55,169 nt of DNA from NCBI GenBank assembly GCA_903822005.1, contig CAIJNL010000030.1, positions 1-55,169 of the forward strand. The letters are read 5' to 3'. Below the pieces are notes generated by a model. That model had not been told where the DNA came from. It saw only the letters and a list, made by a program, of their open reading frames with translations, and made no database searches. Below, one piece after another: positions 1 to 55,169 of the stretch (position 1 is its first letter; each line of letters starts with the position of its first letter). The position numbers and the translations under genes are program-made. The DNA is from an uncultured Nitrospiraceae bacterium (GTDB lineage Bacteria > Nitrospirota > Thermodesulfovibrionia > Thermodesulfovibrionales > Dissulfurispiraceae).

Positions 1-44
1 TGGATAATCTTACCCATCTTTCTGTTAAAATTCTTCTGAGTCAT
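1..44 (-). CDS. 5' tip of an unidentified gene running off the left edge
   Basis: Only the first 14 codons are inside the window, reading MTQKNFNRKMGKII. The ATG is preceded at good distance by a strong purine-rich ribosome binding site (GAGGAGG at about 50-56), so this is very likely a real start. The basic, Asn/Lys-rich start would suit a transposase or DNA-binding protein, but that is a guess and no family can be named. The 228 bases between it and the next gene are AT-rich and show no gene I can support. Confidence 0.45.
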   Translation of the reverse strand, partial: MTQKNFNRKMGKII

Positions 45-272
45 GGTGTTCCTCCTCTGGTCTTGTTTTTCTCGACAAATTACACTACCAGATTTGAGGT
101 CACCATGACTCTAAATGTGCGAAAAATATGTTACGTTATCCAGGTCAACCCGACCATCATAGAAATTGACAAATTAAACAAAAGGACGACTTTGATATAC
201 GTAATAATATTTCTTCTTATTTCACTTAATGTCATTTTCACTCCTCAGATATCTAAGATCTTTCTATGACAA

Positions 273-923
273 TTAATTAAAAATTAAAAAATATAGGTTA
301 TTGAATGAATGAACTAAAACGGCAGCAATAAATCCACCCTGAATAAATGCAAACGATACAATTATAGATCGCGTAAAAAGAAGTGCCATATTGATTGTGT
401 TAGAAGTCCCAGGCGCAAATAAAAGATGTGCTACAACGAACAGTGTTGATGATGCCAAAATAGCAATCCACAAGCCCCATTTTCTCATTAACATATTGAG
501 AAAATAACCACGGAATAATGCTTCTTCTACAAGAGGAGCCCAGCATACGCACAGAAATATGTTGATGTAATCGAACGGATGTGATACTTCCAGAAGTTTT
601 GGTGATAAATACATATCTCTGCCAATAAATATTATCTGAATAAATGCCACTAACCACATGAAAATTACGCCGGCAATCGTTGCTTTAAATATATTTGAAC
701 TTATTAATATTGGCAGGATTATATGCGTTCTGAATACCAGATATATAATTGCAACAACTGGTGAAAGAGCTGAGGTAAATATTATATAAAGGCTGAGGGG
801 CGGAATATTGCTCCCTTTTTCTATGAGAGTTGAAGCAACATACCCGCCACATATGTGAGCTAATACAAGAACTACAAACCCTTCCACGACAAAAAAAGCA
901 CTATTCTTTTTTGCAATTTCCAT
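273..923 (-). CDS. CPBP-family intramembrane metalloprotease (CAAX protease / Abi type)
   Basis: A 216-residue polytopic membrane protein with about six hydrophobic segments. It has the CPBP (CAAX protease and bacteriocin-processing) signatures: EEALFRG near residue 138 (the Glu-Glu-x3-Arg active-site motif), a conserved His in VAHLLFAP near residue 165, and the third motif HSFNN near the C terminus. Family members cleave substrates within the membrane, and some give self-immunity to bacteriocins. The start follows no obvious Shine-Dalgarno sequence. The gene and its flanks are much more AT-rich than the rest of the window, which suggests recent transfer. It lies directly downstream of the C-terminal tip of the RHS protein in the same orientation, where an immunity gene would sit. 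That role is inference only. Confidence 0.8.
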   Translation of the reverse strand: MEIAKKNSAFFVVEGFVVLVLAHICGGYVASTLIEKGSNIPPLSLYIIFTSALSPVVAIIYLVFRTHIILPILISSNIFKATIAGVIFMWLVAFIQIIFIGRDMYLSPKLLEVSHPFDYINIFLCVCWAPLVEEALFRGYFLNMLMRKWGLWIAILASSTLFVVAHLLFAPGTSNTINMALLFTRSIIVSFAFIQGGFIAAVLVHSFNNLYFLIFN

Positions 924-1119
924 TAAACAATAGGTTTAAGCAGTCCATATTTTTGATATGATGCTTTTTTCACTCTGTAATTAATATACTTCACCCATAA
1001 CCAATAAATACATTTAATAAAGCTTTCTTGTTTAACACAATAGCAGACTTTTATATTAAATTATAAATATCCGATTAATTCATTATAGTCAATCTCAGTA
1101 TATTAATTTTTTAGCTCCT

Positions 1120-3792
1120 TTATTCGAACATGACCGCTGGATCGACATATCTTGCCCCATCGCCTATAGGCACTCCGATTTGCGGCCCTGAATCGGCGGA
1201 AGCCTTAGATTTACTGCATGCATCAGCTTTTGCTTTTGCCTTTTCCCTTACATTCTTAACCGCATCGCCAATAATTTCAGGCGGCAGCAACATCTGTTCC
1301 GAAATACGCGTAAGACCGGGATTATATGGATCTCTGTAAAGTTCACCAGAAGTCACACTGGTATCACCCGGATCCATGCAGTTTGTGCCTGATGGACATT
1401 TATCAAGTGGATTGTTCGACCTTATAACCCCTCCTAAGCCATTGGGATCTGTCCACTTAACCGGATTTAAACTGACGTATCCAAAAAGATTAATATCTCC
1501 ACCCCTAAAATCCATAGGATCTTTTGCAGTCCATCTGCCGACTGCAGGATCATAATCTCTTGCACCGAACCTGACTAATCCAGTATCTCTATCGTGCAAG
1601 CCGCCTGCGAATCCGAATGGAACCTTGAATGCCGGATTAGTATCATTCAACATGTTTCCGAAAGAGTCATAATCGATTTGTTTTATTATCGACCCTGACG
1701 TATTGGAAACAGCTCTTAACGAGCCGACTTGGTCATACATCAGGTAATGGGCGATCCCGTTTTGTGTCATCGACACTGGCATATGACCATCTGCATAGTT
1801 GAATCGCATCAAAAGATTATCATTGCCATCATAAACAGAAAGTAGCGTGATAGCATCTTTCCATAAGTATTTCTCCGTAATAACACCATTGACTCTCTTC
1901 GCTATCCTTCTACCCATCGGATCGTGATCATAAGTTATCAGCATACCATCTGCCTTTGTCACTCTAAGCAACTCTCCCCGAGATGAGTATTGATAACTGG
2001 TGATGTTCGATCCATTAGTCTTACTCGTCAGGAACCCATCAACATCAAACTGATAGCTCACAGCCCCGGCTGTTATCAGATGGTCTTCTGCAGAATATGT
2101 GTAAGTCCGGCTTCCATCCGTTAACCTGTTGCCATCACCATCGTAAGTGTATGTCTCCAGCAGCATTCCGTCCCTCTTCACCGTAGCCAACCTGCCATTG
2201 TCATCATAAGTATAGTCCCATGTGACTGTGCCGCCGCTTATATTCTCAACTCTCTTCGTTATCCTGCCTGCCAGATCGCGGGTCAATGTCCATCCATACG
2301 GCATATTACCGCCAATGCTGTGTGAAAGGCCATCCAGCTCCCCATACCCGCTGAAGTTACGCACAGCGGTCATTGTGCCGTCGCTAAGCTGCTCAGGTAA
2401 GCCATTCTGGGCATTTCTTGTTATTGTAATACCCCCCGCATTTATCAGCAAGCCATCATTGTCATATGTCAATGCCTGCGTTATCCCTGCATACGTTATT
2501 GAGGCTGTTTTGAACAGGTTATTGTAGGTGTAGCTTATCGCCTGGTTCAGTAAGCCCGTGCGGGTGTCTGTCTTAAGTAATGTGCCATCATAACCATAGA
2601 CGATCTGCTCAGTGCCTCTTGTTGCGCTGCCAAGCAGATTTGAGCAGCTATAAGTATAGGTCGTAGTGCCCTCAGGTGTAACCGTATTCGCTAGCTGTCC
2701 CTGGGCATAATTAAGCTGTATCTGCCTGCCTGACGGAAACTGCAATAGCTTGAGCTTCTTTTCTTTGTCATATGAATACTGATAACTCCCTGACAGCGGC
2801 GTAGTCATGCTCTTGCGCTGGTTAATGCCGGTATAGTCGAAACCAAAACTCGCGTTTTTTGGGTTGGTTAGCAATGTCATGTTGCCGTTTTTGTCGTAGG
2901 CATACTGGATAACGGTGTTGTCCGGCATAGTGCTGGTTAACGGCCTGCCCATTTCGTCATATGTGAAATAGTAGGTTTTGCTGTCCGGTGTCGTAAGATA
3001 TTCCACATTCCCTTGGTTATCATAGAATATCGTGGCCGTTCTATCTCCAACAGCAGCCGTTGTAAACCTGCCTCTGGCATCATAGCCATAGGTAACGGGC
3101 AATAGACCTGCAACAGTCTTTTGCTGCGTAAGAAGGCTCGAAGTATCGTAATTAAGAGTTATTATCCTTCCTAACGGCGAGGTTTGGGTTATTGATCCGT
3201 TAAGGGTACTATTAACTGTTTTCCAGTTCTTACCATTTACTCCGACTGTTTCTGTAATCCGGTCAAGGATTTTATCAGAATCAGTATCCTTATAAGCCTT
3301 TGTATCTGTTATAGTCCTGATGATGCCAGCCGGTGACATGGCGGCTGATGATGAAACGTATTTATATTGATAAATCGGGTCGAGCTCATATTTGGTCGTC
3401 CATTTCATGCCACATGCAATATTGGTTTCAGTTAAATTGTCGGCTGACCGGGTAATATTTGTTATAAAACCTGACGGATCGGTTATCTTCGTAGTGTACA
3501 CGCCCGTTAAGTCCGTATGGTCGTCGTATTGAATGATATTGTTTTCACCCGTCTGGACAGTGGCCTGAATGTCGCCGGCAGTATTAACCGTGCTTGAATA
3601 GGTCCATTGACCACCTTCGGGATTGCGAACCTGAATTACCTGACCGCCTGCATCGAACTGATGAATAAAATGATTACCTTTGGGATCATACTCATCAGTC
3701 AACAAGCTGCTTTCTGTATAGCCAAATGAATAATAATAGCTGCCAGGATATGTAATCTTTGTCAGGTTGTTGTTTGAATCGACTGTTAACAT
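1120..3792 (-). CDS. C-terminal part of a giant RHS/YD-repeat protein, cut off from its N-terminal half by an IS element
   Basis: Tandem YD repeats (YxYDxxGR/N-type units) run through most of the 890 residues. They end in the RHS-associated core (RFGARDYDPAVGRWTAKDP, then DPNGLGG), as in RHS and teneurin-like proteins that build a YD-repeat cocoon. After DPNGLGG comes a tip of roughly 100 residues, Cys- and Lys-rich, that I do not recognise; in RHS proteins this position carries the variable toxin. The open frame continues upstream without a start to 3971, the IS boundary. The ATG at 3792 is merely the first internal Met and has no convincing ribosome binding site. With the IS removed this frame fuses in phase to the gene at 5263-9768. 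It is therefore the 3' half of an interrupted gene and may not be expressed alone. Confidence 0.85.
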   Translation of the reverse strand: MLTVDSNNNLTKITYPGSYYYSFGYTESSLLTDEYDPKGNHFIHQFDAGGQVIQVRNPEGGQWTYSSTVNTAGDIQATVQTGENNIIQYDDHTDLTGVYTTKITDPSGFITNITRSADNLTETNIACGMKWTTKYELDPIYQYKYVSSSAAMSPAGIIRTITDTKAYKDTDSDKILDRITETVGVNGKNWKTVNSTLNGSITQTSPLGRIITLNYDTSSLLTQQKTVAGLLPVTYGYDARGRFTTAAVGDRTATIFYDNQGNVEYLTTPDSKTYYFTYDEMGRPLTSTMPDNTVIQYAYDKNGNMTLLTNPKNASFGFDYTGINQRKSMTTPLSGSYQYSYDKEKKLKLLQFPSGRQIQLNYAQGQLANTVTPEGTTTYTYSCSNLLGSATRGTEQIVYGYDGTLLKTDTRTGLLNQAISYTYNNLFKTASITYAGITQALTYDNDGLLINAGGITITRNAQNGLPEQLSDGTMTAVRNFSGYGELDGLSHSIGGNMPYGWTLTRDLAGRITKRVENISGGTVTWDYTYDDNGRLATVKRDGMLLETYTYDGDGNRLTDGSRTYTYSAEDHLITAGAVSYQFDVDGFLTSKTNGSNITSYQYSSRGELLRVTKADGMLITYDHDPMGRRIAKRVNGVITEKYLWKDAITLLSVYDGNDNLLMRFNYADGHMPVSMTQNGIAHYLMYDQVGSLRAVSNTSGSIIKQIDYDSFGNMLNDTNPAFKVPFGFAGGLHDRDTGLVRFGARDYDPAVGRWTAKDPMDFRGGDINLFGYVSLNPVKWTDPNGLGGVIRSNNPLDKCPSGTNCMDPGDTSVTSGELYRDPYNPGLTRISEQMLLPPEIIGDAVKNVREKAKAKADACSKSKASADSGPQIGVPIGDGARYVDPAVMFE

Positions 3793-3962
3793 GGTAACCT
3801 GCCCGTATGGCGATGTTATTGACAGCGGAACTCCGCTTCCATCACGCTGTAATGTTGTCTGATTGCCAAAACGATCGGTTATAGAAGCAAGATTGTTTGA
3901 TGAATCGTAGCCGAATGTCAGTAGCGTCCTGCCTGTTGAAAGGTCGATGGTAGATTTGTGCA

Positions 3963-3971
3963 GGCCCGTGC
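3963..3971. repeat. Left copy of the IS target-site duplication
   Basis: The 9-mer GGCCCGTGC lies immediately outside the left IS end and is repeated outside the right end at 5304-5312. Nine bases is within the usual IS256-family duplication size (8-9). Confidence 0.9.
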
Positions 3972-3999
3972 GGTACTGTCAACTATTTTGTGTAAATTT
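3972..3999. repeat. Left terminal inverted repeat of the IS256-type element
   Basis: Pairs with 5276-5303 on the opposite strand, with 19 of the first 26 bases identical. It lies between the target duplication and the transposase stop. Confidence 0.85.
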
Positions 4000-5203
4000 G
4001 ATAAAGGGGCAGATGTTGGCGCACCTTCCCGACCTTTGTTGATCTCCAGCTGAGCTCCATCTTTAACGCTATAAACGCCAGCAGCCTGTAGCAGGCATCC
4101 TCGCCGGCCACGATCTCCATGGACTTCGTCCTGCGTTTGAATTCCTTGTTGAGCCTTTCAATTACATTCGTTGTCCGCAGAGATATCCATTCCTCCGGCG
4201 GAAAAAAATGGTATGTCAGACATGAATCAATCGACTGGCTCAATGATTTCACCGCCGAGGGAACCTCCTTGTCCCACTTCTCGACAAACTCCTTATAGAA
4301 ATCCTCTGCCTTGTCCCTCGAAGATGCATAAAAGATCGATCTCAGATCATCGGCTATTGTCTTTTTCAGTTTGTGAGGAACTTTTGCCAATACATTCCGG
4401 GCAACATGAACCTGGCAGCGCTGCACTTTTGCGTTTTTGAACTCTTCCCTGAACACTGTCTCCAGCCCGGGCAGTCCATCCATTATCCCAAGTGTTACCA
4501 GTGATCCATCAAGGCCGCGGTCCTTCAAATCCCTGAAAAACTCTCTCCAGGCAGTCGCGGATTCCTTATCTCCGCTCTGTAGCCCTGTAACTATCTTAGT
4601 CCCTTCCTCAGTGACCCCTATTGCTACAAGCACCGGAACATGCTCGACACTCTTGCTGAATCGCATCTTGAAATTCGTTCCGTCCACATAGAAATACTTT
4701 ATCTTCTCGTCTTTAAGATCCCGATTGCGCCATCTCTCTACTGCTTCCTTCAACTCACGATTTGCTTTGCTCACTTCTGCGTGGGATATGCTCCTGCCGA
4801 TAAGCCGTCTGCTCAATAAGCCAAGGGTCCTCGTGCTTATCCCTGTCAGATACATTATGGACAGGTCTTCCGCGATCCGTTCTTCATATTGTTTGCTCCG
4901 GGGCAATACCTGCGTCTGATACTCCCCATCGCGGTCCCTCGGCACCTGTACTCCTACTTCACCAACCCCTTTGATGCAGAACTTCCTGGAATACCTTCCA
5001 TTTCTGTGGTTTGTAATCCCTGATGCGCGCTCATACCGCTTGCGGCCCAAATGATGCGTCAGTTCAGCATCCATAAGATTCGTCAGGTAATTGCCAACTT
5101 CCTTCTGTACATTCATACTCACCATCTCGAATATCCGCTGGGGCCTTTCCTGAATTTCCTTGAATAAATTCACCAGCTCTGGTACGCTAATTTTGAGTTC
5201 CAT
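3983..5203 (-). CDS. IS256-family (mutator-type) DDE transposase
   Basis: This 406-residue enzyme has the expected length for IS256 transposases, which cut and move the element by a DDE mechanism. Likely catalytic residues are Asp174 (FYVDGTNF), Asp242 (IMDGLPGLE) and Glu349 (TTNVIERLNKEFKRR). The family CxxH-type signature is seen as QRCQVHVARNVL near residue 261. The ATG at 5203 is preceded by AAAGGAGG at ideal spacing. I see no frameshift, and all three acidic residues are present, so the element is probably active. Confidence 0.95.
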   Translation of the reverse strand: MELKISVPELVNLFKEIQERPQRIFEMVSMNVQKEVGNYLTNLMDAELTHHLGRKRYERASGITNHRNGRYSRKFCIKGVGEVGVQVPRDRDGEYQTQVLPRSKQYEERIAEDLSIMYLTGISTRTLGLLSRRLIGRSISHAEVSKANRELKEAVERWRNRDLKDEKIKYFYVDGTNFKMRFSKSVEHVPVLVAIGVTEEGTKIVTGLQSGDKESATAWREFFRDLKDRGLDGSLVTLGIMDGLPGLETVFREEFKNAKVQRCQVHVARNVLAKVPHKLKKTIADDLRSIFYASSRDKAEDFYKEFVEKWDKEVPSAVKSLSQSIDSCLTYHFFPPEEWISLRTTNVIERLNKEFKRRTKSMEIVAGEDACYRLLAFIALKMELSWRSTKVGKVRQHLPLYQIYTK

Positions 5204-5262
5204 GGGTGCGCCTCCTTTAATGTTGTTAGCGGTAACTACATTTTATAGGAGGTGCGCCTTTT

Positions 5263-8200
5263 TTACTCCATTTCCAATTTCACACAAGAAAGTTTACACT
5301 GCCGGCCCGTGCTACCAATAATATAGCCCGTCTCGTTTGTATCATTGAATATTATATCCCCCTCTGTTGTGACAGAAAGAAGCGCCCCGGGCATTGATAT
5401 TTTTCGCAGATAATAACCCTCGCCAACATAAATATTCCCCCCTCTATCTACAGCAACACCCCACGGTACTATCTGAGCTTTTATTGCAAGCCCGCCATCG
5501 CCAGTGTGTCCGCCTTGGCCGGTCCCGGCAATGGTAGAGATATTGCCAAAAGTATCGACTTTCCGTAATCTGAAATTATTTGTGTCAGGTATATAAATGT
5601 TACCGGCATCGTCAACCGTAAGACCTGTGCCGCTTTGAGTCCACATATCAGCCTGAGTAGCAAGACCGCCATCGCCGCTATACCCGGCATTACCCCTGCC
5701 TGCTACCGTTGTGATAATACCACTTGCATCGATCTTCCTTACTTTCATAAAATCCAGAATATAAATGTTGCCTCTGCTATCTACGGCGACATCTTCTACT
5801 GATTTCAGGACCGCTTTTGTTGCCGGACCACCGTCCCCACTTTCTCCCCATGAACCAGTCCCTGCAACCGTAGAAATGATGCCGCGGCTATCGACCTTAC
5901 GTATCCGGCCATTCCCCGCATCAGCTATATAGATATTACCGACATTGTCTACCGCTACCCCGGAAGGCCGATCAAGACTAGCAAGCGTAGCAGGCCCTCC
6001 GTCGCCACTACCATAATAATCGTCGATACCAGTGCCGGCGATTGTAGTAATAATCCCGTATGTATCCACTTTTCTTACACGGTTACCATTATATTCAGCT
6101 ATGTAAATGTTGCCGGCATTGTCAAATGCCACTCCCCAAGGAGTATCAATGCTGGCCTGGGTGGCCGGCATGCCATCGCCGTTATAACCTCCATTGCCAT
6201 TGCCTGCGATCGTAGTGATGATGCCGTTTGGATCAATTTTTCTTATGTGGTAGTTAGATGGTATATAAATGTTTCCAGCGCCATCTACAGTCACTTTGCG
6301 CGGCGTTGCGCATGCATTGATTGCGGGTCCGCCATCGCCTATATCGCAGTTAAATCCTTTCCCGGCTATGGTGTTTATCATCAATATCCTGGAAAGGTCG
6401 ATAGCAGTTCCATCACCTTTATATAGCAGACTTGGCTCATTTGGGCTGATGCTATGCTGTGACGACAGGGTCCATCCTTCTCCAATTGTTCCCTTGGCAT
6501 AACTGTGGGAGGGTTTATTGATGTGTATGGTGTCACGCTTCCATGTGATCAGCTCCTCCCTTGCCCTAATTCCTTCAACAGCTCCGGGAGGTGTTGCTGG
6601 CGAGTCTCCTGGAAGGCCCCAATGGCTGGTGATATTTTGGGGAGATGCGGAGTAATAAACGCCGGAATATACAAATCCGATACTTACATTGGCTGTTGCC
6701 GTGCCATAAGCCTGGTTTCCCAAGTAGTCTTTGCCATCCCACTGGAAGTTGGCCGTCTGATTCGGTGCGGCTGGAAGTGTCTTTTCAAATGTTAGGCCAG
6801 CTAGTTCCAGTCTGACAATAATGTTCTTTAGACTTGTCGGTACACTAGAGCCGCTTACTGGAACAAAAATACCTGATATATACCCTTTCACCCTGTCGCT
6901 TGCATAGTGCAGGGTCAAATCAGTACCTGGTATTGAAATGTCTTCGTGGACAATACGGCTCCTGCACTCGATATATGAGCCCACTTTGTTGCAATCATCG
7001 TCAGAGACTTTGTTATTAGCCATAGGTGGTCCGCCTGGATTGGGATATTGTGCATCAGCCGGAGGTCCCCACGGCCAGTTCCAGTCCCAAGCTGAAAAAT
7101 GAGTGACCTGTGCCTGCCAGTATGTTGCGCCAGGCCTATAGATAGTAGGATCATTCAGTCCAACTACTGTTCCATGTGGCAGCCCATCTCCGACATTATC
7201 ATAGGCATCAACGATACCGTCGCCATTTGTGTCCAACAGCCTCACAACCACTCCATCAGGCTCTGGCATCCATATGCCTTTGTCTCGATCATAAGACCCA
7301 ACTGGCACTATTTCACCTACCTTAAAATTGAGGAAGTTTTCTACATATGCAGTAACAGGTTTTTCAAATCGCACATTCTTTGCGCCGTCAACAGACAGCT
7401 CCGAACAATATGTAAATGCCGATGTCGGGGGCAGTTTAGCAGGCATGGACTCGGGCGTGCTGAATTCTGTGGCACGAGTGGTAATGGTCGTTAAAGGAAC
7501 CTCGTTTCCATTTGCATCTTTGACGTAGGCCCTGTTGTCACCGGTGAATACCATTGTAAGCGCTCGGCTGCCGGACACATCTGTTGTTGTTGAGCTTCTA
7601 TGGGTAATGACTGTGGACGGATTGCCATTGAAGGACACCGTTGTAGCAGCAGTATCCTCCGGGATCATTACCATTGGCTCGGCTGTGGCTATGCCATTCC
7701 ACGGCACATTGACCTGACGATGGCTGGTTATGAAGCCTTGTTTTTGATAAACATAAGTAATGGCTCCACCCCCATTTACAGGGATTGAGAATCTTCCTGT
7801 GCTGTCGGTCTGTGCGCTGCCGTATTCCGGATGTCCCAGAACGGTTACTGAAACTCCTGAAAGAGCGGTCGCCATACTGTCTTTTACAAGGCCAGTTGTA
7901 AGCGCAAAGCGTTTGGCATCATAGCTCTCGATGGTGGCGTCTTTCGGCACGAGGTCTTCATACTTTTTTCCATAAGAACCTTCCGGAAGAGGCTGAACGT
8001 TGATCGCCTTGGTTACAGTGAACGCGACTGAGTTAGATGTCCCTCCGCCCGGAGCAGGGTTAGTTACCCGGATGGAATAAGTGCCCGCTGTTGCGACCTG
8101 TGCTGGCGTGAGAGAAACTGTAATCTGACTGCTGCTGACATACGTGACCTGTAGAGCTGTATTATTGAAACTGACTGCTGTTGCAGGCACGAAATTGCTG

Positions 8201-9768
8201 CCATTTACTATCAGTGTAAAGGCAGGACTTCCAGCCTTGGCATTATCCGGGGTGACAGACGAGATCGTCGGTATCGGGTTAACCACCGCAAAGGTCATTG
8301 TATTTGATTGCCCGCCACCTGGCGCAGGGTTTGTTGCCTTTATCTCTATTGTGCCGGCATTAAGCAGGTTGGCTGCCGTGAGAACAAGGGTAAGATTTGT
8401 ATTACTAACCCACGTAAAAGGGTATGATACACCATTTAGAGTAATTATGGTGTCACTGAAAAATCCGCTACCGTAAACGGATAAGCTGATCCCTTGTGTG
8501 CCTGCTGCCGCGCTTCCCGGATCAATAGTTGTTATCGTCGGAACCGGATTCGTAACGGTCAGGGCCAGGGCATTGGATGAGCCGCCGCCCGGTTGCGAGC
8601 TAAAAACGCTTAAGGAGTAAACACCTGCTTGTGACAGCAACCCGGCAGGGATGGTTGCCTGAAGATTATGATTGTCTGCAAATGTGGTGGTAAGGGGCTG
8701 ACTGCCAAAGACTCCATAAGACAGGGAAACAAATTTGTTGCCCGCAAGTGCAATAACAAGCGGCAGACTGCTTCTCATGGCACCGGCAGGAGTTACTGAT
8801 TTGAGCAAAGGGACAGGATTTGACAGCTGAACCAATGTCAGCACATTGGCCCCGGTATCTGTGACGCCGGCCATATTAGTGAAGCTGTTAACTGCCACGG
8901 AGGCGGACAGCCAATGGACAGGGTACCTGCCTGTGATCTGGCCGGTCAATAGGTCTATCTGAACCAGTCTGTTGCTCAGATAACATACCACAAGCGCGGT
9001 GTTATCTAAACGGTTGATCCTAACATCGACAGGAAATATGCCGGCTTTTATGCTCTTTGTCTCCCATGTCTGGAGGTCGATTAGAGTAATGTTGCCGCCC
9101 CAGAGGTCGGCAACAACGGCCTGATGTGTTTCAGGATTTATGTCTATCGCATACGGACTTTTGCCGCCGGCTACTGTCCGAATCACCTGGTTTGTATTGA
9201 GATCAATGACCGAGATTTTGTTGGTCATCTCCCTGACCACAAGGGCGATATTCAGCGCTGGATCAATGGCTATATCAAGCGCGCCTTCGCACAGCTTATG
9301 GGTCTTTGTGACCTGATAGGTCTGTATATTTATTATCGAAACAGTGCCGTCAAGGTTTGCAACATAGGCAGCATGGGCAGACTCATTGATAGCAACATTA
9401 TGAGGCAACCGTCCGATGCTCATAGTGTGCAGGACTTTATGGATATTCAGGTCAATAATTGAAAGATTGTCCCATCCGTGGGCAACGACTGCCCTATTGA
9501 GGCCTTTATCTATTGCGACAGCTGTAGGCCTATAGCCGACGTTGATTGTCTCTATGACATAGTGGTTGGCAAGGTCTATTATCGAGATGGAATTGGAATA
9601 TTGATTAGTAACAACTGCCTGATTAGTCTGGTCATTGATAGCAACACTGCCCGGACCAAACCCGACCGGTATATCTGCTGCCTCTGCCCTGGAGTAGCAG
9701 AGAAAGATAACAGATAGGGCAGCAAGTATTAATGCCGCAAATAAATGCCTTGTGATGACGATCTTCAT
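5263..9768 (-). CDS. Giant secreted YVTN/IPT/NHL-repeat protein, truncated by IS insertion
   Basis: The ATG at 9768 follows GGAGG seven bases upstream and begins a signal peptide (MKIVITRHLFAALILAAL... ending near AEA). Domains in order: a YVTN-type beta-propeller (about residues 33-300), three IPT/TIG Ig-like domains separated by NPxPxI linkers (about 313-590), a carboxypeptidase-regulatory-like domain (about 620-700), a middle region, then six NHL repeats (about 1130-1460) built on GDGGxA...GVAVDxxGNIYIAD...RKVD. The last 14 residues (QCKL...EME) are encoded by the IS end. The natural reading frame continues into 1120-3971. Without the IS the protein would have about 2,435 residues and end in YD repeats plus an RHS core. 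It is probably exported and surface-exposed; its ligand is unknown. A truncated protein with both propellers could still be made. Confidence 0.88.
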   Translation of the reverse strand: MKIVITRHLFAALILAALSVIFLCYSRAEAADIPVGFGPGSVAINDQTNQAVVTNQYSNSISIIDLANHYVIETINVGYRPTAVAIDKGLNRAVVAHGWDNLSIIDLNIHKVLHTMSIGRLPHNVAINESAHAAYVANLDGTVSIINIQTYQVTKTHKLCEGALDIAIDPALNIALVVREMTNKISVIDLNTNQVIRTVAGGKSPYAIDINPETHQAVVADLWGGNITLIDLQTWETKSIKAGIFPVDVRINRLDNTALVVCYLSNRLVQIDLLTGQITGRYPVHWLSASVAVNSFTNMAGVTDTGANVLTLVQLSNPVPLLKSVTPAGAMRSSLPLVIALAGNKFVSLSYGVFGSQPLTTTFADNHNLQATIPAGLLSQAGVYSLSVFSSQPGGGSSNALALTVTNPVPTITTIDPGSAAAGTQGISLSVYGSGFFSDTIITLNGVSYPFTWVSNTNLTLVLTAANLLNAGTIEIKATNPAPGGGQSNTMTFAVVNPIPTISSVTPDNAKAGSPAFTLIVNGSNFVPATAVSFNNTALQVTYVSSSQITVSLTPAQVATAGTYSIRVTNPAPGGGTSNSVAFTVTKAINVQPLPEGSYGKKYEDLVPKDATIESYDAKRFALTTGLVKDSMATALSGVSVTVLGHPEYGSAQTDSTGRFSIPVNGGGAITYVYQKQGFITSHRQVNVPWNGIATAEPMVMIPEDTAATTVSFNGNPSTVITHRSSTTTDVSGSRALTMVFTGDNRAYVKDANGNEVPLTTITTRATEFSTPESMPAKLPPTSAFTYCSELSVDGAKNVRFEKPVTAYVENFLNFKVGEIVPVGSYDRDKGIWMPEPDGVVVRLLDTNGDGIVDAYDNVGDGLPHGTVVGLNDPTIYRPGATYWQAQVTHFSAWDWNWPWGPPADAQYPNPGGPPMANNKVSDDDCNKVGSYIECRSRIVHEDISIPGTDLTLHYASDRVKGYISGIFVPVSGSSVPTSLKNIIVRLELAGLTFEKTLPAAPNQTANFQWDGKDYLGNQAYGTATANVSIGFVYSGVYYSASPQNITSHWGLPGDSPATPPGAVEGIRAREELITWKRDTIHINKPSHSYAKGTIGEGWTLSSQHSISPNEPSLLYKGDGTAIDLSRILMINTIAGKGFNCDIGDGGPAINACATPRKVTVDGAGNIYIPSNYHIRKIDPNGIITTIAGNGNGGYNGDGMPATQASIDTPWGVAFDNAGNIYIAEYNGNRVRKVDTYGIITTIAGTGIDDYYGSGDGGPATLASLDRPSGVAVDNVGNIYIADAGNGRIRKVDSRGIISTVAGTGSWGESGDGGPATKAVLKSVEDVAVDSRGNIYILDFMKVRKIDASGIITTVAGRGNAGYSGDGGLATQADMWTQSGTGLTVDDAGNIYIPDTNNFRLRKVDTFGNISTIAGTGQGGHTGDGGLAIKAQIVPWGVAVDRGGNIYVGEGYYLRKISMPGALLSVTTEGDIIFNDTNETGYIIGSTGRQCKLSCVKLEME
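5276..5303. repeat. Right terminal inverted repeat of the IS256-type element
   Basis: Complements the left end at 3972-3999. Its outermost bases form the stop-proximal codons of the interrupted gene. Confidence 0.85.
5304..5312. repeat. Right copy of the IS target-site duplication
   Basis: GGCCCGTGC, identical to 3963-3971. On the coding strand it supplies the Ser-Thr-Gly codons that lead directly into LHKSTIDLSTGRT when the IS is removed. Confidence 0.9.
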
Positions 9769-10182
9769 GGTATGCCTCCAAAGAAGTATTTGCGACATTT
9801 AATATTGATAGATTCCATGAAAGGGGAAATTACAAATTGATGCTGCTTGGGATGAAAAGGACGGAATTTACCAAAGCCTTTAAAAAAGAAAATCCAGGGG
9901 ATTTCGCGTAACCACAGGAATGACCGGAATGGTGATCGGGCAAAGAAATGCAGCGCATATGATACTGATACGTCACGCATGCAGCAAAAACCTCCATGAA
10001 AAGGTTCTGCTGTCATACGCTACCACGCCCCCCTCCATAAATGGTGAGCGATAGACAGGGCACTACAATACCACTCTAAAGATACCTAAGAATATCAGAC
10101 GCAGTTTCTCTTGTCAAGCGATTTTTGAATTTAGTCACCTGACACTTGATTTTTCACCTGTATTGCTGTAACCTTTAAATTG
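9769..10182. other. Divergent intergenic region (414 bp)
   Basis: This separates the giant surface-protein gene (minus strand) from the DUF4912-GH57 pair (plus strand), so both promoters should lie here. I see only the GGAGG ribosome binding site of the minus-strand gene and a short 6-bp stem at 9890-9904. No promoter, riboswitch or small gene can be supported. Confidence 0.5.
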
Positions 10183-10905
10183 ATGGCAGCGGTGAAAAAA
10201 ATAACCGCAACAAAAAGCCCGGAGCCGGCCGGCAAGGGCCGCCGCGTTAAGCCAAATAACGCTGAAACCACGCCGCGCAAGCCCGTCAAAAGCCAAAAAG
10301 CTGCTGCAGCAGCGAAAAAACCAAAAACAACTGCGTCAATGAAAAAACCTGCGGTACGCCGGTCCCGGCCCGCCAAAGAAACAAAGTCAGAGCAGCAAAC
10401 AATACTCGCGGCAGGTTTTCCGGAGATATATGACGATCAGCCTGACAGCCCGGCCAATAACAGGCTTCATCTCTTCCCCATAGATCCTTATCACATATTT
10501 TCTTATTGGGACATAAATAAGGCTGAGTTCGATAAAATCAGGGGCAGTCTGCTTGCGAAATATAAACATCTTGCGCCGACATTAAGATTCTTTGATGACG
10601 GCACGGAGAGGATTACAGGCCATACACCCGGCACTTTCTTTGACCTGACTGTCGATCTTGCAGCAGGCAAACAATATATATATCTGGAAAAATCGGGCCG
10701 GACCTGTTTCGCTGACCTCGGGTTTAAGAACGAGCATGGCAGGTTCTTCCCTGTAAGCCGCTCCAATACAATCGAAACCCCTCAGGATATGCCTGGCGAT
10801 GAAGGACTGCAGTGCGATGCCACCAGCCCGGTGCATTCTGATCTTTCGCGCATGAACGAGCAGAGCTTTATGCCGGGGATATCATCGATGCCTGCAGAAT
10901 CATAA
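10183..10905 (+). CDS. DUF4912 protein with a histone-H1-like Lys/Ala/Pro-rich tail
   Basis: A 240-residue protein in two parts. Residues 1-70 are extremely rich in Lys, Ala, Pro and Thr (KKPKTTASMKKPAVRRSRPAK) and resemble a disordered, nucleic-acid- or polymer-binding tail. Residues 85-185 match the DUF4912 fold as I know it (LFPIDPYHIFSYWDI, then LRFFDDG, FFDLTVDLAAGKQYIYLE, RFFPVSRSNTI). DUF4912 genes are often found next to GH57 glucan enzymes, and here the stop overlaps the GH57 start by one base (TAATG), so the two are co-translated. Its biochemical role is unknown; glycogen binding or regulation is a reasonable guess. The ATG at 10183 has no clear Shine-Dalgarno; a TTG lies one codon upstream. 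Confidence 0.8.
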   Translation: MAAVKKITATKSPEPAGKGRRVKPNNAETTPRKPVKSQKAAAAAKKPKTTASMKKPAVRRSRPAKETKSEQQTILAAGFPEIYDDQPDSPANNRLHLFPIDPYHIFSYWDINKAEFDKIRGSLLAKYKHLAPTLRFFDDGTERITGHTPGTFFDLTVDLAAGKQYIYLEKSGRTCFADLGFKNEHGRFFPVSRSNTIETPQDMPGDEGLQCDATSPVHSDLSRMNEQSFMPGISSMPAES

Positions 10906-12503
10906 TGGAAGATGATCCGCCGCGCAGGACTGCTTCTCTCGCAATTGTACTCCATGCGCATCTGCCCTTTGTGCGCCATCCCGAACATGAATACTCACTG
11001 GAAGAAAACTGGTTTTACGAATGCCTGACGGAAACGTATGTACCTCTTCTGCTTATGCTGGACAAACTGGACAGGCAGCGCATTGACTTTCGCATCACGC
11101 TATCGATAAGCCCTACCCTCGCATCTATGCTGCAGGACACCTTGTTGAGGTCCAGATATCTGCGGCGGCTGGACCTGATGATTGAACTTGCCGCAAACGA
11201 GATCAAAAGGACCAAATCAGATCAGCAGGTCAATAATCTTGCGAGGACTTACAGTAAAAGACTTCTCGAAGTTAAGGACGCTTTCTCAGTCAGATACGGG
11301 CAAGACTTGATAAGCGCGTTTGCCCGTCTGCAGGGCACAGGAAAGATCGAGATCATGGCCAGCGCCGCAACCCATGGCTACCTCCCGCTACTTTCCTCGG
11401 ATGATTCGGCAGTCCGCGCACAGATAAAGATAGGCATAGATTATTACGCAGAACTGTTCGGCATAAAGCCACGCGGTTTCTGGCTGCCGGAGTGTGCGTT
11501 CTTCCCGGGACTGGACAGGATCCTTCATCACGAGGGTATACGGTATACAATACTTGAAACTCACGGGATTACCCGCGCAAGACCTACCCCGCCATATGGG
11601 ATATACGCCCCGGTACGCTGCCCCTCGGGGCTTGCCGTATTCGGGCGCGATCCGGAAGCATCAAGACAGGTCTGGAGCTCTGTCTCCGGATATCCCGGAG
11701 ATTTCGACTATCGGGAATTCTATCGCGATATAGCCTATGATCTGCCTGAAGATTATCTCGCCCGGTATATTCATCCCGACGGGATAAGAACGGATACGGG
11801 GTTCAAATATTATCGCGTTACCGGCGCTACCGATCAAAAAGAGCTTTATTGCCCGAAGACCGCAGAAAATAAAGCGCGTACTCATGCCGCCGATTTTATT
11901 TCGAAGCGGGTCGAAAGACTTGGAGAACTCTCCGCCCTGATGGACCGCGATCCTGTTTTTGTTGCGCCGTTTGATGCCGAGCTCTTCGGTCACTGGTGGC
12001 ATGAAGGCCTGATATGGCTTGATGCCCTGATACGGATGGTAAAGTCAGGACAGAATGGCCTGGGGCTGACTACCCTGTCGGAATATCTCGAAAAGCATCC
12101 TGACAACCAGGTATCGCTGCCGTCAATGTCGAGCTGGGGAGAGATGGGTTACAACAAAAAATGGCTGAATAAAAAAAACGACTGGATTTACCGCCACCTT
12201 CACCGGGCCGCTGCTGTGGTCGGCGCATTGGCCCTGAAATATCCGGCAGCCCGAGGATTGACGCAGAGGGCGCTTAATCAGGCGGGGCGCGAATTGCTTC
12301 TGGCACAGGCAAGCGACTGGGCGTTCATGATGGACAGCGATGATGTTGCGAATTACGCTGCGTCCAGAATAAAAACCCACCTGCAGCGCCTGGATAAGCT
12401 CGCCCGGCAGATTGAGAGCGATTCAATAGACAGAAAATGGCTCGCGGAGATCGAGGGGCAGGACAATATTTTTCCGAAGATCAGGTACAACTATTTCGGT
12501 TGA
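10905..12503 (+). CDS. Glycoside hydrolase family 57, probable 1,4-alpha-glucan branching enzyme
   Basis: This 532-residue cytosolic enzyme begins LAIVLHAHLPFVRHPE, the GH57/DUF1957 opening with its HxH motif. The likely nucleophile is the Glu in WLPECAFFPGLD (near residue 194), and the acid/base is the Asp in PFDAELFGHWWHEG (near residue 355); both spacings fit GH57 branching enzymes. The C-terminal third is the helical domain ending in SDWAFMMDSDD...YAASRIKTHL, as in the DUF1957 group. It would introduce alpha-1,6 branches into glycogen. Amylopullulanase or alpha-amylase activity is less likely because of the short length. Start overlap with the DUF4912 gene suggests a two-gene operon. No glycogen synthase gene is in the window. 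Confidence 0.85.
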   Translation: MEDDPPRRTASLAIVLHAHLPFVRHPEHEYSLEENWFYECLTETYVPLLLMLDKLDRQRIDFRITLSISPTLASMLQDTLLRSRYLRRLDLMIELAANEIKRTKSDQQVNNLARTYSKRLLEVKDAFSVRYGQDLISAFARLQGTGKIEIMASAATHGYLPLLSSDDSAVRAQIKIGIDYYAELFGIKPRGFWLPECAFFPGLDRILHHEGIRYTILETHGITRARPTPPYGIYAPVRCPSGLAVFGRDPEASRQVWSSVSGYPGDFDYREFYRDIAYDLPEDYLARYIHPDGIRTDTGFKYYRVTGATDQKELYCPKTAENKARTHAADFISKRVERLGELSALMDRDPVFVAPFDAELFGHWWHEGLIWLDALIRMVKSGQNGLGLTTLSEYLEKHPDNQVSLPSMSSWGEMGYNKKWLNKKNDWIYRHLHRAAAVVGALALKYPAARGLTQRALNQAGRELLLAQASDWAFMMDSDDVANYAASRIKTHLQRLDKLARQIESDSIDRKWLAEIEGQDNIFPKIRYNYFG

Positions 12504-12604
12504 ATACAAAACCGGGCTAAACTGTTAACATATAATAAAGAAATGAGACTGCATGACCTGTGCGGCTTGCTTCCACTTAACTAGAGAGTGCATGTAAACA
12601 GATA

Positions 12605-14788
12605 ATGATATCCGGACTGCAAAATCGACGCGTCTCGTATAAAGCCTTAAGTACCCTTAGAATTGTTGCCATTTATGCTGTCTTAAGCGGGTTATGGATT
12701 TATTATTCTGATACCATCCTCGGCAGCATAGTCAAAGACCCCGACATTATAACCAAAATATCAATAATAAAGGGCTGGCTGTTCATAATCGTAACCGGCT
12801 CTATCCTTTTCTATCTGATAAGCAGGTTTGCTGCTGAGATTCAAACAACACAGCAGGAACTTGCAGTGAGTGAGGGATATTACCGCGGTATTTTCGATCA
12901 TGCCGATGATGCAATATACATTGCCGATCCCCGCACGCTTAAGATACTTAACTGCAATTACAAGGCATGTTCCATGCTCGGTTTCAGCATGGCGGAGCTA
13001 ATATCCAGGACCGTCTTTGACCTCCATCCCCCTGAAGAACATCGCCGTCTAGCCCGAAAAATAGGAGAGATTCATCCCGGAACTCCTTCAGCAAGCATCT
13101 TCGGTCTGCATCACTCGGCATATGACGGCAGACTAATCCCGGTTGAAGTCAGCATTTCTTTTATCAAAATCAGCGATGAAGAGGTATATATCTGCATCTT
13201 CAGAGACGTGACGGGCAAGGCGCTGGCACAGGAAGAAGCCCGCAAAAGCTATGCCCTGCTTAATGCCGTGATCAGCGGCACTTCCGATGCCACCTATGTC
13301 AAAGACCTGCTTGGCCGGTATTTGCTGTTCAACCCTGCCGCCGAGGGACTTACAGGCAAACGCGCTGCGGATGTGCTTGGCAAGGATTCAACCTTTATTT
13401 TCGGGCCTGCTGAAGCTGCAGTGGTGATGGAGAATGACCGAAAAATCATTGAAGGCGGCAAGGTAAAGACTTTTGAAGAAATAGTGACCGGCGCGTCAGG
13501 AGAGACGCGTACATTTCTTGCGACAAAAGGACCGCTGTTCGATGCTGAAGGCAAGCCGTATGGCCTTTTCGGCGTTTCCCGGGACATCACTGAACGGAAA
13601 AGAGCGGAAGAGGAGCGGGCCAGGGCTGAAGAACAGATGCAGCAGGCCCAGAGGCTCGAAAGCCTTGGCGTGCTCGCAGGAGGCATTGCGCACGACTTCA
13701 ACAATCTGCTCATGTCTATTCTGGGACATTCAAGCCTTGCCCAGACCAGACTCCCGCATGGTTCCCAGGTCATGGACGACCTGCAGCAGATCGAGGCCGC
13801 AGCTCAACGTGCTGCCGACCTCTGCAGCCAGATGCTGGCTTATGCCGGAAAGGGGCAGTTTTCACTTGAGGCCGTTGACCTCGGCTGCCTGATCGAAGAG
13901 ATGGCGCGCCTGCTAAAGGTCTCAATAAGTAAAAAGTCTTTGCTTAAGCTGGATCTGCTAAAAGACCTGCCTCTGATTGACGCTGATCCAGCACAGATAC
14001 GCCAGATCGTCATGAACCTTATTATTAACGCCTCCGAAGCCATAGGAGAGCAAAGCGGAGTCATCACCGTCTCTACCGGAATTACCACATGCGACCCGGA
14101 GAGCCCTTGCGAGGCTTATATAGGCAATGATACCCCTGAAGGAGAGTTTGTGTTTCTGCAGATAAGCGATACCGGCTGCGGAATGGACAGGGATACCCAG
14201 CAGCGGATCTTTGAGCCTTTCTTCACCACAAAATTCACGGGCAGGGGGCTCGGTCTGTCGGCTGTGCTTGGGATAATCAGGGCGCACAAAGGTGCATGCC
14301 GGCTTCATAGCGAACTCGGCAAAGGCACTACATTCAAGGCCCTGTTTCCTGTCAGACTCTCTGCTGACAGCCTGGAGCACGAGCAGTTCGCGCCCGCTCT
14401 TCCGGAACTGGAAGGGACCGGAACAGTCCTGCTTGTGGATGATGAGCATATCGTGCTTGATGCCTGCCGGGCTCTCCTCGAGGCAATTGGTTATTCAGTC
14501 CTGACGGCGCTGAATGGTCACGATGCGCTTGTCATATACAGGGAGCACGGCAGGGATATCGATCTGGTCATTCTTGATTTGACCATGCCCCATATGGATG
14601 GCGCAGAAACCTACGACGAACTGATAAAATGTGATCCTGAGGCGCGCATAATCATTGCGAGTGGTTACGCAGAGCAGGACGTAACGACCCGCTTTGCCGG
14701 GAAGGGACTTGCCGGCTTTATACATAAGCCCTACTCACTCGCACAGCTGCGGGATGTGCTGAAAAAAGCGAAACATACCCTGAAATAA
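12605..14788 (+). CDS. Membrane hybrid sensor histidine kinase (PAS-PAS-HisKA-HATPase-REC)
   Basis: This 727-residue protein has two N-terminal membrane segments (about 17-35 and 55-75) with a short periplasmic loop. They are followed by two PAS domains (about 92-205 and 220-340), a coiled linker, and the phospho-acceptor His in GGIAHDFNNLL (near residue 362). The ATPase domain has N and G boxes (NLIINASEAI, SDTGCGMD, GRGLGLSAV). A receiver domain has the phospho-Asp in VILDLTMPHMDG (near 658) and a conserved Lys in FIHKPYS. No output domain or partner regulator is adjacent, so the receiver may act as a phosphorelay step. A TATAAT box at 12531-12536 could be its -10 element, but no good -35 is seen. 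The small loop gives no clue to the signal. The 3' end converges with the siroheme genes. Confidence 0.9.
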   Translation: MISGLQNRRVSYKALSTLRIVAIYAVLSGLWIYYSDTILGSIVKDPDIITKISIIKGWLFIIVTGSILFYLISRFAAEIQTTQQELAVSEGYYRGIFDHADDAIYIADPRTLKILNCNYKACSMLGFSMAELISRTVFDLHPPEEHRRLARKIGEIHPGTPSASIFGLHHSAYDGRLIPVEVSISFIKISDEEVYICIFRDVTGKALAQEEARKSYALLNAVISGTSDATYVKDLLGRYLLFNPAAEGLTGKRAADVLGKDSTFIFGPAEAAVVMENDRKIIEGGKVKTFEEIVTGASGETRTFLATKGPLFDAEGKPYGLFGVSRDITERKRAEEERARAEEQMQQAQRLESLGVLAGGIAHDFNNLLMSILGHSSLAQTRLPHGSQVMDDLQQIEAAAQRAADLCSQMLAYAGKGQFSLEAVDLGCLIEEMARLLKVSISKKSLLKLDLLKDLPLIDADPAQIRQIVMNLIINASEAIGEQSGVITVSTGITTCDPESPCEAYIGNDTPEGEFVFLQISDTGCGMDRDTQQRIFEPFFTTKFTGRGLGLSAVLGIIRAHKGACRLHSELGKGTTFKALFPVRLSADSLEHEQFAPALPELEGTGTVLLVDDEHIVLDACRALLEAIGYSVLTALNGHDALVIYREHGRDIDLVILDLTMPHMDGAETYDELIKCDPEARIIIASGYAEQDVTTRFAGKGLAGFIHKPYSLAQLRDVLKKAKHTLK

Positions 14789-14807
14789 CTGTGATGCGGA
14801 ATTCGGA

Positions 14808-15473
14808 CTACTTTTTTTTGACCGGTCCTGCTGCAGACTTGATTTGCATCTTCCTGAGTTTTTCCATAATGCTGTTTCTTGCTTTCCTGAATCCTTCTGC
14901 CCTTAGGAGGTCAAAAACTTCTGCTGAGGCGGCCTCTATGAAAAAGCTCTCTCTCGCCTCTTTGTCGGCAATCGCCTCTATTATGTCCTTGCGCAGCTTG
15001 CCCAGAAACATGAGGTAAGCCCCGAAATCAGCCGAATAAAACTGTTCCAGCTCTCTTCTTACTGAAGCCGCCATGGCCGGACTTGCGCCTCCGGTGGATA
15101 CTGCAATCGTCAGCGGCCCGTGGTTCACAACTGCTGGCAATATGAAATTTGCGAGCTCAGGCACATCTACTACATTTACCAGCCCGCCTGCGTTGCGGGA
15201 GATGTCCCTGTTGACCAGGTCATCTGAAGTTGCTGCAATCACGAGAAAGGCCCCCTTGAGATCTCCTGCGCGGTATTCCCGGGCGCTGTGCCGTATGGTC
15301 TTTGCTGCTTTATATCTCATCAGGGTGGCGGTCAGATCAGGACTGATCACAAGAACACGCGCCCGACTTTTCAGGAGTGAGGCAACCTTTCTTTCGGCCA
15401 CTTTGCCCCCACCGACGACTATGCACTTTTTGCCTTCCAGGTTCAAAAAAGCGGGGTAATAAACGGGATTCAA
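14808..15473 (-). CDS. Precorrin-2 dehydrogenase / sirohydrochlorin ferrochelatase (Met8p / CysG N-terminal type)
   Basis: This 221-residue enzyme carries out the last two steps of siroheme synthesis: NAD-dependent oxidation of precorrin-2 and iron insertion. Evidence includes the N-terminal Rossmann motif KCIVVGGGKVAERKV, the catalytic-Asp region NVVDVPELANFILPA, the substrate loop TIAVSTGGASPAMAA, and a helical C-terminal domain. It starts with TTG, two bases after the stop of the methyltransferase gene. That start is supported by AAAGGAG in the preceding gene and by the usual family N terminus. The pairing with the next gene supplies siroheme for DsrAB and any other siroheme enzyme. Length is typical for a stand-alone Met8p/SirC type. 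Confidence 0.9.
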   Translation of the reverse strand: MNPVYYPAFLNLEGKKCIVVGGGKVAERKVASLLKSRARVLVISPDLTATLMRYKAAKTIRHSAREYRAGDLKGAFLVIAATSDDLVNRDISRNAGGLVNVVDVPELANFILPAVVNHGPLTIAVSTGGASPAMAASVRRELEQFYSADFGAYLMFLGKLRKDIIEAIADKEARESFFIEAASAEVFDLLRAEGFRKARNSIMEKLRKMQIKSAAGPVKKK

Positions 15474-15474
15474 A

Positions 15475-16251
15475 TCAGGAGGCTCCTTTCTTGACCTGGG
15501 GCTTATACCAGTTCAGCTTCTGACTCAATTGGACGACTTCACCTACCACGATGATTGATGGTGGACCGAGTCCGCTTTCTTTGACTTTGGCAACAATGTC
15601 AGTCAGCAGGCCTGTCACAACCTTCTGATCGGTCCGTGTTCCCCACTGGATGACAGCGACGGGGGTCTCCGGACTCCTGCCGTTCTTTATCAGGTTATCG
15701 ACGATATTGGGAAGGTTCTTCATCCCCATAAAGAAGACGATGGTCCCGATACCGGTAGAAATCTTGTCCCAGTGTATTGTGGATTCGGGTTTAGTCGGAT
15801 CTTCATGGCCCGTAACAAATGCGATGCTTGTGTTATGCTCGCGATGGGTAAGCGGAATGCCTGCGTACGCCGGCGCTGCAATGGCAGACGAAACGCCCGG
15901 GACTATCTCAAAGGGAATACCGTTATCCACAAGCTCTTCGGCTTCCTCACCTCCACGGCCGAAAATAAAGGGATCACCGCCCTTCAGACGGACAACGTTC
16001 TTTCCTTCTTTCGCCTTTTTGACAATAAGCGAATTGATTTCGTGCTGCGGGAGTGTATGTTTCCCGCCCTGTTTGCCCACATAAACAAGCTCGGCATCAC
16101 TGCGGCGCTGATCGAGAATCCGCTCGTTCGCGAGATAGTCGTAGATTATGACATCGGCCTTCTTGACGCACTTCAGGCCTTTGACTGTAATCAGGTCCGG
16201 ATCTCCGGGTCCGGCCCCTACCAAATACACCTTTCCGTTTGTTTGAGTCAT
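15475..16251 (-). CDS. cobA: Uroporphyrinogen-III C-methyltransferase (SUMT)
   Basis: Uses two S-adenosylmethionine to turn uroporphyrinogen III into precorrin-2, the entry to siroheme (and cobalamin). The family motifs are present: GKVYLVGAGPGDPDLITVKG at the N terminus, VVRLKGGDPFIFGRGGEE (near residue 85), VPGVSSAIAAPAYAGIPLTHR (near 118), and FFMGMKNL. I chose ATG 16251 because homologues begin just before KVYLVGAG. In-frame alternatives at 16269 (preceded by GGAAG), 16278 and TTG 16320 add a poorly conserved leader, and the longest would overlap the flavoprotein stop. It is not fused to uroporphyrinogen synthase. It lies between the polysulfide-reductase-like gene and the ferrochelatase in one apparent transcription unit. 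Confidence 0.92.
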   Translation of the reverse strand: MTQTNGKVYLVGAGPGDPDLITVKGLKCVKKADVIIYDYLANERILDQRRSDAELVYVGKQGGKHTLPQHEINSLIVKKAKEGKNVVRLKGGDPFIFGRGGEEAEELVDNGIPFEIVPGVSSAIAAPAYAGIPLTHREHNTSIAFVTGHEDPTKPESTIHWDKISTGIGTIVFFMGMKNLPNIVDNLIKNGRSPETPVAVIQWGTRTDQKVVTGLLTDIVAKVKESGLGPPSIIVVGEVVQLSQKLNWYKPQVKKGAS

Positions 16252-16303
16252 GACATTAGATAATGGCATATCTTCCATGGCCGTGTGAATTAAAAAACTG
16301 CTG

Positions 16304-17983
16304 CTAGGTTTTACACTCAAAAGGCCACGAAAAAATGCCGCCCTCCATCACTTTGACATTACTGAAGTTTTCGCCTTCGAGTATGCAGGCCGCCTCAAAA
16401 CCGCGCAGACCCACTTTGCAGACAGCTACTATATGGTCGTCCCTGTTCAGTTCTTTGCACCGCTTGCGCAGTTCTCCAAGAGGAATATTTCGGATATTAT
16501 TGCAGTCCGCAAATCCGGTCTTCGCATACTCCCCGGGAGACCGCACATCGAGGAACAAGACGTTTTCGTCCTTCATCAGTTCCCTGGCCTCGATACTCGA
16601 AATCCCCTTGAGCCTGCCGTCCAGTTTGTTCATAAGCGCATTTGCCGCCACTGCCACGCTGTCAATCGGCGAGCTGTAAGGTGGCGCGTATGCTAGGTCT
16701 ATATCGAAAAGGTCGTTTATTGTTCCGCCCAGGGTCAGGACAGAGGCCGCAATATCAATACGCTTGGCAACATCGCCTTCTCCGATTGCCTGAAGACCGA
16801 GAATCTTCCTGCTTTTTGCCTCGGCGATAAGTTTGATAGTGATCAGCTTCGCGCCTTCCATATAATGGGGCTTGTCAAAGCCGGCGGTCGTTACCGACAT
16901 ATAATCATAATCCAGCTCCTTTGCCTCGATTTCGGTAATACCGGTCTTCCCGACATTAAGATCAAGGACCTTGACTATGACTGTATTCAGTATGCCCCTG
17001 AAACGGCTGCTGCTGCCAAAGAGGTTCTCTCCGATGATCCTGCCATGCTTGTTGGCAGTCGATCCCATAGGAGCAAAAACCTTTCTGCCTGTTACGATGT
17101 TGATATTCTCAACACAGTCGCCGCCCGCGAATATGTCAGGATCGCTTGTCTGCAGTAAAGGGCTGACCGCAATGGCGCCGGTCGGGCCGATTTCGAGGCC
17201 TGCTGAGGCGGCAAGCTCGGCATTGGGACGCACGCCAAGCGCCAGTATCACCAGGTCGGCGGGAATAGTTCCTTTATCCGTCTCGACGGCGGTTACCGCT
17301 GTGTCGCCGCTGAATTTCAATACCGTCTCGCCTGTCCGGAGTTTAATATCATTCTCTCTCACATACTTATCGACCAATCCGGCCATTTCAGCATCAAGAA
17401 AGGCCGGGAACACATGCCCTTTCATCTCGATCATCGTTACATTAGCACCCCATGTCTTAAGGGCCGACATCATCTCCATTCCGACCAGCCCGGCCCCGAT
17501 GACAACAGCATTTTTGAATTTGCCGCTCTCCATCCCCTTCCGGATCGCCTTAGCATCATCAGGATGCCAGAGGCTGAAAATATTCTGCAACCCGATACCC
17601 GGCAGAGAAGGTTTTATCGGTGAAGCGCCAGTCGCGATCACAAGCTTGTCATAGGGTATGACGGATTCCTCTCCGGAGTCCAGGTTTCTGGCAGAAACCC
17701 TTTTCGTTTTTCGGTCGATTCCGGTGGCAAGGGTGCGGGTCATTACATTTATATTCTTGACATCACGGAAATATTCGGGATCGCGGAGCATGCCGGCAGG
17801 CGTCTTCATCAGCTCTTCAAGTGAATTGACCTCTGCTCCGACATAGTAAGGCAGGCCGCATGCCCCGTACGAAATCAGACGGCCCCTTTCGATTACGGTA
17901 ATTTCCGCGGACGGACCACAACGCCTCGCCTTTGAGGCCGCCTTCAACCCGGCTGCTACTGCGCCTATGACAAGGATTTTCAT
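16304..17983 (-). CDS. CoA-disulfide reductase / polysulfide reductase-like flavoprotein with C-terminal rhodanese domain
   Basis: A 559-residue fusion. Residues 1-450 form a two-dinucleotide-binding flavoprotein: an FAD motif VIGAVAAGLKAA at the N terminus, the single active-site Cys in SYGACGLPYYVG (near 43, typical of CoA-disulfide reductases), the NAD(P)H motif AVVIGAGLVGMEMM (near 160), and IFAGGDCVE. Residues 460-559 are a rhodanese domain with loop AVCKVGLRG, whose Cys would carry persulfide. This is the architecture of the NADH-dependent persulfide/polysulfide reductases (Npsr) and CoADR-RHD proteins, which cleave S-S bonds of CoA-persulfide, polysulfide or glutathione-persulfide and release sulfide. 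Its place between an HdrD module and siroheme genes supports a role in sulfane-sulfur handling. The natural substrate cannot be read from sequence. Confidence 0.88.
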   Translation of the reverse strand: MKILVIGAVAAGLKAASKARRCGPSAEITVIERGRLISYGACGLPYYVGAEVNSLEELMKTPAGMLRDPEYFRDVKNINVMTRTLATGIDRKTKRVSARNLDSGEESVIPYDKLVIATGASPIKPSLPGIGLQNIFSLWHPDDAKAIRKGMESGKFKNAVVIGAGLVGMEMMSALKTWGANVTMIEMKGHVFPAFLDAEMAGLVDKYVRENDIKLRTGETVLKFSGDTAVTAVETDKGTIPADLVILALGVRPNAELAASAGLEIGPTGAIAVSPLLQTSDPDIFAGGDCVENINIVTGRKVFAPMGSTANKHGRIIGENLFGSSSRFRGILNTVIVKVLDLNVGKTGITEIEAKELDYDYMSVTTAGFDKPHYMEGAKLITIKLIAEAKSRKILGLQAIGEGDVAKRIDIAASVLTLGGTINDLFDIDLAYAPPYSSPIDSVAVAANALMNKLDGRLKGISSIEARELMKDENVLFLDVRSPGEYAKTGFADCNNIRNIPLGELRKRCKELNRDDHIVAVCKVGLRGFEAACILEGENFSNVKVMEGGIFSWPFECKT

Positions 17984-18050
17984 CTCAGACTCCCTTTTAT
18001 CCAGAACGTTTACAACGCTGCCTGACAGCCCTCTTATCGGGTCCTAACAA

Positions 18051-18080
18051 TCCGCCCTGCCTGACAGAAGGCAGGGCGGA
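18051..18080 (-). terminator. Hairpin after the HdrD-like gene
   Basis: A perfect 11-bp stem, TCCGCCCTGCC / GGCAGGGCGGA, with an 8-base loop, 35 bases past the stop at 18115. On the minus strand it is followed only by TTGTTAG, a weak T-run, so termination may be partial. CTGCCTGACAG occurs both in the hairpin and 30 bases away (18019-18029), hinting at a small dispersed repeat. Confidence 0.6.
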
Positions 18081-18114
18081 CATCAATAGGTTCGGTCCTG
18101 CTAAAGCCGGGCCG

Positions 18115-19731
18115 CTAGAACTCTTCTTCCCAGCTGATGAACGGCTTGGGGATATCAACCATGGCATTGACCATGAGCTCGACCAGCCCTCCATAAATGA
18201 TATTGTATTTTTTCCTGAATCCGAAATGCTCCATCATCGAATCGCGGGCAGCCCCCTTGCAGTTGGAGCAGGGCGCGCAATAGTATTTGGGAATAGATGG
18301 ATCAAGCACATCCTTAAACGCCTCAAGCACCTGGCGTGCTTTCATGCGGCAGGCCACGTTATTTCGCCAGTCCGGAAAATTCTGGGAATTCATAATGGCA
18401 AACCCGCTCCCCCCGCCGCAGCAGTAATTATTGGTGCCTGCGTCAGGCATTTCGCGAAACTGCCCTTCGGGCATTATATGTTTCAGGATATTGCGCTGCG
18501 GAGATATTATGCCCATGAGCCGCACCATGTTGCAGGGATCGTGGAGTGTGACCGGGAAGTTGTTCTTCATGGGATCGAATTTAATCTTCCCGCTCAGAAC
18601 TATCTGCTCAAGCAGCGGAAGGCAGGCCTCGCGCGGTATCGCGGCATCGCCGACCAAGACGCGGTCCGCGATTGTGATAAAGCCCTTGGTGGCATGACCA
18701 CACTCGCCTATAACTATTTTCTTGACGCCAAGGTTCTTTGCAGCCTGTATCTGCGCAAAAGCGATCCTGGCGAACTGCACGTCATCATACCAAACGCCAT
18801 AGTTGACGCCCTCATACCCCATCTGTTCGCTCGAAAGAGTCCAGCTCAAACCCGCTGCCTCAAAAAGAATAGCGAAGGCAGCCGGGTTCTCGGGCCAGGC
18901 CATGTATTCGCCGGCATTATGCAGCAGCAGGATATCTGCGTCCTTTTTATCGACAGGTATCGTTATGCGACGGCCGATCTTCTCTTCGATCATGTCTTCG
19001 ATAAATTCGATGTTGTCTTTAAAAGACGCGGACGTCATACCTGTAGTCGAGCCTGTTTTCATGTGCTGCACAGTGCCTGACTTGTGAACGTTCTCTGGAG
19101 CGATGCCCATCTCCTGGCTGAAGACCTTGCGCAGTTCGCGTGAAATAAGTGCGTTATCGACACCTATGGGACAGACTGACGCGCAGCGGCGGCAAAGACT
19201 GCATCTGTAAACGAGTTCGGCCAGACGATAGACGACACGCCAGTTGAGATCAAGATCGGCCCCCGCCCATTTGCGCAGCAGCTTTCCGCTCTTGCTGAAG
19301 TAGCGTTTGATTATGCGGCGCAGCACTTCAGGCCTGTAATTGGGCTTATATATGTCCATGCGGCCGCTCTCGGTATAGATCGGGCAGGCCTCATTGCAGG
19401 TATTGCACTGCATGCAGTACTCATTGCTCAGGGTCGTCGGCATAAGGAAGGTCCAGTTGTTCTCTTTCTGGAACAGCTTTTCGATGCCGCGCAGAAAACC
19501 ATTGACGATCGCCTCCTCTTCCTCTTTCGTCTTCGGAATGGGAAGATTGAGAGCTGATATTCCGTCCAGAGAAAAATCATATTTCTCTTTCGTCTCCGGC
19601 TTCATCTCACGGAACTTCGGCGGCTTGTCCTCTCCGTGGATTAGCTCAATATCGCCTGGCTCCAGCGGAGAAAGCACATCCGTCGCAGAGCCGAAATCCT
19701 TTATGGGCACTCTTCGGGTTGTCTTTTTCAT
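18115..19731 (-). CDS. HdrD/DsrK/TmcB-like iron-sulfur heterodisulfide-reductase subunit
   Basis: This 538-residue protein probably sits on the cytoplasmic face. Two ferredoxin-type [4Fe-4S] motifs lie in the N-terminal half (CMQCNTCNEACP and CSLCRRCASVCP). They are followed by two CCG (cysteine-rich) domains, whose ligands are visible at GECGH, HDPCNMV, NYCCGGGSG and CAPCSNCKG; these bind the noncubane [4Fe-4S] cluster that attacks disulfides. Its ATG overlaps the stop of the heme-b membrane gene by four bases (ATGA), so the two form a complex like DsrMK or TmcBC. It is a paralogue of the DsrK at 25501 in the same block. The partner disulfide (DsrC trisulfide or another) is not known. Confidence 0.87.
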   Translation of the reverse strand: MKKTTRRVPIKDFGSATDVLSPLEPGDIELIHGEDKPPKFREMKPETKEKYDFSLDGISALNLPIPKTKEEEEAIVNGFLRGIEKLFQKENNWTFLMPTTLSNEYCMQCNTCNEACPIYTESGRMDIYKPNYRPEVLRRIIKRYFSKSGKLLRKWAGADLDLNWRVVYRLAELVYRCSLCRRCASVCPIGVDNALISRELRKVFSQEMGIAPENVHKSGTVQHMKTGSTTGMTSASFKDNIEFIEDMIEEKIGRRITIPVDKKDADILLLHNAGEYMAWPENPAAFAILFEAAGLSWTLSSEQMGYEGVNYGVWYDDVQFARIAFAQIQAAKNLGVKKIVIGECGHATKGFITIADRVLVGDAAIPREACLPLLEQIVLSGKIKFDPMKNNFPVTLHDPCNMVRLMGIISPQRNILKHIMPEGQFREMPDAGTNNYCCGGGSGFAIMNSQNFPDWRNNVACRMKARQVLEAFKDVLDPSIPKYYCAPCSNCKGAARDSMMEHFGFRKKYNIIYGGLVELMVNAMVDIPKPFISWEEEF

Positions 19732-20666
19732 TTCTTTTCACCTTCCTTTGAAGCCGAGTCAGCTACCTGATCGACCCAGGTGCCATCTTTCCTGATATGG
19801 GGAGCTGACCAGGTCATCTTGTAGTGCAGATAAGTCGCGATATCATTTTCCATGGCGCTGTTGCGCTTCATCATCTCGTCATCCCAGAGTATATGATGAT
19901 AGAAAAAATACTTTCCTACAAAATGCATCATCCTGCTGAATGGCAGATAGAGCAGGAAGGCACAGTAGGAGGTCAGCTGCAAAACGATCAGACCGCTTCC
20001 GACCGTGGGCATGCTGAAGCTCAGCAGACCCGCCACGTGGTGCCTGATCAGTGAAAATGATGAATCAGCAAAAATCCACGCGGAGAGCGATGAACCGAAA
20101 AGGAAGATCATAAGAGCAAGATTAACAAAACTCACCGGGTCGGAGAACAGACGCATGTCTTCATCCGCTATGCGGAGAACCAGCAGCACCAGGCTTCCGA
20201 AAAGGCCTGCTGCAAAGCCGCCTGCCCCGGTGATGATGACGCCAAAATGCAGAAAGCGGACAACTAATGACGACGCCCCTCCGCTGACCGCAATTCCGCC
20301 CAGCTCGCACAACGCGCTGACTGTCAGCAGGACGAGCCACAAGGCACCGAGATATATCCCGGCATGAAGAGGAAAACTCCCGAGCCAGACCTTCGGATTA
20401 TGAATATATGCCTTCTTGATGAAAAGCATCTCCTGGCTCATTTCTTTCAGTTCATGAAACAGCGAGAAATGCGGTTTGATCCCTGCAAAATCCACCTTCT
20501 GATACTTTGACCCTTCCGGTCCCTGATGAGGCACGGGATAGAGGTCCCAGCGCAGGTGTCGGGGAAGCTTCGCGTATTTTATAAATGTTGCCGCCGTCAT
20601 AAAAACAAAAAAAGCCGCGGCAAAATACATAAGTGGACCACCAATAAACCAGCCAACTGAACTCAT
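19728..20666 (-). CDS. Membrane cytochrome b subunit, DsrM/TmcC/NarI-like
   Basis: A 312-residue protein with one N-terminal membrane segment, a cytoplasmic loop (about 30-95), and a block of four or five membrane helices with spaced His residues (HAGIYL, RFLHFGVII, IRHHVAGLL, SRMMHFVGKYFFYHH) suited to heme b, as in nitrate reductase gamma subunits. The C terminus (SAPHIRKDGTWVDQV) is typical of HmeC/TmcC/DsrM-type proteins. It would pass electrons between the quinone pool and the HdrD-like subunit encoded immediately downstream with a 4-base overlap. A strong ribosome binding site (GGGGGGGTGA) precedes the ATG. No cytochrome c subunit (TmcA-like) is adjacent. Confidence 0.85.
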   Translation of the reverse strand: MSSVGWFIGGPLMYFAAAFFVFMTAATFIKYAKLPRHLRWDLYPVPHQGPEGSKYQKVDFAGIKPHFSLFHELKEMSQEMLFIKKAYIHNPKVWLGSFPLHAGIYLGALWLVLLTVSALCELGGIAVSGGASSLVVRFLHFGVIITGAGGFAAGLFGSLVLLVLRIADEDMRLFSDPVSFVNLALMIFLFGSSLSAWIFADSSFSLIRHHVAGLLSFSMPTVGSGLIVLQLTSYCAFLLYLPFSRMMHFVGKYFFYHHILWDDEMMKRNSAMENDIATYLHYKMTWSAPHIRKDGTWVDQVADSASKEGEKK

Positions 20667-20687
20667 ACTTTCACCCCCCCTGATTAT

Positions 20688-21050
20688 TTACAGCATCCCC
20701 CAGCCCCGGTCATACTCCAGGTGGATCTGGAATTCCCGGTCCCTGAATCCAGCGGTCAGCAGCAGACGTTTCGCAACACCCGCTTCAACTTCGCTGGAGT
20801 AACAAAAGACGGCTTTCTCCCTTGTGCGGAAAACAAAGCCGTGAACTGCAAGCAGTTCCATCATCGCGATGACCCGGGCGTACCTTTCGGCAACTTGCCT
20901 GCCCGCATGGTCCACCATAGCTGCGGTTATCAGGCTTTTACCTGAAGCCGCCTCTGCAAGCGGATCGCTGTCCGGCTCCAGGCTGAGCTTAACCCGTGTC
21001 AGATGCGTCACTATCGGCGGCGCTTCTTCCGGACTGCCCGAACTTTTCAT
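20688..21050 (-). CDS. Small conserved-looking protein of unknown function, first gene of the second HdrD unit
   Basis: I do not recognise this 120-residue soluble protein. It begins MKSSGSPEEAPPIVTHL, is acidic at the N terminus and ends HLEYDRGWGML. The start at 21050 is chosen because AAGAGGTG lies about 9 bases upstream. A longer in-frame start at 21134 would run through the transcription terminator at 21105-21140. It contains one Cys (VFCYSSEVE) and no membrane segment. It is 21 bases ahead of the cytochrome b gene in the same direction, so it is probably co-transcribed with the HdrD-like pair and may be an accessory or regulatory subunit. Confidence 0.65.
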   Translation of the reverse strand: MKSSGSPEEAPPIVTHLTRVKLSLEPDSDPLAEAASGKSLITAAMVDHAGRQVAERYARVIAMMELLAVHGFVFRTREKAVFCYSSEVEAGVAKRLLLTAGFRDREFQIHLEYDRGWGML

Positions 21051-21104
21051 AACAGTTGCACCTCTTCCGAATACCGGCAATATAATGCCGGACTCTCCCA
21101 ATAA

Positions 21105-21140
21105 TAAACTTTGGCCGGATTGGAGTCCGGCCAAAGTTTA
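21105..21140 (-). terminator. Strong terminator closing the dsr transcription unit
   Basis: A perfect 15-bp stem (TAAACTTTGGCCGGA / TCCGGCCAAAGTTTA) with a 6-base loop, 26 bases beyond the YeiH-type transporter stop. On the minus strand the stem ends AAAGTTTATTATT, a usable T-rich tail. It separates the dsr operon from the second HdrD unit. Confidence 0.85.
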
Positions 21141-21166
21141 TGCATATAATACGCGTAATACTTAAG

Positions 21167-22528
21167 TTATTTTACAGCCATCCAGTAGGCCTGGAATATC
21201 ACATTGGACAGCCAGTAGCCCAGCGGAACGTTGATAATGACTCCGATTGTAAATGCCGCCAGCGGTTTCCATCCGAAATTCATCAGATCGCGGAAACGCG
21301 TAGTAAGACCGATAGCAAGGAAGGTCCAGGTAAACGTCCAGCTCCGCAGAGTCTTGACGGTACTAAGCGCGTCCTTTGAAAAAGCTGAGCCGGTCTTGGG
21401 ATCAAGCATCATTATTACAACGGTCGCAAATATTGAAGCAATGAAGAACCCGATAACAAATTTCGGGAAACGGCGCCAGATCTGGGAGTAGTCTACCCGC
21501 TCAGACTCACCGATGCTTTTCTTTTCCCAGAGGGTAACGGAAAGGATGGCGGCCATAAGGGCCCACAATCCGATGAACATGTCACGTCCAACGACCTTCA
21601 TCAGCGTAAAGGTCTTTACTGCCGTATCATCCGCACCAGGCACCTGGGCCAATGCGTTGTACTGTGAGGCCGCTGCGAATCCAGCCGCGTCAGCGAATTC
21701 CGAGGTCCCAATCCATGCTCCGGCTGGTCCAGGGGCCATGCCGAGATGCATTGCCATGGGCGGCAGGAAGAGCACCATTGCTATTGCCCAGATGATTACC
21801 ATCGAGATGGCGATGGAAACATGCTCTTTTTCCGCCCTGCAGGCGCCGCCTACAGCTATAGCTCCGGAGACACCGCATATCGATCCGCCAGCTCCAAGTG
21901 TGGCGGCAAAACGGGGATCAAGCTTGAACAGCTTAGTTGCAGCAAGGTAGATTGCGAAAAACGTTACAACAGCAACAATAGTAGCCTGCATCATCGCCAG
22001 AGGTCCCGCGGACATGATGATGGTAAACGGCAGGGTTGCGCCCAGCAGTATGATACCGGTTTTAACATAATATTCAGTACGCAAGGCCTCTTTGAACCAG
22101 GCAGGCAGCGTACCTATATTGGCTATGAGCATTCCGAGCAGCAATGCCAGCACAGGAGTTTCGAGCTGCAGGTCTTTCATGTATTTATTAGAACCGAGAA
22201 TCGTTACTATAAGAGACAAAATAAACAGAACGGTAAACCCGGTCAGAAACCTCTGTGTATTGTAACCCATAACTTTTGCGCCAAAGGCAAAAGCCAAAAT
22301 GAAAAAACCGAACAGATATAAAATGCCCAATCCGCTTTTTGCGAGTGCGTCTGTTACTTTGCTGACGTCGTTCGACCATGTAGGCACATTAACTGCCATG
22401 GCCTTGAAGAATGCATACCCGCCGCTCAGGAACGTAAACGTGATCAGCAGAGTGAGGCCCAGGGCAATGATGATTGCCCAGGTGTCTTCTCTTTTGATCA
22501 GCGGCAAATCTGATTGTCTTACACCCAT
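21167..22528 (-). CDS. YeiH-family putative sulfate/sulfite exporter (UPF0324, PSE family)
   Basis: A 453-residue polytopic inner-membrane protein with about eleven hydrophobic segments. The family signature GAGGSICGVSGAIAVGGAC appears mid-protein, with ETPVLALLLGMLIAN upstream and GLTTRFRDL...WKPLAAF near the C terminus. This family (Pfam Cons_hypoth698) is annotated as putative sulfate exporter; transport of sulfite, sulfonate or a small acid is possible, and the true substrate is not established. The ribosome binding site AAAGGGGG precedes the ATG. It lies 65 bases after dsrC, with a hairpin between, and ends the dsr unit. Moving sulfite or another sulfur anion across the membrane therefore fits the context. 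Confidence 0.8.
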   Translation of the reverse strand: MGVRQSDLPLIKREDTWAIIIALGLTLLITFTFLSGGYAFFKAMAVNVPTWSNDVSKVTDALAKSGLGILYLFGFFILAFAFGAKVMGYNTQRFLTGFTVLFILSLIVTILGSNKYMKDLQLETPVLALLLGMLIANIGTLPAWFKEALRTEYYVKTGIILLGATLPFTIIMSAGPLAMMQATIVAVVTFFAIYLAATKLFKLDPRFAATLGAGGSICGVSGAIAVGGACRAEKEHVSIAISMVIIWAIAMVLFLPPMAMHLGMAPGPAGAWIGTSEFADAAGFAAASQYNALAQVPGADDTAVKTFTLMKVVGRDMFIGLWALMAAILSVTLWEKKSIGESERVDYSQIWRRFPKFVIGFFIASIFATVVIMMLDPKTGSAFSKDALSTVKTLRSWTFTWTFLAIGLTTRFRDLMNFGWKPLAAFTIGVIINVPLGYWLSNVIFQAYWMAVK

Positions 22529-22553
22529 ATCTTTAATCCCCCTTTTATTTATT

Positions 22554-22579
22554 CACTGCCGGCGCATAGTCCGGCAGTG
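22554..22579 (-). terminator. Intercistronic hairpin between dsrC and the transporter
   Basis: A perfect 9-bp stem CACTGCCGG / CCGGCAGTG with an 8-base loop, just after the dsrC stop. No T-run follows (AATAAATAAAA), so it more likely protects or processes the dsrC message or attenuates read-through than fully terminates. Confidence 0.55.
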
Positions 22580-22593
22580 TTGTAGACCTCATA

Positions 22594-22911
22594 CTATACG
22601 CAGCCGGTCGGTTTAGGGAGGCCAGCCAGTTTGCAGGCGCCTTTTGCGGGGCCTGACGGGAACAGTTCATATATTTCCTGCATCGAAAATCCGGTGTCTT
22701 TGCAGACCTTGCGCACCATGGGCGCGGCGCCGAACTTTTTGAAGTAGTCGCGAAGGTAGTTTATCACCTTCCAGTGGTTCTCGGTCAGCTCAGTCACATC
22801 CTCCTGAGACGCAAAATAGGCCACCATGTCATCATTCCAGTCTTCAGGATTGACCAGAAATCCGTCTTCATCAAGCTCAACATCTTTCCCTTTTACCTGA
22901 ACAACACTCAT
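22594..22911 (-). CDS. dsrC: DsrC sulfur-carrier protein
   Basis: This 105-residue cytosolic protein carries the sulfite-derived sulfur atom. DsrAB releases it as a trisulfide across its two C-terminal cysteines, and DsrMK reduces it. Both are present: Cys93 in KGACKLAG and the penultimate Cys104 in PTGCV, separated by ten residues as in true DsrC. Other family hallmarks are DEDGFLVNPEDW, ENHWKVINYLRDYF and APMVRKVCKDTG. Having both cysteines distinguishes it from TusE and regulatory DsrC-like proteins. A strong site (TTGGAGG) precedes the ATG. It follows dsrP after 156 bases, a gap long enough for its own promoter, which would fit the usual high expression of dsrC. Confidence 0.97.
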   Translation of the reverse strand: MSVVQVKGKDVELDEDGFLVNPEDWNDDMVAYFASQEDVTELTENHWKVINYLRDYFKKFGAAPMVRKVCKDTGFSMQEIYELFPSGPAKGACKLAGLPKPTGCV

Positions 22912-23067
22912 TGCATTTAACCTCCAATTAAATTTGTTTTGAAATGGATCTTTTACTACTTTATTTTAACACCAGTTTCCTGCCGCCCAAAGCGACCGGG
23001 CCTCGCGGTCACAGTTCCTTCATACCATAATTATCCCCCTTTTTCAGGTCAATGTGAAGAATATTTT

Positions 23068-24237
23068 TTAGTGTTCCCCTTGAACACTGCTTTCTCTTAC
23101 GGAAATCACGATCTTGTAAAGTATGGTAAGCACAAGAAAACCGACGCCCCAGCAGCCCGCTGCCACAAAAAATTCGTTCAGGGCAGGCCAGTACGCCGTT
23201 ATTCTCTCAAAATGATTGGGGATAAATCCGCTGACAACAAAGCAGAAACCCTTGTCGATCCAGATCGAAAAGAAGACGGCCAGTGCAGCCGCTGCAAGGG
23301 TCTTCTCATTTTTCCGGGTCGCAGGAACAGCCAGAAGGACAAAGGCCGCAGCTGCCAAAATGCTCGAGGTCCACATCAGGGGAACCAGCTCCGTATGCCC
23401 TTCCAGCCCGACATACAAGTACTGCAGGGAATGCATATGCCCCGGTATCCGGCTGTAGAAGGCAGTAAAGAATTCGAGCCCGATGAAGAATATATGCACG
23501 CCAAGAGCGCACACAGCTATCCTTGCGAGAGTCTGAATTGCCGTGCTGCCGGGATCAAATCTGCTGACTTTCCTGACTATAAGGCTCAGAATAATGAGCA
23601 GGGATGGGCCGGCGGCAAAGGCTGTCGCGAGGAAATGCGCTGCCTGAAGGCTTGTCATCCAGTGCTCCCTCCCTGGCAGCCCTGCAAAGATGAACGCGGT
23701 AACCATATGTATAAGAGGCGCCCATATGATAGCGAGAATAATGAACGGCTTTATCCAGGCAGGCGGGGGGGTGCCTTTCCGCTCAGCACCGAGAACAGTC
23801 CAGCCGCAGATTATATTTAGTATAAGATAGACATTCAGTACAATCAGGTCCCAGAAAATGATCGAATGCGGGGTGGGATAGAGCAGCACGTTCCATATGC
23901 GTGTGGGCTGTCCCATGATCGCAAAGACCGAGAGCATGCTGATGAGCACAGCCGGAACTGCGAGGAACTCTCCCATTATGGCTATCTTACCGAACTCCTT
24001 GTAGTTAAGCAGATAGTACGGCATGGTAACCATAACGGCTGAAGCCGCAACGCCGACAAAGAAGGTAAGCTGACCAACATGAAGACCCCAGGTAACATCC
24101 CTGCTGAGCCCGGTCATCAGACCCGAACCAAGATGGACCTCCCTCATCCAGCTGTTAAACCCGATTGCAATAACCACCAGCAAAAACGATACCCATATCC
24201 AGTATCTCCGACTACCCGTTATCGCGGCTTCAAGCAT
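23068..24237 (-). CDS. dsrP: DsrP, NrfD-family membrane subunit of the DsrMKJOP complex
   Basis: This 389-residue integral membrane protein has about ten hydrophobic segments in the NrfD/PsrC arrangement. It exchanges electrons with the quinone pool and partners the periplasmic ferredoxin DsrO. Motifs include ITGSRRYWIWVSFL at the N terminus, TWGLHVGQLTFFVGVAAS, and PLLMTSSILAAAA-like segments near residue 290. The site GGAGGTAGG precedes the ATG, and the gene lies 68 bases after dsrO. Length is normal. It is assigned by its position after dsrMKJO as much as by sequence, since NrfD proteins are numerous. Confidence 0.93.
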   Translation of the reverse strand: MLEAAITGSRRYWIWVSFLLVVIAIGFNSWMREVHLGSGLMTGLSRDVTWGLHVGQLTFFVGVAASAVMVTMPYYLLNYKEFGKIAIMGEFLAVPAVLISMLSVFAIMGQPTRIWNVLLYPTPHSIIFWDLIVLNVYLILNIICGWTVLGAERKGTPPPAWIKPFIILAIIWAPLIHMVTAFIFAGLPGREHWMTSLQAAHFLATAFAAGPSLLIILSLIVRKVSRFDPGSTAIQTLARIAVCALGVHIFFIGLEFFTAFYSRIPGHMHSLQYLYVGLEGHTELVPLMWTSSILAAAAFVLLAVPATRKNEKTLAAAALAVFFSIWIDKGFCFVVSGFIPNHFERITAYWPALNEFFVAAGCWGVGFLVLTILYKIVISVRESSVQGEH

Positions 24238-24305
24238 TCCTACCTCCTATTTCGAACAAAGCCCAATATTCATCTGATTGCAGCCAAAACAGCACGGTCA
24301 TTTCA

Positions 24306-25094
24306 TCAAATTATGTAGTATACGTTCGGCTCTTCCCCGAGTTCGGGCCTGCGCCTGATCGTGAACCTCGAGGCAAGAAGCTTTCCGATCTCGGAGGATG
24401 GATCATTCGCATCTCCGAATATAATTGCACCGTTTGAAGCTTCCGCGCATGCTGGCTTGAGCCCTTTTGCGAGCCTCTCTACGCAGAAAGTGCATTTTTC
24501 TACGACACCTATGGCCCTTGTCGGGAATCCCGGATTGACATAGTCCTGCAGGTTCTTTGCGTGCCGCGGATCATTGAGGTTATAGCTGATCGCCCCGTAA
24601 GGACATGCTGCCATGCAGTATTTGCAGCCGATGCATCGATGCGGATCATGCACCACAACGCCGTCCGCACGCTTGAACATGGTCTGCGTTGGGCATACCC
24701 TGACACAGGATGGGTTCTCGCAGTGGTTACAGAGCACAAAGAAAGGCTTGCTTTTGAAACCCTCTGGCAGAAATTTATGCTTCTGCCCTGGGAAAGCATG
24801 CTCAAAGGTCTCGGTCCATATCCATTTGATCTCATTTTTAGGATTGTCAAAATAGGGCACGTTGTGGATACGATGGCAGGCATCAGTAATTTTTTTTACA
24901 TCTGACTCTGACTTGAGCCTGCTCATGTCGATAACCATTGCCAGTCGTTTGCCGGAAGGGGTGACCTTTCCAGGCGCTGCCTGGGCTGCTTCCAGTCTGC
25001 CTTTTCCGTTTCCGCCCGTCAGTACTGAGCCTCCGATGCCTGCCAGAGCAGTAAATCCTGCCAGCTTAAGGAAATCTCTTCTTCTCATGCTCAT
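24306..25094 (-). CDS. dsrO: DsrO, periplasmic Tat-exported iron-sulfur subunit
   Basis: A 262-residue ferredoxin-like protein with a twin-arginine signal (MSMRRRDFLKLAGFTAL). It has the cysteine groups expected of the NrfC/PsrB-like family: CNHCENPSCVRVCP, CIGCKYCMAACPYG and CTFCVERLAKGLKPAC. It relays electrons between DsrJ and DsrP on the periplasmic side. The start is set at 25094, where ATG overlaps the dsrJ stop (ATGA) and is preceded by GGAGAAG. A longer frame upstream would bury the Tat motif inside the protein. Confidence 0.95.
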   Translation of the reverse strand: MSMRRRDFLKLAGFTALAGIGGSVLTGGNGKGRLEAAQAAPGKVTPSGKRLAMVIDMSRLKSESDVKKITDACHRIHNVPYFDNPKNEIKWIWTETFEHAFPGQKHKFLPEGFKSKPFFVLCNHCENPSCVRVCPTQTMFKRADGVVVHDPHRCIGCKYCMAACPYGAISYNLNDPRHAKNLQDYVNPGFPTRAIGVVEKCTFCVERLAKGLKPACAEASNGAIIFGDANDPSSEIGKLLASRFTIRRRPELGEEPNVYYII

Positions 25095-25501
25095 GACTTC
25101 TTCTCCTTTGGCTCTATATGACACTCCCAGCAGGTCGGCTTTACCTCTACGTAGGCGTGGCATTTATCGCAGAACTCCTCCTTGTTGGAGTGGCACTTCA
25201 TGCAGCCGTTCTGAAGGCTCTTGTCGTATTGCCTGCCGCTTACCAGCACAGGAGACCTGTCATCGTTGCGCACCACGGCATCTCTCCAGCTGTCGAGCAC
25301 CTTCATGTGCGTTGCCCTCATCTGCTCCCTGGGCGCGACGCATTTTTTGTCTTCAAGCTTGAGTATTTCGGGCGTGTCGATCCTGATGTCCGGTTTTTCG
25401 GCTGTCTTGCTCTTGCCCATATTGAAGATAAAAGGCGACGCGGCAAGAACCGCAAAGACCAACAGACCAATAAATATCTTTCCCCCGTTATATATCTTCA
25501 T
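25091..25501 (-). CDS. dsrJ: DsrJ, triheme cytochrome c
   Basis: A 136-residue protein anchored by an N-terminal membrane segment (about 8-27), with a periplasmic domain. Three CxxCH heme c sites cluster near the C terminus: CMKCH, CDKCH and CWECH, which matches DsrJ. An additional Cys (KKCVAPREQMRATHM) sits about 45 residues upstream, where DsrJ proteins carry the unusual His/Cys-ligated heme. The ATG overlaps the dsrK stop by one base (TAATG). Its role is electron transfer or sulfur chemistry on the periplasmic face of DsrMKJOP. Confidence 0.95.
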   Translation of the reverse strand: MKIYNGGKIFIGLLVFAVLAASPFIFNMGKSKTAEKPDIRIDTPEILKLEDKKCVAPREQMRATHMKVLDSWRDAVVRNDDRSPVLVSGRQYDKSLQNGCMKCHSNKEEFCDKCHAYVEVKPTCWECHIEPKEKKS

Positions 25502-27117
25502 TATTCTTTGGCCGCCTTTCCGGGTAGTGGTACGAGACGCAAATCGAGGGTCCGTTCCTTTTCGCCCTTCATTATAAGGGCGTTTCCGACCAGCTCGTGA
25601 AGCCCCGATATCTCCACATCAGGCACCCAATATTCCATCAAGGCTTTAAGGGTCGCGCGGTCAATCGCGCAGATGCAGGACATCATGTTTACGCCATGGG
25701 CATCTCTAACGTGTTTAACTGCGTTGGCCCTCGGGAATCCTCCGCGCATCCTGAGCTCTATATTCTCGGATGCGTTCAGCCCGGTGCCGCTTCCGCAGCA
25801 GAAGGTCTTTTCCCGGATCGTATTTTCCGGCATCTCGTAAAAATTATTGCAGACGCTTTTCAGCACATATCGAGGTTCGTCGAGCAGACCCATTGCCCTT
25901 GAGGGATTGCATGAGTCGTGCCAGGTAACATTCAGATGGTTGTTCCTGGACGGGTCAAGCTTCAGCTTACCGTGTTTGATAAGATCAGCAGTGAATTCAG
26001 CTATATGCACCATCTTTGTCGATTTCGCATTCTCGAACCTCGTGCCCGTTATTGGAGAAACCGGCACCTCCATAAAATCAGCGGGGCCGTTCCATGTATC
26101 CATATACTGATGTAATACCCGCCACATATGGCCGCATTCACCGCCGAGTATCCACTTCACGCCGAGCCTCTTCGCCTCCGCATAAATCTTCGCGTTGAGC
26201 CTCTTTCCCATCTCATTCGACGTAAAGAAACCGAAGTTTCCGCCTTCCGACGCGTAGGTACTCCATGTGTAGTCAAGACCGAGTTCATGGAAGAGCATAA
26301 GATAGCCCATGGCGGTATATGTGCCGGGGTCCGCAAAAAGATCGCCCGACGGCGCCACAAAAAGGATTTCCGCGCCCTTCCTGTTGAAGGTAGGATTAAT
26401 CCTGATGCCCGTAACGTCCTCTATGTCGTCGCAGAAGAATTCGACCGAGCTCGTTATCGTATGCGGCTCCAGGCCGACATGGTTGCCTACCCTGTAGCAG
26501 TTTGCCACAGGCCCGGCAATCCATTCGATATTCAGTCCGAGCAGGTTAAAGAGCTCTCTGCCGATGATGGTAATCTCGGCCTGGTCTATTCCATACGGGC
26601 AGAAGACCGAGCAGCGCCTGCATTCGGTGCATTGGTAATAGTAATACCAGAGTTCCTTCAGGACATCTATGGTCAGGTCCCGGGCCCTCGCGGCCCTGCC
26701 GAACATCCTGCCTGACACTGTGAAATATCTCCTGTAAATGGACCTCAGGAGTTCCGCCCTGAGTACGGGCATGTTCTTGGGGTCTCCTCCGCCGATAAAG
26801 AAATGACATTTGTCGGCGCACGCCCCGCACCTTACGCATATGTCCATAAAAAGCCTGAAAGAGCGGTATTTCCCGAGCCTCTCCTTCATGCCGTCAAGAA
26901 ATATCTTTTGCCAGTTTTCGGGCAGTTTCCAGTCCTCATCAGCCGGGGACCAGTCACGCGCGTTCGGGAGTTCGAGCGCCGCCAGGTTTTTGCCTTTGGC
27001 ACCCCAGCAGAAGGTATGTTCCTTGAATTCAACAGGCGTATCCATCCAGCCTTTTTTCGGCGGATTGTGGTCTATCTTTGAGAGTTCTTCAGGTGTTGCG
27101 CTGAATTTACTTGCCAT
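25501..27117 (-). CDS. dsrK: DsrK, catalytic iron-sulfur subunit of DsrMKJOP
   Basis: This 538-residue HdrD-like subunit faces the cytoplasm and reduces the DsrC trisulfide. Two [4Fe-4S] motifs (CVRCGACADKCHFF and CTECRRCSVFCPYG) are followed by CCG domains with GGECGH, WHDSCNPSR, TFCCGSGTG and SCICAID, the ligands of the special cluster. CHFFIGGGDP is a DsrK hallmark. I use ATG 27117, which overlaps the last 11 bases of dsrM; a longer start at 27153 lacks support. It differs from the HdrD-like protein at 18115 in cysteine context and N terminus. Confidence 0.96.
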   Translation of the reverse strand: MASKFSATPEELSKIDHNPPKKGWMDTPVEFKEHTFCWGAKGKNLAALELPNARDWSPADEDWKLPENWQKIFLDGMKERLGKYRSFRLFMDICVRCGACADKCHFFIGGGDPKNMPVLRAELLRSIYRRYFTVSGRMFGRAARARDLTIDVLKELWYYYYQCTECRRCSVFCPYGIDQAEITIIGRELFNLLGLNIEWIAGPVANCYRVGNHVGLEPHTITSSVEFFCDDIEDVTGIRINPTFNRKGAEILFVAPSGDLFADPGTYTAMGYLMLFHELGLDYTWSTYASEGGNFGFFTSNEMGKRLNAKIYAEAKRLGVKWILGGECGHMWRVLHQYMDTWNGPADFMEVPVSPITGTRFENAKSTKMVHIAEFTADLIKHGKLKLDPSRNNHLNVTWHDSCNPSRAMGLLDEPRYVLKSVCNNFYEMPENTIREKTFCCGSGTGLNASENIELRMRGGFPRANAVKHVRDAHGVNMMSCICAIDRATLKALMEYWVPDVEISGLHELVGNALIMKGEKERTLDLRLVPLPGKAAKE

Positions 27118-28117
27118 TAACCACTCCTTCTTTTTCCACGGGTATTCCTGCACCTATCATCTTTTCCCTGAAGTCGTCCTCATATTCCTCATAAGTATGG
27201 ACATGCACCGGATAATTCCAGGGATTTATATGCCTTGTCATGCGGCTGTCATTCGCCATATTAAGCGTAGGGCTGAGGAAGACCCCGCCCATATGCATAA
27301 GCTTGCTGAGCGGAAAGTATGCCAGCAGGACACTTACAAGGAACAGATGCACATAAAATATCGGTCCTATCCCTTCAGGGATGACCGGCTTAAAGCTCAA
27401 TAGTCCGAGCGCAAGCACCTTGACACTGACCAGGTCTGTCAAATAGACGTACCTCATCAGCATGCCGGTAATGGCTATGCCAATAATAAGAACCAGCGGG
27501 AAGTAATCGGCTGCGAGCGAGATATATCTCACCTGCGGAATATACAGCCTCCTCGCAAAAAGATAAGCGGTGGACGCCAGAAGCACTGCTCCGGTCAGAA
27601 ACAGCCTCGGCAGCCCTATTTCAAAAAAGCCGTCGACGCTCTTGATTATATCCAGGAAAAACGGCGCGGTTGGGACGAAAAATTCAGTATGCCTTAGGAG
27701 TACGATTAAAAATGTGTAATGAAATGTAATTGAAGCCAGCCACAGAAACTTTTCAGAGCCGTAGACAACCCTGTTTGAAGAGGTCATCTCTGTCTTTGTG
27801 TTCAGGAAAAGCGAGCGGAACAGGAAAACTTCCAGAAACATTCTGCCGATGACTTCCATGGTATTTGACGGATTGCCGAGCTTGTTCTGCGCAATCCACG
27901 GCAGTGATTTCTGCTGCCCGCGGGTCGTTGGAATGCAGAACGGCACCGGAGAACTGCCCCATTTAACCACTCTATAGATGAATCCGCAGATAAACAGGGC
28001 AATCGCTGCATAGGGAACAACAACCCCGAAAAGAAACTGAAGGTTTGCTGTCTTCACGCCGGCATAGGCGATCAGAACAAGCGCCAGAACAGCAATAAAG
28101 GAAAACAGGATTCTCAT
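27107..28117 (-). CDS. dsrM: DsrM, cytochrome b membrane subunit
   Basis: This 336-residue membrane protein has two N-terminal hydrophobic segments and then a NarI-like helix bundle. His residues suited to heme b ligation appear in SITFHYTFLIVLLRHTEF and in YVHLFLV...LSKLMHMGG. It links the quinone pool to DsrK. The start ATG 28117 lies four bases after the RsbRD gene stop; an earlier in-frame Met would overlap that gene by 56 bases. The C terminus (HTYEEYEDDFREKM) matches the tail usually seen in DsrM. Confidence 0.95.
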   Translation of the reverse strand: MRILFSFIAVLALVLIAYAGVKTANLQFLFGVVVPYAAIALFICGFIYRVVKWGSSPVPFCIPTTRGQQKSLPWIAQNKLGNPSNTMEVIGRMFLEVFLFRSLFLNTKTEMTSSNRVVYGSEKFLWLASITFHYTFLIVLLRHTEFFVPTAPFFLDIIKSVDGFFEIGLPRLFLTGAVLLASTAYLFARRLYIPQVRYISLAADYFPLVLIIGIAITGMLMRYVYLTDLVSVKVLALGLLSFKPVIPEGIGPIFYVHLFLVSVLLAYFPLSKLMHMGGVFLSPTLNMANDSRMTRHINPWNYPVHVHTYEEYEDDFREKMIGAGIPVEKEGVVNGK

Positions 28118-28121
28118 TTCT

Positions 28122-28805
28122 TTACCTTTCCTCTTTAATGGTAAGTTTATTCCCCTTGGGAGCAGTCCTGCGCCCATTAACTGAATCTATCCTGTCAGCC
28201 ATCTGCAAAAGCCGGAAGTTGGCCCTTCTGGCTTCGTTGGCTTTGATTTCATATATTCTTTCCCTGCACTTCATGAAAATATCGAATGCTGAAAGCGTGA
28301 GGCCGTCAATCGCTGATTCAAGATCAGTAAGCTGCTGCGACAGCTGCCGGTCGGCCTGTTCCGCGCCAAGTTCCTCCCTGATTATCCGCTTCAATGAAAA
28401 GACAAATGAGAGTGACTGAGATGGAGCCAAATCCTGTACTGCCATTATGCGCACAATGCCGTCCAACAACTCTTCGTTTTTTGCTTTGAATGGGCTACTG
28501 AGAAGCCCTTCAAATATAGCTTCCAGCCCGCTGGATATGGTCGACCCTGTCGGGTTGGTGAATTGGTCGCCTTTGATTCTGAAATGGGTTGAGTTGCCTG
28601 AAGGGAAGCTCACCATAATCGCATCAAGCCATTTCGTGAGAATAGCTTTCTTTTTGTCCCTCAGTATTCTGCCAAGCGCAGTCCCTGCCGCTGCCCCTTC
28701 TTTTTGAGCTTCAGGGGCGTGACAGGCGGACTGCCCGCAGTTGTTCCCGTTGCCGGGAACAACTGCGGAATCCGAAAAGGCATTGGTATTCGTGGGGCGT
28801 GCCAT
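28122..28805 (-). CDS. RsbRD N-terminal-domain protein in the dsr operon
   Basis: A 227-residue protein encoded between dsrB and dsrM. Residues 50-200 match the RsbRD_N (RsbR N-terminal, globin-fold) family as I know it: LGRILRDKKKAILTKWLDAI, then NPTGSTISSGLEAIFEGLL, and a helical C-terminal half ending in SAFDIFMKCRERIYEIKANE. Similar genes are common beside dsrMKJOP in sulfate reducers, so a sensing role for Dsr expression or activity is plausible but unproven. Residues 1-40 are a low-complexity Cys-containing leader (NNCGQSACHAPEAQK), encoded partly by a perfect hairpin at 28735-28768. ATG 28805 is favoured because GGAAG lies 5 bases upstream; an in-frame extension into dsrB adds a CGGC motif. 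No STAS domain follows. Confidence 0.8.
   Translation of the reverse strand: MARPTNTNAFSDSAVVPGNGNNCGQSACHAPEAQKEGAAAGTALGRILRDKKKAILTKWLDAIMVSFPSGNSTHFRIKGDQFTNPTGSTISSGLEAIFEGLLSSPFKAKNEELLDGIVRIMAVQDLAPSQSLSFVFSLKRIIREELGAEQADRQLSQQLTDLESAIDGLTLSAFDIFMKCRERIYEIKANEARRANFRLLQMADRIDSVNGRRTAPKGNKLTIKEER
28735..28768 (-). other. Perfect 15-bp stem-loop in the dsrB-dsrM intercistronic zone
   Basis: CCGCAGTTGTTCCCG pairs with CGGGAACAACTGCGG around a 4-base loop (TTGC). It starts about 80 bases after the dsrB stop and lies inside the predicted leader of the RsbRD gene. No T-run follows, so it may be an RNA processing/stability element or a palindromic repeat insertion. Confidence 0.75.
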
Positions 28806-28848
28806 TACGCTTCCGCACCCTCCGCATGAATACCGTTCATTGCAATCA

Positions 28849-29913
28849 TTAGAACTTGCACTGTATCGTTGAACGGAATGTAGTTGTCGCATGTGTAAAA
28901 TCATCCACATGCTTGTCCGTAAACGGCAGGTTGGTCATTTTGAAGAATTTCTCCCAGCCGATACGGGTAATCCATTCGCCATAGCGTTCGCCCGGGCGTG
29001 CATTGGCTATCCAAACCTCTACCAGATTATTTACTGCCGCCGTGACGGTGTCCCAGCGGGGCGGCTCGTTCTTGATGTAAGGGATAGCCAGGCGTGAGAA
29101 TGCCGGACCACCTTTTGCGTTCGAGACCTTGCCTCCGACCCAGATCGAGACGCCGTCATTTTCGGGGTCCATGATCTGGAGGCCTGCCGGGCAGACGACT
29201 ACGCAGTTGCCGCACATCATGCATTTTTCAGCAATAATGTCGACGCTTTTGTCCTTGGGTCTCGGGCGTATGGCACCGGTCGGACATGAGGCAATGACGT
29301 TCGGCAGCTCGCAGGCGCGGGCAAGACCTTCATCATTGATCCTCGGGATGGTGCGATGGATACCTACGATTGCGATATCAGAGCAATGGCATGCGCCGCA
29401 CATATTTACGCAGCAGGCCACTGCAATGCGCAGGCGGGCAGGCACGCTTTTCTTTCCGGTAAAATAGTCCACCATATCATCCATTACTGCTTTGGTAATT
29501 CCGGAGGCATCTGTAACTGCGCTCTTGCAGTGAATCCAGCCCTGGGTATGGACCACGTTGCTGATCGAAAGACCTACTCCGCCGATCATATAGTCTTTTT
29601 TGTCCAGTTCATCTATAAGGGGCTGGAGTTTCTTCTCGTCGGAAACGAGGAACTCAAGATTGTTGCGTGTGGTAAACCTTACGAACCCTTCGCAAAACTT
29701 GTCGGCTATGTCGCTGATGTCCCTTATCCAGTCACTGCTCACAAGGCGCGGGGAGGCAACCCTGACGGAATGTATTACATCGCCGGTGCTGCTGGTATGT
29801 TTAAGAACACCCGGGCGGGGTATGTCATGCGATACCCACTTGCCGTAGTTCTTCTTGATAACCGGGGGGAGCATCTCCCTGAAATCGGGAGGTCCGAAAT
29901 CGTTCTTGGCCAT
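28849..29913 (-). CDS. dsrB: Dissimilatory sulfite reductase beta subunit
   Basis: A 354-residue subunit of cytosolic DsrAB, which reduces sulfite with six electrons and hands sulfur to DsrC. Expected features: [12 protein letters not shown] near the N terminus, [12 protein letters not shown], the siroheme/cluster cysteine region [17 protein letters not shown] (Cys167, 168, 172, 175, 177), and a ferredoxin domain [12 protein letters not shown] (Cys231, 234, 237, 241). The start ATG lies one base after the dsrA stop, with GAGGAGG within the dsrA tail. Length is normal. No dsrD follows; an RsbRD gene takes that place. Whether it is of reductive or oxidative lineage needs a tree. Confidence 0.98.
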
Positions 29914-29914
29914 A

Positions 29915-31099
29915 TTAGTTTACCTCCTCTTTCTTCCAGAATATATAAGGGTTGCTGCGGGGTGCACGCACCATCTGCGGCAGCGGCTTCAGGCCAATAG
30001 CATCGAGGAAATTCGCATATCCTAGACGGTCTATCAGTTCGCCTATGCGTTCGCGGTTCTTGCCGTTTTCAGCCCACCACTCGGTGATCTTCTCGAAAAG
30101 CTCTTTAAACTCGGTGTAAGGGGCCTCCATCTTGATAAAAGGAACAAGTATCCATCCTATCATCGAGCCTTTGACAACCGTGGCTTTTCCGCCTATGAGC
30201 AGGGTGGCCCCGCGCTCGCGGCCGATAGCTATGGCATCAGGCATCATATTGACGCAGTTCATGCAATGCACACAGTCTTCCGCAGAAACTGTAAGTTCTT
30301 TCTTGACGAGGTCATAGTTCAGGGCTTCGCTCGGGCATTTGCGTACTACACGATTGATGATGTCGTAGCCGCCGTCAACCATCTTGCGGACTTCCTTGTT
30401 GTCTATACGGATGCTGTCGCGCCATACTCCGATGACGGCCAGGTCTGAACGGGCCGATGCCGCGGCGCAGTCATTGGGGCATCCCGATACTTTTATCTTG
30501 AATTTATATGCCCACGCAGGCCTGTGTATCTCAGCCTGATACTTTTGAGTCAGGTCGCGAATGATGTCCATGCTGTCAATGCATGCCTTCTCGCAGCGTG
30601 CCTGTCCCACACAACATGCAAGACTGCGCAGGCAGCCACCCGATCCGCCAAGGTCAAAACCTACTTCAGAAAGCTCATCAACACAGGGCTGCAGGTTAGC
30701 CGTGGTCGTCCCGAGGAGAATAATGTCTCCTGTTGAGCCATGCATGTTGTACAAGCCGCTGCCATATTTGTCCCAGACATCAGCCAGCTGACGGAGTTTT
30801 TTGGTGGTATAGAAGAAGCCTGCCGGCTGGCATACTCTCACGGTATGGAATTCCTTCACATCAGGATACTTGTCCGGAAGATCGCTATACCGGCCGACTA
30901 CACCGCCTCCATAACCCTTTACACCTACGATACCGCCATGCTTCCAATGTCCTATTTTCTCTCTGTAAGAAGTTTCGAGCTGCTCCAATAAGCCCTGAGC
31001 GCTTTTGTTCTTCTTGGCTGCCCGCTTAATCTCGGTAACAAAGCTCGGCCAGTCACCCTTTTCGAGCTCGTCTAACAACGGGGTCTTTGCATCATCCAT
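29915..31099 (-). CDS. dsrA: Dissimilatory sulfite reductase alpha subunit
   Basis: This 394-residue catalytic subunit carries the siroheme-[4Fe-4S] ligands as CX5C (Cys163-Cys169 in [13 protein letters not shown]) and CX3C (Cys207-Cys211 in SGCPNDC). A ferredoxin domain is ligated by Cys255, 276, 279 and 282 (KCPSEAL, CVHCMNC). MHGSTGDI and GRYSDLP are conserved DsrA stretches. A textbook site AAGGAGGTAAGG precedes the ATG. The gene follows a 60-residue ferredoxin after 26 bases, so the ferredoxin is likely co-transcribed and may deliver electrons to DsrAB. It is slightly shorter than many DsrA proteins, but no core motif is missing. Confidence 0.98.
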
Positions 31100-31125
31100 T
31101 GATCCTTACCTCCTTTTGTATCGAA

Positions 31126-31308
31126 TTAGTATTCGTCGACTTTAATAGCTTCCGACGGACAGACGCTGACGCAGCCCTGACAGCCCAGGCATTCATCCTG
31201 GCCCGCCACTGCCTTGCCGCCTTCCACTATGAATATCTGAGCCGGACAAGCGGCAACACATTCTCCGCATCCCGTGCAAAGCTCCTGATCTACGGTTACA
31301 ACATACAT
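31126..31308 (-). CDS. Two-[4Fe-4S] ferredoxin, first gene of the dsr unit
   Basis: A 60-residue ferredoxin with two complete CxxCxxCxxxC motifs: Cys11, 14, 17, 21 (CTGCGECVAACP) and Cys40, 43, 46, 50 (CLGCQGCVSVCP). GGGGG lies about 8 bases before the ATG. Only 26 bases separate it from dsrA, so it is the leading gene of the operon. It probably carries low-potential electrons for sulfite reduction or links the cytosolic flavoprotein at 33434 to DsrAB; the exact partner is unknown. Confidence 0.93.
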   Translation of the reverse strand: MYVVTVDQELCTGCGECVAACPAQIFIVEGGKAVAGQDECLGCQGCVSVCPSEAIKVDEY

Positions 31309-31541
31309 AAACGTACCCCCTGAGTGATGATTATAAACGACTGTTAAACCAATATGCCCTTCAATGCTTTTTTTGCGGAATTATCATACATAAATATTTT
31401 TATCTTATATATGCACCCCCCGTATAACTGAAAATACCGATAGATTTTGCTGCATTTAATCGTTGTATTCTGCGTCTTAAGATATATTTTGGTGCAAGCC
31501 TTAATCTTCAGTCATATCTGCATCAGACACAGCCAGGTAAC
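31309..31541 (-). promoter_or_regulatory. Likely promoter region of the dsr operon (233 bp)
   Basis: An AT-rich gap between the Fur-family gene and the ferredoxin gene, the only sizeable space upstream of dsrAB. A perfect TATAAT (31330-31335, minus strand) sits 22 bases before the start codon, but no good -35 lies 16-18 bases upstream. An activator-dependent or alternative-sigma promoter is therefore possible. No clear operator palindrome was found. Confidence 0.45.
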
Positions 31542-32057
31542 CTAAGCCAGCACCCTCTGATCTTCCGTCAGCTGTTCAGTTCCGCTCTTTTTCTCTGTGC
31601 AGCATTTGGCGCATAAGCCGCAGTACTGTACGAGATGATTAGTAATTACAAAATCATATTTTTTCGAGAGTTTGGCCTGAATGCTCTCGAGAATCGAAAT
31701 TTCTTCGGCGATAAAATCGCTGTACTCAATTATGCGGCTGCAGCCTGTGCAGACCAGGTGGTGATGGTACTTTACGCACTTCGGGCCCTGCAGCAGTTCG
31801 AACCTTGCACGTCCGTCTCCAAAATCAAACTTGGCGACCATGCCTATGCTGACCAGGAGTTCCAGTGTCCTGTATACCGTCGTAAGCCCGATAGATGGTT
31901 TTTGTTCATGGACCCTGATATAAATATCTTCAGCACTGAGATGCTCTGCGGATTGCGCCATTATGCCCAGTATGGCTTCGCGACCCGTTGTCATCCTGTA
32001 TCCTACACGCTTTATTTTCCCATGCCCGTCTGTTCTTTGATCCTTGTTTTGAGGCAT
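31542..32057 (-). CDS. Fur/PerR-family metal-dependent regulator
   Basis: This 171-residue repressor has the Fur winged-helix (GYRMTTGREAILGIM, AEDIYIRV, SIGLTTVYRTLELLV) and a dimerisation/metal domain with the HHH motif (KYHHHLVCTGCSRIIEY). Two CxxC zinc sites are seen, at CTGC and CGLCAKC. Fur, PerR and Zur cannot be told apart safely from these residues. A palindromic box at 32081-32117, immediately upstream of its start, points to self-regulation, and a very good Fur-box match occurs at 36942. Lying directly upstream of the dsr operon, it may tie sulfite reduction to iron supply or peroxide. The C-terminal tail (KKSGTEQLTEDQRVLA) is unusually long. Confidence 0.9.
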   Translation of the reverse strand: MPQNKDQRTDGHGKIKRVGYRMTTGREAILGIMAQSAEHLSAEDIYIRVHEQKPSIGLTTVYRTLELLVSIGMVAKFDFGDGRARFELLQGPKCVKYHHHLVCTGCSRIIEYSDFIAEEISILESIQAKLSKKYDFVITNHLVQYCGLCAKCCTEKKSGTEQLTEDQRVLA

Positions 32058-32080
32058 TTTCTTTTTCGATTCCTCTCGTT

Positions 32081-32117
32081 AATGGTAATGGTTGTCATTT
32101 ACATTACCAAATGGTAA
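32081..32117. promoter_or_regulatory. Fur-type operator upstream of the Fur-family gene
   Basis: Interlaced inverted repeats: GGTAATG (32084-32090) pairs with CATTACC (32102-32108) across 11 bases, and TTACCAAATGGTAA (32104-32117) forms a second near-palindrome. It lies 24-60 bases before the regulator start, the right place for autoregulation. AATGGTAAT recurs in the site at 36942. Confidence 0.7.
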
Positions 32118-32283
32118 CCCTTAACATTATCATAAATACTTGGGGCTGTCAAGAGCTTTTTCCCCCATTAAAACCTTCACAAAAAAAGATCTTTTTTGCC
32201 CCCGTTTTCTGTTATAAATGACCCGTTTTACTATGCCTGGCCCGCATGTAACAGATGACGGACGGCATCGTAAAGTCTTTTAA

Positions 32284-32311
32284 AAAGCCCCCGTGCGCCC
32301 ACGGGGGCTTT
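32284..32311 (-). terminator. Rho-independent terminator of the rhodanese gene
   Basis: A 12-bp stem AAAGCCCCCGTG / CACGGGGGCTTT with a 4-base loop, 22 bases past the stop. On the minus strand it runs into TTTTTAAAAG, a proper T-tail. It isolates the rhodanese gene from the Fur gene. Confidence 0.92.
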
Positions 32312-32333
32312 CCCTGCTGATATTCAGAAAAGA

Positions 32334-33308
32334 CTATTTCTTCTGCCAGGGTGCCAGCGTAGTATCAGGACAGTCCTTTTCTATCGGCAACGAAGAGTCC
32401 TTCGACCATCCGATCCATGAGCTGTCGTAGTTGTGAATCTTGTCCATCGGCCAGCCCAATGCATACAGGGTAAAGATCCACTGGGTCGTACGTACGCCAG
32501 ACTGGCAATAGAAATATTGCTGTTTTTTGCGGTCCATACCCAGTTTCGTTATTACTTTCTGTACGTCCGCAGCGGGCAGAAAGTCACCATCTTTGCCCCG
32601 CACCAGCGCATAGTCAGCCTGCACACCCCAGGGGATTCGTCCGGCGCGGAAGGCCCCTTTGTTAATCTCTTTGCCGCAGAATTCGGCATCGCCCCTGTTG
32701 TCCCACAACTGGGCATCTTTCCTGTCCTTCAGCCCAAGGATTTCGGGAGTGTCAACCCTCTGTCTCGGATAGGTAACTTTGGCTACCCAAGTTCCGGATT
32801 TCGGATCACTGGGACTCAGGTGATCGGCTTCATATCCGGCCTTGGACCATGCCTTGTAGCCGCCGTCAAGCACGCGCACATCTGTCTTGCCGTAATAATA
32901 AAACGCCCACCAGATCCTGGTGGAGTCGTATTTGCTGTCGTATACAACAACCTTGGAATCCGGATTGACACCCAGTTTCTGCATCAACTTTGTGAAACCT
33001 TCGGGCTGGAGCAGATTATCGGTAACACCGCCCTGGGTGGCAGGGTCGGCCTCATAGTCCGGCCGCCAGATTTGGAAGGCCCCGGGAATGTGCCCAAGCG
33101 TATAATCGGCTTTGTGGGCAACTGCGATAACTACCAGCTTGGAGTCCTTTGCCTTTATGAGCTGATTGAGTTCCTGTACAGTTATGAAAACATCTCCTTT
33201 TGCATAACCCTTATACTTCTCGGCAGCGCCGGCTGTAAGGGCAAGGGCCAGGCAAGTAACCAAAGCCAGAACGAAGACCAGACTTTTTCTGCTAATGTTT
33301 TTTCTCAT
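32334..33308 (-). CDS. Exported tandem-rhodanese sulfurtransferase
   Basis: A 324-residue periplasmic protein with a Sec signal peptide (MRKNISRKSLVFVLALVTCLA, cleavage near AGAA). Two rhodanese domains follow. The N-terminal one (about 40-165) lacks the catalytic Cys (VVYDSKYDSTRIWW, with Asp124 at or near that position) and is structural. The C-terminal one (about 190-310) has Cys268 in YFYCQSGVRTT. It would move sulfane sulfur from thiosulfate or a persulfide in the periplasm. GAGGAGGAG precedes the start. It is monocistronic with its own terminator, and an 18-base palindrome lies about 100 bases upstream. Its position in the dsr block suggests a role in thiosulfate, elemental sulfur or polysulfide metabolism. 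Confidence 0.9.
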   Translation of the reverse strand: MRKNISRKSLVFVLALVTCLALALTAGAAEKYKGYAKGDVFITVQELNQLIKAKDSKLVVIAVAHKADYTLGHIPGAFQIWRPDYEADPATQGGVTDNLLQPEGFTKLMQKLGVNPDSKVVVYDSKYDSTRIWWAFYYYGKTDVRVLDGGYKAWSKAGYEADHLSPSDPKSGTWVAKVTYPRQRVDTPEILGLKDRKDAQLWDNRGDAEFCGKEINKGAFRAGRIPWGVQADYALVRGKDGDFLPAADVQKVITKLGMDRKKQQYFYCQSGVRTTQWIFTLYALGWPMDKIHNYDSSWIGWSKDSSLPIEKDCPDTTLAPWQKK

Positions 33309-33404
33309 ATCCTCTTCTCCTCCTCTTGAGATGATGCTCCAATTTAAGGCTTCACTTAAAGCGCCTTATCCATAATTGCGTGCTTCCGTTCAGAAAAGTC
33401 TTTA

Positions 33405-33422
33405 ATGGTGCAACTGCACCAT
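33405..33422. promoter_or_regulatory. Perfect operator-like palindrome upstream of the rhodanese gene
   Basis: ATGGTGCA-AC-TGCACCAT, two perfect 8-base arms with a 2-base spacer. Without a loop it cannot be a good terminator, so a dimeric repressor or activator site is the natural reading. It lies 97-114 bases upstream of the rhodanese start and just past the stop of the flavoprotein-HdrD gene. Confidence 0.6.
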
Positions 33423-33433
33423 CAATCGGCTTA

Positions 33434-36010
33434 TCACCTTGAGACAGGCACTTCACCTATCTTGCGAATGAGTTGCTTTGCCTTGTATCGATTAAGCCAG
33501 GCCCCTACAGGACTGCCCGACCGGCCTGGGAATACAGAATCAGATTTCCATGGACCGCCAAAAATAAGGTCGAGTATATGGAGCGCCTTCTTGCCGCCCA
33601 TTATCATCGATTCCCTGCAGGCCGCGCAATAGGTCACCATCACATCAGACTTCACTTCAGCTGTCCTGCGCTCCATAACGCGTTTGGCGAGTTTGGGGTT
33701 TGCCGGAACGACCATCCCGCCAAAGCCACAGCATCTTGTCTCTTCCCTGGTGTGCGGCGGCTCCTCAACTGCGTACCCCATGGTGTTCATGATCTGCCGG
33801 ATTCCATCAAAGATCTCTGGAACATCGCGGGTCGGGCAAGAGTCATGTATGGCGATGGTAAGATCGGAGCCGGCGCCTCGTCCGACCGACAATGTGGGCA
33901 GGCCTATCTCAGGAAGGACCTCCCACAGGGAGCGCACGCGCTGCTTTGGACTGTACTGCTTCATGGTCACATAGCAGGATTGGCAGGCCACTATAATTTC
34001 CTCAGCGCCGACCCTGTCAATTTCCTTCTGCAGCTCCGCATAGCGTTCCTTGAAGGCCTCGACCTGTCCCAATGCCTTTGTCGGCTTGCCGCAGCATTTA
34101 AGAATGGCCCCGGTACCGGGAAGGCGGTCTCTGAGATGGGACAGTATATTCCCGACAAGCGCGGGATTATATGACGGCAAACTGCACCCTGGTATAAATA
34201 CCCGCTTTGCCTTGCCATCGCCATTGCCCGATATTGTGGTATTGAAGAAACTCGAAAATCCGAGGGCCTGGTGAACATCGATGACCTTATGCCCTTTTAT
34301 CGGTGATTTGCCTTTATTCTCCTTCACCATCTGAATGCGCATATCCATGAATCTGTCCATCATCATGAACTCTTTGGGGCAGACCAGGGTGCATTGTTTG
34401 CACATGTTGCAGGAATATGGTATTAAAGGATCCGCATTCCCCTTCTCAAGTATGTTACGGAAGAGCTCTCCAGGGCAGGTAGTGAAGTCATTGAGCATCT
34501 CGCACTCTGCCATGCATTCCTTGCACTCACACTTGAAACAGCGCGAGGCCTCCTGAACTGCGACGGCTTCTTCGAACCCGAGATCAACCTCCGCAAAAGA
34601 GAGCAGCCTGTCCTTAACAGGAATCATGGCCGTACGCAATCTGGGCAGGTTGGTTTCTTTCGGATCTATTGTAGTTTCGAGCTTCGTCTCGTAACTGCCC
34701 TCGAGATCCCTACCGGAGAAGAGGTCCCTGTCTGTCAGGTAGCGGTCTATGGATTCAGCCGCCCGTCGCCCTTCCGCCATTGCTTCTATCGCTATAACAG
34801 ACCTGCCGGTGGCATCGCCGCAGGCGAAGATGTTCTCAATACATGTCTGCAGCGAAACCGGATTGACAGTGAATCGGCCGCCGGCGTGCTGGGGAATGAT
34901 ACCTCTTGGTATGCATGAACCGTCCACCAGCTGGCCAATCGCGAATATGACCGTGTCCACATCCTCGAAAACTTCGGTGACGCTGTCATCAAACCTCGGA
35001 CAGAATTCACCGAGCGGATCGAACACTGATTTGCAGGCCCTTGCCCTAAACCCTGTGACTTTGCCGTCCCGGCCAAGTATCTCGACCGGTCCGCGGCCAT
35101 TATGTATTGTTATGCCCTCAGCCTCGGCGTCTTCAACCTCCCAGGTGTGCGCCGGCATCTCTTCACGGCTTTCGAGGCAGAACATATGCACGTCAACCGC
35201 TCCCAGGCGTCTTGCTGTCCTGGCGGCGTCAATTGCCACGCATCCGCCACCTACAACAACAATTTTTTTGCCGATATCGGATCTCTGGTTCAGGGTCACC
35301 TCTCTCAGGAACCTGGCGGCGCTGACCACGCCACTCAGTTCCTTGCCCGGAATCGGAAGCATGTTACCTTTCTGGGCGCCTATCGCGACGAGCACAACAT
35401 CATACTCGGCCCGCAGGTCCTCAAAATATACATCCTTGCCTATCTCCAGCCCGAGTTTGAACTCGATACCAAGTTTGTAGAGCAGGCTGTATTCCTTGTC
35501 TATAATCCTTGCTGGCAGGCGGTACTCCGGAATGCCGACCCTGAGCATGCCGCCCACAATATTGAGCCGGTCATATATGGTAACCTTGTAACCTTTTCGC
35601 CTGAGATCAAGTGCGGCCTGAGCGCCGGACGGACCAGCCCCTATTATGGCAATATGCTGGGGCTTTTCTTCCGCAATTGAAAGATCCCAGTCTTCCTCAT
35701 TATCATAATTGTCCGCAACGAATCTCTTGAGCGCCGCGATCGATAAGGGATTTTTAAGTTCATTACGCTTGCATTTGTCCTCACATGGGTGTGGGCATAT
35801 CCTGCCGAGCACACCCGGCAGAAACAGGGTTTCCCTGACCCTGGAGAGGGCTTCTTTAAACCTGCCTTCACTGATCAGTCCGGTGTAGCCTTTTGCATCA
35901 GTATGCATGGGACAGGTGGCAACGCAATAAGCCGCTGCCTCTCCCATGCAGCCGTCTGCTATCTCCTTCATCTTGTCAAGGACTGTTGATGTAGTACTAT
36001 TGTCTTCCAT
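33434..36010 (-). CDS. GltD-like NAD(P)H flavoprotein fused to an HdrD-like CCG module
   Basis: An 858-residue cytosolic fusion. Residues 15-90 hold an N-terminal [4Fe-4S] domain (CVATCPMHTD, CPHPCEDKCKR) as in GltD/DsrL/PreT. Residues 115-450 are the two-domain flavoprotein (FAD: IAIIGAGPSGAQAA; NAD(P)H: VVVGGGCVAIDAARTA; FACGDATGRS). Residues 490-550 carry further Cys motifs (CFKCECKECMAEC, CNMCKQCTLVCP). Residues 600-830 are two CCG domains (PGCSLPSYNP, CCGKPT, CQSCY, HDSCPTRD, CCGFGG, CAACRE). It could oxidise NAD(P)H and reduce a disulfide, trisulfide or ferredoxin, possibly with electron confurcation. DsrL shares the first two-thirds but has no CCG module. It lies just upstream of the rhodanese gene. 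The partner is not known. Confidence 0.88.
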   Translation of the reverse strand: MEDNSTTSTVLDKMKEIADGCMGEAAAYCVATCPMHTDAKGYTGLISEGRFKEALSRVRETLFLPGVLGRICPHPCEDKCKRNELKNPLSIAALKRFVADNYDNEEDWDLSIAEEKPQHIAIIGAGPSGAQAALDLRRKGYKVTIYDRLNIVGGMLRVGIPEYRLPARIIDKEYSLLYKLGIEFKLGLEIGKDVYFEDLRAEYDVVLVAIGAQKGNMLPIPGKELSGVVSAARFLREVTLNQRSDIGKKIVVVGGGCVAIDAARTARRLGAVDVHMFCLESREEMPAHTWEVEDAEAEGITIHNGRGPVEILGRDGKVTGFRARACKSVFDPLGEFCPRFDDSVTEVFEDVDTVIFAIGQLVDGSCIPRGIIPQHAGGRFTVNPVSLQTCIENIFACGDATGRSVIAIEAMAEGRRAAESIDRYLTDRDLFSGRDLEGSYETKLETTIDPKETNLPRLRTAMIPVKDRLLSFAEVDLGFEEAVAVQEASRCFKCECKECMAECEMLNDFTTCPGELFRNILEKGNADPLIPYSCNMCKQCTLVCPKEFMMMDRFMDMRIQMVKENKGKSPIKGHKVIDVHQALGFSSFFNTTISGNGDGKAKRVFIPGCSLPSYNPALVGNILSHLRDRLPGTGAILKCCGKPTKALGQVEAFKERYAELQKEIDRVGAEEIIVACQSCYVTMKQYSPKQRVRSLWEVLPEIGLPTLSVGRGAGSDLTIAIHDSCPTRDVPEIFDGIRQIMNTMGYAVEEPPHTREETRCCGFGGMVVPANPKLAKRVMERRTAEVKSDVMVTYCAACRESMIMGGKKALHILDLIFGGPWKSDSVFPGRSGSPVGAWLNRYKAKQLIRKIGEVPVSR

Positions 36011-36086
36011 ATTCTCCTTTACTGGACCTTTATTGATTTCTGTTTTCGAATTTAATTCCGGATTATCGTTTTATTCTTTTTCATAT

Positions 36087-36782
36087 CTATACTTGGGTCC
36101 GGCCTTGTTTGCGGCCCTTAAGCCGGTTCAGAAGCACCGGAGAAAGAGCAAATATAGCCAATACGGCAAAGGCAATAATAACTTTCCCCGACAGCACTTC
36201 CGACACTGAATTGACAGATCCGATCTGACTGCCTGCAAAGGCAAACACAACAGTTCCTGGAACGATACCTACAGAGGTTGTCCATACAAAAGTCTTAAGC
36301 GGGATTTTGGTAAGTCCCGAAAGAAAGTTGATAAGGAAGAAAGGAAAAACAGGTATAAAACGCAGGGTAAGGAGATATCGCGGACCGTTCTGATTAAGCT
36401 CTTCATTAAACTTGTTCAACTGGCTGTGATATTTTTCCTGAAGCCGGTCGCCGACCAGATAACGGGCTGAAAGAAAGGCGAGAACCGCGCCGGCAGTTGC
36501 CCCGATGTTCACTATGACAGTAGCGACAGCTATGCCGAACAGAAACCCTCCGGCAAGGGTCAGGATAATGTCACCAGGAATGGAGAAGGCAGTTGCTATA
36601 ATGTAAAGGGATATGAACAGGAACAGAGATAAAATATAGCGGTCGTGCACAAACATTACGAGGAAGTCCCTGTTCTGCTTTAAGTTATCAAAGGTAAGGA
36701 TGTCACCCGCGGGCGAATAATGTAATAACAAAATTACCGCAATAAATATGATAAGCAGAATGATCTTTTTCTTCTTGCTGAT
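36087..36782 (-). CDS. TVP38/TMEM64 (VTT-domain) membrane protein, probable AUC start
   Basis: This inner-membrane protein of about 231 residues belongs to the DedA-related VTT family. It has an N-terminal membrane segment, AFSIPGDIILTLAGGFLFG (near residue 70), GATAGAVLAFLSARYLVGDRL, RFIPVFPFFLINFLSGL and a final helix. Family roles include lipid scrambling or metabolite transport and are not settled. No ATG, GTG or TTG reaches the expected N terminus. GGAGG stands five bases before an ATC codon that would give the normal KKKKIILLIIFIAVILLL helix. The nearest standard start (TTG 36731) would delete this helix and has no ribosome binding site. Either AUC is used or an ATG has mutated or been misread. 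Confidence 0.82.
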   Translation of the reverse strand: MSKKKKIILLIIFIAVILLLHYSPAGDILTFDNLKQNRDFLVMFVHDRYILSLFLFISLYIIATAFSIPGDIILTLAGGFLFGIAVATVIVNIGATAGAVLAFLSARYLVGDRLQEKYHSQLNKFNEELNQNGPRYLLTLRFIPVFPFFLINFLSGLTKIPLKTFVWTTSVGIVPGTVVFAFAGSQIGSVNSVSEVLSGKVIIAFAVLAIFALSPVLLNRLKGRKQGRTQV

Positions 36783-37135
36783 GGCTACCTCCGCATGAAC
36801 ATCTTAATAAATCATCCTGAACATTTTTAGCCGGATGTAGAAACCTGACCTTATAAACCAGCAAGCTTTATATTTTCGCGTTGCTGTGCAGCATTTCTTC
36901 AGGCTTTGCATAATAGGTCTGATGACCAGACGCCCTAAAGCAAATGGTAATCATTTTCGAAAATATCATATAGATGCTGGGGTTGTCAAGTTCACCACGG
37001 CAAATACTTCGGCGGGTGAGGCTTTGTCATCTGTAAAGGCCCGCTTTGAGAAAAATAAGCCGTTTTATATATAATTATTGTTTGTGAAATAATGTATTGT
37101 CATTATCTAATGAAAATAATCCCGGGGAGTAACAG
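36783..37135. other. Divergent intergenic region with Fur box (353 bp)
   Basis: Lies between the VTT gene (minus) and the QueG-like gene (plus). It contains the Fur-type site at 36942-36965. A 62-codon frame at 36886-37074 shows no ribosome binding site or family resemblance, so I do not call it. Confidence 0.5.
36942..36965. promoter_or_regulatory. Fur box with overlapping palindrome
   Basis: AAATGGTAATCATTT matches the core of the E. coli Fur consensus GATAATGATAATCATTATC (14 of 16 positions over AATGGTAATCATTTTC). It overlaps a perfect 12-base palindrome ATTTTCGAAAAT (36953-36964). It shares AATGGTAAT with the box upstream of the Fur-family gene. Either the VTT gene (160 bases away) or the QueG-like gene (170 bases away) could be the target. 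Confidence 0.7.
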
Positions 37136-37846
37136 GTGGATCTTGACCTTAAGATAAAAGAGATTGCCGACATGTGGGGGGCCGACTTTGTTGGCGTGGC
37201 CGATCTGTCGTCAGCGCACGATGCGATTCTGTCGCAGGGCGGACCTGTTATCGCAGCTTATCCCCGTGCGATTTCAGTCGGCATAGGCCTGCTTCATACT
37301 GTGGTGGACCAGCTGCCCGACCGTGCCAACAGGTCCGTGGCAATGAGCTATCAGTATCACAGCTATGACCTTATCAATCAGAGACTCGATCTTATGATTT
37401 CGCAGTTGAGCAGGCGCCTGCAGCGCGACGGTTACCGGTCCATGCCTATACCGGCATCCAAGCGGGCTGATGACGAACGCATTTGCGCGGCATTCTCGCA
37501 CAAGATAGCGGCCAATCTGGCCGGGCTGGGCTGGATAGGTAAAAGCTGCCTGCTGGTGACCCCCGAAATAGGGCCCAGGGTGCGCTGGGCAACAGTGCTC
37601 ACCGATGCTCCGCTCACTATCACGGGAGAGCAGACTTCAGCAGATTGCGGTGATTGTACCGAATGCGTGGATATATGTCCGGTCCAGGCCTTCACGGGAG
37701 AGCCCTTCCGCGCTTCCGAGCCGCGCGAAAAAAGATATAATGCCAACAGATGTGACCGCTATTTTGAGGAGATGAAGGAAAAGGACCCGGAACTGGCGGT
37801 ATGCGGTCTCTGCCTGTATGTCTGTCCGCATGGCAGACAGCAGTAA
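37136..37846 (+). CDS. QueG-like double-[4Fe-4S] protein lacking the full epoxyqueuosine reductase length
   Basis: A 236-residue cytosolic protein starting at GTG, with GGGGAG seven bases upstream. Residues 1-155 resemble the N-terminal part of epoxyqueuosine reductase and reductive-dehalogenase relatives ([48 protein letters not shown]). Two ferredoxin clusters follow ([12 protein letters not shown] and [11 protein letters not shown]). At 236 residues it is far shorter than QueG (about 350-380) and has no C-terminal helical repeat, so tRNA modification is unlikely. It may be an electron carrier or a corrinoid-dependent or maturation protein. A terminator is shared with the opposing aminotransferase gene. 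Confidence 0.78.
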
Positions 37847-37868
37847 GGCAATAGAGACGCGATATTAA

Positions 37869-37904
37869 AGAAAGCGGCACGGGTATAAATCCGCGCCGCT
37901 TTCT
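37869..37904. terminator. Bidirectional terminator between convergent genes
   Basis: AGAAAGCGGC (37869-37878) pairs with GCCGCTTTCT (37895-37904), and an inner CGG/CCG pair extends the stem past a one-base bulge. It lies between the stops of the QueG-like gene (plus) and the aminotransferase (minus), 22 and 36 bases away. Confidence 0.85.
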
Positions 37905-37940
37905 ATTCAATGTCCGCAACAGGCAGAATCGAAATTACAC

Positions 37941-39260
37941 TTAAACAACGCTCGCGGCAGTAGTCTTCATGAACTTCTCGAAACCTGCCTTGTCCCTCGA
38001 TGCAACCTCCAGGCGGCTCACCCCGTCTTCCAGCACCTTAAGTTCAGAAGCGCAGGACAACCGCAGGAAATGCTGTCCTTCCGCCCCGATCCTTCCAAAA
38101 GAATTCCTGTCCATCGTGGCCACATAATGGCTGTATAGGAGGAACATCTGGAAAAGACCGGCCGGCGATGTGCGTGCCTTGATGTCCGCAGGCAGCGCAT
38201 CATAAGCTGAAATGGCCCCGATCGACTCGCAGATTCCGGCGATATTGGGGAAGAGATAGAACGCGCCTCCGGGAGTTTTGCAGCGAACACCCGGTATCGC
38301 ATTCAGTTTTTTCACGATTACATCCCTGCGGTCCTGGAATATCCTGACCATCTGTTCTGTCGCCGCCTTGCGCTCGGGATGCTCAAAGGCGATCCGCGCT
38401 CCTTCCTGCGTAAAAGGCGGTATGCATGAAAAATAGTTGATGTTGAGATTCTTGAACGTGTCTGCTTCGTCCTCAGTCGGAAACACTGCATAACCGACCC
38501 GACCGCCGGTCCATGCAAACGTTTTGGAGAAACCGCTGCTTATGATGGTCCTTTCCTCCATGCCGGGGACAGCAGCAATAGATATGTGCTTCTGCCCGTC
38601 AAATACGATGTATTCATATATCTCATCCGAATAAACGCGAACGTCCGGAGCGCATTTGTTCTTGATGACCGCTGCAATGCTGGTGAGCTGCTCCAGCGTG
38701 GCCACGCCCCCGGTCGGGTTCGACGGGAAGTTCAGGATAATCAGCCTGGTCCGGTCGGTTATCAGATCTCCAAGATGTTCTGCTGTAAAAGTGAAGTTCG
38801 ATTCTTCGGACACATGGAGCGGAACAGGCACTGCGCCAAGATAGCGCGGAAAAGATTCGTAGATCGGAAATCCGGGGCTGGGATAAATCACTTCGTCTCC
38901 GGGGTTGCAATAGGCCTCCTGCGTGAAACCTATCGAAGGTTTGCCACCCGGAAATACTACGACGCGGTCCGGTGACACGTCGAGGCCGCGCATTTCTTTC
39001 ATCTGCTTTGCAATCGCCTTGCGCAGGGGAAGTATGCCCTTTGGATCGCAATAATGGGTGTTCCCCAGATCAAGCTGGCGCTTCACTTCATCCTTCACAA
39101 AAGGCGGGATGTCAAAGTCCGGCTCGCCAAGGTTCAGGCGTACAACCTTGTGCCCTTCACCTTCCAGGAAAGCGATGTGAGGCCCTATCTTGAAAGCATT
39201 TTCAGTCCCCAGTTCATAAATACGGTCGGCATAAAGCCGTGCTCTTTTTGCTGAACTCAT
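37941..39260 (-). CDS. PLP-dependent class I/II aminotransferase
   Basis: A 439-residue fold-type I enzyme that transfers an amino group from an amino acid to a 2-oxo acid. Seen: NLGEPDFDIPPFV and THYCDPKGILPLRKAIA at the N terminus, LNFPSNPTGG (cofactor-binding Asn), VYSDEIYEYIVFDG (Asp/Tyr), and the Schiff-base Lys in SGFSKTFAWTGGRVGY (near residue 245). The C-terminal RLSCASE has the substrate-carboxylate Arg. It resembles aspartate/aromatic aminotransferases (AspC/AAT I subgroup), but an insert near residues 350-400 makes substrate assignment unsafe. GGGGG precedes the ATG. Its leader holds a long inverted repeat (39312-39369), a possible regulatory RNA. Confidence 0.9.
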   Translation of the reverse strand: MSSAKRARLYADRIYELGTENAFKIGPHIAFLEGEGHKVVRLNLGEPDFDIPPFVKDEVKRQLDLGNTHYCDPKGILPLRKAIAKQMKEMRGLDVSPDRVVVFPGGKPSIGFTQEAYCNPGDEVIYPSPGFPIYESFPRYLGAVPVPLHVSEESNFTFTAEHLGDLITDRTRLIILNFPSNPTGGVATLEQLTSIAAVIKNKCAPDVRVYSDEIYEYIVFDGQKHISIAAVPGMEERTIISSGFSKTFAWTGGRVGYAVFPTEDEADTFKNLNINYFSCIPPFTQEGARIAFEHPERKAATEQMVRIFQDRRDVIVKKLNAIPGVRCKTPGGAFYLFPNIAGICESIGAISAYDALPADIKARTSPAGLFQMFLLYSHYVATMDRNSFGRIGAEGQHFLRLSCASELKVLEDGVSRLEVASRDKAGFEKFMKTTAASVV

Positions 39261-39637
39261 AAAACGTTACCCCCTGTATGCGTGATTTTAATGTCATATC
39301 CGTTATTTACAGAGAAATCAGGCAAATTCCGGCAGAAGTATGCATGATCTTTTGCGCAACTGATTTCTCATTAATTGCATTTAAAACAGGTATGCAATGC
39401 CCGGTCTGTAAATGCAGGGGATAAGTTCAATGGGATGAAGGCATGCGCATATTCAGCCTTCCCGAAATTCTGCTCCCACATCCTGGCCCTCAAGCGCTGA
39501 GCAAAGGCGATCCTGCCATAATCTGGGACTATATTAACAAATAAATGGCACATTTCTGCAATCAGTCGGACCGCAAAAAATGGCCCTCACCTCAGGACGC
39601 TCTATGATACGAACGATCGCGGGTCTTTTCCCGGTTG
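39261..39637. other. Intergenic region with structured leader (377 bp)
   Basis: Separates the aminotransferase from the beta-barrel gene; both are on the minus strand. It contains the inverted repeat at 39312-39369. A 60-codon minus-strand frame (39371-39553) has no ribosome binding site and is not called. Confidence 0.45.
39312..39369 (-). promoter_or_regulatory. Long inverted repeat in the aminotransferase leader
   Basis: GAGAAATCAG (39312-39321) pairs perfectly with CTGATTTCTC (39360-39369), and just inside GCAAA pairs with TTTGC beyond a four-base bulge. The fold would lie about 50 bases upstream of the aminotransferase start. No known riboswitch class is recognised. Confidence 0.5.
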
Positions 39638-42600
39638 TTAGAAAGCCCCTATCGCGTTTACAAATACGCCGCGCGACCTGTATGACAGGTCCGTAAGGTT
39701 GTCGGAAAAGTTTGTAAAATTATAGCCTGCGCCTATCTTCAGGTTCTTGGTTATCTGGCGGTACAGGCCCACGAGGACTCCTGACCTTGAATCATGCGCC
39801 TCATAAACCGTCAGCCTGCGCACCTCCACTATCCCTGACCACTCTTTTATGAAATGCAGGTCTATACGGCCTACCATGAGATCTGCGACACTTGAGTACC
39901 AGGTGTCTGAAACCTTCGGCTGGCTCAGTTCCCCTATACGCAGGCCGTATTTCACGCCTATTGATAACCACGGCAACAGATCGTATATCGCGTCCACAGA
40001 AAAGACATGACTCCTTTGCGCGTAATCGACTATCAGTCCGCCCGATGAAACCTGCGACGGGGACGGTTCGTTCATGAAGTAAGTATATTTCAGCAGTGCG
40101 TTCAGTTTGTCATTCCTGACCGGTCTCACGGCCGCACCGATCACAAACTCCAGGTAATTGGCGTCATAGAACGCGCCCTGTGACGCATCGCTGAAAGAGA
40201 AGTTGAGTTTGGTGAGCACGCGCCATGACGGATCGAGCTGCAGGCCGAAGGCGTTCTTCATGAGCCAGGTCGAGCGGTGGCCGTTCGTGCCTGATTCGTC
40301 GCGATATTCCAGGGCGCTGGCATATTTGGTCTTATCAAATTTATAAGCCACGGAAAGTCCGCCTGCCTTCCGCTTAAGATCACCGGCCAGCGGATCGCTG
40401 ATAGTGCCCATCTCGCCCTTGAACCCGAAGGTCCAGCGGTCAGTCGGCGCATAGTCGATACCAAACGTGTTAACAAGGCTGTCCGGGCCCGCGCCGTTTA
40501 CCGACTTGACTTCGTCGTACAGTCGGACCTCTTTGCTGATCTTGTATCCACTGCCTAAGACCAGAGATCCTATCCTGCCGCGGAATTGCATGTCCGGGCG
40601 GTCAGTTTCATTCGTGTATGTCATATAGACATTGGACCTGTCATCTATCTTGTAATCGCCAAGCAGTTTGCCTCCGAGACCGCCGTCACCGGTCGAAATC
40701 TCCGCGCCTGCCTTCAGCCGAGGGGTTATCTGCCAGCCGCCGCCTATGCCGTACCTGTCGTTTTCAGGCCGGTTTCCCGTACGGGTAAGCGTCTCCTGCA
40801 CGAACCCGTATATGTTCCATGGCGCATAGACCAGATCGGGCATTTTGGCATCATCCGTCTTCTTTACTTCTCCGTCCTTCTGCTTTACCGTTGTCTTGTC
40901 CTTCTCCTGCGGCTGGGCCTTGTTGCCGCCTGCAGAGGTTTGCGGAACATTCTTTTTATCTGCGGCAGCTTGATCAGTTGATGCCTCAGAGCTGTTTGCC
41001 TTTGCCGCGCCGGCCGGCACCTGGGCCTTCTTTATGACAGGCCTGTAATCCACCCTGAATATCGCATCGGTGCGAGCTCCATTGTCAGATAACAGCGGGC
41101 TTGCATTAGCGATCCTTGTAGTGCGCTCGTCGATGCGGGCACCGACCGATACGCTTACCTCGTCCGTAATCTGCTGTTTGACATTGAGCTCTCCGGCGCT
41201 GTATGTCTGGCTCGCGCTGTCCCTCCAGTCGAGTTTGGCGACCAGCGTGGTCGTCTTTGTCAGGGATATCTGGGCCGACCCTCCTATCTGTTCTGTTGCC
41301 TCATTGCTGAAGGCGACCTGCCCCGGCGCCGAGAATCCTGCTTCGCGATTCTGCCAGTAGGCTGTCAGGCGTCCTTTTTCCCGTGACCAGATTTCAGATA
41401 AATCTATCGCGCCTTCGACCCTGTAAGCGTTGGCCTTCCCATTCCTGCCCTGCTGCTGATTGAAATCAAAGCCGCCCGTTATGGACGTCAGGGTTGTGGT
41501 CCCCGGCCCCTCAGATCTGGCAAACTCGCCTTTCACCCATGTGCCGGGCTTATAGCGCAGCATCAGGTCGGTGCCATACAGCCGCTGGCGCGCGGCCTCT
41601 TCACCCTGCTGATACCCGGTAAGTCCAAGCCGTAAGTAGTCACCTACCCATTGAGTGCCGCGTAATCCGTATGCGAGATCGGACAACGCCGTCATGCCCG
41701 GAACAAATTCATAAGTAACTACCATATACACCGGATTGCCGTTGAGCATGCTTGTCATTACAAGAGTGCTGCCGTCTGCTGTTGACGGCAGCGGCGACCT
41801 CAGCACAATGCGCCCCTGCAGGTAATTTATCTCGTAGTCTTGCGCCGGTGCGAGCTGATTCCTCTCAATAGCAAACCCGGAATCCTTGTCGCGCACCTCG
41901 ACCCATACGCGTTCAGATCCCTGTGTGATGTCCATATTGCGCAGATAGTACAGTGATCCGCCGGTGCCCCTGAATTCTTCACGCGATGCGATAGTGCCGG
42001 GTTCTGCCGCAAACGCGTTTATCTGCGTAGTGCGCTCTCCGAATTGCGTGGTGCTGTCAGGTTTGATCATGACGTTAAGGCCATACAGGCCTCTACTGTA
42101 TTGAGTCAGCTCCGTGCCGGTCCACTGTGTCTTGAAGTTGCCCCACATTACATACGAGTCGCCCTTTTCGAGCTTCACATAAAACTTGCCCTGGGTCGGC
42201 GCGTCATCAGTAATAGTGCTGTCGTCCCCGTAAACAGGATAGTACCTGTTGGGATCTATGTTGCGCAGCAGGTACTGCGGGTCTTTTGAATCGAGGTTCC
42301 TGAACAGATTCTGAACCGGTTGTTCCCGAGTGTCTGCACTTGCGGTGATAATATATTCGCCCTTGATCTTGCCTTTCAGGTAGAAAGCGCCGCGCCCGTC
42401 AATATACTCTTTTTTCGAATAATTGTCCGAATCCTGCGTAACGATATTCGCCTGTCCCGAGGTGCTGCGATACCCGGCAGTAATGTCTATAAGCCCCACA
42501 AAGAAAAAGTCGTTATCAGGTATGGATATGTTCCTTCTGAAGCTTGCACCGTTGTCCTTTTCATCCCTGAGCAGGACCTCGACGCTATGCGGACCTGCCG

Positions 42601-43582
42601 GCATTATCTGGCGCACCGCGAACTTGCCATCCTTGTCTACGGGCACCGGCAGCCCGAGCGCCTTTACCTTATACCCTTTTGGCACTTTTTTACCGTCGAC
42701 CGTGATAGTACCTCCCCGTACAGGGATGTTGCCCACAACCCGGCTGTTCTCGCCATACCCGATAAGAGATTCGCGTTCAGGACTCTCCTCATCCTTCATT
42801 GGAGTGCGGTTAGCGACGAATTTCAGTTCTTTTGGAGAAGTCTCATCGAACCTGCCCTTTTCATCGTATACACGCAGCAGATAATAGATGGTCTCCGGTG
42901 TGCCTGCCGGGGGAGACCATACAACGCGCTCATTGATATTGACCTGTACTGTGGCAATCGGGGCCTGCTGAATCGTCTTGCCCTTTTCGAATATCCTTAT
43001 CTCGGCCTTGCGTACCCAGAGCGCATAGTTCGAATAGGTGAAAAAGCGGACTTTCGCAGCCTTCTGCGCCGCATTTGGAGTAGTCCAGACATTTAATGCA
43101 GGGCGCACCACGAGCGGATCATAATAGACCCGTATGTCCGCTTTTTCGAGTGCCACATCAACGCAGCGCTGCCGGTCCGCCTCTCCGCGGCCCGATTTCT
43201 CGGCGTCGAGCGGCACCCCGTCGATGGTAACACGCATCGGCATATATTCGGGCTTCTGATTCGGACCGCACGAAAGCTCTGTCTTCCCTGGTGCAACGGG
43301 CTTGACAGCAGTTGCATTGCCCTTCACATCACTTGGCACTCTGACCGGCATCTCCTTCTCCGAACTCGGCGGGGTCTTGAGACATCCGCTGCACTCGGTT
43401 GTGCTGTGGTCAAAGATCTTGCCGCGTATTCTTGCTGAACGCTCTCTTTCATCGATCTGTTGAACGGATTCAGTGCTGAAGACCGCGTCGCCTGCAAAGA
43501 GCCCGCAGGGCAAGCTGATCGTACATGCCGTAAACAGAACTGCTTTCCCGAAGACCCTGAGACTGCGGCATTTATTTGTCAT
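39638..43582 (-). CDS. Large outer-membrane beta-barrel protein paired with the giant repeat protein
   Basis: A 1,314-residue protein with a signal peptide (about 1-30, LFAGDAVF). An N-terminal periplasmic part of about 400 residues includes ECSGC and Ig/carboxypeptidase-like segments (VRGGTITVDGKKVPKGYKV, RNISIPDNDFFFVGLIDIT). A porin-like region with many alternating beta strands then runs to the end (GVFVNAIGAF, terminal Phe as in outer-membrane proteins). Residues 850-915 form a Lys/Gln/Ala-rich disordered insert (KKNVPQTSAGGNKAQPQEKD), probably an external or periplasmic loop. Its start overlaps the previous gene by 11 bases with GAGGTG as ribosome binding site, so the two proteins are made together and probably form one surface complex. 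No TonB box or plug domain is evident. Confidence 0.82.
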   Translation of the reverse strand: MTNKCRSLRVFGKAVLFTACTISLPCGLFAGDAVFSTESVQQIDERERSARIRGKIFDHSTTECSGCLKTPPSSEKEMPVRVPSDVKGNATAVKPVAPGKTELSCGPNQKPEYMPMRVTIDGVPLDAEKSGRGEADRQRCVDVALEKADIRVYYDPLVVRPALNVWTTPNAAQKAAKVRFFTYSNYALWVRKAEIRIFEKGKTIQQAPIATVQVNINERVVWSPPAGTPETIYYLLRVYDEKGRFDETSPKELKFVANRTPMKDEESPERESLIGYGENSRVVGNIPVRGGTITVDGKKVPKGYKVKALGLPVPVDKDGKFAVRQIMPAGPHSVEVLLRDEKDNGASFRRNISIPDNDFFFVGLIDITAGYRSTSGQANIVTQDSDNYSKKEYIDGRGAFYLKGKIKGEYIITASADTREQPVQNLFRNLDSKDPQYLLRNIDPNRYYPVYGDDSTITDDAPTQGKFYVKLEKGDSYVMWGNFKTQWTGTELTQYSRGLYGLNVMIKPDSTTQFGERTTQINAFAAEPGTIASREEFRGTGGSLYYLRNMDITQGSERVWVEVRDKDSGFAIERNQLAPAQDYEINYLQGRIVLRSPLPSTADGSTLVMTSMLNGNPVYMVVTYEFVPGMTALSDLAYGLRGTQWVGDYLRLGLTGYQQGEEAARQRLYGTDLMLRYKPGTWVKGEFARSEGPGTTTLTSITGGFDFNQQQGRNGKANAYRVEGAIDLSEIWSREKGRLTAYWQNREAGFSAPGQVAFSNEATEQIGGSAQISLTKTTTLVAKLDWRDSASQTYSAGELNVKQQITDEVSVSVGARIDERTTRIANASPLLSDNGARTDAIFRVDYRPVIKKAQVPAGAAKANSSEASTDQAAADKKNVPQTSAGGNKAQPQEKDKTTVKQKDGEVKKTDDAKMPDLVYAPWNIYGFVQETLTRTGNRPENDRYGIGGGWQITPRLKAGAEISTGDGGLGGKLLGDYKIDDRSNVYMTYTNETDRPDMQFRGRIGSLVLGSGYKISKEVRLYDEVKSVNGAGPDSLVNTFGIDYAPTDRWTFGFKGEMGTISDPLAGDLKRKAGGLSVAYKFDKTKYASALEYRDESGTNGHRSTWLMKNAFGLQLDPSWRVLTKLNFSFSDASQGAFYDANYLEFVIGAAVRPVRNDKLNALLKYTYFMNEPSPSQVSSGGLIVDYAQRSHVFSVDAIYDLLPWLSIGVKYGLRIGELSQPKVSDTWYSSVADLMVGRIDLHFIKEWSGIVEVRRLTVYEAHDSRSGVLVGLYRQITKNLKIGAGYNFTNFSDNLTDLSYRSRGVFVNAIGAF

Positions 43583-46500
43583 GACCGATCACCTCTTCTT
43601 CACACGTGAGAGGGTAACGGCCCTTGCGGCTCTTCCATGCATCTTCGAGTATGCGTCGAACGGCCCGCATCCTGTCGTTAACCAGAGCGGGCGGTTCTTT
43701 GCCGGCCCTGTATGCGATCCTCGCAACTGTGGGCCTGTCTTCCATCTTTTTGTCCAGACCACGCACCTTTGCTTCCCACTGTTTCAGTAGTTTGGCCGAG
43801 CCCTGTTCGAACGCGGCATCGGTCAGTTCAATGCGGAAAACGCGATGCACTGCCGCTCCAAAGTTCATTTTTACCATCTTGCCGCGCGTGATCCTGACAG
43901 TCAAAGGATTCTCCGTAGTTATGCGATAGCCCGACGGCAGGGTCCTCTCATCGAGTTTGAGCAGGAAGTTTGAACCGCGGTCCGCGTTCGGGATCTCCGG
44001 ACATGGTATGTGGAAGCGGCCTTCGGAATCCGTTGTAATCAAAAGACCTCTTACTGTAGCGAGCCTCACATTTGCAATACCCGGTTCGCCTTCGTCCTGG
44101 TAGCCGTTGCTGTTTTTATCATCGAATACCTTGCCGATAATGTCCGGACAGTCGAAAGTCGTGTCAGGAATGACCCTTACCGTGGCCTTGGCTATATTGG
44201 ATACCATCGCGTTGGCTATGTAGTTGAGCGCCCAGGCCTGGTTGGTATATTCCCCCTCTGTAACGCCCGATCCGACAACAAGAATCATCCTGAAGATCTT
44301 CTTTTCGCCTGCGGCAAAGGTAAGATTGCTCCATGTCATGGTCCTGCCCGTGATCGCCGGCTCAGCCGCGACGCCATTTAGGTTTGCGCTGCCGGTGCGG
44401 TATCTGAAACCGGGCGGTATGATATCGACAAGATTGATATTCGGAATCTGGGCTGAGAGTGTGTTTGTGGCCTCTATGGTATATGGAACCAGATCGCCCC
44501 GCGTAACATTGATCAGGGGCGTCCTCTTGATAACTATAATCGCGCCGCCCAGTATCGGATCAACGGGTATGTGGTTGTTCACCACGCTTGCCGTGGATGC
44601 GCTCATTGTAAAACTGAGATAATATGTCGTGGGCTGTGCCCCGCTTGGCGCTGTTGCCTGGGTCTGTACGGCATACGTCGGCCCGCCCGGCACCGTAAAA
44701 GGTCCGCTGGTTGCCGGTATTATGCCTGAAGGCCCCTGCACATACCCGATTGGCGGAGTAACGCTTATGGCATACACGCCTGCTGGCGCACCGGCCAGCA
44801 GCAGGTACTGGTAGAACCCGTCAGAACTTGTCACCTGTGTTGCGTTCGCCACTCCTCCGAGAAGTTGAGTCGCGGGATTAAAGCCGCCCGGTCCTGTAAG
44901 CCTGACCGTTGCGCCGCTGACCGGCAGCCTGGTGACCGCGTCGTAGACCACGCCGGAGGGATCAACCGGCAAGTTCTGATTGATCACGTTGCCGCCTGAA
45001 CGCAATACCATATTTGCTATGGTCCTGGCGCTGTAATCCGGCGTCGAGTCCGTATAGCCTGGATCCTGCGACACCGGCGTCCCATAAAGAGCGCTGTTGG
45101 ATGTGTGACGGAAGCGCAGCTCATAGCCGCTGCCGGACGGCAGACCTGAAATCGTCCATGTGCCGTCGGCCGCAGTAGTAGCAGTGCCCAATACCGCATT
45201 GCCCTGCACAGCCTCAACACGCCAATTCAGCAGCCCGGGTTCGCCCGGCTGCCTGGTCTGATCACGGGTAATACTGTTGTACCAGACTGTGCCGCTAAAA
45301 CTTCCCGTCAGACCTGTCCTCTCACCAAACAGGTAGCCTGTGCCCGCGGTGGCTATGGGCAATGTAATGGAGCTTATGCGGTTTTGGGCGGCTGCAGAGG
45401 TAAAGCTGGCATTATCTACAGTACCGGGAGGATTTCCGGGAGATTCACGGCCATCCTGATAGATGATCGGCTGGGTTTCCGTCAGGGTATAAACACCGCT
45501 GTTCAATCCAATGAACTGATAACTTCCGTCCGCCGCCGTTGTGGTGGTACGGTTAGCGGACCCTGAGAGGGTAATGGTCACACCGGCTATTCCGCTTTCT
45601 CCTCCATCCATGCTGCCGTTATCATTGACATCATGATAAACGAAGCCTCTCAGGCTGGAGGCGTTTTCCCGGAAGTTGTAGTTGATACCGCTCGTCCCTG
45701 AGCTCACTACGATTCCAGTAACCTGGTTCAGGGCGGCCGTGCCCGTCGGTGTTCCATTAACTGTGCCAATCTGAGTGCCCGAGTTTCCGGGATAGTCGCC
45801 AATGCCCGCCGGCTGGGATTCCGTGAGAGTGTATCCCGCAGCATTAGAAGGACGCAAGCCCGTGAAAGAATACGTGCCGTTAGCAATCGTCGCAGTGCTC
45901 AGGCTAACTGCAGCCCCCTGATCATCGGTGCCCGTCAGCGTAATGGTAACACCAGGCAGCTCTTCTCCTGCGTCATAGCTGTTGTTGTTGTTGAAATCAT
46001 GGTATACCCTGCCGCTGATGCCGCCTGACAGCACTTCGCCGAAGTTGAAAGCTGCAAAAGCACTGGCGGCATTAAAAGGAATGGCGCTGATCACATTGGC
46101 AACAGTGGTATTGCACCCGGCGCAGGCAACCCCGTTGACAGTGCCTTTTGATAATTTGCCATCTAGATAGGCTGATGGCTGGGTCTCGGTGATGCTATAC
46201 CCGGAACCGTTGGCGTTACGAAGACCGGCAAAGTTGTAACTGCCGTCCCCAATGGTTGTTGTTGTACAACTGGGAATTGTTGCGCAGATATTGGAGCCCG
46301 AAGCCGTAGTGCCGGCTGTGGTTGTACGGTCGGCATAATCAACGGGTTGGGACTCGGTGAGTGTATAGCCCGCTCCATTACTGGCAGGCAGTCCGGTAAA
46401 GCTGAAGCCGCCGTCCGCTGCCGTGGTAACCGAGCAGGCCGGATATACGCCGGCCATAACCGTACATACATTGGCGCCACTCGAGGTAATACCGGAGAGG

Positions 46501-49500
46501 GCAATGGTCACCCCTGCAATGCCTGCATCGATTCCGCTGTTGTATGCTCCGTTATTGTTTACATCAAGGTAGACGCGACCGCTGATAGAGCCGCCCTGCT
46601 CACCGAAAAGATAATCCGAACCGACCTGACCTGTTGCGATAACAATTCCGGTGATTACATCATTGCCCGCATTGCCGGTCGGAATTCCCGCAACCGTTCC
46701 GCGGCTGTCTATACCGTCGGTGTAGTTGGTCAGGGGTGCGATAGCCTGGGACTGCTCAGTCAGAGTATAGCCGGATGCGTCACTGGCAGGAATATTCACA
46801 AAGCTGAATGCGCCGCTCGAATCAGTGACGACATTACAGCTGGCAATATACCCGCAGACGGAACCGCCAGCCAGGGCGGTCCCTGAAAGCGTAACCGTTA
46901 CGCCGGGAATGCCCGGCTCTAATGGGTCCTTTAATCCATTGTTGTTCAGGTCCACATATACAAAGCCGCCGAGCACCGTTCCCTGATGACCAAAGTTATA
47001 GTTCTGCAAAGAACCGTTTGACAGTATGGCAATAGTCTGCACATACTGGGTGAGGACATCGCTGCCTGCTGTGCCGGCAGGAGAACCTGAACCGGTGCCA
47101 ACCTGCGCACCGGTATGGGTAAGTCCGGCGGGTTTTGTTTCTGTGACGCTATATGTGCCGGGCAGCAGATTTGTGAAACTATAGCCACCACCCGCGCCGG
47201 TCGTAGTAGTCGTTGGTCCGACTGTTGCACTCAGATAATCCGTACCTGTCAGGGTAATCGTAGCCCCGGGAACGCCGACAGTTTCACCTGCATTCTTCGA
47301 CCCGTTTCCATTGGTATCAATATAGGAATAGCCGGAAATGCTTGCATAGCGCTCCTCTCCAAAATTGTAATTGCTTGCAACGCTGCCGAACACGAGTACA
47401 AGATTCTGCACCTGATTGACTGTAGGGCCGCCTGCAACCAGGTTGCCGGCAGCTGACCCGCTGCCGGTAACAGTGCCGACACTCGTTCTGCCGGGCTGGT
47501 ATGCACCCGGCTGGGTTTCAGTAACGGTATATGTTCCGGAACGCAGGCCGGAGAATTTATAGCTGCCCGTGACACCGCCCAGGGTACTGGTGGTAGTAGT
47601 ACGATTGACTGCTCCCAGATCGTCTGTCCCGGTAAGAGTAATTGTAACTCCGTTGATTCCGGTATCACTGCCATTGATAATGCCGTCGCCGTTCAGGTCC
47701 TCGAACACCCTGCCGGAAAGTGTCGCCTCGGGCAACTCGCCGAAATTGTAATTGATACCGTCTATATGCGCTCCCAGCGCGATGGCAGAAATAGAGGATG
47801 GAGTGACCGCAACAACGGTCGGAGTGCCGCCTTCGCTGCCTGCTATTGTCTTGCCGTTAACGGTGTTGGCCGGCTGGTTTGGTTGGGTAATGGCATATGA
47901 GCCTTCCGGCAGGCCGGAAAACTTGTAGCTGCCGCTGACACTGCTCAGTGTACTGGTGGTAGTGGTAAGATTGATTGCCTGGCCGTCCCAGGCCGGTCCG
48001 GACAACGTTATGGTGACTGAGTTGATGCCGGTCTCTGCCCCGTTAATGGTTCCGTCATTGTCACTATCGGTCCAGACCCGGCCGGCCAGACTGGAGGAAT
48101 AGACCGTGATGGTTCCGCTTTTAATATTGTTGTTCGTTCCCAACGTGGCTGAATTTATGTCGAGGGAGGTGGTGGCAATGGTCGCCGTGTTCGTAAAAGA
48201 ATCACTTCCGCTGCTGGGGGTAGTAACAGCGGTTACCCGAACGGGTACGGTGATGGTCCCTGTGGCCCCGCTCGAAACTGTGCCCAACGAACAGGCAAAG
48301 CTTATGCTGCCCGCCGCGCCGGTGCATGTTGTTAGCGAAAAACTTCCGCCCGTAACAGCGACGGTCGGCGTTGCCGTCAGCTCCATATTGGCAGGCAAAC
48401 TATCGGTAACGGTTACGTTATCGGCCTCGGCCAGTCCCGCCCCGCCGTTGTTGCGTACCGCAATCTTCCATATAAACGGACGCCGCAGACCGATCGTAGG
48501 TATATCCGTTGTATCACCGCTATCTCGCGCTGTTTTAGAGACCACTTCAGGATCTGCCTTGGTTCGCACAGTGGTATCCTCGGTCACCGTATTGTTACCA
48601 GGAATAGGATCGTAGCTTGCATTTGCGCGAGTCTCTGCAGAAGATACCGTCACAGTGTTGTTGGTTATACCCTTTGCAGCGCCTGTCATTATTATCGTGA
48701 CTTGTTTATTGGTGCCTGAGGTGAGATCGCCCAAAGAGCAGGTCACCGTGCCGCCGGAAGATCCCACTGTCCCGCCGGAACAACTTCCCCCTGCGGGCGG
48801 CGTGGCGCTGACAAAGGTCAGTTTGCTGGTCGGCAGCGTATCCACAATCTGCACATCGGTGGCATAAGACGGGCCGTTATTAGTAGCTCTGATCGTATAG
48901 GTTACATTGTCGTTAACGGCCACCGGATCGGGACTGTCGGTCTTGTTAACCAGCAAGTCATGGGACGGAGCGGTAAGTGTCGTGGTGGTTGATGCACTAT
49001 TATTACCGCTGTCCGTTTCTGTCGTGGAGGTACTCACTGCCGCATCGGCCTGGATTATTCCGGGAAACGCGGTCATGGTAGGCCGGACGACAATAGTCAC
49101 AGTCTGGGTCGTTGTATTGCCCGGAGAAGGCAGCGGCAATGTACCCAGATTGCAAATAACAGTCTTATTCCCCGTTGTGGTCAACGTTCCAACAGTCGGG
49201 GTCGTTGAGCAGCTTCCGGCAGATGGGCTGGATGAAAGAAAGGTTACACCATCCGGAAGCGTAACAGTCGCAGTGACATTATCCGCTGCGCTTACTCCCC
49301 GGTTGATAGCAGTCGCCACATATGTCAGACTCGCGCCAACCTGTACCGGGTCAGGGTTGTCAGTAATAGTTACCGTTACATCACTGCGCTGATCGACAGT
49401 TGAACTGACTGTGTTGCTGGTATTGTTAGAGATATTCGGATCGGCAACATCTGCAGAAAAGACGGCAGCACTATTGGTGCGCGGGGTGGTGCCGTTGGGC

Positions 49501-51680
49501 CGCACCTGCACCGTTACAACTGGACAGTCAACGTTTTCAGTACAGGCAGCAATACCCGTAAAGGTACAGGTAAGTGCGCGCCCGTTGTTGCCTGACGTTG
49601 ACGAACTGCAACTGCCGCCGACCGACGTTCCGGCCGTTGTGATTGCAGCGCTCTCCAGTCCATGGTTTGCGCCAGACTGGTTATCGATCAAGTTGGTCAG
49701 TGTATCAGTAAGAGTAATATTGGTGGAAGTCACTCCTGCCGTCAGGTTGACAATCTGCAGGGTATAGGTTAACAGGTCACCGGCAGTAACCGTGCCGCTC
49801 ACGGTCTTGACAAGCTTGAGATCGGCGGAACTGGCATTTGGCTGGGAGATCACTGTCGATCCGGAGCCGTCATTTCCAGGATTACTGTCTGCCGGGGTTC
49901 CGACAGAATTGGTGCTGTTGGCTGTGTTATTCAGGGTACCGGCACCGGTGGCTGTAACGTTAAGCTCAAGGTAAGAGGTTGTTGCCCCATTGTTCAGGAC
50001 TGTCCCTGCGGCTGTGGTGCAGTTTATAGTGGCTGGTCCCGTGACTGGAACAGCCGGGCTGCATGACCAGTATCCGCCTGTCTGGTTGGTATAGGAGTTG
50101 ACCGTGACATTTGCGGGCAGACTGTCGGTAAGCTGCAGAATACCCGTAAAGGCAGATGGTCCTCCGTTTGTTATGGACATCCGCCATTTGAAATTGTCTC
50201 CCACCACGACAAGGGCGGGTGAGAGAGCGGTGTTATCGGTGCGCAGGGCACTCTTGTTAGCGTGCAGATCGGCTGCCGCTGCCACGACCGTGGTGCTCAA
50301 GGATGCGCTGTTATTTGCCGGGTTGGGATCACTTGCCGCGCTGCCGACGCTGACAGTGTTAGTATAGCTGCCGACCGTGTCGGCACGCACCGGCACTGTA
50401 ATGGCCGGCATCGCCACACTGTTGCCCGCTGCTGCTCCGCCGCTGGCGCGGCTGCAGCTGACATTCTGCCCACTGGTAGCAGAACAGTCCCATCCGGTAC
50501 CGGATGGAGAGGCTATCACCGTAATTCCCGTTGGCACACTGTCGGTCACAGTGATGTTGCCGGGCACTTCACCAGTGTAGCGCGGGGTCAGGGTATAGTT
50601 GAAGGTCGTTCCGGTAGTGACCGGGTTGCCGACGCTCTGGCTTTTTGAAATAAAAACATCACTGCCGGCTGTCACCGTAGTATTAAGAGTGGCTGTGTTG
50701 TTGCCGGAATCAGGGTCCTGAGGGGCCCCGGATGAGGTGATCGAAACACTGGCAGAGTTGGTGAGGGTGCTTCCGCCCGAAACTGAAATCCGGCCTGTTA
50801 TCGGCCCCACAACAAAGTTGCCTCCGCTTGCGATAGTCCCTGAAAGGTCACAAGTCACTGTCTGGCCTACTTGGGAACATCCGGAAGGAAGAGAGCCCGT
50901 TACATTGAAACCCGGAGGCAAAATATCCACCACTCGTACACTGCTTGCTGTATCAGGCCCGGCATTGCTGACGGTCAGGTTATAGTCAAGGGTTGCGCCT
51001 GACTGTACGCTGGGTGAAGGAGTGCTGCTTTTTGCTAGCGACAGATTGGCGCCCTGATTAACGGTGGTCTGCTCACTTTGGCTGTTGTTGCCCATGTCCG
51101 GGTCAATAAAGCCAGGGGCAGTGCTCGTTACACTCGCATAATTAGTGATTGTTCCCGCAATGGTAGTGCGCACCCGCACAGTAACCGTGGCACTCGCCGA
51201 CACCGCCAGCGAGCCGAGATCACAGGTAAAGGTGCCCCCGGCAACCGGCGCGGGCGTCAGGTTACAGCTGCCCTGACTGGGTATCGCTGAAACAAAAGTA
51301 ATGCCTGACGGCAGTGTATCCGACACCTGGATGCTATCAATCGTAGCAGCATCTCCGTTATTAGTGACCCTGATGGTGTAGTCCACCGTGCCGCCGGCGA
51401 CCACAGGGTCAGGGCTGTCGGTGTGATTTAAAACCAGATCATAGTCGTCGGCTAGAGCGATACTGCTGAATAGAAGCACCATGATTGACCCGCAACAGAC
51501 CATAAAGCGGGCCCGGCGCAGGCCACAGGCAGCGGCCGTAAAAAAGCGGCCAATAAATTGCCATGCGGCAGCTTTCAATCCGGAAAGATTTTGTCTAATA
51601 AAAACGGCCGGACGAGAAAAATATGTTTTCATCATCCGGCCGCTATATTCCTGTCCTGATTTATTGCAGTCTATAATCAT
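43572..51680 (-). CDS. Giant DUF11 / SdrD-B-like repeat surface protein with OmpA-like C terminus
   Basis: A 2,702-residue exported protein. The long N-terminal leader ends in a hydrophobic core (CGSIMVLLFSSIALA), with cleavage before DDYD near residue 76. Eight DUF11 repeats follow (about 79-1160; motif SPDPVxxGxxxxYTIxxxNNG). Then come about eight SdrD/Cna-B-like repeats (about 1190-2230), most opening with an EF-hand-like calcium loop (SDNDGTINGAETG, DLNGDGIINGSDTG, DVNDNGSMDGGESG), a carboxypeptidase-regulatory-like domain, a ninth DUF11 (about 2380), one more B-like unit (DDKNSNGYQDEGEPG) and an OmpA-like tail (about 2607-2702) that may bind peptidoglycan. It is likely a cell-surface adhesin or S-layer-like fibre held by the barrel protein. 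Start codon is uncertain (51680 or 51635). One B repeat lacks its calcium loop (about 46170-46330). Confidence 0.85.
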   Translation of the reverse strand: MIIDCNKSGQEYSGRMMKTYFSRPAVFIRQNLSGLKAAAWQFIGRFFTAAACGLRRARFMVCCGSIMVLLFSSIALADDYDLVLNHTDSPDPVVAGGTVDYTIRVTNNGDAATIDSIQVSDTLPSGITFVSAIPSQGSCNLTPAPVAGGTFTCDLGSLAVSASATVTVRVRTTIAGTITNYASVTSTAPGFIDPDMGNNSQSEQTTVNQGANLSLAKSSTPSPSVQSGATLDYNLTVSNAGPDTASSVRVVDILPPGFNVTGSLPSGCSQVGQTVTCDLSGTIASGGNFVVGPITGRISVSGGSTLTNSASVSITSSGAPQDPDSGNNTATLNTTVTAGSDVFISKSQSVGNPVTTGTTFNYTLTPRYTGEVPGNITVTDSVPTGITVIASPSGTGWDCSATSGQNVSCSRASGGAAAGNSVAMPAITVPVRADTVGSYTNTVSVGSAASDPNPANNSASLSTTVVAAAADLHANKSALRTDNTALSPALVVVGDNFKWRMSITNGGPSAFTGILQLTDSLPANVTVNSYTNQTGGYWSCSPAVPVTGPATINCTTAAGTVLNNGATTSYLELNVTATGAGTLNNTANSTNSVGTPADSNPGNDGSGSTVISQPNASSADLKLVKTVSGTVTAGDLLTYTLQIVNLTAGVTSTNITLTDTLTNLIDNQSGANHGLESAAITTAGTSVGGSCSSSTSGNNGRALTCTFTGIAACTENVDCPVVTVQVRPNGTTPRTNSAAVFSADVADPNISNNTSNTVSSTVDQRSDVTVTITDNPDPVQVGASLTYVATAINRGVSAADNVTATVTLPDGVTFLSSSPSAGSCSTTPTVGTLTTTGNKTVICNLGTLPLPSPGNTTTQTVTIVVRPTMTAFPGIIQADAAVSTSTTETDSGNNSASTTTTLTAPSHDLLVNKTDSPDPVAVNDNVTYTIRATNNGPSYATDVQIVDTLPTSKLTFVSATPPAGGSCSGGTVGSSGGTVTCSLGDLTSGTNKQVTIIMTGAAKGITNNTVTVSSAETRANASYDPIPGNNTVTEDTTVRTKADPEVVSKTARDSGDTTDIPTIGLRRPFIWKIAVRNNGGAGLAEADNVTVTDSLPANMELTATPTVAVTGGSFSLTTCTGAAGSISFACSLGTVSSGATGTITVPVRVTAVTTPSSGSDSFTNTATIATTSLDINSATLGTNNNIKSGTITVYSSSLAGRVWTDSDNDGTINGAETGINSVTITLSGPAWDGQAINLTTTTSTLSSVSGSYKFSGLPEGSYAITQPNQPANTVNGKTIAGSEGGTPTVVAVTPSSISAIALGAHIDGINYNFGELPEATLSGRVFEDLNGDGIINGSDTGINGVTITLTGTDDLGAVNRTTTTSTLGGVTGSYKFSGLRSGTYTVTETQPGAYQPGRTSVGTVTGSGSAAGNLVAGGPTVNQVQNLVLVFGSVASNYNFGEERYASISGYSYIDTNGNGSKNAGETVGVPGATITLTGTDYLSATVGPTTTTTGAGGGYSFTNLLPGTYSVTETKPAGLTHTGAQVGTGSGSPAGTAGSDVLTQYVQTIAILSNGSLQNYNFGHQGTVLGGFVYVDLNNNGLKDPLEPGIPGVTVTLSGTALAGGSVCGYIASCNVVTDSSGAFSFVNIPASDASGYTLTEQSQAIAPLTNYTDGIDSRGTVAGIPTGNAGNDVITGIVIATGQVGSDYLFGEQGGSISGRVYLDVNNNGAYNSGIDAGIAGVTIALSGITSSGANVCTVMAGVYPACSVTTAADGGFSFTGLPASNGAGYTLTESQPVDYADRTTTAGTTASGSNICATIPSCTTTTIGDGSYNFAGLRNANGSGYSITETQPSAYLDGKLSKGTVNGVACAGCNTTVANVISAIPFNAASAFAAFNFGEVLSGGISGRVYHDFNNNNSYDAGEELPGVTITLTGTDDQGAAVSLSTATIANGTYSFTGLRPSNAAGYTLTESQPAGIGDYPGNSGTQIGTVNGTPTGTAALNQVTGIVVSSGTSGINYNFRENASSLRGFVYHDVNDNGSMDGGESGIAGVTITLSGSANRTTTTAADGSYQFIGLNSGVYTLTETQPIIYQDGRESPGNPPGTVDNASFTSAAAQNRISSITLPIATAGTGYLFGERTGLTGSFSGTVWYNSITRDQTRQPGEPGLLNWRVEAVQGNAVLGTATTAADGTWTISGLPSGSGYELRFRHTSNSALYGTPVSQDPGYTDSTPDYSARTIANMVLRSGGNVINQNLPVDPSGVVYDAVTRLPVSGATVRLTGPGGFNPATQLLGGVANATQVTSSDGFYQYLLLAGAPAGVYAISVTPPIGYVQGPSGIIPATSGPFTVPGGPTYAVQTQATAPSGAQPTTYYLSFTMSASTASVVNNHIPVDPILGGAIIVIKRTPLINVTRGDLVPYTIEATNTLSAQIPNINLVDIIPPGFRYRTGSANLNGVAAEPAITGRTMTWSNLTFAAGEKKIFRMILVVGSGVTEGEYTNQAWALNYIANAMVSNIAKATVRVIPDTTFDCPDIIGKVFDDKNSNGYQDEGEPGIANVRLATVRGLLITTDSEGRFHIPCPEIPNADRGSNFLLKLDERTLPSGYRITTENPLTVRITRGKMVKMNFGAAVHRVFRIELTDAAFEQGSAKLLKQWEAKVRGLDKKMEDRPTVARIAYRAGKEPPALVNDRMRAVRRILEDAWKSRKGRYPLTCEEEVIGHDK

Positions 51681-51879
51681 GTCCCCCCCGGGAAATACTT
51701 TAAATCCATTAAATTCAGATAGTTAGCTTCTTTTATTGCAAATCTCCAAAACTGGCTGCCCGCGCACAGAGCCGTAAGTATAGTGTATGTATCGGTATTA
51801 ATCAATATTACTTGAATATGTCAGCGGGGAGGCAGAAGTAGAATTTTTTTAAATATCAGTTATCTTACGGTCAAAGTTA

Positions 51880-51910
51880 CGCGGCTGATTCCGCCGGTTA
51901 ATCAGCCGCG
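51880..51910 (-). terminator. Hairpin downstream of the MFS gene
   Basis: A perfect 11-bp stem CGCGGCTGATT / AATCAGCCGCG with a 9-base loop, 45 bases after the MFS stop. No T-run follows on the minus strand (TAACTTTGACC), so it is a probable but not classical terminator. Confidence 0.6.
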
Positions 51911-51955
51911 CGTTACATCCTGGATAATCTTGCCCGGCAGCGCTTATAACATTAT

Positions 51956-53326
51956 TTATGAAACTACTCTGTAACTGCCGGCCTCTGACAAGACGGTGCG
52001 TTCTTCCCTAAAAAATGAGAATGCGATTATTCCCAATAACAATCCGCAGGCCGGAATCATGAAGGCTGTTCTGTATGCGGCCGGGGAATATACTCCCGAA
52101 GACACTACAGGATATATGTTGATAACGGCTCCCATTGCGTATTGATAAAACGCGCCGCCCGAAAAGAGAAAGATGTTCAATGCCCCGACAGCTGTGCCCG
52201 CAAAGCGTGCCGAATAAATTTCTTTTACCCCTGCGAAGCATGAGACAAAAGCTCCTCCTGTCAGCCCATACAGGAAAAATAATATATAAAGGGCCTTTTC
52301 AGGCATTTCGGCAGGGAAAAATATCAGCGGAATGTAGCAGGCCAGGTGGGAGATACAGCCCCATAACAGGACATTTTTGCGGGACTTAAATACCTTGTCC
52401 GACATATAGCCTGCCAGTGGGCAGCCTATTACCATTCCAAGCGGAAACATCATAAGGACACTGCCAGCCGCCTGCTTGGACAATCCATAGATATCCTGCA
52501 GGTAAGGGCCGGCCCACAACGACCCGACCCCCATGAATGTTCCGTAATACGAAAACAACAGCAGGCCCATCAAATAAAATCTTCTGTTCCCAAACACTGT
52601 TCTTAATGCCTCTCCAAGGGAGACCTTGTCATCGGTCGTTGTCAGTGACGCTCCTATGCCTTCCGACGGAATTGAGAGGCCGAGTTCATGCGGTTTATTG
52701 CGAATGACGCTATATGATATTGCACTGGCAAGCAAGGTCAGTCCGGCGACCAAAATAAAAGAGTTTCGCCAGCCGATGTTCTCCATCAGGAGGACCAGTG
52801 GCATGGTCGATATTATCGCCCCGATATTTCCAACCGCCAAAAGAACACCTGAATATGTGGCCATCTCATTCGGTCTGTACCAGTCTGCCAGAATACGCAT
52901 TGCGGCAACATAAACCACCCCGACCCCCAAACCGATAATAAAGCGCCCCAGCGCCATAACGGGCGCGCCCGGGGCAAGCGCAAAGACGACCCCGCCAATG
53001 CCTGCCAGGAAAACAAAAGCTGTTATCGTTTTGCGCGCTCCCCATGTATCCGCTAATACACCCGCAGGCAGGGCTGTTGCAGCGTAGGCCCAAAAGTACA
53101 TCGACCCGATAAGCCCGAGCGCTGCAGGCTCCAGTGAAAGTTCTTTCATTATTTCCGGCCCTACAACAGCAGGTGCAGCCCTGTGAAAATAGGACACAAG
53201 ATATGTTGCGGAAATGGAGAGGAAAATCCAAAGTCTGTATCGCTTCATTTTACTTATTAAAGAGTTCTCTTCTGTCACATCACACTCCAGGTTCATTAGC
53301 TCTGTAAGCTTCTTCTTGTTCCGCAC
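51956..53326 (-). CDS. Major facilitator superfamily anion/organic-acid transporter
   Basis: A 456-residue inner-membrane protein with twelve predicted helices. MFS signatures: LADTWGARKT in the first loop (GxLaDrxGrr/k type), SYFHRAAPAVVGPEIMKEL before it, RFIIGLGVGVVYVAAMRILADWY, and CPLAGYMSDKVFKSRK in the mirrored loop. The opening resembles hexuronate/phthalate/glucarate and related acid symporters. It sits 20 bases downstream of the UxaA-family pair in the same operon, so it probably imports their substrate (sugar acid or sulfolactate). The start may be GTG 53326 or ATG 53296; residues before KMKRYRLWIFL are not membrane-spanning. Confidence 0.85.
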   Translation of the reverse strand: MRNKKKLTELMNLECDVTEENSLISKMKRYRLWIFLSISATYLVSYFHRAAPAVVGPEIMKELSLEPAALGLIGSMYFWAYAATALPAGVLADTWGARKTITAFVFLAGIGGVVFALAPGAPVMALGRFIIGLGVGVVYVAAMRILADWYRPNEMATYSGVLLAVGNIGAIISTMPLVLLMENIGWRNSFILVAGLTLLASAISYSVIRNKPHELGLSIPSEGIGASLTTTDDKVSLGEALRTVFGNRRFYLMGLLLFSYYGTFMGVGSLWAGPYLQDIYGLSKQAAGSVLMMFPLGMVIGCPLAGYMSDKVFKSRKNVLLWGCISHLACYIPLIFFPAEMPEKALYILFFLYGLTGGAFVSCFAGVKEIYSARFAGTAVGALNIFLFSGGAFYQYAMGAVINIYPVVSSGVYSPAAYRTAFMIPACGLLLGIIAFSFFREERTVLSEAGSYRVVS

Positions 53327-53346
53327 ACCCGACGACCTTACTCTTG

Positions 53347-54501
53347 TCAGGATGATGGGTATAGTCTTGTCAGCGCGAACTCATCATGCTTAAGCACCTC
53401 AGTTGCCGTATACCGCCCCCGGGCCGTTTTGACAATGCAGTCCATGATTTTGTCGCCTGCCTGCTCCAATGTTAATTCACGACTCATCACACCGCTGACA
53501 TCGACATCAAGGTTTTCAGGCACCAGTTTGCAGATTTTCGGATTCGCGCAGATTTTGACGACGGGTGTGATCGGGTTGCCGACATTATTGCCCTTGCCTG
53601 TTGTAAATACGGTCATGGCTGCGCCGGCTGCTGCCATTGCTGTCACCAGATCGGCTGCTGCTGAAGAGGTGTTCATGAAGTATAGTCCCGGCCCTGCGGG
53701 TTCTTCGCATGTATCCAGAATGCCTACTATTGGTGATTTGCCGAGTTTCTGGACATTGCCAAGGGCCTTTTCTTCAATCGTAGAAATGCCGCCGGCGATA
53801 TTGCCCTGGTTAGGCTGCGATCCGAGCAGGTCCTCGCCTTTCGAGAAGATCAGGTCCAGATAATCCTTATGTATTTTCAGAAACTGCTCGCCCAGCTCTT
53901 TTGTTGCGAAATGTTTGACAAGGATATGCTCTGCCCCCGTTATTTCCGGGGTCTCTCCGAACATGACGGTTGATCCCATCTTTATCAGCCGGTCGCATAC
54001 TACTCCGGCCGCCGGATTGCTCGCAAGGCCTGACGTCGTATCCGACTCACCGCACTTGTAACCGATAACAAGTTCTTTCAGATCAGCCTCGACCTTTTCG
54101 AGTGCAGTTGCATAATGAACGTACTCCGCTGCCTTTCGCGCGGCCCTTTCAATCGTTTTCAGGTCGCCGTTTTCATCGCTCCAGTAATAGGAAACCGGTT
54201 TGCCCGTTTTTGCAATCCCGTCTGCAATTTTTTTGGTCCAGTTTGGCTCAATGCCAACTACAATTACAGCTGCAACATTCGGATTGCAGCCTGTACCGAT
54301 CAATGTCCTGAAGTGAAGGTCCAGGTCAGCTCCAAATTGCATGCGGCCGTACGGATGTGTGATAAAAGTAGTTCCGGCCACTATGTTTGTAACTGCGCGG
54401 CAAATAGGATAGGAGACGGCATCCAGCGGCAAAAGCAATACATGATTACGTATTCCGATGCGGTCATTTTCACGACGATATCCCAGTATCTTAGTTGTCA
54501 T
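53347..54501 (-). CDS. UxaA-family dehydratase/lyase large subunit, possible sulfolactate sulfo-lyase SuyB
   Basis: A 384-residue catalytic subunit of the altronate/galactarate dehydratase family. Seen: RENDRIGIRNHVLLLP, HPYGRMQFGADLDLHFRTLIGTGCNPN, YKCGESDTTSGLASNP, GNIAGGISTIEEKALGN, TTGKGNNVGNPITPVVKICAN and DVSGVM. In E. coli altronate dehydratase, as I remember it, the loop reads HTYGC with a metal-binding Cys. Here it is HPYGR, which argues against plain altronate dehydratase. Split small/large subunits and the QFGADLxLHFRTLIGTGCNPN stretch recall SuyB, which cleaves (2R)-sulfolactate to pyruvate and sulfite. ATG 54501 is preceded by GAGGTGG and starts two bases after the small-subunit stop. 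Other sugar-acid dehydratase activity remains possible. Confidence 0.82.
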   Translation of the reverse strand: MTTKILGYRRENDRIGIRNHVLLLPLDAVSYPICRAVTNIVAGTTFITHPYGRMQFGADLDLHFRTLIGTGCNPNVAAVIVVGIEPNWTKKIADGIAKTGKPVSYYWSDENGDLKTIERAARKAAEYVHYATALEKVEADLKELVIGYKCGESDTTSGLASNPAAGVVCDRLIKMGSTVMFGETPEITGAEHILVKHFATKELGEQFLKIHKDYLDLIFSKGEDLLGSQPNQGNIAGGISTIEEKALGNVQKLGKSPIVGILDTCEEPAGPGLYFMNTSSAAADLVTAMAAAGAAMTVFTTGKGNNVGNPITPVVKICANPKICKLVPENLDVDVSGVMSRELTLEQAGDKIMDCIVKTARGRYTATEVLKHDEFALTRLYPSS

Positions 54502-54503
54502 TT

Positions 54504-54785
54504 CTACCACCTCGCGCTCTTTATGTTGTGAATATGCACCCAGTCACCTGCATTGATGTCCTGGGTCGCCTTGCCGATTATTTCTGCATATTCATATGCA
54601 TATTCGCCAGTTTTTATCGACTTCAAGGCAATCTTGTGGCCAAGTTTGATGTCATGATTTGACTTGATCGTTGTTTCCCCATTGCTGTCCAGGTAAACTC
54701 CTACTGCTTTTTCTTCTGCCGAGATATCCTGGACGGCCACCCCTACGTTGTCTTCATGCCCGTGGACTAAAAATTTGTGATTCAT
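54504..54785 (-). CDS. UxaA-family small subunit (SAF domain), possible SuyA
   Basis: A 93-residue SAF-domain protein, the separate N-terminal module of the UxaA family. MNHKFLVHGHEDNVGVAVQDI, KLGHKIALKSI and the end DWVHIHNIKSARW match that module. In altronate dehydratase of enterobacteria it is fused to the large subunit; here it is a separate gene, as in SuyAB and in some other split enzymes. CAGGAGGAGG precedes the ATG. It is the first gene of the operon with the large subunit and the MFS transporter. Confidence 0.85.
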   Translation of the reverse strand: MNHKFLVHGHEDNVGVAVQDISAEEKAVGVYLDSNGETTIKSNHDIKLGHKIALKSIKTGEYAYEYAEIIGKATQDINAGDWVHIHNIKSARW

Positions 54786-54911
54786 TCTGCCTCCTCCTGA
54801 GAATATTTATTAAAACAGAGTCCAATGCTTTAACCATGCAAATGAGCGATCAACAATGGCATTCTGGCATTCCATGCAGATCTCCGATATACTCCTGATG
54901 ACAATCAACCC

Positions 54912-55085
54912 CTATTTTACCGCCGCGCTTAATCCACGTATATGCTCTTGCATCGCAACCCCGGTCAGGGCAACGTTCTGGTCTTTTATCGCCCGAAATA
55001 TCTCTTTATGCTGACTGAGCGCAATATCTGTCACGTCCCAGGTATTTGGTACCAGTTCAATCCCAGGTAATGGAGACCACCATTG
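54912..55085 (-). pseudogene. C-terminal remnant of a GntR/FCD-family regulator
   Basis: A frame of 57 codons open from a TAA (55086-55088) to TAG. It reads ...VTDIALSQHKEIFRAIKD, QNVALTGVAMQEHIRGLSAAVK, which is the end of an FCD ligand-binding domain (the usual QHxxIxxAIxxxDxxxAxxxMxxHI pattern). The DNA-binding and most of the effector domain are missing, and upstream sequence is AT-rich and unrelated. FCD regulators normally control sugar-acid and sulfonate operons, so this was probably the local regulator of the transporter-lyase genes downstream. Confidence 0.7.
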
Positions 55086-55169
55086 TTAGTATATTATTGC
55101 TTCCTTATTTTTAAGTCAACGTTTTTGACCTCAATTTTCCCTTTCAGTCTGTAGCTTCTTCCCTTGAAA

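Follow-up and report, generated by a model that had tools for sequence, protein, structure and literature searches.

A gene for a flavoprotein joined in one chain to HdrC- and HdrB-like parts lies close to the dsr genes on a contig of an uncultured Nitrospiraceae bacterium (CAIJNL010000030.1; the 55,169 nucleotides analysed are referred to as the window and the genome as G000). This location raised the question whether the encoded protein takes part in sulfite reduction and, if not, which reaction it might catalyse.

Domain Organization and Conservation of the Fusion Protein

The fusion gene opens with an ATG and forms an intact reading frame, in which the following features were assigned:

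33434..36010, minus strand: single-chain flavoprotein/HdrCB fusion, 858 amino acids (ORF list, profile search, homologues, AlphaFold2 model)
35696..35974, minus strand: Fer4_20 (GltD/NfnB-type Fe-S domain), residues 13-105 (Pfam, alignment)
34769..35656, minus strand: FAD/NAD(P) two-dinucleotide-binding domain, residues 119-414 (Pfam, structure match)
35171..35176, minus strand: Leu-Glu, residues L279-E280, at the position of the YRR motif of NADPH-dependent relatives (alignment, YRR rule of PMC7596348)
34379..34540, minus strand: HdrC-like double [4Fe-4S] segment, residues 491-544 (alignment)
33974..34186, minus strand: CCG module 1, residues 609-679, five cysteines with spacing 29-0-35-2 (Pfam, alignment)
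33617..33838, minus strand: CCG module 2, residues 725-798, five cysteines with spacing 34-0-33-2 (Pfam, alignment)

The bounds of the reading frame were exactly 33434 and 36010, and Pfam matches were found with Fer4_20 (1.3e-25), Pyr_redox_2 (5.1e-29) and, over two stretches, CCG (9.6e-13). In an alignment of 26 homologues, C21, C29, C33, C72, C76 and C80 of the Fer4_20 domain were invariant. All ten cysteines of the CCG modules (C609/C639/C640/C676/C679 and C725/C760/C761/C795/C798) were kept in every aligned homologue covering the position (n = 26). On the same basis, nine of the ten cysteines of the HdrC-like set (C491-C544) were invariant, the exception being C512, which was present in 22 of the 26 homologues and replaced by Tyr in four. 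A chance or mis-joined reading frame was ruled out by full-length homologues at 43-72% identity. The architecture proposed in a preliminary description of the locus, a GltD/DsrL-like dehydrogenase joined to two CCG domains with complete cysteine sets, was thus borne out by the Pfam matches and by conservation.

The order of GltD-like, HdrC-like and HdrB-like parts in one chain is already known to annotators. The best NCBIfam match of the fusion, at 523.4 bits, was NF045663; its score stays below the curated cut-off of 530, which the relative L070 passes. The fusion, being close to NF045663, adds a member to a family of enzymes that is described but uncharacterised. No biochemically characterised member of this family was found in the literature, and no assigned function was found there for NF045663, for ydjX/ynjE or for clusters of TVP38 and rhodanese genes.

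Structure Models and Nicotinamide Specificity

A full-length AlphaFold2 model of the fusion had a pLDDT of 88.2 and a pTM of 0.69. The predicted fold of its N-terminal half matched NfnABC (9bov, Z 47.8), StnC, NfnI and GltD. As the GltD half filled the structure search with the whole model, the C-terminal half was modelled (pTM 0.81) and searched separately. The predicted fold of this half resembled EtfD (Z 20.3), LutA (Z 19.3) and HdrB (5odc_B, Z 15.9; 8rvy_B, Z 16.5); unrelated entries in the same search had Z values of at most 6, except 3kwl at 15.6.

In NfnB and DsrL-2, a YRR motif binds the phosphate of NADPH and confers NADPH use, while DsrL-1 enzymes, which lack YRR, prefer NADH (PMC7596348). 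At the same place in the fusion, where the second strand of the NAD(P) domain ends, Leu-Glu was invariant in all 26 members of the window clade. Since this pair replaces YRR, the fusion is predicted to use NADH, by a motif rule that was tested in DsrL. The electron donor had been given earlier as NAD(P)H; a nicotinamide donor still fits, and the cofactor should probably read NADH. YRR was present in a distant branch at 37-39% identity (L070-L073), the enzymes of which may use NADPH.

Relation to the dsr Genes

The fusion gene shares its strand with dsrA, lies about 2.3 kb upstream of it and had been placed "in the dsr block." The intervening and flanking sequence contained the following features:

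36087..36731, minus strand: TVP38/TMEM64 (VTT, DedA-superfamily) membrane protein, YdjX homologue (profile and homology search)
33402..33425, minus strand: terminator-like hairpin directly 3' of the fusion gene (z -3.8)
32334..33308, minus strand: two-domain rhodanese, predicted to be secreted (signal-peptide-like N-terminus), YnjE homologue (profile and homology search)
32282..32313, minus strand: strong terminator hairpin 3' of the rhodanese gene (-27.7 kcal/mol, z -5.0)

Adjacency to the dsr genes is correct, but two terminator hairpins separate the fusion from them, and the hairpin at 32282-32313 parts the rhodanese, fusion and TVP38 genes from fur, a 60-aa ferredoxin and dsrA. The proposal that the fusion confurcates with the ferredoxin encoded at 31126 is unsupported, as that gene adjoins dsrA and is cut off by the two hairpins and fur.

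Gene co-occurrence across genomes led to rejection of a dsr linkage. Among the relatives of the window genome, dsrA was found in 139 of 150 genomes including G000 (138 of the 149 others), but none of these 149 encoded a full-length fusion. Conversely, only two of 27 genomes carrying a window-type fusion had dsrA above cut-off (G000 and G418), and in G418, the one other dsr-bearing genome of this type, fusion and dsrA were on different contigs. A DsrC-family protein, with which co-occurrence had been set beforehand as a check, was above cut-off in only three of the 27 (G000, G418 and the Enterovibrio genome G436), and that of G436 is probably TusE. In the distant branch, dsrA occurred in seven of eight genomes, but on other contigs than the fusion. 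Moreover, the window encodes a complete dsrMKJOP and a DsrC with a near-C-terminal cysteine, so that no DsrC reductase is missing. These results indicated that the fusion is not a dedicated partner of sulfite reduction. The suggested reduction of DsrC trisulfide by a cytosolic counterpart of DsrMK is contradicted by the occurrence of the same protein mostly in organisms without dsr genes, an outcome named in advance as one that would refute it; the more general idea of a soluble electron wire from nicotinamide to a disulfide fits the domain anatomy, but its DsrC-specific role does not stand.

Several other features of the window were recorded. A second DsrK/DsrM-like pair (18115-20666) adjoins dsrC and dsrMKJOP; next to the dsrMKJOP of G418 there is a comparable pair (54% and 33%). 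A gene between dsrB and dsrM (28122-28910) codes for an RsbRD N-terminal-domain protein; a 41% match to it in G079 adjoins a DsrM-like gene. Homologues (31-34%) of a transporter gene situated between dsrC and the second DsrMK-like pair (21167-22528) occur beside the fusion in L069, L071 and L073 of the distant branch. At 43572-51680, a 2702-aa reading frame is followed by a 1314-aa one on the same strand. Identity of the window's DsrA (29915-31099) to its counterparts in genomes of the same family, and in several of the same order, was just 53-58%; the DsrA proteins of those relatives, including the same-genus genome G001, were mostly 70-93% identical to one another. From these identities, the dsr block of the window itself looks horizontally acquired.

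Distribution and Origin of the Fusion

A full-length fusion was detected only in G000 among the 150 genomes of its family and order, and again only there among 395 genomes of its phylum; in G014 and G023 the match was confined to the GltD part, inside 1492-aa reading frames. Full-length relatives occurred mainly in Clostridia and Fusobacteria, with one in Enterovibrio and one in a deltaproteobacterial MAG, a taxonomic range that is a lower bound because the contig scan for homologues used two peptide patterns only. The system was carried by about six of 391 genomes of the class Clostridia and by nine of 395 genomes in the phylum of G418, eight of the latter with the distant branch. In a phylogenetic tree, the window protein paired with that of the MAG (L014), and this pair was nested inside a Bacillota/Fusobacteriota group. 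This nesting, together with the absence of the fusion from close relatives, indicated that the gene was most likely acquired by horizontal transfer. An empty insertion site could not be read, since the dsrAB loci of relatives share no flanking genes with the window.

A Cassette Related to the ydj/ynj Genes of Escherichia coli

In the window, the fusion gene is separated by 126 bp from the rhodanese gene and by about 80 bp from the TVP38 gene, all on the same strand. Both genes adjoin the fusion in Ilyobacter and Cetobacterium too. Across 37 fusion loci, a rhodanese was encoded within 3.5 kb of the fusion in 26 and a VTT protein within the same distance in 29, and some loci contained rhodanese-VTT gene fusions. 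Many loci of Firmicutes and Fusobacteria also contain genes for a CDP-alcohol phosphotransferase and for an ABC transporter (solute-binding protein, two permeases and ATPase); these stood beside the fusion in about half of the loci.

These cassettes resemble the ydjXYZ-ynjABCDEF genes of E. coli in carrying homologues of YdjX, YnjB, YnjD, YnjE and YnjF, with weak matches to YnjC, whereas the E. coli cluster has no fusion inside. YdjY and YnjA were rejected as counterparts of cassette genes, as no homologues of either were found in the fusion loci at E 1e-4. The rhodanese, fusion and TVP38 genes of the window thus form a ydj/ynj-like cassette. In E. coli, the ydjXYZ-ynjABCD operon and ynjE are directly activated by FNR, i.e., under anaerobic conditions (PMC3688515).

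The cassette varied in its parts. In about half of the loci, many from Clostridia among them, the HdrB part was a separate gene directly following, which supports the reading of the fusion as GltD-HdrC plus HdrB. In Clostridium sp. ZS2-4 (L037:9938-11111), the same cassette contained the HdrC and HdrB parts and lacked the GltD domain. The electron donor module therefore appears exchangeable, and NADH is not the sole possible donor. An Enterovibrio HdrB gene (L034:11775-12514) was apparently shortened by a frame change near its end. In L071 (7974-9008), cysteine is absent from the active-site loops (LYSHNGLP) of the rhodanese encoded next to the fusion homologue, so that rhodanese catalysis may be dispensable.

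Proposed Function and Alternative Explanations

The reading that we prefer, and to which we give an even chance of being correct, is that the fusion is the electron-input enzyme of this mobile rhodanese/TVP38 cassette and catalyses NADH-dependent reduction of a disulfide or persulfide. The GltD-like FAD domain would oxidise NADH, and electrons would pass from FAD through cubane clusters, of the GltD type and then of the HdrC type, to two non-cubane [4Fe-4S] clusters of the HdrB type, which would reductively cleave an S-S (or S-Se) bond of a disulfide or persulfide that is either small or bound to a protein. The sulfane sulfur or chalcogen compound that is to become the substrate would probably be captured and moved by the secreted rhodanese and the membrane protein. 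In HdrB, paired non-cubane clusters cleave the heterodisulfide homolytically. Because every cysteine needed for such cleavage is retained, a disulfide, persulfide or selenodisulfide is the most economical substrate; both the cluster content and this chemistry are what we infer for the fusion. That its partner is a rhodanese suggests sulfane sulfur or a similar chalcogen species. Sulfane-sulfur transfer is, however, not assured, because YnjE acts poorly on thiosulfate and 3-mercaptopyruvate (PMC10215317) and the L071 rhodanese lacks the catalytic cysteine. A role in the cassette is also countered by a Clostridium subclade (L024-L026 and G706) in which neither rhodanese nor TVP38 is found near the fusion, and by the window genome itself, which has no ABC transporter: a YnjB query for a YnjBCD-type transporter gave no match in G000 or G418, in a search that included no positive control genome.

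A role in arsenic or selenium redox metabolism, in which the enzyme would keep products of ArsS-type radical SAM proteins and methyltransferases or thiol-bound As or Se species reduced, is a real rival, although we judge it unlikely. In the 37-39% branch the fusion adjoins ArsS, TIGR04169, TIGR04282 and TIGR04283; the L014 flank holds ArsS and an MduS-like methyltransferase, and that of L015 a LysR of selenium metabolism (above cut-off) and YedE-like genes. NF045663 was named for proximity to selenoproteins, candidate selenoprotein genes occur near L013 and L014, and the L013 flank encodes a C-GCAxxG-C-C protein; near the window fusion, a family search, with UGA read-through outside its reach, recognised no selenoprotein gene. 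The rhodanese of the window shows a weak match to ExtH of selenite/tellurite operons, and a link of DedA to selenite uptake is cited in PMC10470534. A metalloid role is nevertheless not the common denominator, because most carriers among the Firmicutes and Fusobacteria have no ArsS, which excludes it as an obligate partner, and SelD had no match in five of 35 carriers. The SelD-less carriers include the near-closed G706 and G757 and the 5.5-Mb Enterovibrio genome G436. As SelD was found in 30 of the 35 carriers and also in 29 of 30 non-carrier relatives, selenophosphate dependence, being neither required nor discriminating, was rejected. In the window genome, moreover, ArsS is encoded on another contig than the fusion.

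Flavin-based bifurcation or confurcation that links NADH with ferredoxin and a disulfide, in the manner of Nfn/StnABC and HdrABC, has little probability. The closest structures to the N-terminal half are subunits of the bifurcating NfnABC and StnC, and a 2[4Fe-4S] ferredoxin gene lies nearby. However, this fold is also found in non-bifurcating enzymes of the GltD type, the fusion contains only the GltD/NfnB-like type of subunit, the conserved cassette has no NfnA-, HdrA- or ETF-like partner, and the nearby ferredoxin belongs to the dsr side. Similarly improbable is a cytosolic NAD(P)H:DsrC-trisulfide reductase, possibly coupled to ferredoxin. Its position upstream of dsrA, the near-C-terminal cysteine of the window DsrC and an HdrB-like site that could take a disulfide or trisulfide would suit such an enzyme. 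Yet a DsrC-family protein above cut-off is lacking in 24 of the 27 window-type genomes and dsrA in 25, 138 dsr-bearing relatives have no fusion, G418 keeps fusion and dsrA on separate contigs, and in the window terminators intervene and dsrMKJOP is intact.

If the preferred disulfide or persulfide chemistry is true, a single soluble chain would link catalysis of the HdrB type directly to NADH, and would do so outside methanogenesis and sulfate reduction. A wider proposal, which we regard as possible but doubtful, is that ydjXYZ-ynjABCDEF of E. coli is one variant of a chalcogen-handling system that is widespread among anaerobic bacteria but has gone unrecognised. In such a system, a transporter, secreted rhodanese and TVP38 protein would import a sulfane-sulfur or selenium compound or pass it on, and an HdrB-type enzyme that depends on NADH would reduce it in the cytosol without membrane or DsrC. 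The analysis removes a tempting but wrong assignment to dsr, to which the operon neighbourhood of one genome had misled. It also places NF045663 together with the orphan ydj/ynj genes of E. coli in a common, testable setting of an NADH-driven HdrB-type reductase, a secreted rhodanese and a DedA-superfamily protein.

Comparison with Known Systems

Two CCG modules and the fold of the C-terminal half (Z 16-20) are common to the fusion, HdrB/HdrD of heterodisulfide reductase, LutA and EtfD. Both five-cysteine sets are complete in the fusion, as expected for non-cubane clusters from the ligation known in HdrB, whereas EtfD has C-T-G in place of the first CC motif. Unlike HdrB/HdrD, the window protein is fused to an NADH flavoprotein and has no HdrE or HdrA partner.

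The fusion shares the fold of its N-terminal half and the FAD and nicotinamide sites with DsrL, NfnB and GltD, and GltD-type enzymes have this fold without bifurcation. It differs from these proteins in lacking the YRR motif and a cross-genome link to dsrAB. To our knowledge, CCG modules are absent from DsrL and NfnB; the DsrL chain ends with a C-terminal ferredoxin domain, whereas in the fusion two CCG modules follow the ferredoxin segment. DsrK of DsrMKJOP is, like the C-terminal half of the fusion, a CCG-type Fe-S protein of the HdrD superfamily, but identity between the two was just 28% across 98 residues, and DsrK has one CC motif rather than two and DsrM as its membrane partner. The closest likeness is with NF045663, "pyridine nucleotide-disulfide oxidoreductase/dicluster-binding protein" (diclust_near_Sec), most of whose profile is covered and whose single-chain order of GltD-like, HdrC-like and HdrB-like parts is shared by the fusion, with NADH-type Leu-Glu in the window clade as against YRR in L070-L073.

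Follow-up and report, generated by a model that had tools for sequence, protein, structure and literature searches.

A probable sulfolactate import and cleavage gene set near dsr genes in a Nitrospirota genome that seems to have lost sulfate activation

The presence of dsr genes is commonly taken to indicate sulfate reduction, and microbes with dsr but no ability to use sulfate can live on sulfite released from organosulfonates. The window analysed here (a stretch of 55,169 nucleotides from an uncultured Nitrospiraceae bacterium) raises the question of which acceptor its host uses, as DsrAB and DsrMKJOP are encoded about 20-30 kb from a small gene set that resembles suyAB. We consider it probable that this set, in its three intact genes, specifies an uptake transporter and a SuyAB-type (R)-sulfolactate sulfo-lyase built from two subunits, which would feed Dsr. 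Given the apparent loss of the genes for sulfate use and the probable set for sulfolactate import and splitting, the host may respire an organic sulfur compound. We infer the substrate, its transport, the direction of Dsr and the SuyAB-Dsr coupling from the gene content and comparisons described below.

All genes of the module are on the minus strand. The SuyA-like small subunit (54504-54785, 93 aa) is a SAF domain protein (PF08666, E 1.3e-7), and the SuyB-like large subunit, a candidate (R)-sulfolactate sulfo-lyase beta subunit (53347-54501, ATG at 54501, 384 aa), matches GD_AH_second (E 6.4e-31) and GD_AH_C (E 5.2e-86). An MFS transporter (51956-53326, 456 aa; MFS_1, E 1.7e-51) follows and is a candidate sulfolactate importer. 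Thus, the separate small and large UxaA-type subunits and the accompanying transporter of the original prediction are present, with both subunits intact. The predicted GntR/FCD remnant is also real but short, comprising about 34 C-terminal residues near the contig end (about 54912-55028). It aligns to GntR/FCD regulators that accompany this gene set in three Sporomusaceae genomes with scores of 80, 83 and 86, compared to a maximum of 47 in 300 base shuffles; the score of the Desulfosporosinus regulator (37) is below that maximum. The small subunit is 69% identical to that of Sporomusa, 59% to that of Desulfosporosinus and 49% to the small subunit of the genome G004. The transporter is 70-71% identical to the MFS protein of the Sporomusaceae gene set; compared with the MFS protein of the Cupriavidus pinatubonensis hps locus, it gave no match at E 1e-3.

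By sequence, the large subunit is a member of the (R)-sulfolactate sulfo-lyase (SuyB) clade. We reduced 113 phmmer hits to 100 different rows, added the window protein and removed two fragments (L014_6438 and L127_2866), leaving 99 rows. In a quick tree of these, the window protein falls within a SuyB clade of 87 rows (SH-aLRT 100, stem 1.58), and in a careful tree of 42 of the 99 it falls within the same clade (34 rows, support 100/100, stem 2.03). It is 51.3-57.3% identical to the 80 canonical SuyB rows. Its AlphaFold model (mean pLDDT 88.5) matches GarD (6u7l_A) with Z 38.9 over 335 residues at 27% identity; folds listed after GarD by VIA-align (next Z 7.9) were not accepted as relatives. 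The residue R53 occurs in all 87 SuyB-clade rows, and the window protein keeps 17 of 17 signature residues, on a list derived from those 87 rows with the window's own four-row subgroup included. Two of four plasmid matches examined are in sulfonate-type loci and anchor the clade: hpsN and hpsO are annotated in that of C. pinatubonensis, and a sulfate exporter family gene is present in that of Paracoccus versutus.

Within the clade, the window protein groups with three Sporomusaceae sequences (83-87% identity) and, farther out, with three from Desulfosporosinus (68-69%), separate from the group that holds the Cupriavidus, Paracoccus and Desulfovibrio SuyB. The four-row subgroup has a long stem (0.43 in the quick tree, 0.35 in the careful tree). 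In the quick tree, the window's divergent subgroup branches as the sister of the remaining 80 rows (support 83); the careful tree gives no clear order among the deepest SuyB branches. We know of no characterised member of this subgroup, and we therefore infer, rather than assign, its substrate. The 70 core SuyB rows share 184 conserved columns, and 39 of these are altered in all four subgroup rows (41-44 per row; for example D28A, N31Y, H297T, Q303K and H330N), compared to 4-29 in ten other deep rows and 20-27 in Desulfosporosinus. Neighbouring genes were compared at 82 loci; the 80 loci drawn from genome contigs are the best of at least 591 confirmed relatives. Because 22 of the 82 span less than 12 kb, the counts of neighbours are minimum values. 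Enolase-superfamily genes resembling sugar-acid dehydratases adjoin the Sporomusaceae copies in three of three loci, and among the 82 listed occur at one further locus (L096). An MFS homolog scoring above 150 bits was found at three of the 82, all Sporomusaceae, and was seen at none of the other loci listed.

The altered columns and the enolase-like neighbours make a shifted substrate possible. The protein could be a SuyB-derived lyase that still performs beta-elimination on a 2-hydroxy acid, perhaps a different sulfonate or a longer sulfo-acid; in Sporomusaceae the pathway would include enolase-superfamily dehydratases and a D-2-hydroxyacid dehydrogenase. The long stem and the restricted occurrence of the transporter also favour this reading, which we regard as unlikely, albeit plausible. 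Against it, the full signature is retained and the altered columns show no enrichment beside signature positions (Fisher p 0.50) or family-invariant ones (p 1.0). The Desulfosporosinus sister rows have canonical residues at most of the columns changed in the subgroup, and in one of them (L023) a ComC-like (Ldh_2) gene adjoins suyB. Furthermore, there is no enolase gene within the 3.5-kb module of the window.

It is improbable that the protein is an ordinary sugar-acid dehydratase of the altronate/galactarate type with split subunits. In favour of this reading, Pfam and NCBIfam place the protein no more narrowly than in the broad family (the galactarate dehydratase NCBIfam model gives 149 of 730.85 bits), and the Sporomusaceae neighbours are sugar-acid-like. 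However, the SuyB stem parts the window protein from all 12 other family members, including E. coli UxaA and GarD, to which it is 28.5% identical (28.5-40.3% across the 12). The contrast drawn in the original prediction is borne out, as HPYGR of the window and HTYGC of E. coli K-12 UxaA occupy the same alignment columns; ten of the 12 other members have Cys at the position of R53. Three of the four family cysteines are missing from the window protein, which retains C150 alone, as do all 80 canonical rows. Most of the 12 other members have all four (the Haladaptatus and Variovorax rows are exceptions), and the host's own paralogs on contigs C10 and C25 retain all four as well. SuyAB is described as an exception to the four-cysteine rule of UxaA/GarD (PMC6336799). 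The sugar-acid dehydratase reading was rejected on the trees and the cysteine pattern. The original prediction named grouping with sugar-acid dehydratases (altronate, galactarate or others) as its refutation; the trees show no such grouping, and the protein sits within the fully supported SuyB clade.

The proposed sink for sulfite is also encoded on the minus strand. DsrA (29915-31099; 545.6 bits, cut-off 392.85) and DsrB (28849-29913; 462.9 bits, cut-off 341.5) were identified, as was the DsrMKJOP membrane complex (23068-28177), each subunit of which exceeds its NCBIfam cut-off. In its tree, DsrA falls on the reductive side and leans to Desulfosporosinus. DsrMKJOP is Nitrospirota-like, with DsrK 78% identical to that of G004 and 75% to that of G281. 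A second DsrK-like protein (18115-19731) scores 309 bits against a DsrK cut-off of 400 and is 57% identical to its counterpart in the Desulfosporosinus dsr loci. Its neighbour (19728-20666) is 36-37% identical to proteins of such loci, and a CoA-disulfide-reductase-like enzyme (16304-17983) is 42% identical to its match in one of them (L225) or 31% over 120 residues in another (L224). Siroheme synthesis is represented by the N-terminal part of CysG (14808-15473) and a uroporphyrinogen-III methyltransferase (15475-16320), which exceed the TIGR01470/TIGR01469 cut-offs. No DsrD was detected in the host genome, which counts against the proposed route.

The host genome seems to have shed its genes for sulfate use. 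In a search of its genome, Sat had no match and no AprA exceeded the cut-off; both are present in G001, G004 and G281. In the host, rdgB, adk and hppA are adjacent, whereas in those three relatives sat-aprBA-qmoABC separates adk from hppA. The predicted feed of sulfite to Dsr gains support from these absences and from the closed syntenic site. Because Bacillota affinities were seen in DsrA as well as in SuyB, we considered whether a Sporomusa- or Desulfosporosinus-like contig had been misbinned. The window contig (C30) is one of 48 in the genome, and three 20-kb slices of the window have tetranucleotide correlations of 0.68-0.70 with 24 host stretches (own-own median 0.70), versus 0.37-0.52 with those Bacillota loci, so misbinning was rejected. 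The correlation of a 7.5-kb slice is 0.56; that of the 3.5-kb module alone is 0.32, which is too short a stretch to judge.

We did not identify an SlcC/ComC-like gene among the window ORFs scanned, which counts against the preferred reading, as does the truncation of the regulator. Such a racemase often lies near SuyB genes but is dispensable for the lyase itself. As far as the locus shows, use would be restricted to the (R) enantiomer. Two Ldh_2 genes are present on other host contigs; the one scanned scores 297 of 500 bits, below the sulfolactate dehydrogenase cut-off, as does the ComC-like gene of G004 (289 bits). The SlcC query had seven host matches, at most 41% identical. Around other SuyB genes, ComC-like genes occur at at least 37 and SlcC-like genes at at least 33 of the 82 loci listed. 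A YeiH-like protein (21167-22528) was ruled out as SuyZ (21% identity, E 0.019).

The three module genes are under purifying selection. Differences between the window SuyB and the Sporomusa copy at codon positions 1, 2 and 3 are 0.10, 0.08 and 0.62 (dN 0.088, dS saturated). A decaying or idle acquisition, in which the SuyAB enzyme has no role in respiration, could be suggested by the truncated regulator near the contig end, the locus without a racemase and the lack of a match in the same-genus genome G001, but is highly improbable given three stop-free ORFs, divergence dominated by third positions and a host that keeps Dsr despite the loss of sulfate activation.

Under the preferred reading, the MFS protein would import sulfolactate, and the SuyAB pair would abstract the proton at C2 and eliminate sulfite from C3, leaving pyruvate. 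Pyruvate would be the source of carbon and electrons, and DsrAB and DsrMKJOP would convert the sulfite to sulfide. Because sat-aprBA-qmoABC is missing, the host would respire organosulfonate-derived sulfite, not sulfate. More tentatively, this Nitrospirota lineage may have moved from sulfate to organosulfonate respiration by losing sat-aprBA-qmoABC, keeping its native DsrMKJOP and gaining Bacillota-type DsrAB, the second DsrMK-like pair, the CoA-disulfide-reductase-like enzyme and a Bacillota-type SuyAB variant with its MFS transporter, all within 55 kb; the variant might accept another sulfonate. The absence of the sulfate-activation block at an otherwise intact syntenic site, together with the sulfonate-lyase set, therefore predicts a changed electron acceptor. 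The analysis also singles out a divergent subgroup of SuyB enzymes, of interest for its substrate.

A close counterpart is the GntR-SuyA-SuyB-MFS arrangement of Sporomusaceae (L020/L126, L124 and L125), which resembles the window in its SuyB, MFS protein and homologous regulator. It differs in its enolase-like neighbours and in its genomes, which have AsrC and no DsrA over the cut-off. AsrC was not taken as a sign of sulfite use, since it exceeds the cut-off in 10 of 12 genomes of the family, three of them with this SuyB. Canonical SuyAB, like that of the window, has separate SAF and GD_AH subunits, R53 and the other clade residues, and lacks the dehydratase cysteines. The identity of the window protein to canonical SuyB (51-57%) is under the 70% used in the survey described with Desulfovibrio sp. 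DF1 (PMC6278857). Full-text searches of the open-licence literature found no report of sulfolactate or suyAB respiration in Nitrospirota; the window would place a known type of respiration in this phylum. The Acidobacteria SbA4 and SbA5 are described as having suyAB and sulfite reduction only (PMC6018796). In the pathway given for Desulfovibrio sp. DF1, SuyAB forms pyruvate and sulfite and the sulfite passes to Dsr, as proposed here, but the pathway begins at DHPS via DhpA and SlaB (PMC6278857). SuyAB-plus-Dsr respiration without Sat is already known from Taurinivorans muris, which according to its published description respires sulfolactate through SuyAB and Dsr and possesses AprAB but neither Sat nor QmoAB (PMC10507020). 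Strain LT0009 is thus like the host in having SuyAB and Dsr and missing Sat and QmoAB; the importers named in that description are TTT or TRAP, whereas the window has an MFS protein and no racemase at its locus.

The minus strand at the right end of the window encodes an MFS transporter (51956-53326), both subunits of a UxaA-type enzyme, the large one with GD_AH domains (53347-54501) and the small one with a SAF domain (54504-54785), and the tail of a GntR/FCD regulator (about 54912-55028). These are the components (split subunits, a transporter and a regulator remnant) from which the original prediction proposed a sulfolactate module that could feed sulfite to Dsr, and all are present. The GC content of this end is within the range for the rest of the contig (C30), one of 48 in the 3.23 Mb host genome (G000). 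Three further UxaA/GarD-family paralogs are encoded in G000 (L007 on contig C10, L008 on C25 and L009 on C14), those on C10 and C25 with LarA-like neighbours, as judged by eye. Elsewhere in the window are a 2702-aa protein with DUF11 and SdrD_B repeats (43572-51680), possibly a surface protein, and, consecutively, an RHS-repeat protein, an IS256 transposase and a beta-propeller/choice-of-anchor repeat protein (1120-9798).

General models gave only a family-level call for the large subunit (galactarate dehydratase, score far below the cut-off). In a 99-sequence tree it falls within a clade of 87 sequences of SuyB, the large subunit of (R)-sulfolactate sulfo-lyase; a stem of 1.58 (SH-aLRT 100) sets this clade apart from 12 other UxaA/GarD-family members. 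When 42 of these sequences were analysed more carefully, the SuyB clade was recovered again (34 sequences, 100/100), on a stem of 2.03, which bears out the SuyB-like assignment. In that second tree, the window sequence groups with three from Sporomusaceae (100/100) and next with three from Desulfosporosinus (96/90), without a firm branching order among the deepest SuyB lineages. Identity is 51.3-57.3% to 80 canonical SuyB sequences (e.g., Cupriavidus pinatubonensis, 54.2%; Paracoccus versutus, 54.3%; a Desulfovibrio, 54.2%) and 28.5-40.3% to the 12 other family members. The best 80 of 591 confirmed relatives in genome contigs comprise Sporomusa silvacetica (87%), three Desulfosporosinus (68-69%) and 76 at 53-57%. 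Window-type SuyB was found in 3 of 12 genomes searched from the family of S. silvacetica (E 1e-90, 83-87% identity). A tblastn search of 72,556 plasmid records matched 315; among the 60 listed, 13 are 51-56% identical and the next are at most 39%. Four of the 13 were inspected: hpsN and hpsO are annotated close by in C. pinatubonensis, a sulfate exporter family gene is near the P. versutus match, dehydrogenases and an MFS gene are near that of Rhodococcus koreensis, and the Sinorhizobium mexicanum record carries no annotation. Judged by sequence, the window gene set is a member of the SuyAB family.

Residues R53, K149, E152, N249, S279, S280 and N305, among others, occur in all 87 SuyB-clade sequences and in no more than two of the 12 other family members. 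Most of those 12 have Cys at the R53 column and Glu/Gln at the K149 column, with K149 also present in two. From their column positions, R53 and K149 are candidate sulfonate contacts. Four cysteines are described as conserved in UxaA/GarD enzymes, with sulfolactate sulfo-lyase the exception, in a passage of PMC6336799. The four columns hold Cys in 8, 10, 10 and 12 of the 12 other members (three of the four are missing in the Haladaptatus and Variovorax sequences), and C150 is the sole one of these cysteines retained by the window and the 80 canonical SuyB. The G000 paralogs on C10 and C25 retain all four; that on C14 has a gap at one column. The predicted large-subunit model (mean pLDDT 88.5) matches the fold of GarD (6u7l_A, Z 38.9 over 335 residues), with a runner-up Z of only 7.9.

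The window SuyAB is probably a sulfolactate lyase. A SuyB-type enzyme with a shifted substrate is a live alternative, favoured by changes in the subgroup formed by the window and the three Sporomusaceae at 39 of the 184 columns conserved in 70 core SuyB sequences (ten other deep sequences have 4-29 changes each; Desulfosporosinus, 20-27). It is also favoured by the neighbours at the three Sporomusaceae loci (L124, L125, L126), where one or two enolase-superfamily genes, additional MFS genes and a D-2-hydroxyacid dehydrogenase surround the divergent suyAB. The best scores of the two enolases scanned were to galactonate dehydratase models, below cut-off. Of the 82 SuyB loci, one more has this type of enolase, the archaeal L096. 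That locus, from Metallosphaera yellowstonensis, has the enolase-like gene close to its SuyB-clade gene. A cupin gene lies near suyAB at L124, L125 and L126.

Within a phylum sample of 295 genomes (E 1e-60), three matched: G000, the Nitrospirota relative G281 (56%, SuyB level) and G039 (41%, another family member). Among 60 genomes of relatives, there were four matches: G000, G004 of the same family (56%, SuyB level), G039 and a G018 fragment. The canonical-type SuyB of G004 and G281 is adjoined by ComC-like and SlcC-like genes; thus, the case for sulfolactate use within the phylum has more than the window behind it. In G281 (L119), a single 421-aa ORF between the ComC-like and SuyB genes (7201-8466) is a SlcC-like dehydrogenase fused to a SuyA-like domain, and genes downstream resemble, by eye, fumarase and fumarate reductase subunits. 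LarA homologs occur at 11 of 82 SuyB loci. A LarA-type gene immediately follows suyB in two Desulfosporosinus (L021, 9328-10626; L022, 9300-10595) and is a candidate sulfolactate racemase replacing SlcC/ComC; the L021 gene scores over the cut-off for LarAH5 nickel-dependent malate racemase.

The proposed sink for sulfite, DsrAB with DsrMKJOP, is encoded in the window, as are siroheme genes. The tree places the G000 DsrA among those of Desulfovibrio, Desulfosporosinus and Nitrospirota relatives and, across a split with 100/100 support, apart from seven sequences (Thioalkalivibrio, Magnetovibrio and other Pseudomonadota) that we take to be oxidative types. Among four Nitrospirota genomes searched, DsrD was identified only in G001, of the same genus (24.6 bits, cut-off 24.2), and not in G000, nor in G004 or G281, both of which encode Sat and AprA.

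The dsr locus (14808-36010) is mixed. The five DsrMKJOP proteins are similar to their counterparts in G004 and G281 (DsrK 78% and 75%). A second DsrK-like protein (DsrK2, 18115-19731), its neighbour (19728-20666) and a CoA-disulfide-reductase-like protein (16304-17983), all on the minus strand, have good matches in two Desulfosporosinus loci only, and none in the longer dsr-flanking stretches of G004, G281 and G001. The G001 dsr contig is without DsrMKJOP and hence carries little weight in this comparison. Support for placing DsrA beside Desulfosporosinus is modest, at 86/83; DsrB is uninformative on affinity (56-59% to four of five loci, 52% to G001). The mixed dsr locus and SuyAB both point to Bacillota. 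The third codon positions of SuyAB are saturated, so the exchange was not recent. Also encoded, at 33434-36010, is a protein of 858 aa that combines Fer4_20, pyridine nucleotide oxidoreductase and CCG domains; none of the five dsr loci in the comparison has a match to it.

Searches of the whole G000 genome found no match for Sat and no AprA over the cut-off (best 49 bits, cut-off 642). Both are present in G001, G004 and G281, in the order adk-sat-aprB-aprA-qmoA-qmoB-qmoC-hppA, with three additional ORFs between aprA and qmoA in G281. In G004, adk, aprB, qmoC and the pyrophosphatase score over curated cut-offs; qmoA and qmoB, with HdrA-model matches below cut-off, were named from position and likeness. 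On G000 contig C4, rdgB, adk and hppA are consecutive, and a spacer of about 120 bases separates adk from hppA (L167, 12708-16182, compared with L184, L185 and L186 of the three relatives). Because adk and hppA adjoin, sat-aprBA-qmoABC is absent from the site itself, and a relocated block would have been picked up by the Sat and AprA searches, which covered the whole genome. By gene content, G000 is better suited to respiring organosulfonates, or other compounds that yield sulfite, than to respiring sulfate.

No paper linking Nitrospirota with sulfolactate or with suyAB was found among the open-licence papers searched, and the one match there for Sporomusa and sulfolactate does not mention SuyAB in its main text. 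Comparable gene sets are described elsewhere. According to PMC10507020, Taurinivorans muris has SuyAB and Dsr and keeps AprAB without Sat and QmoAB, and it did not grow on external sulfite. SuyAB is also reported together with Dsr in Desulfovibrio sp. DF1 (PMC6278857) and, from gene content, in Acidobacteria MAGs (PMC6018796).
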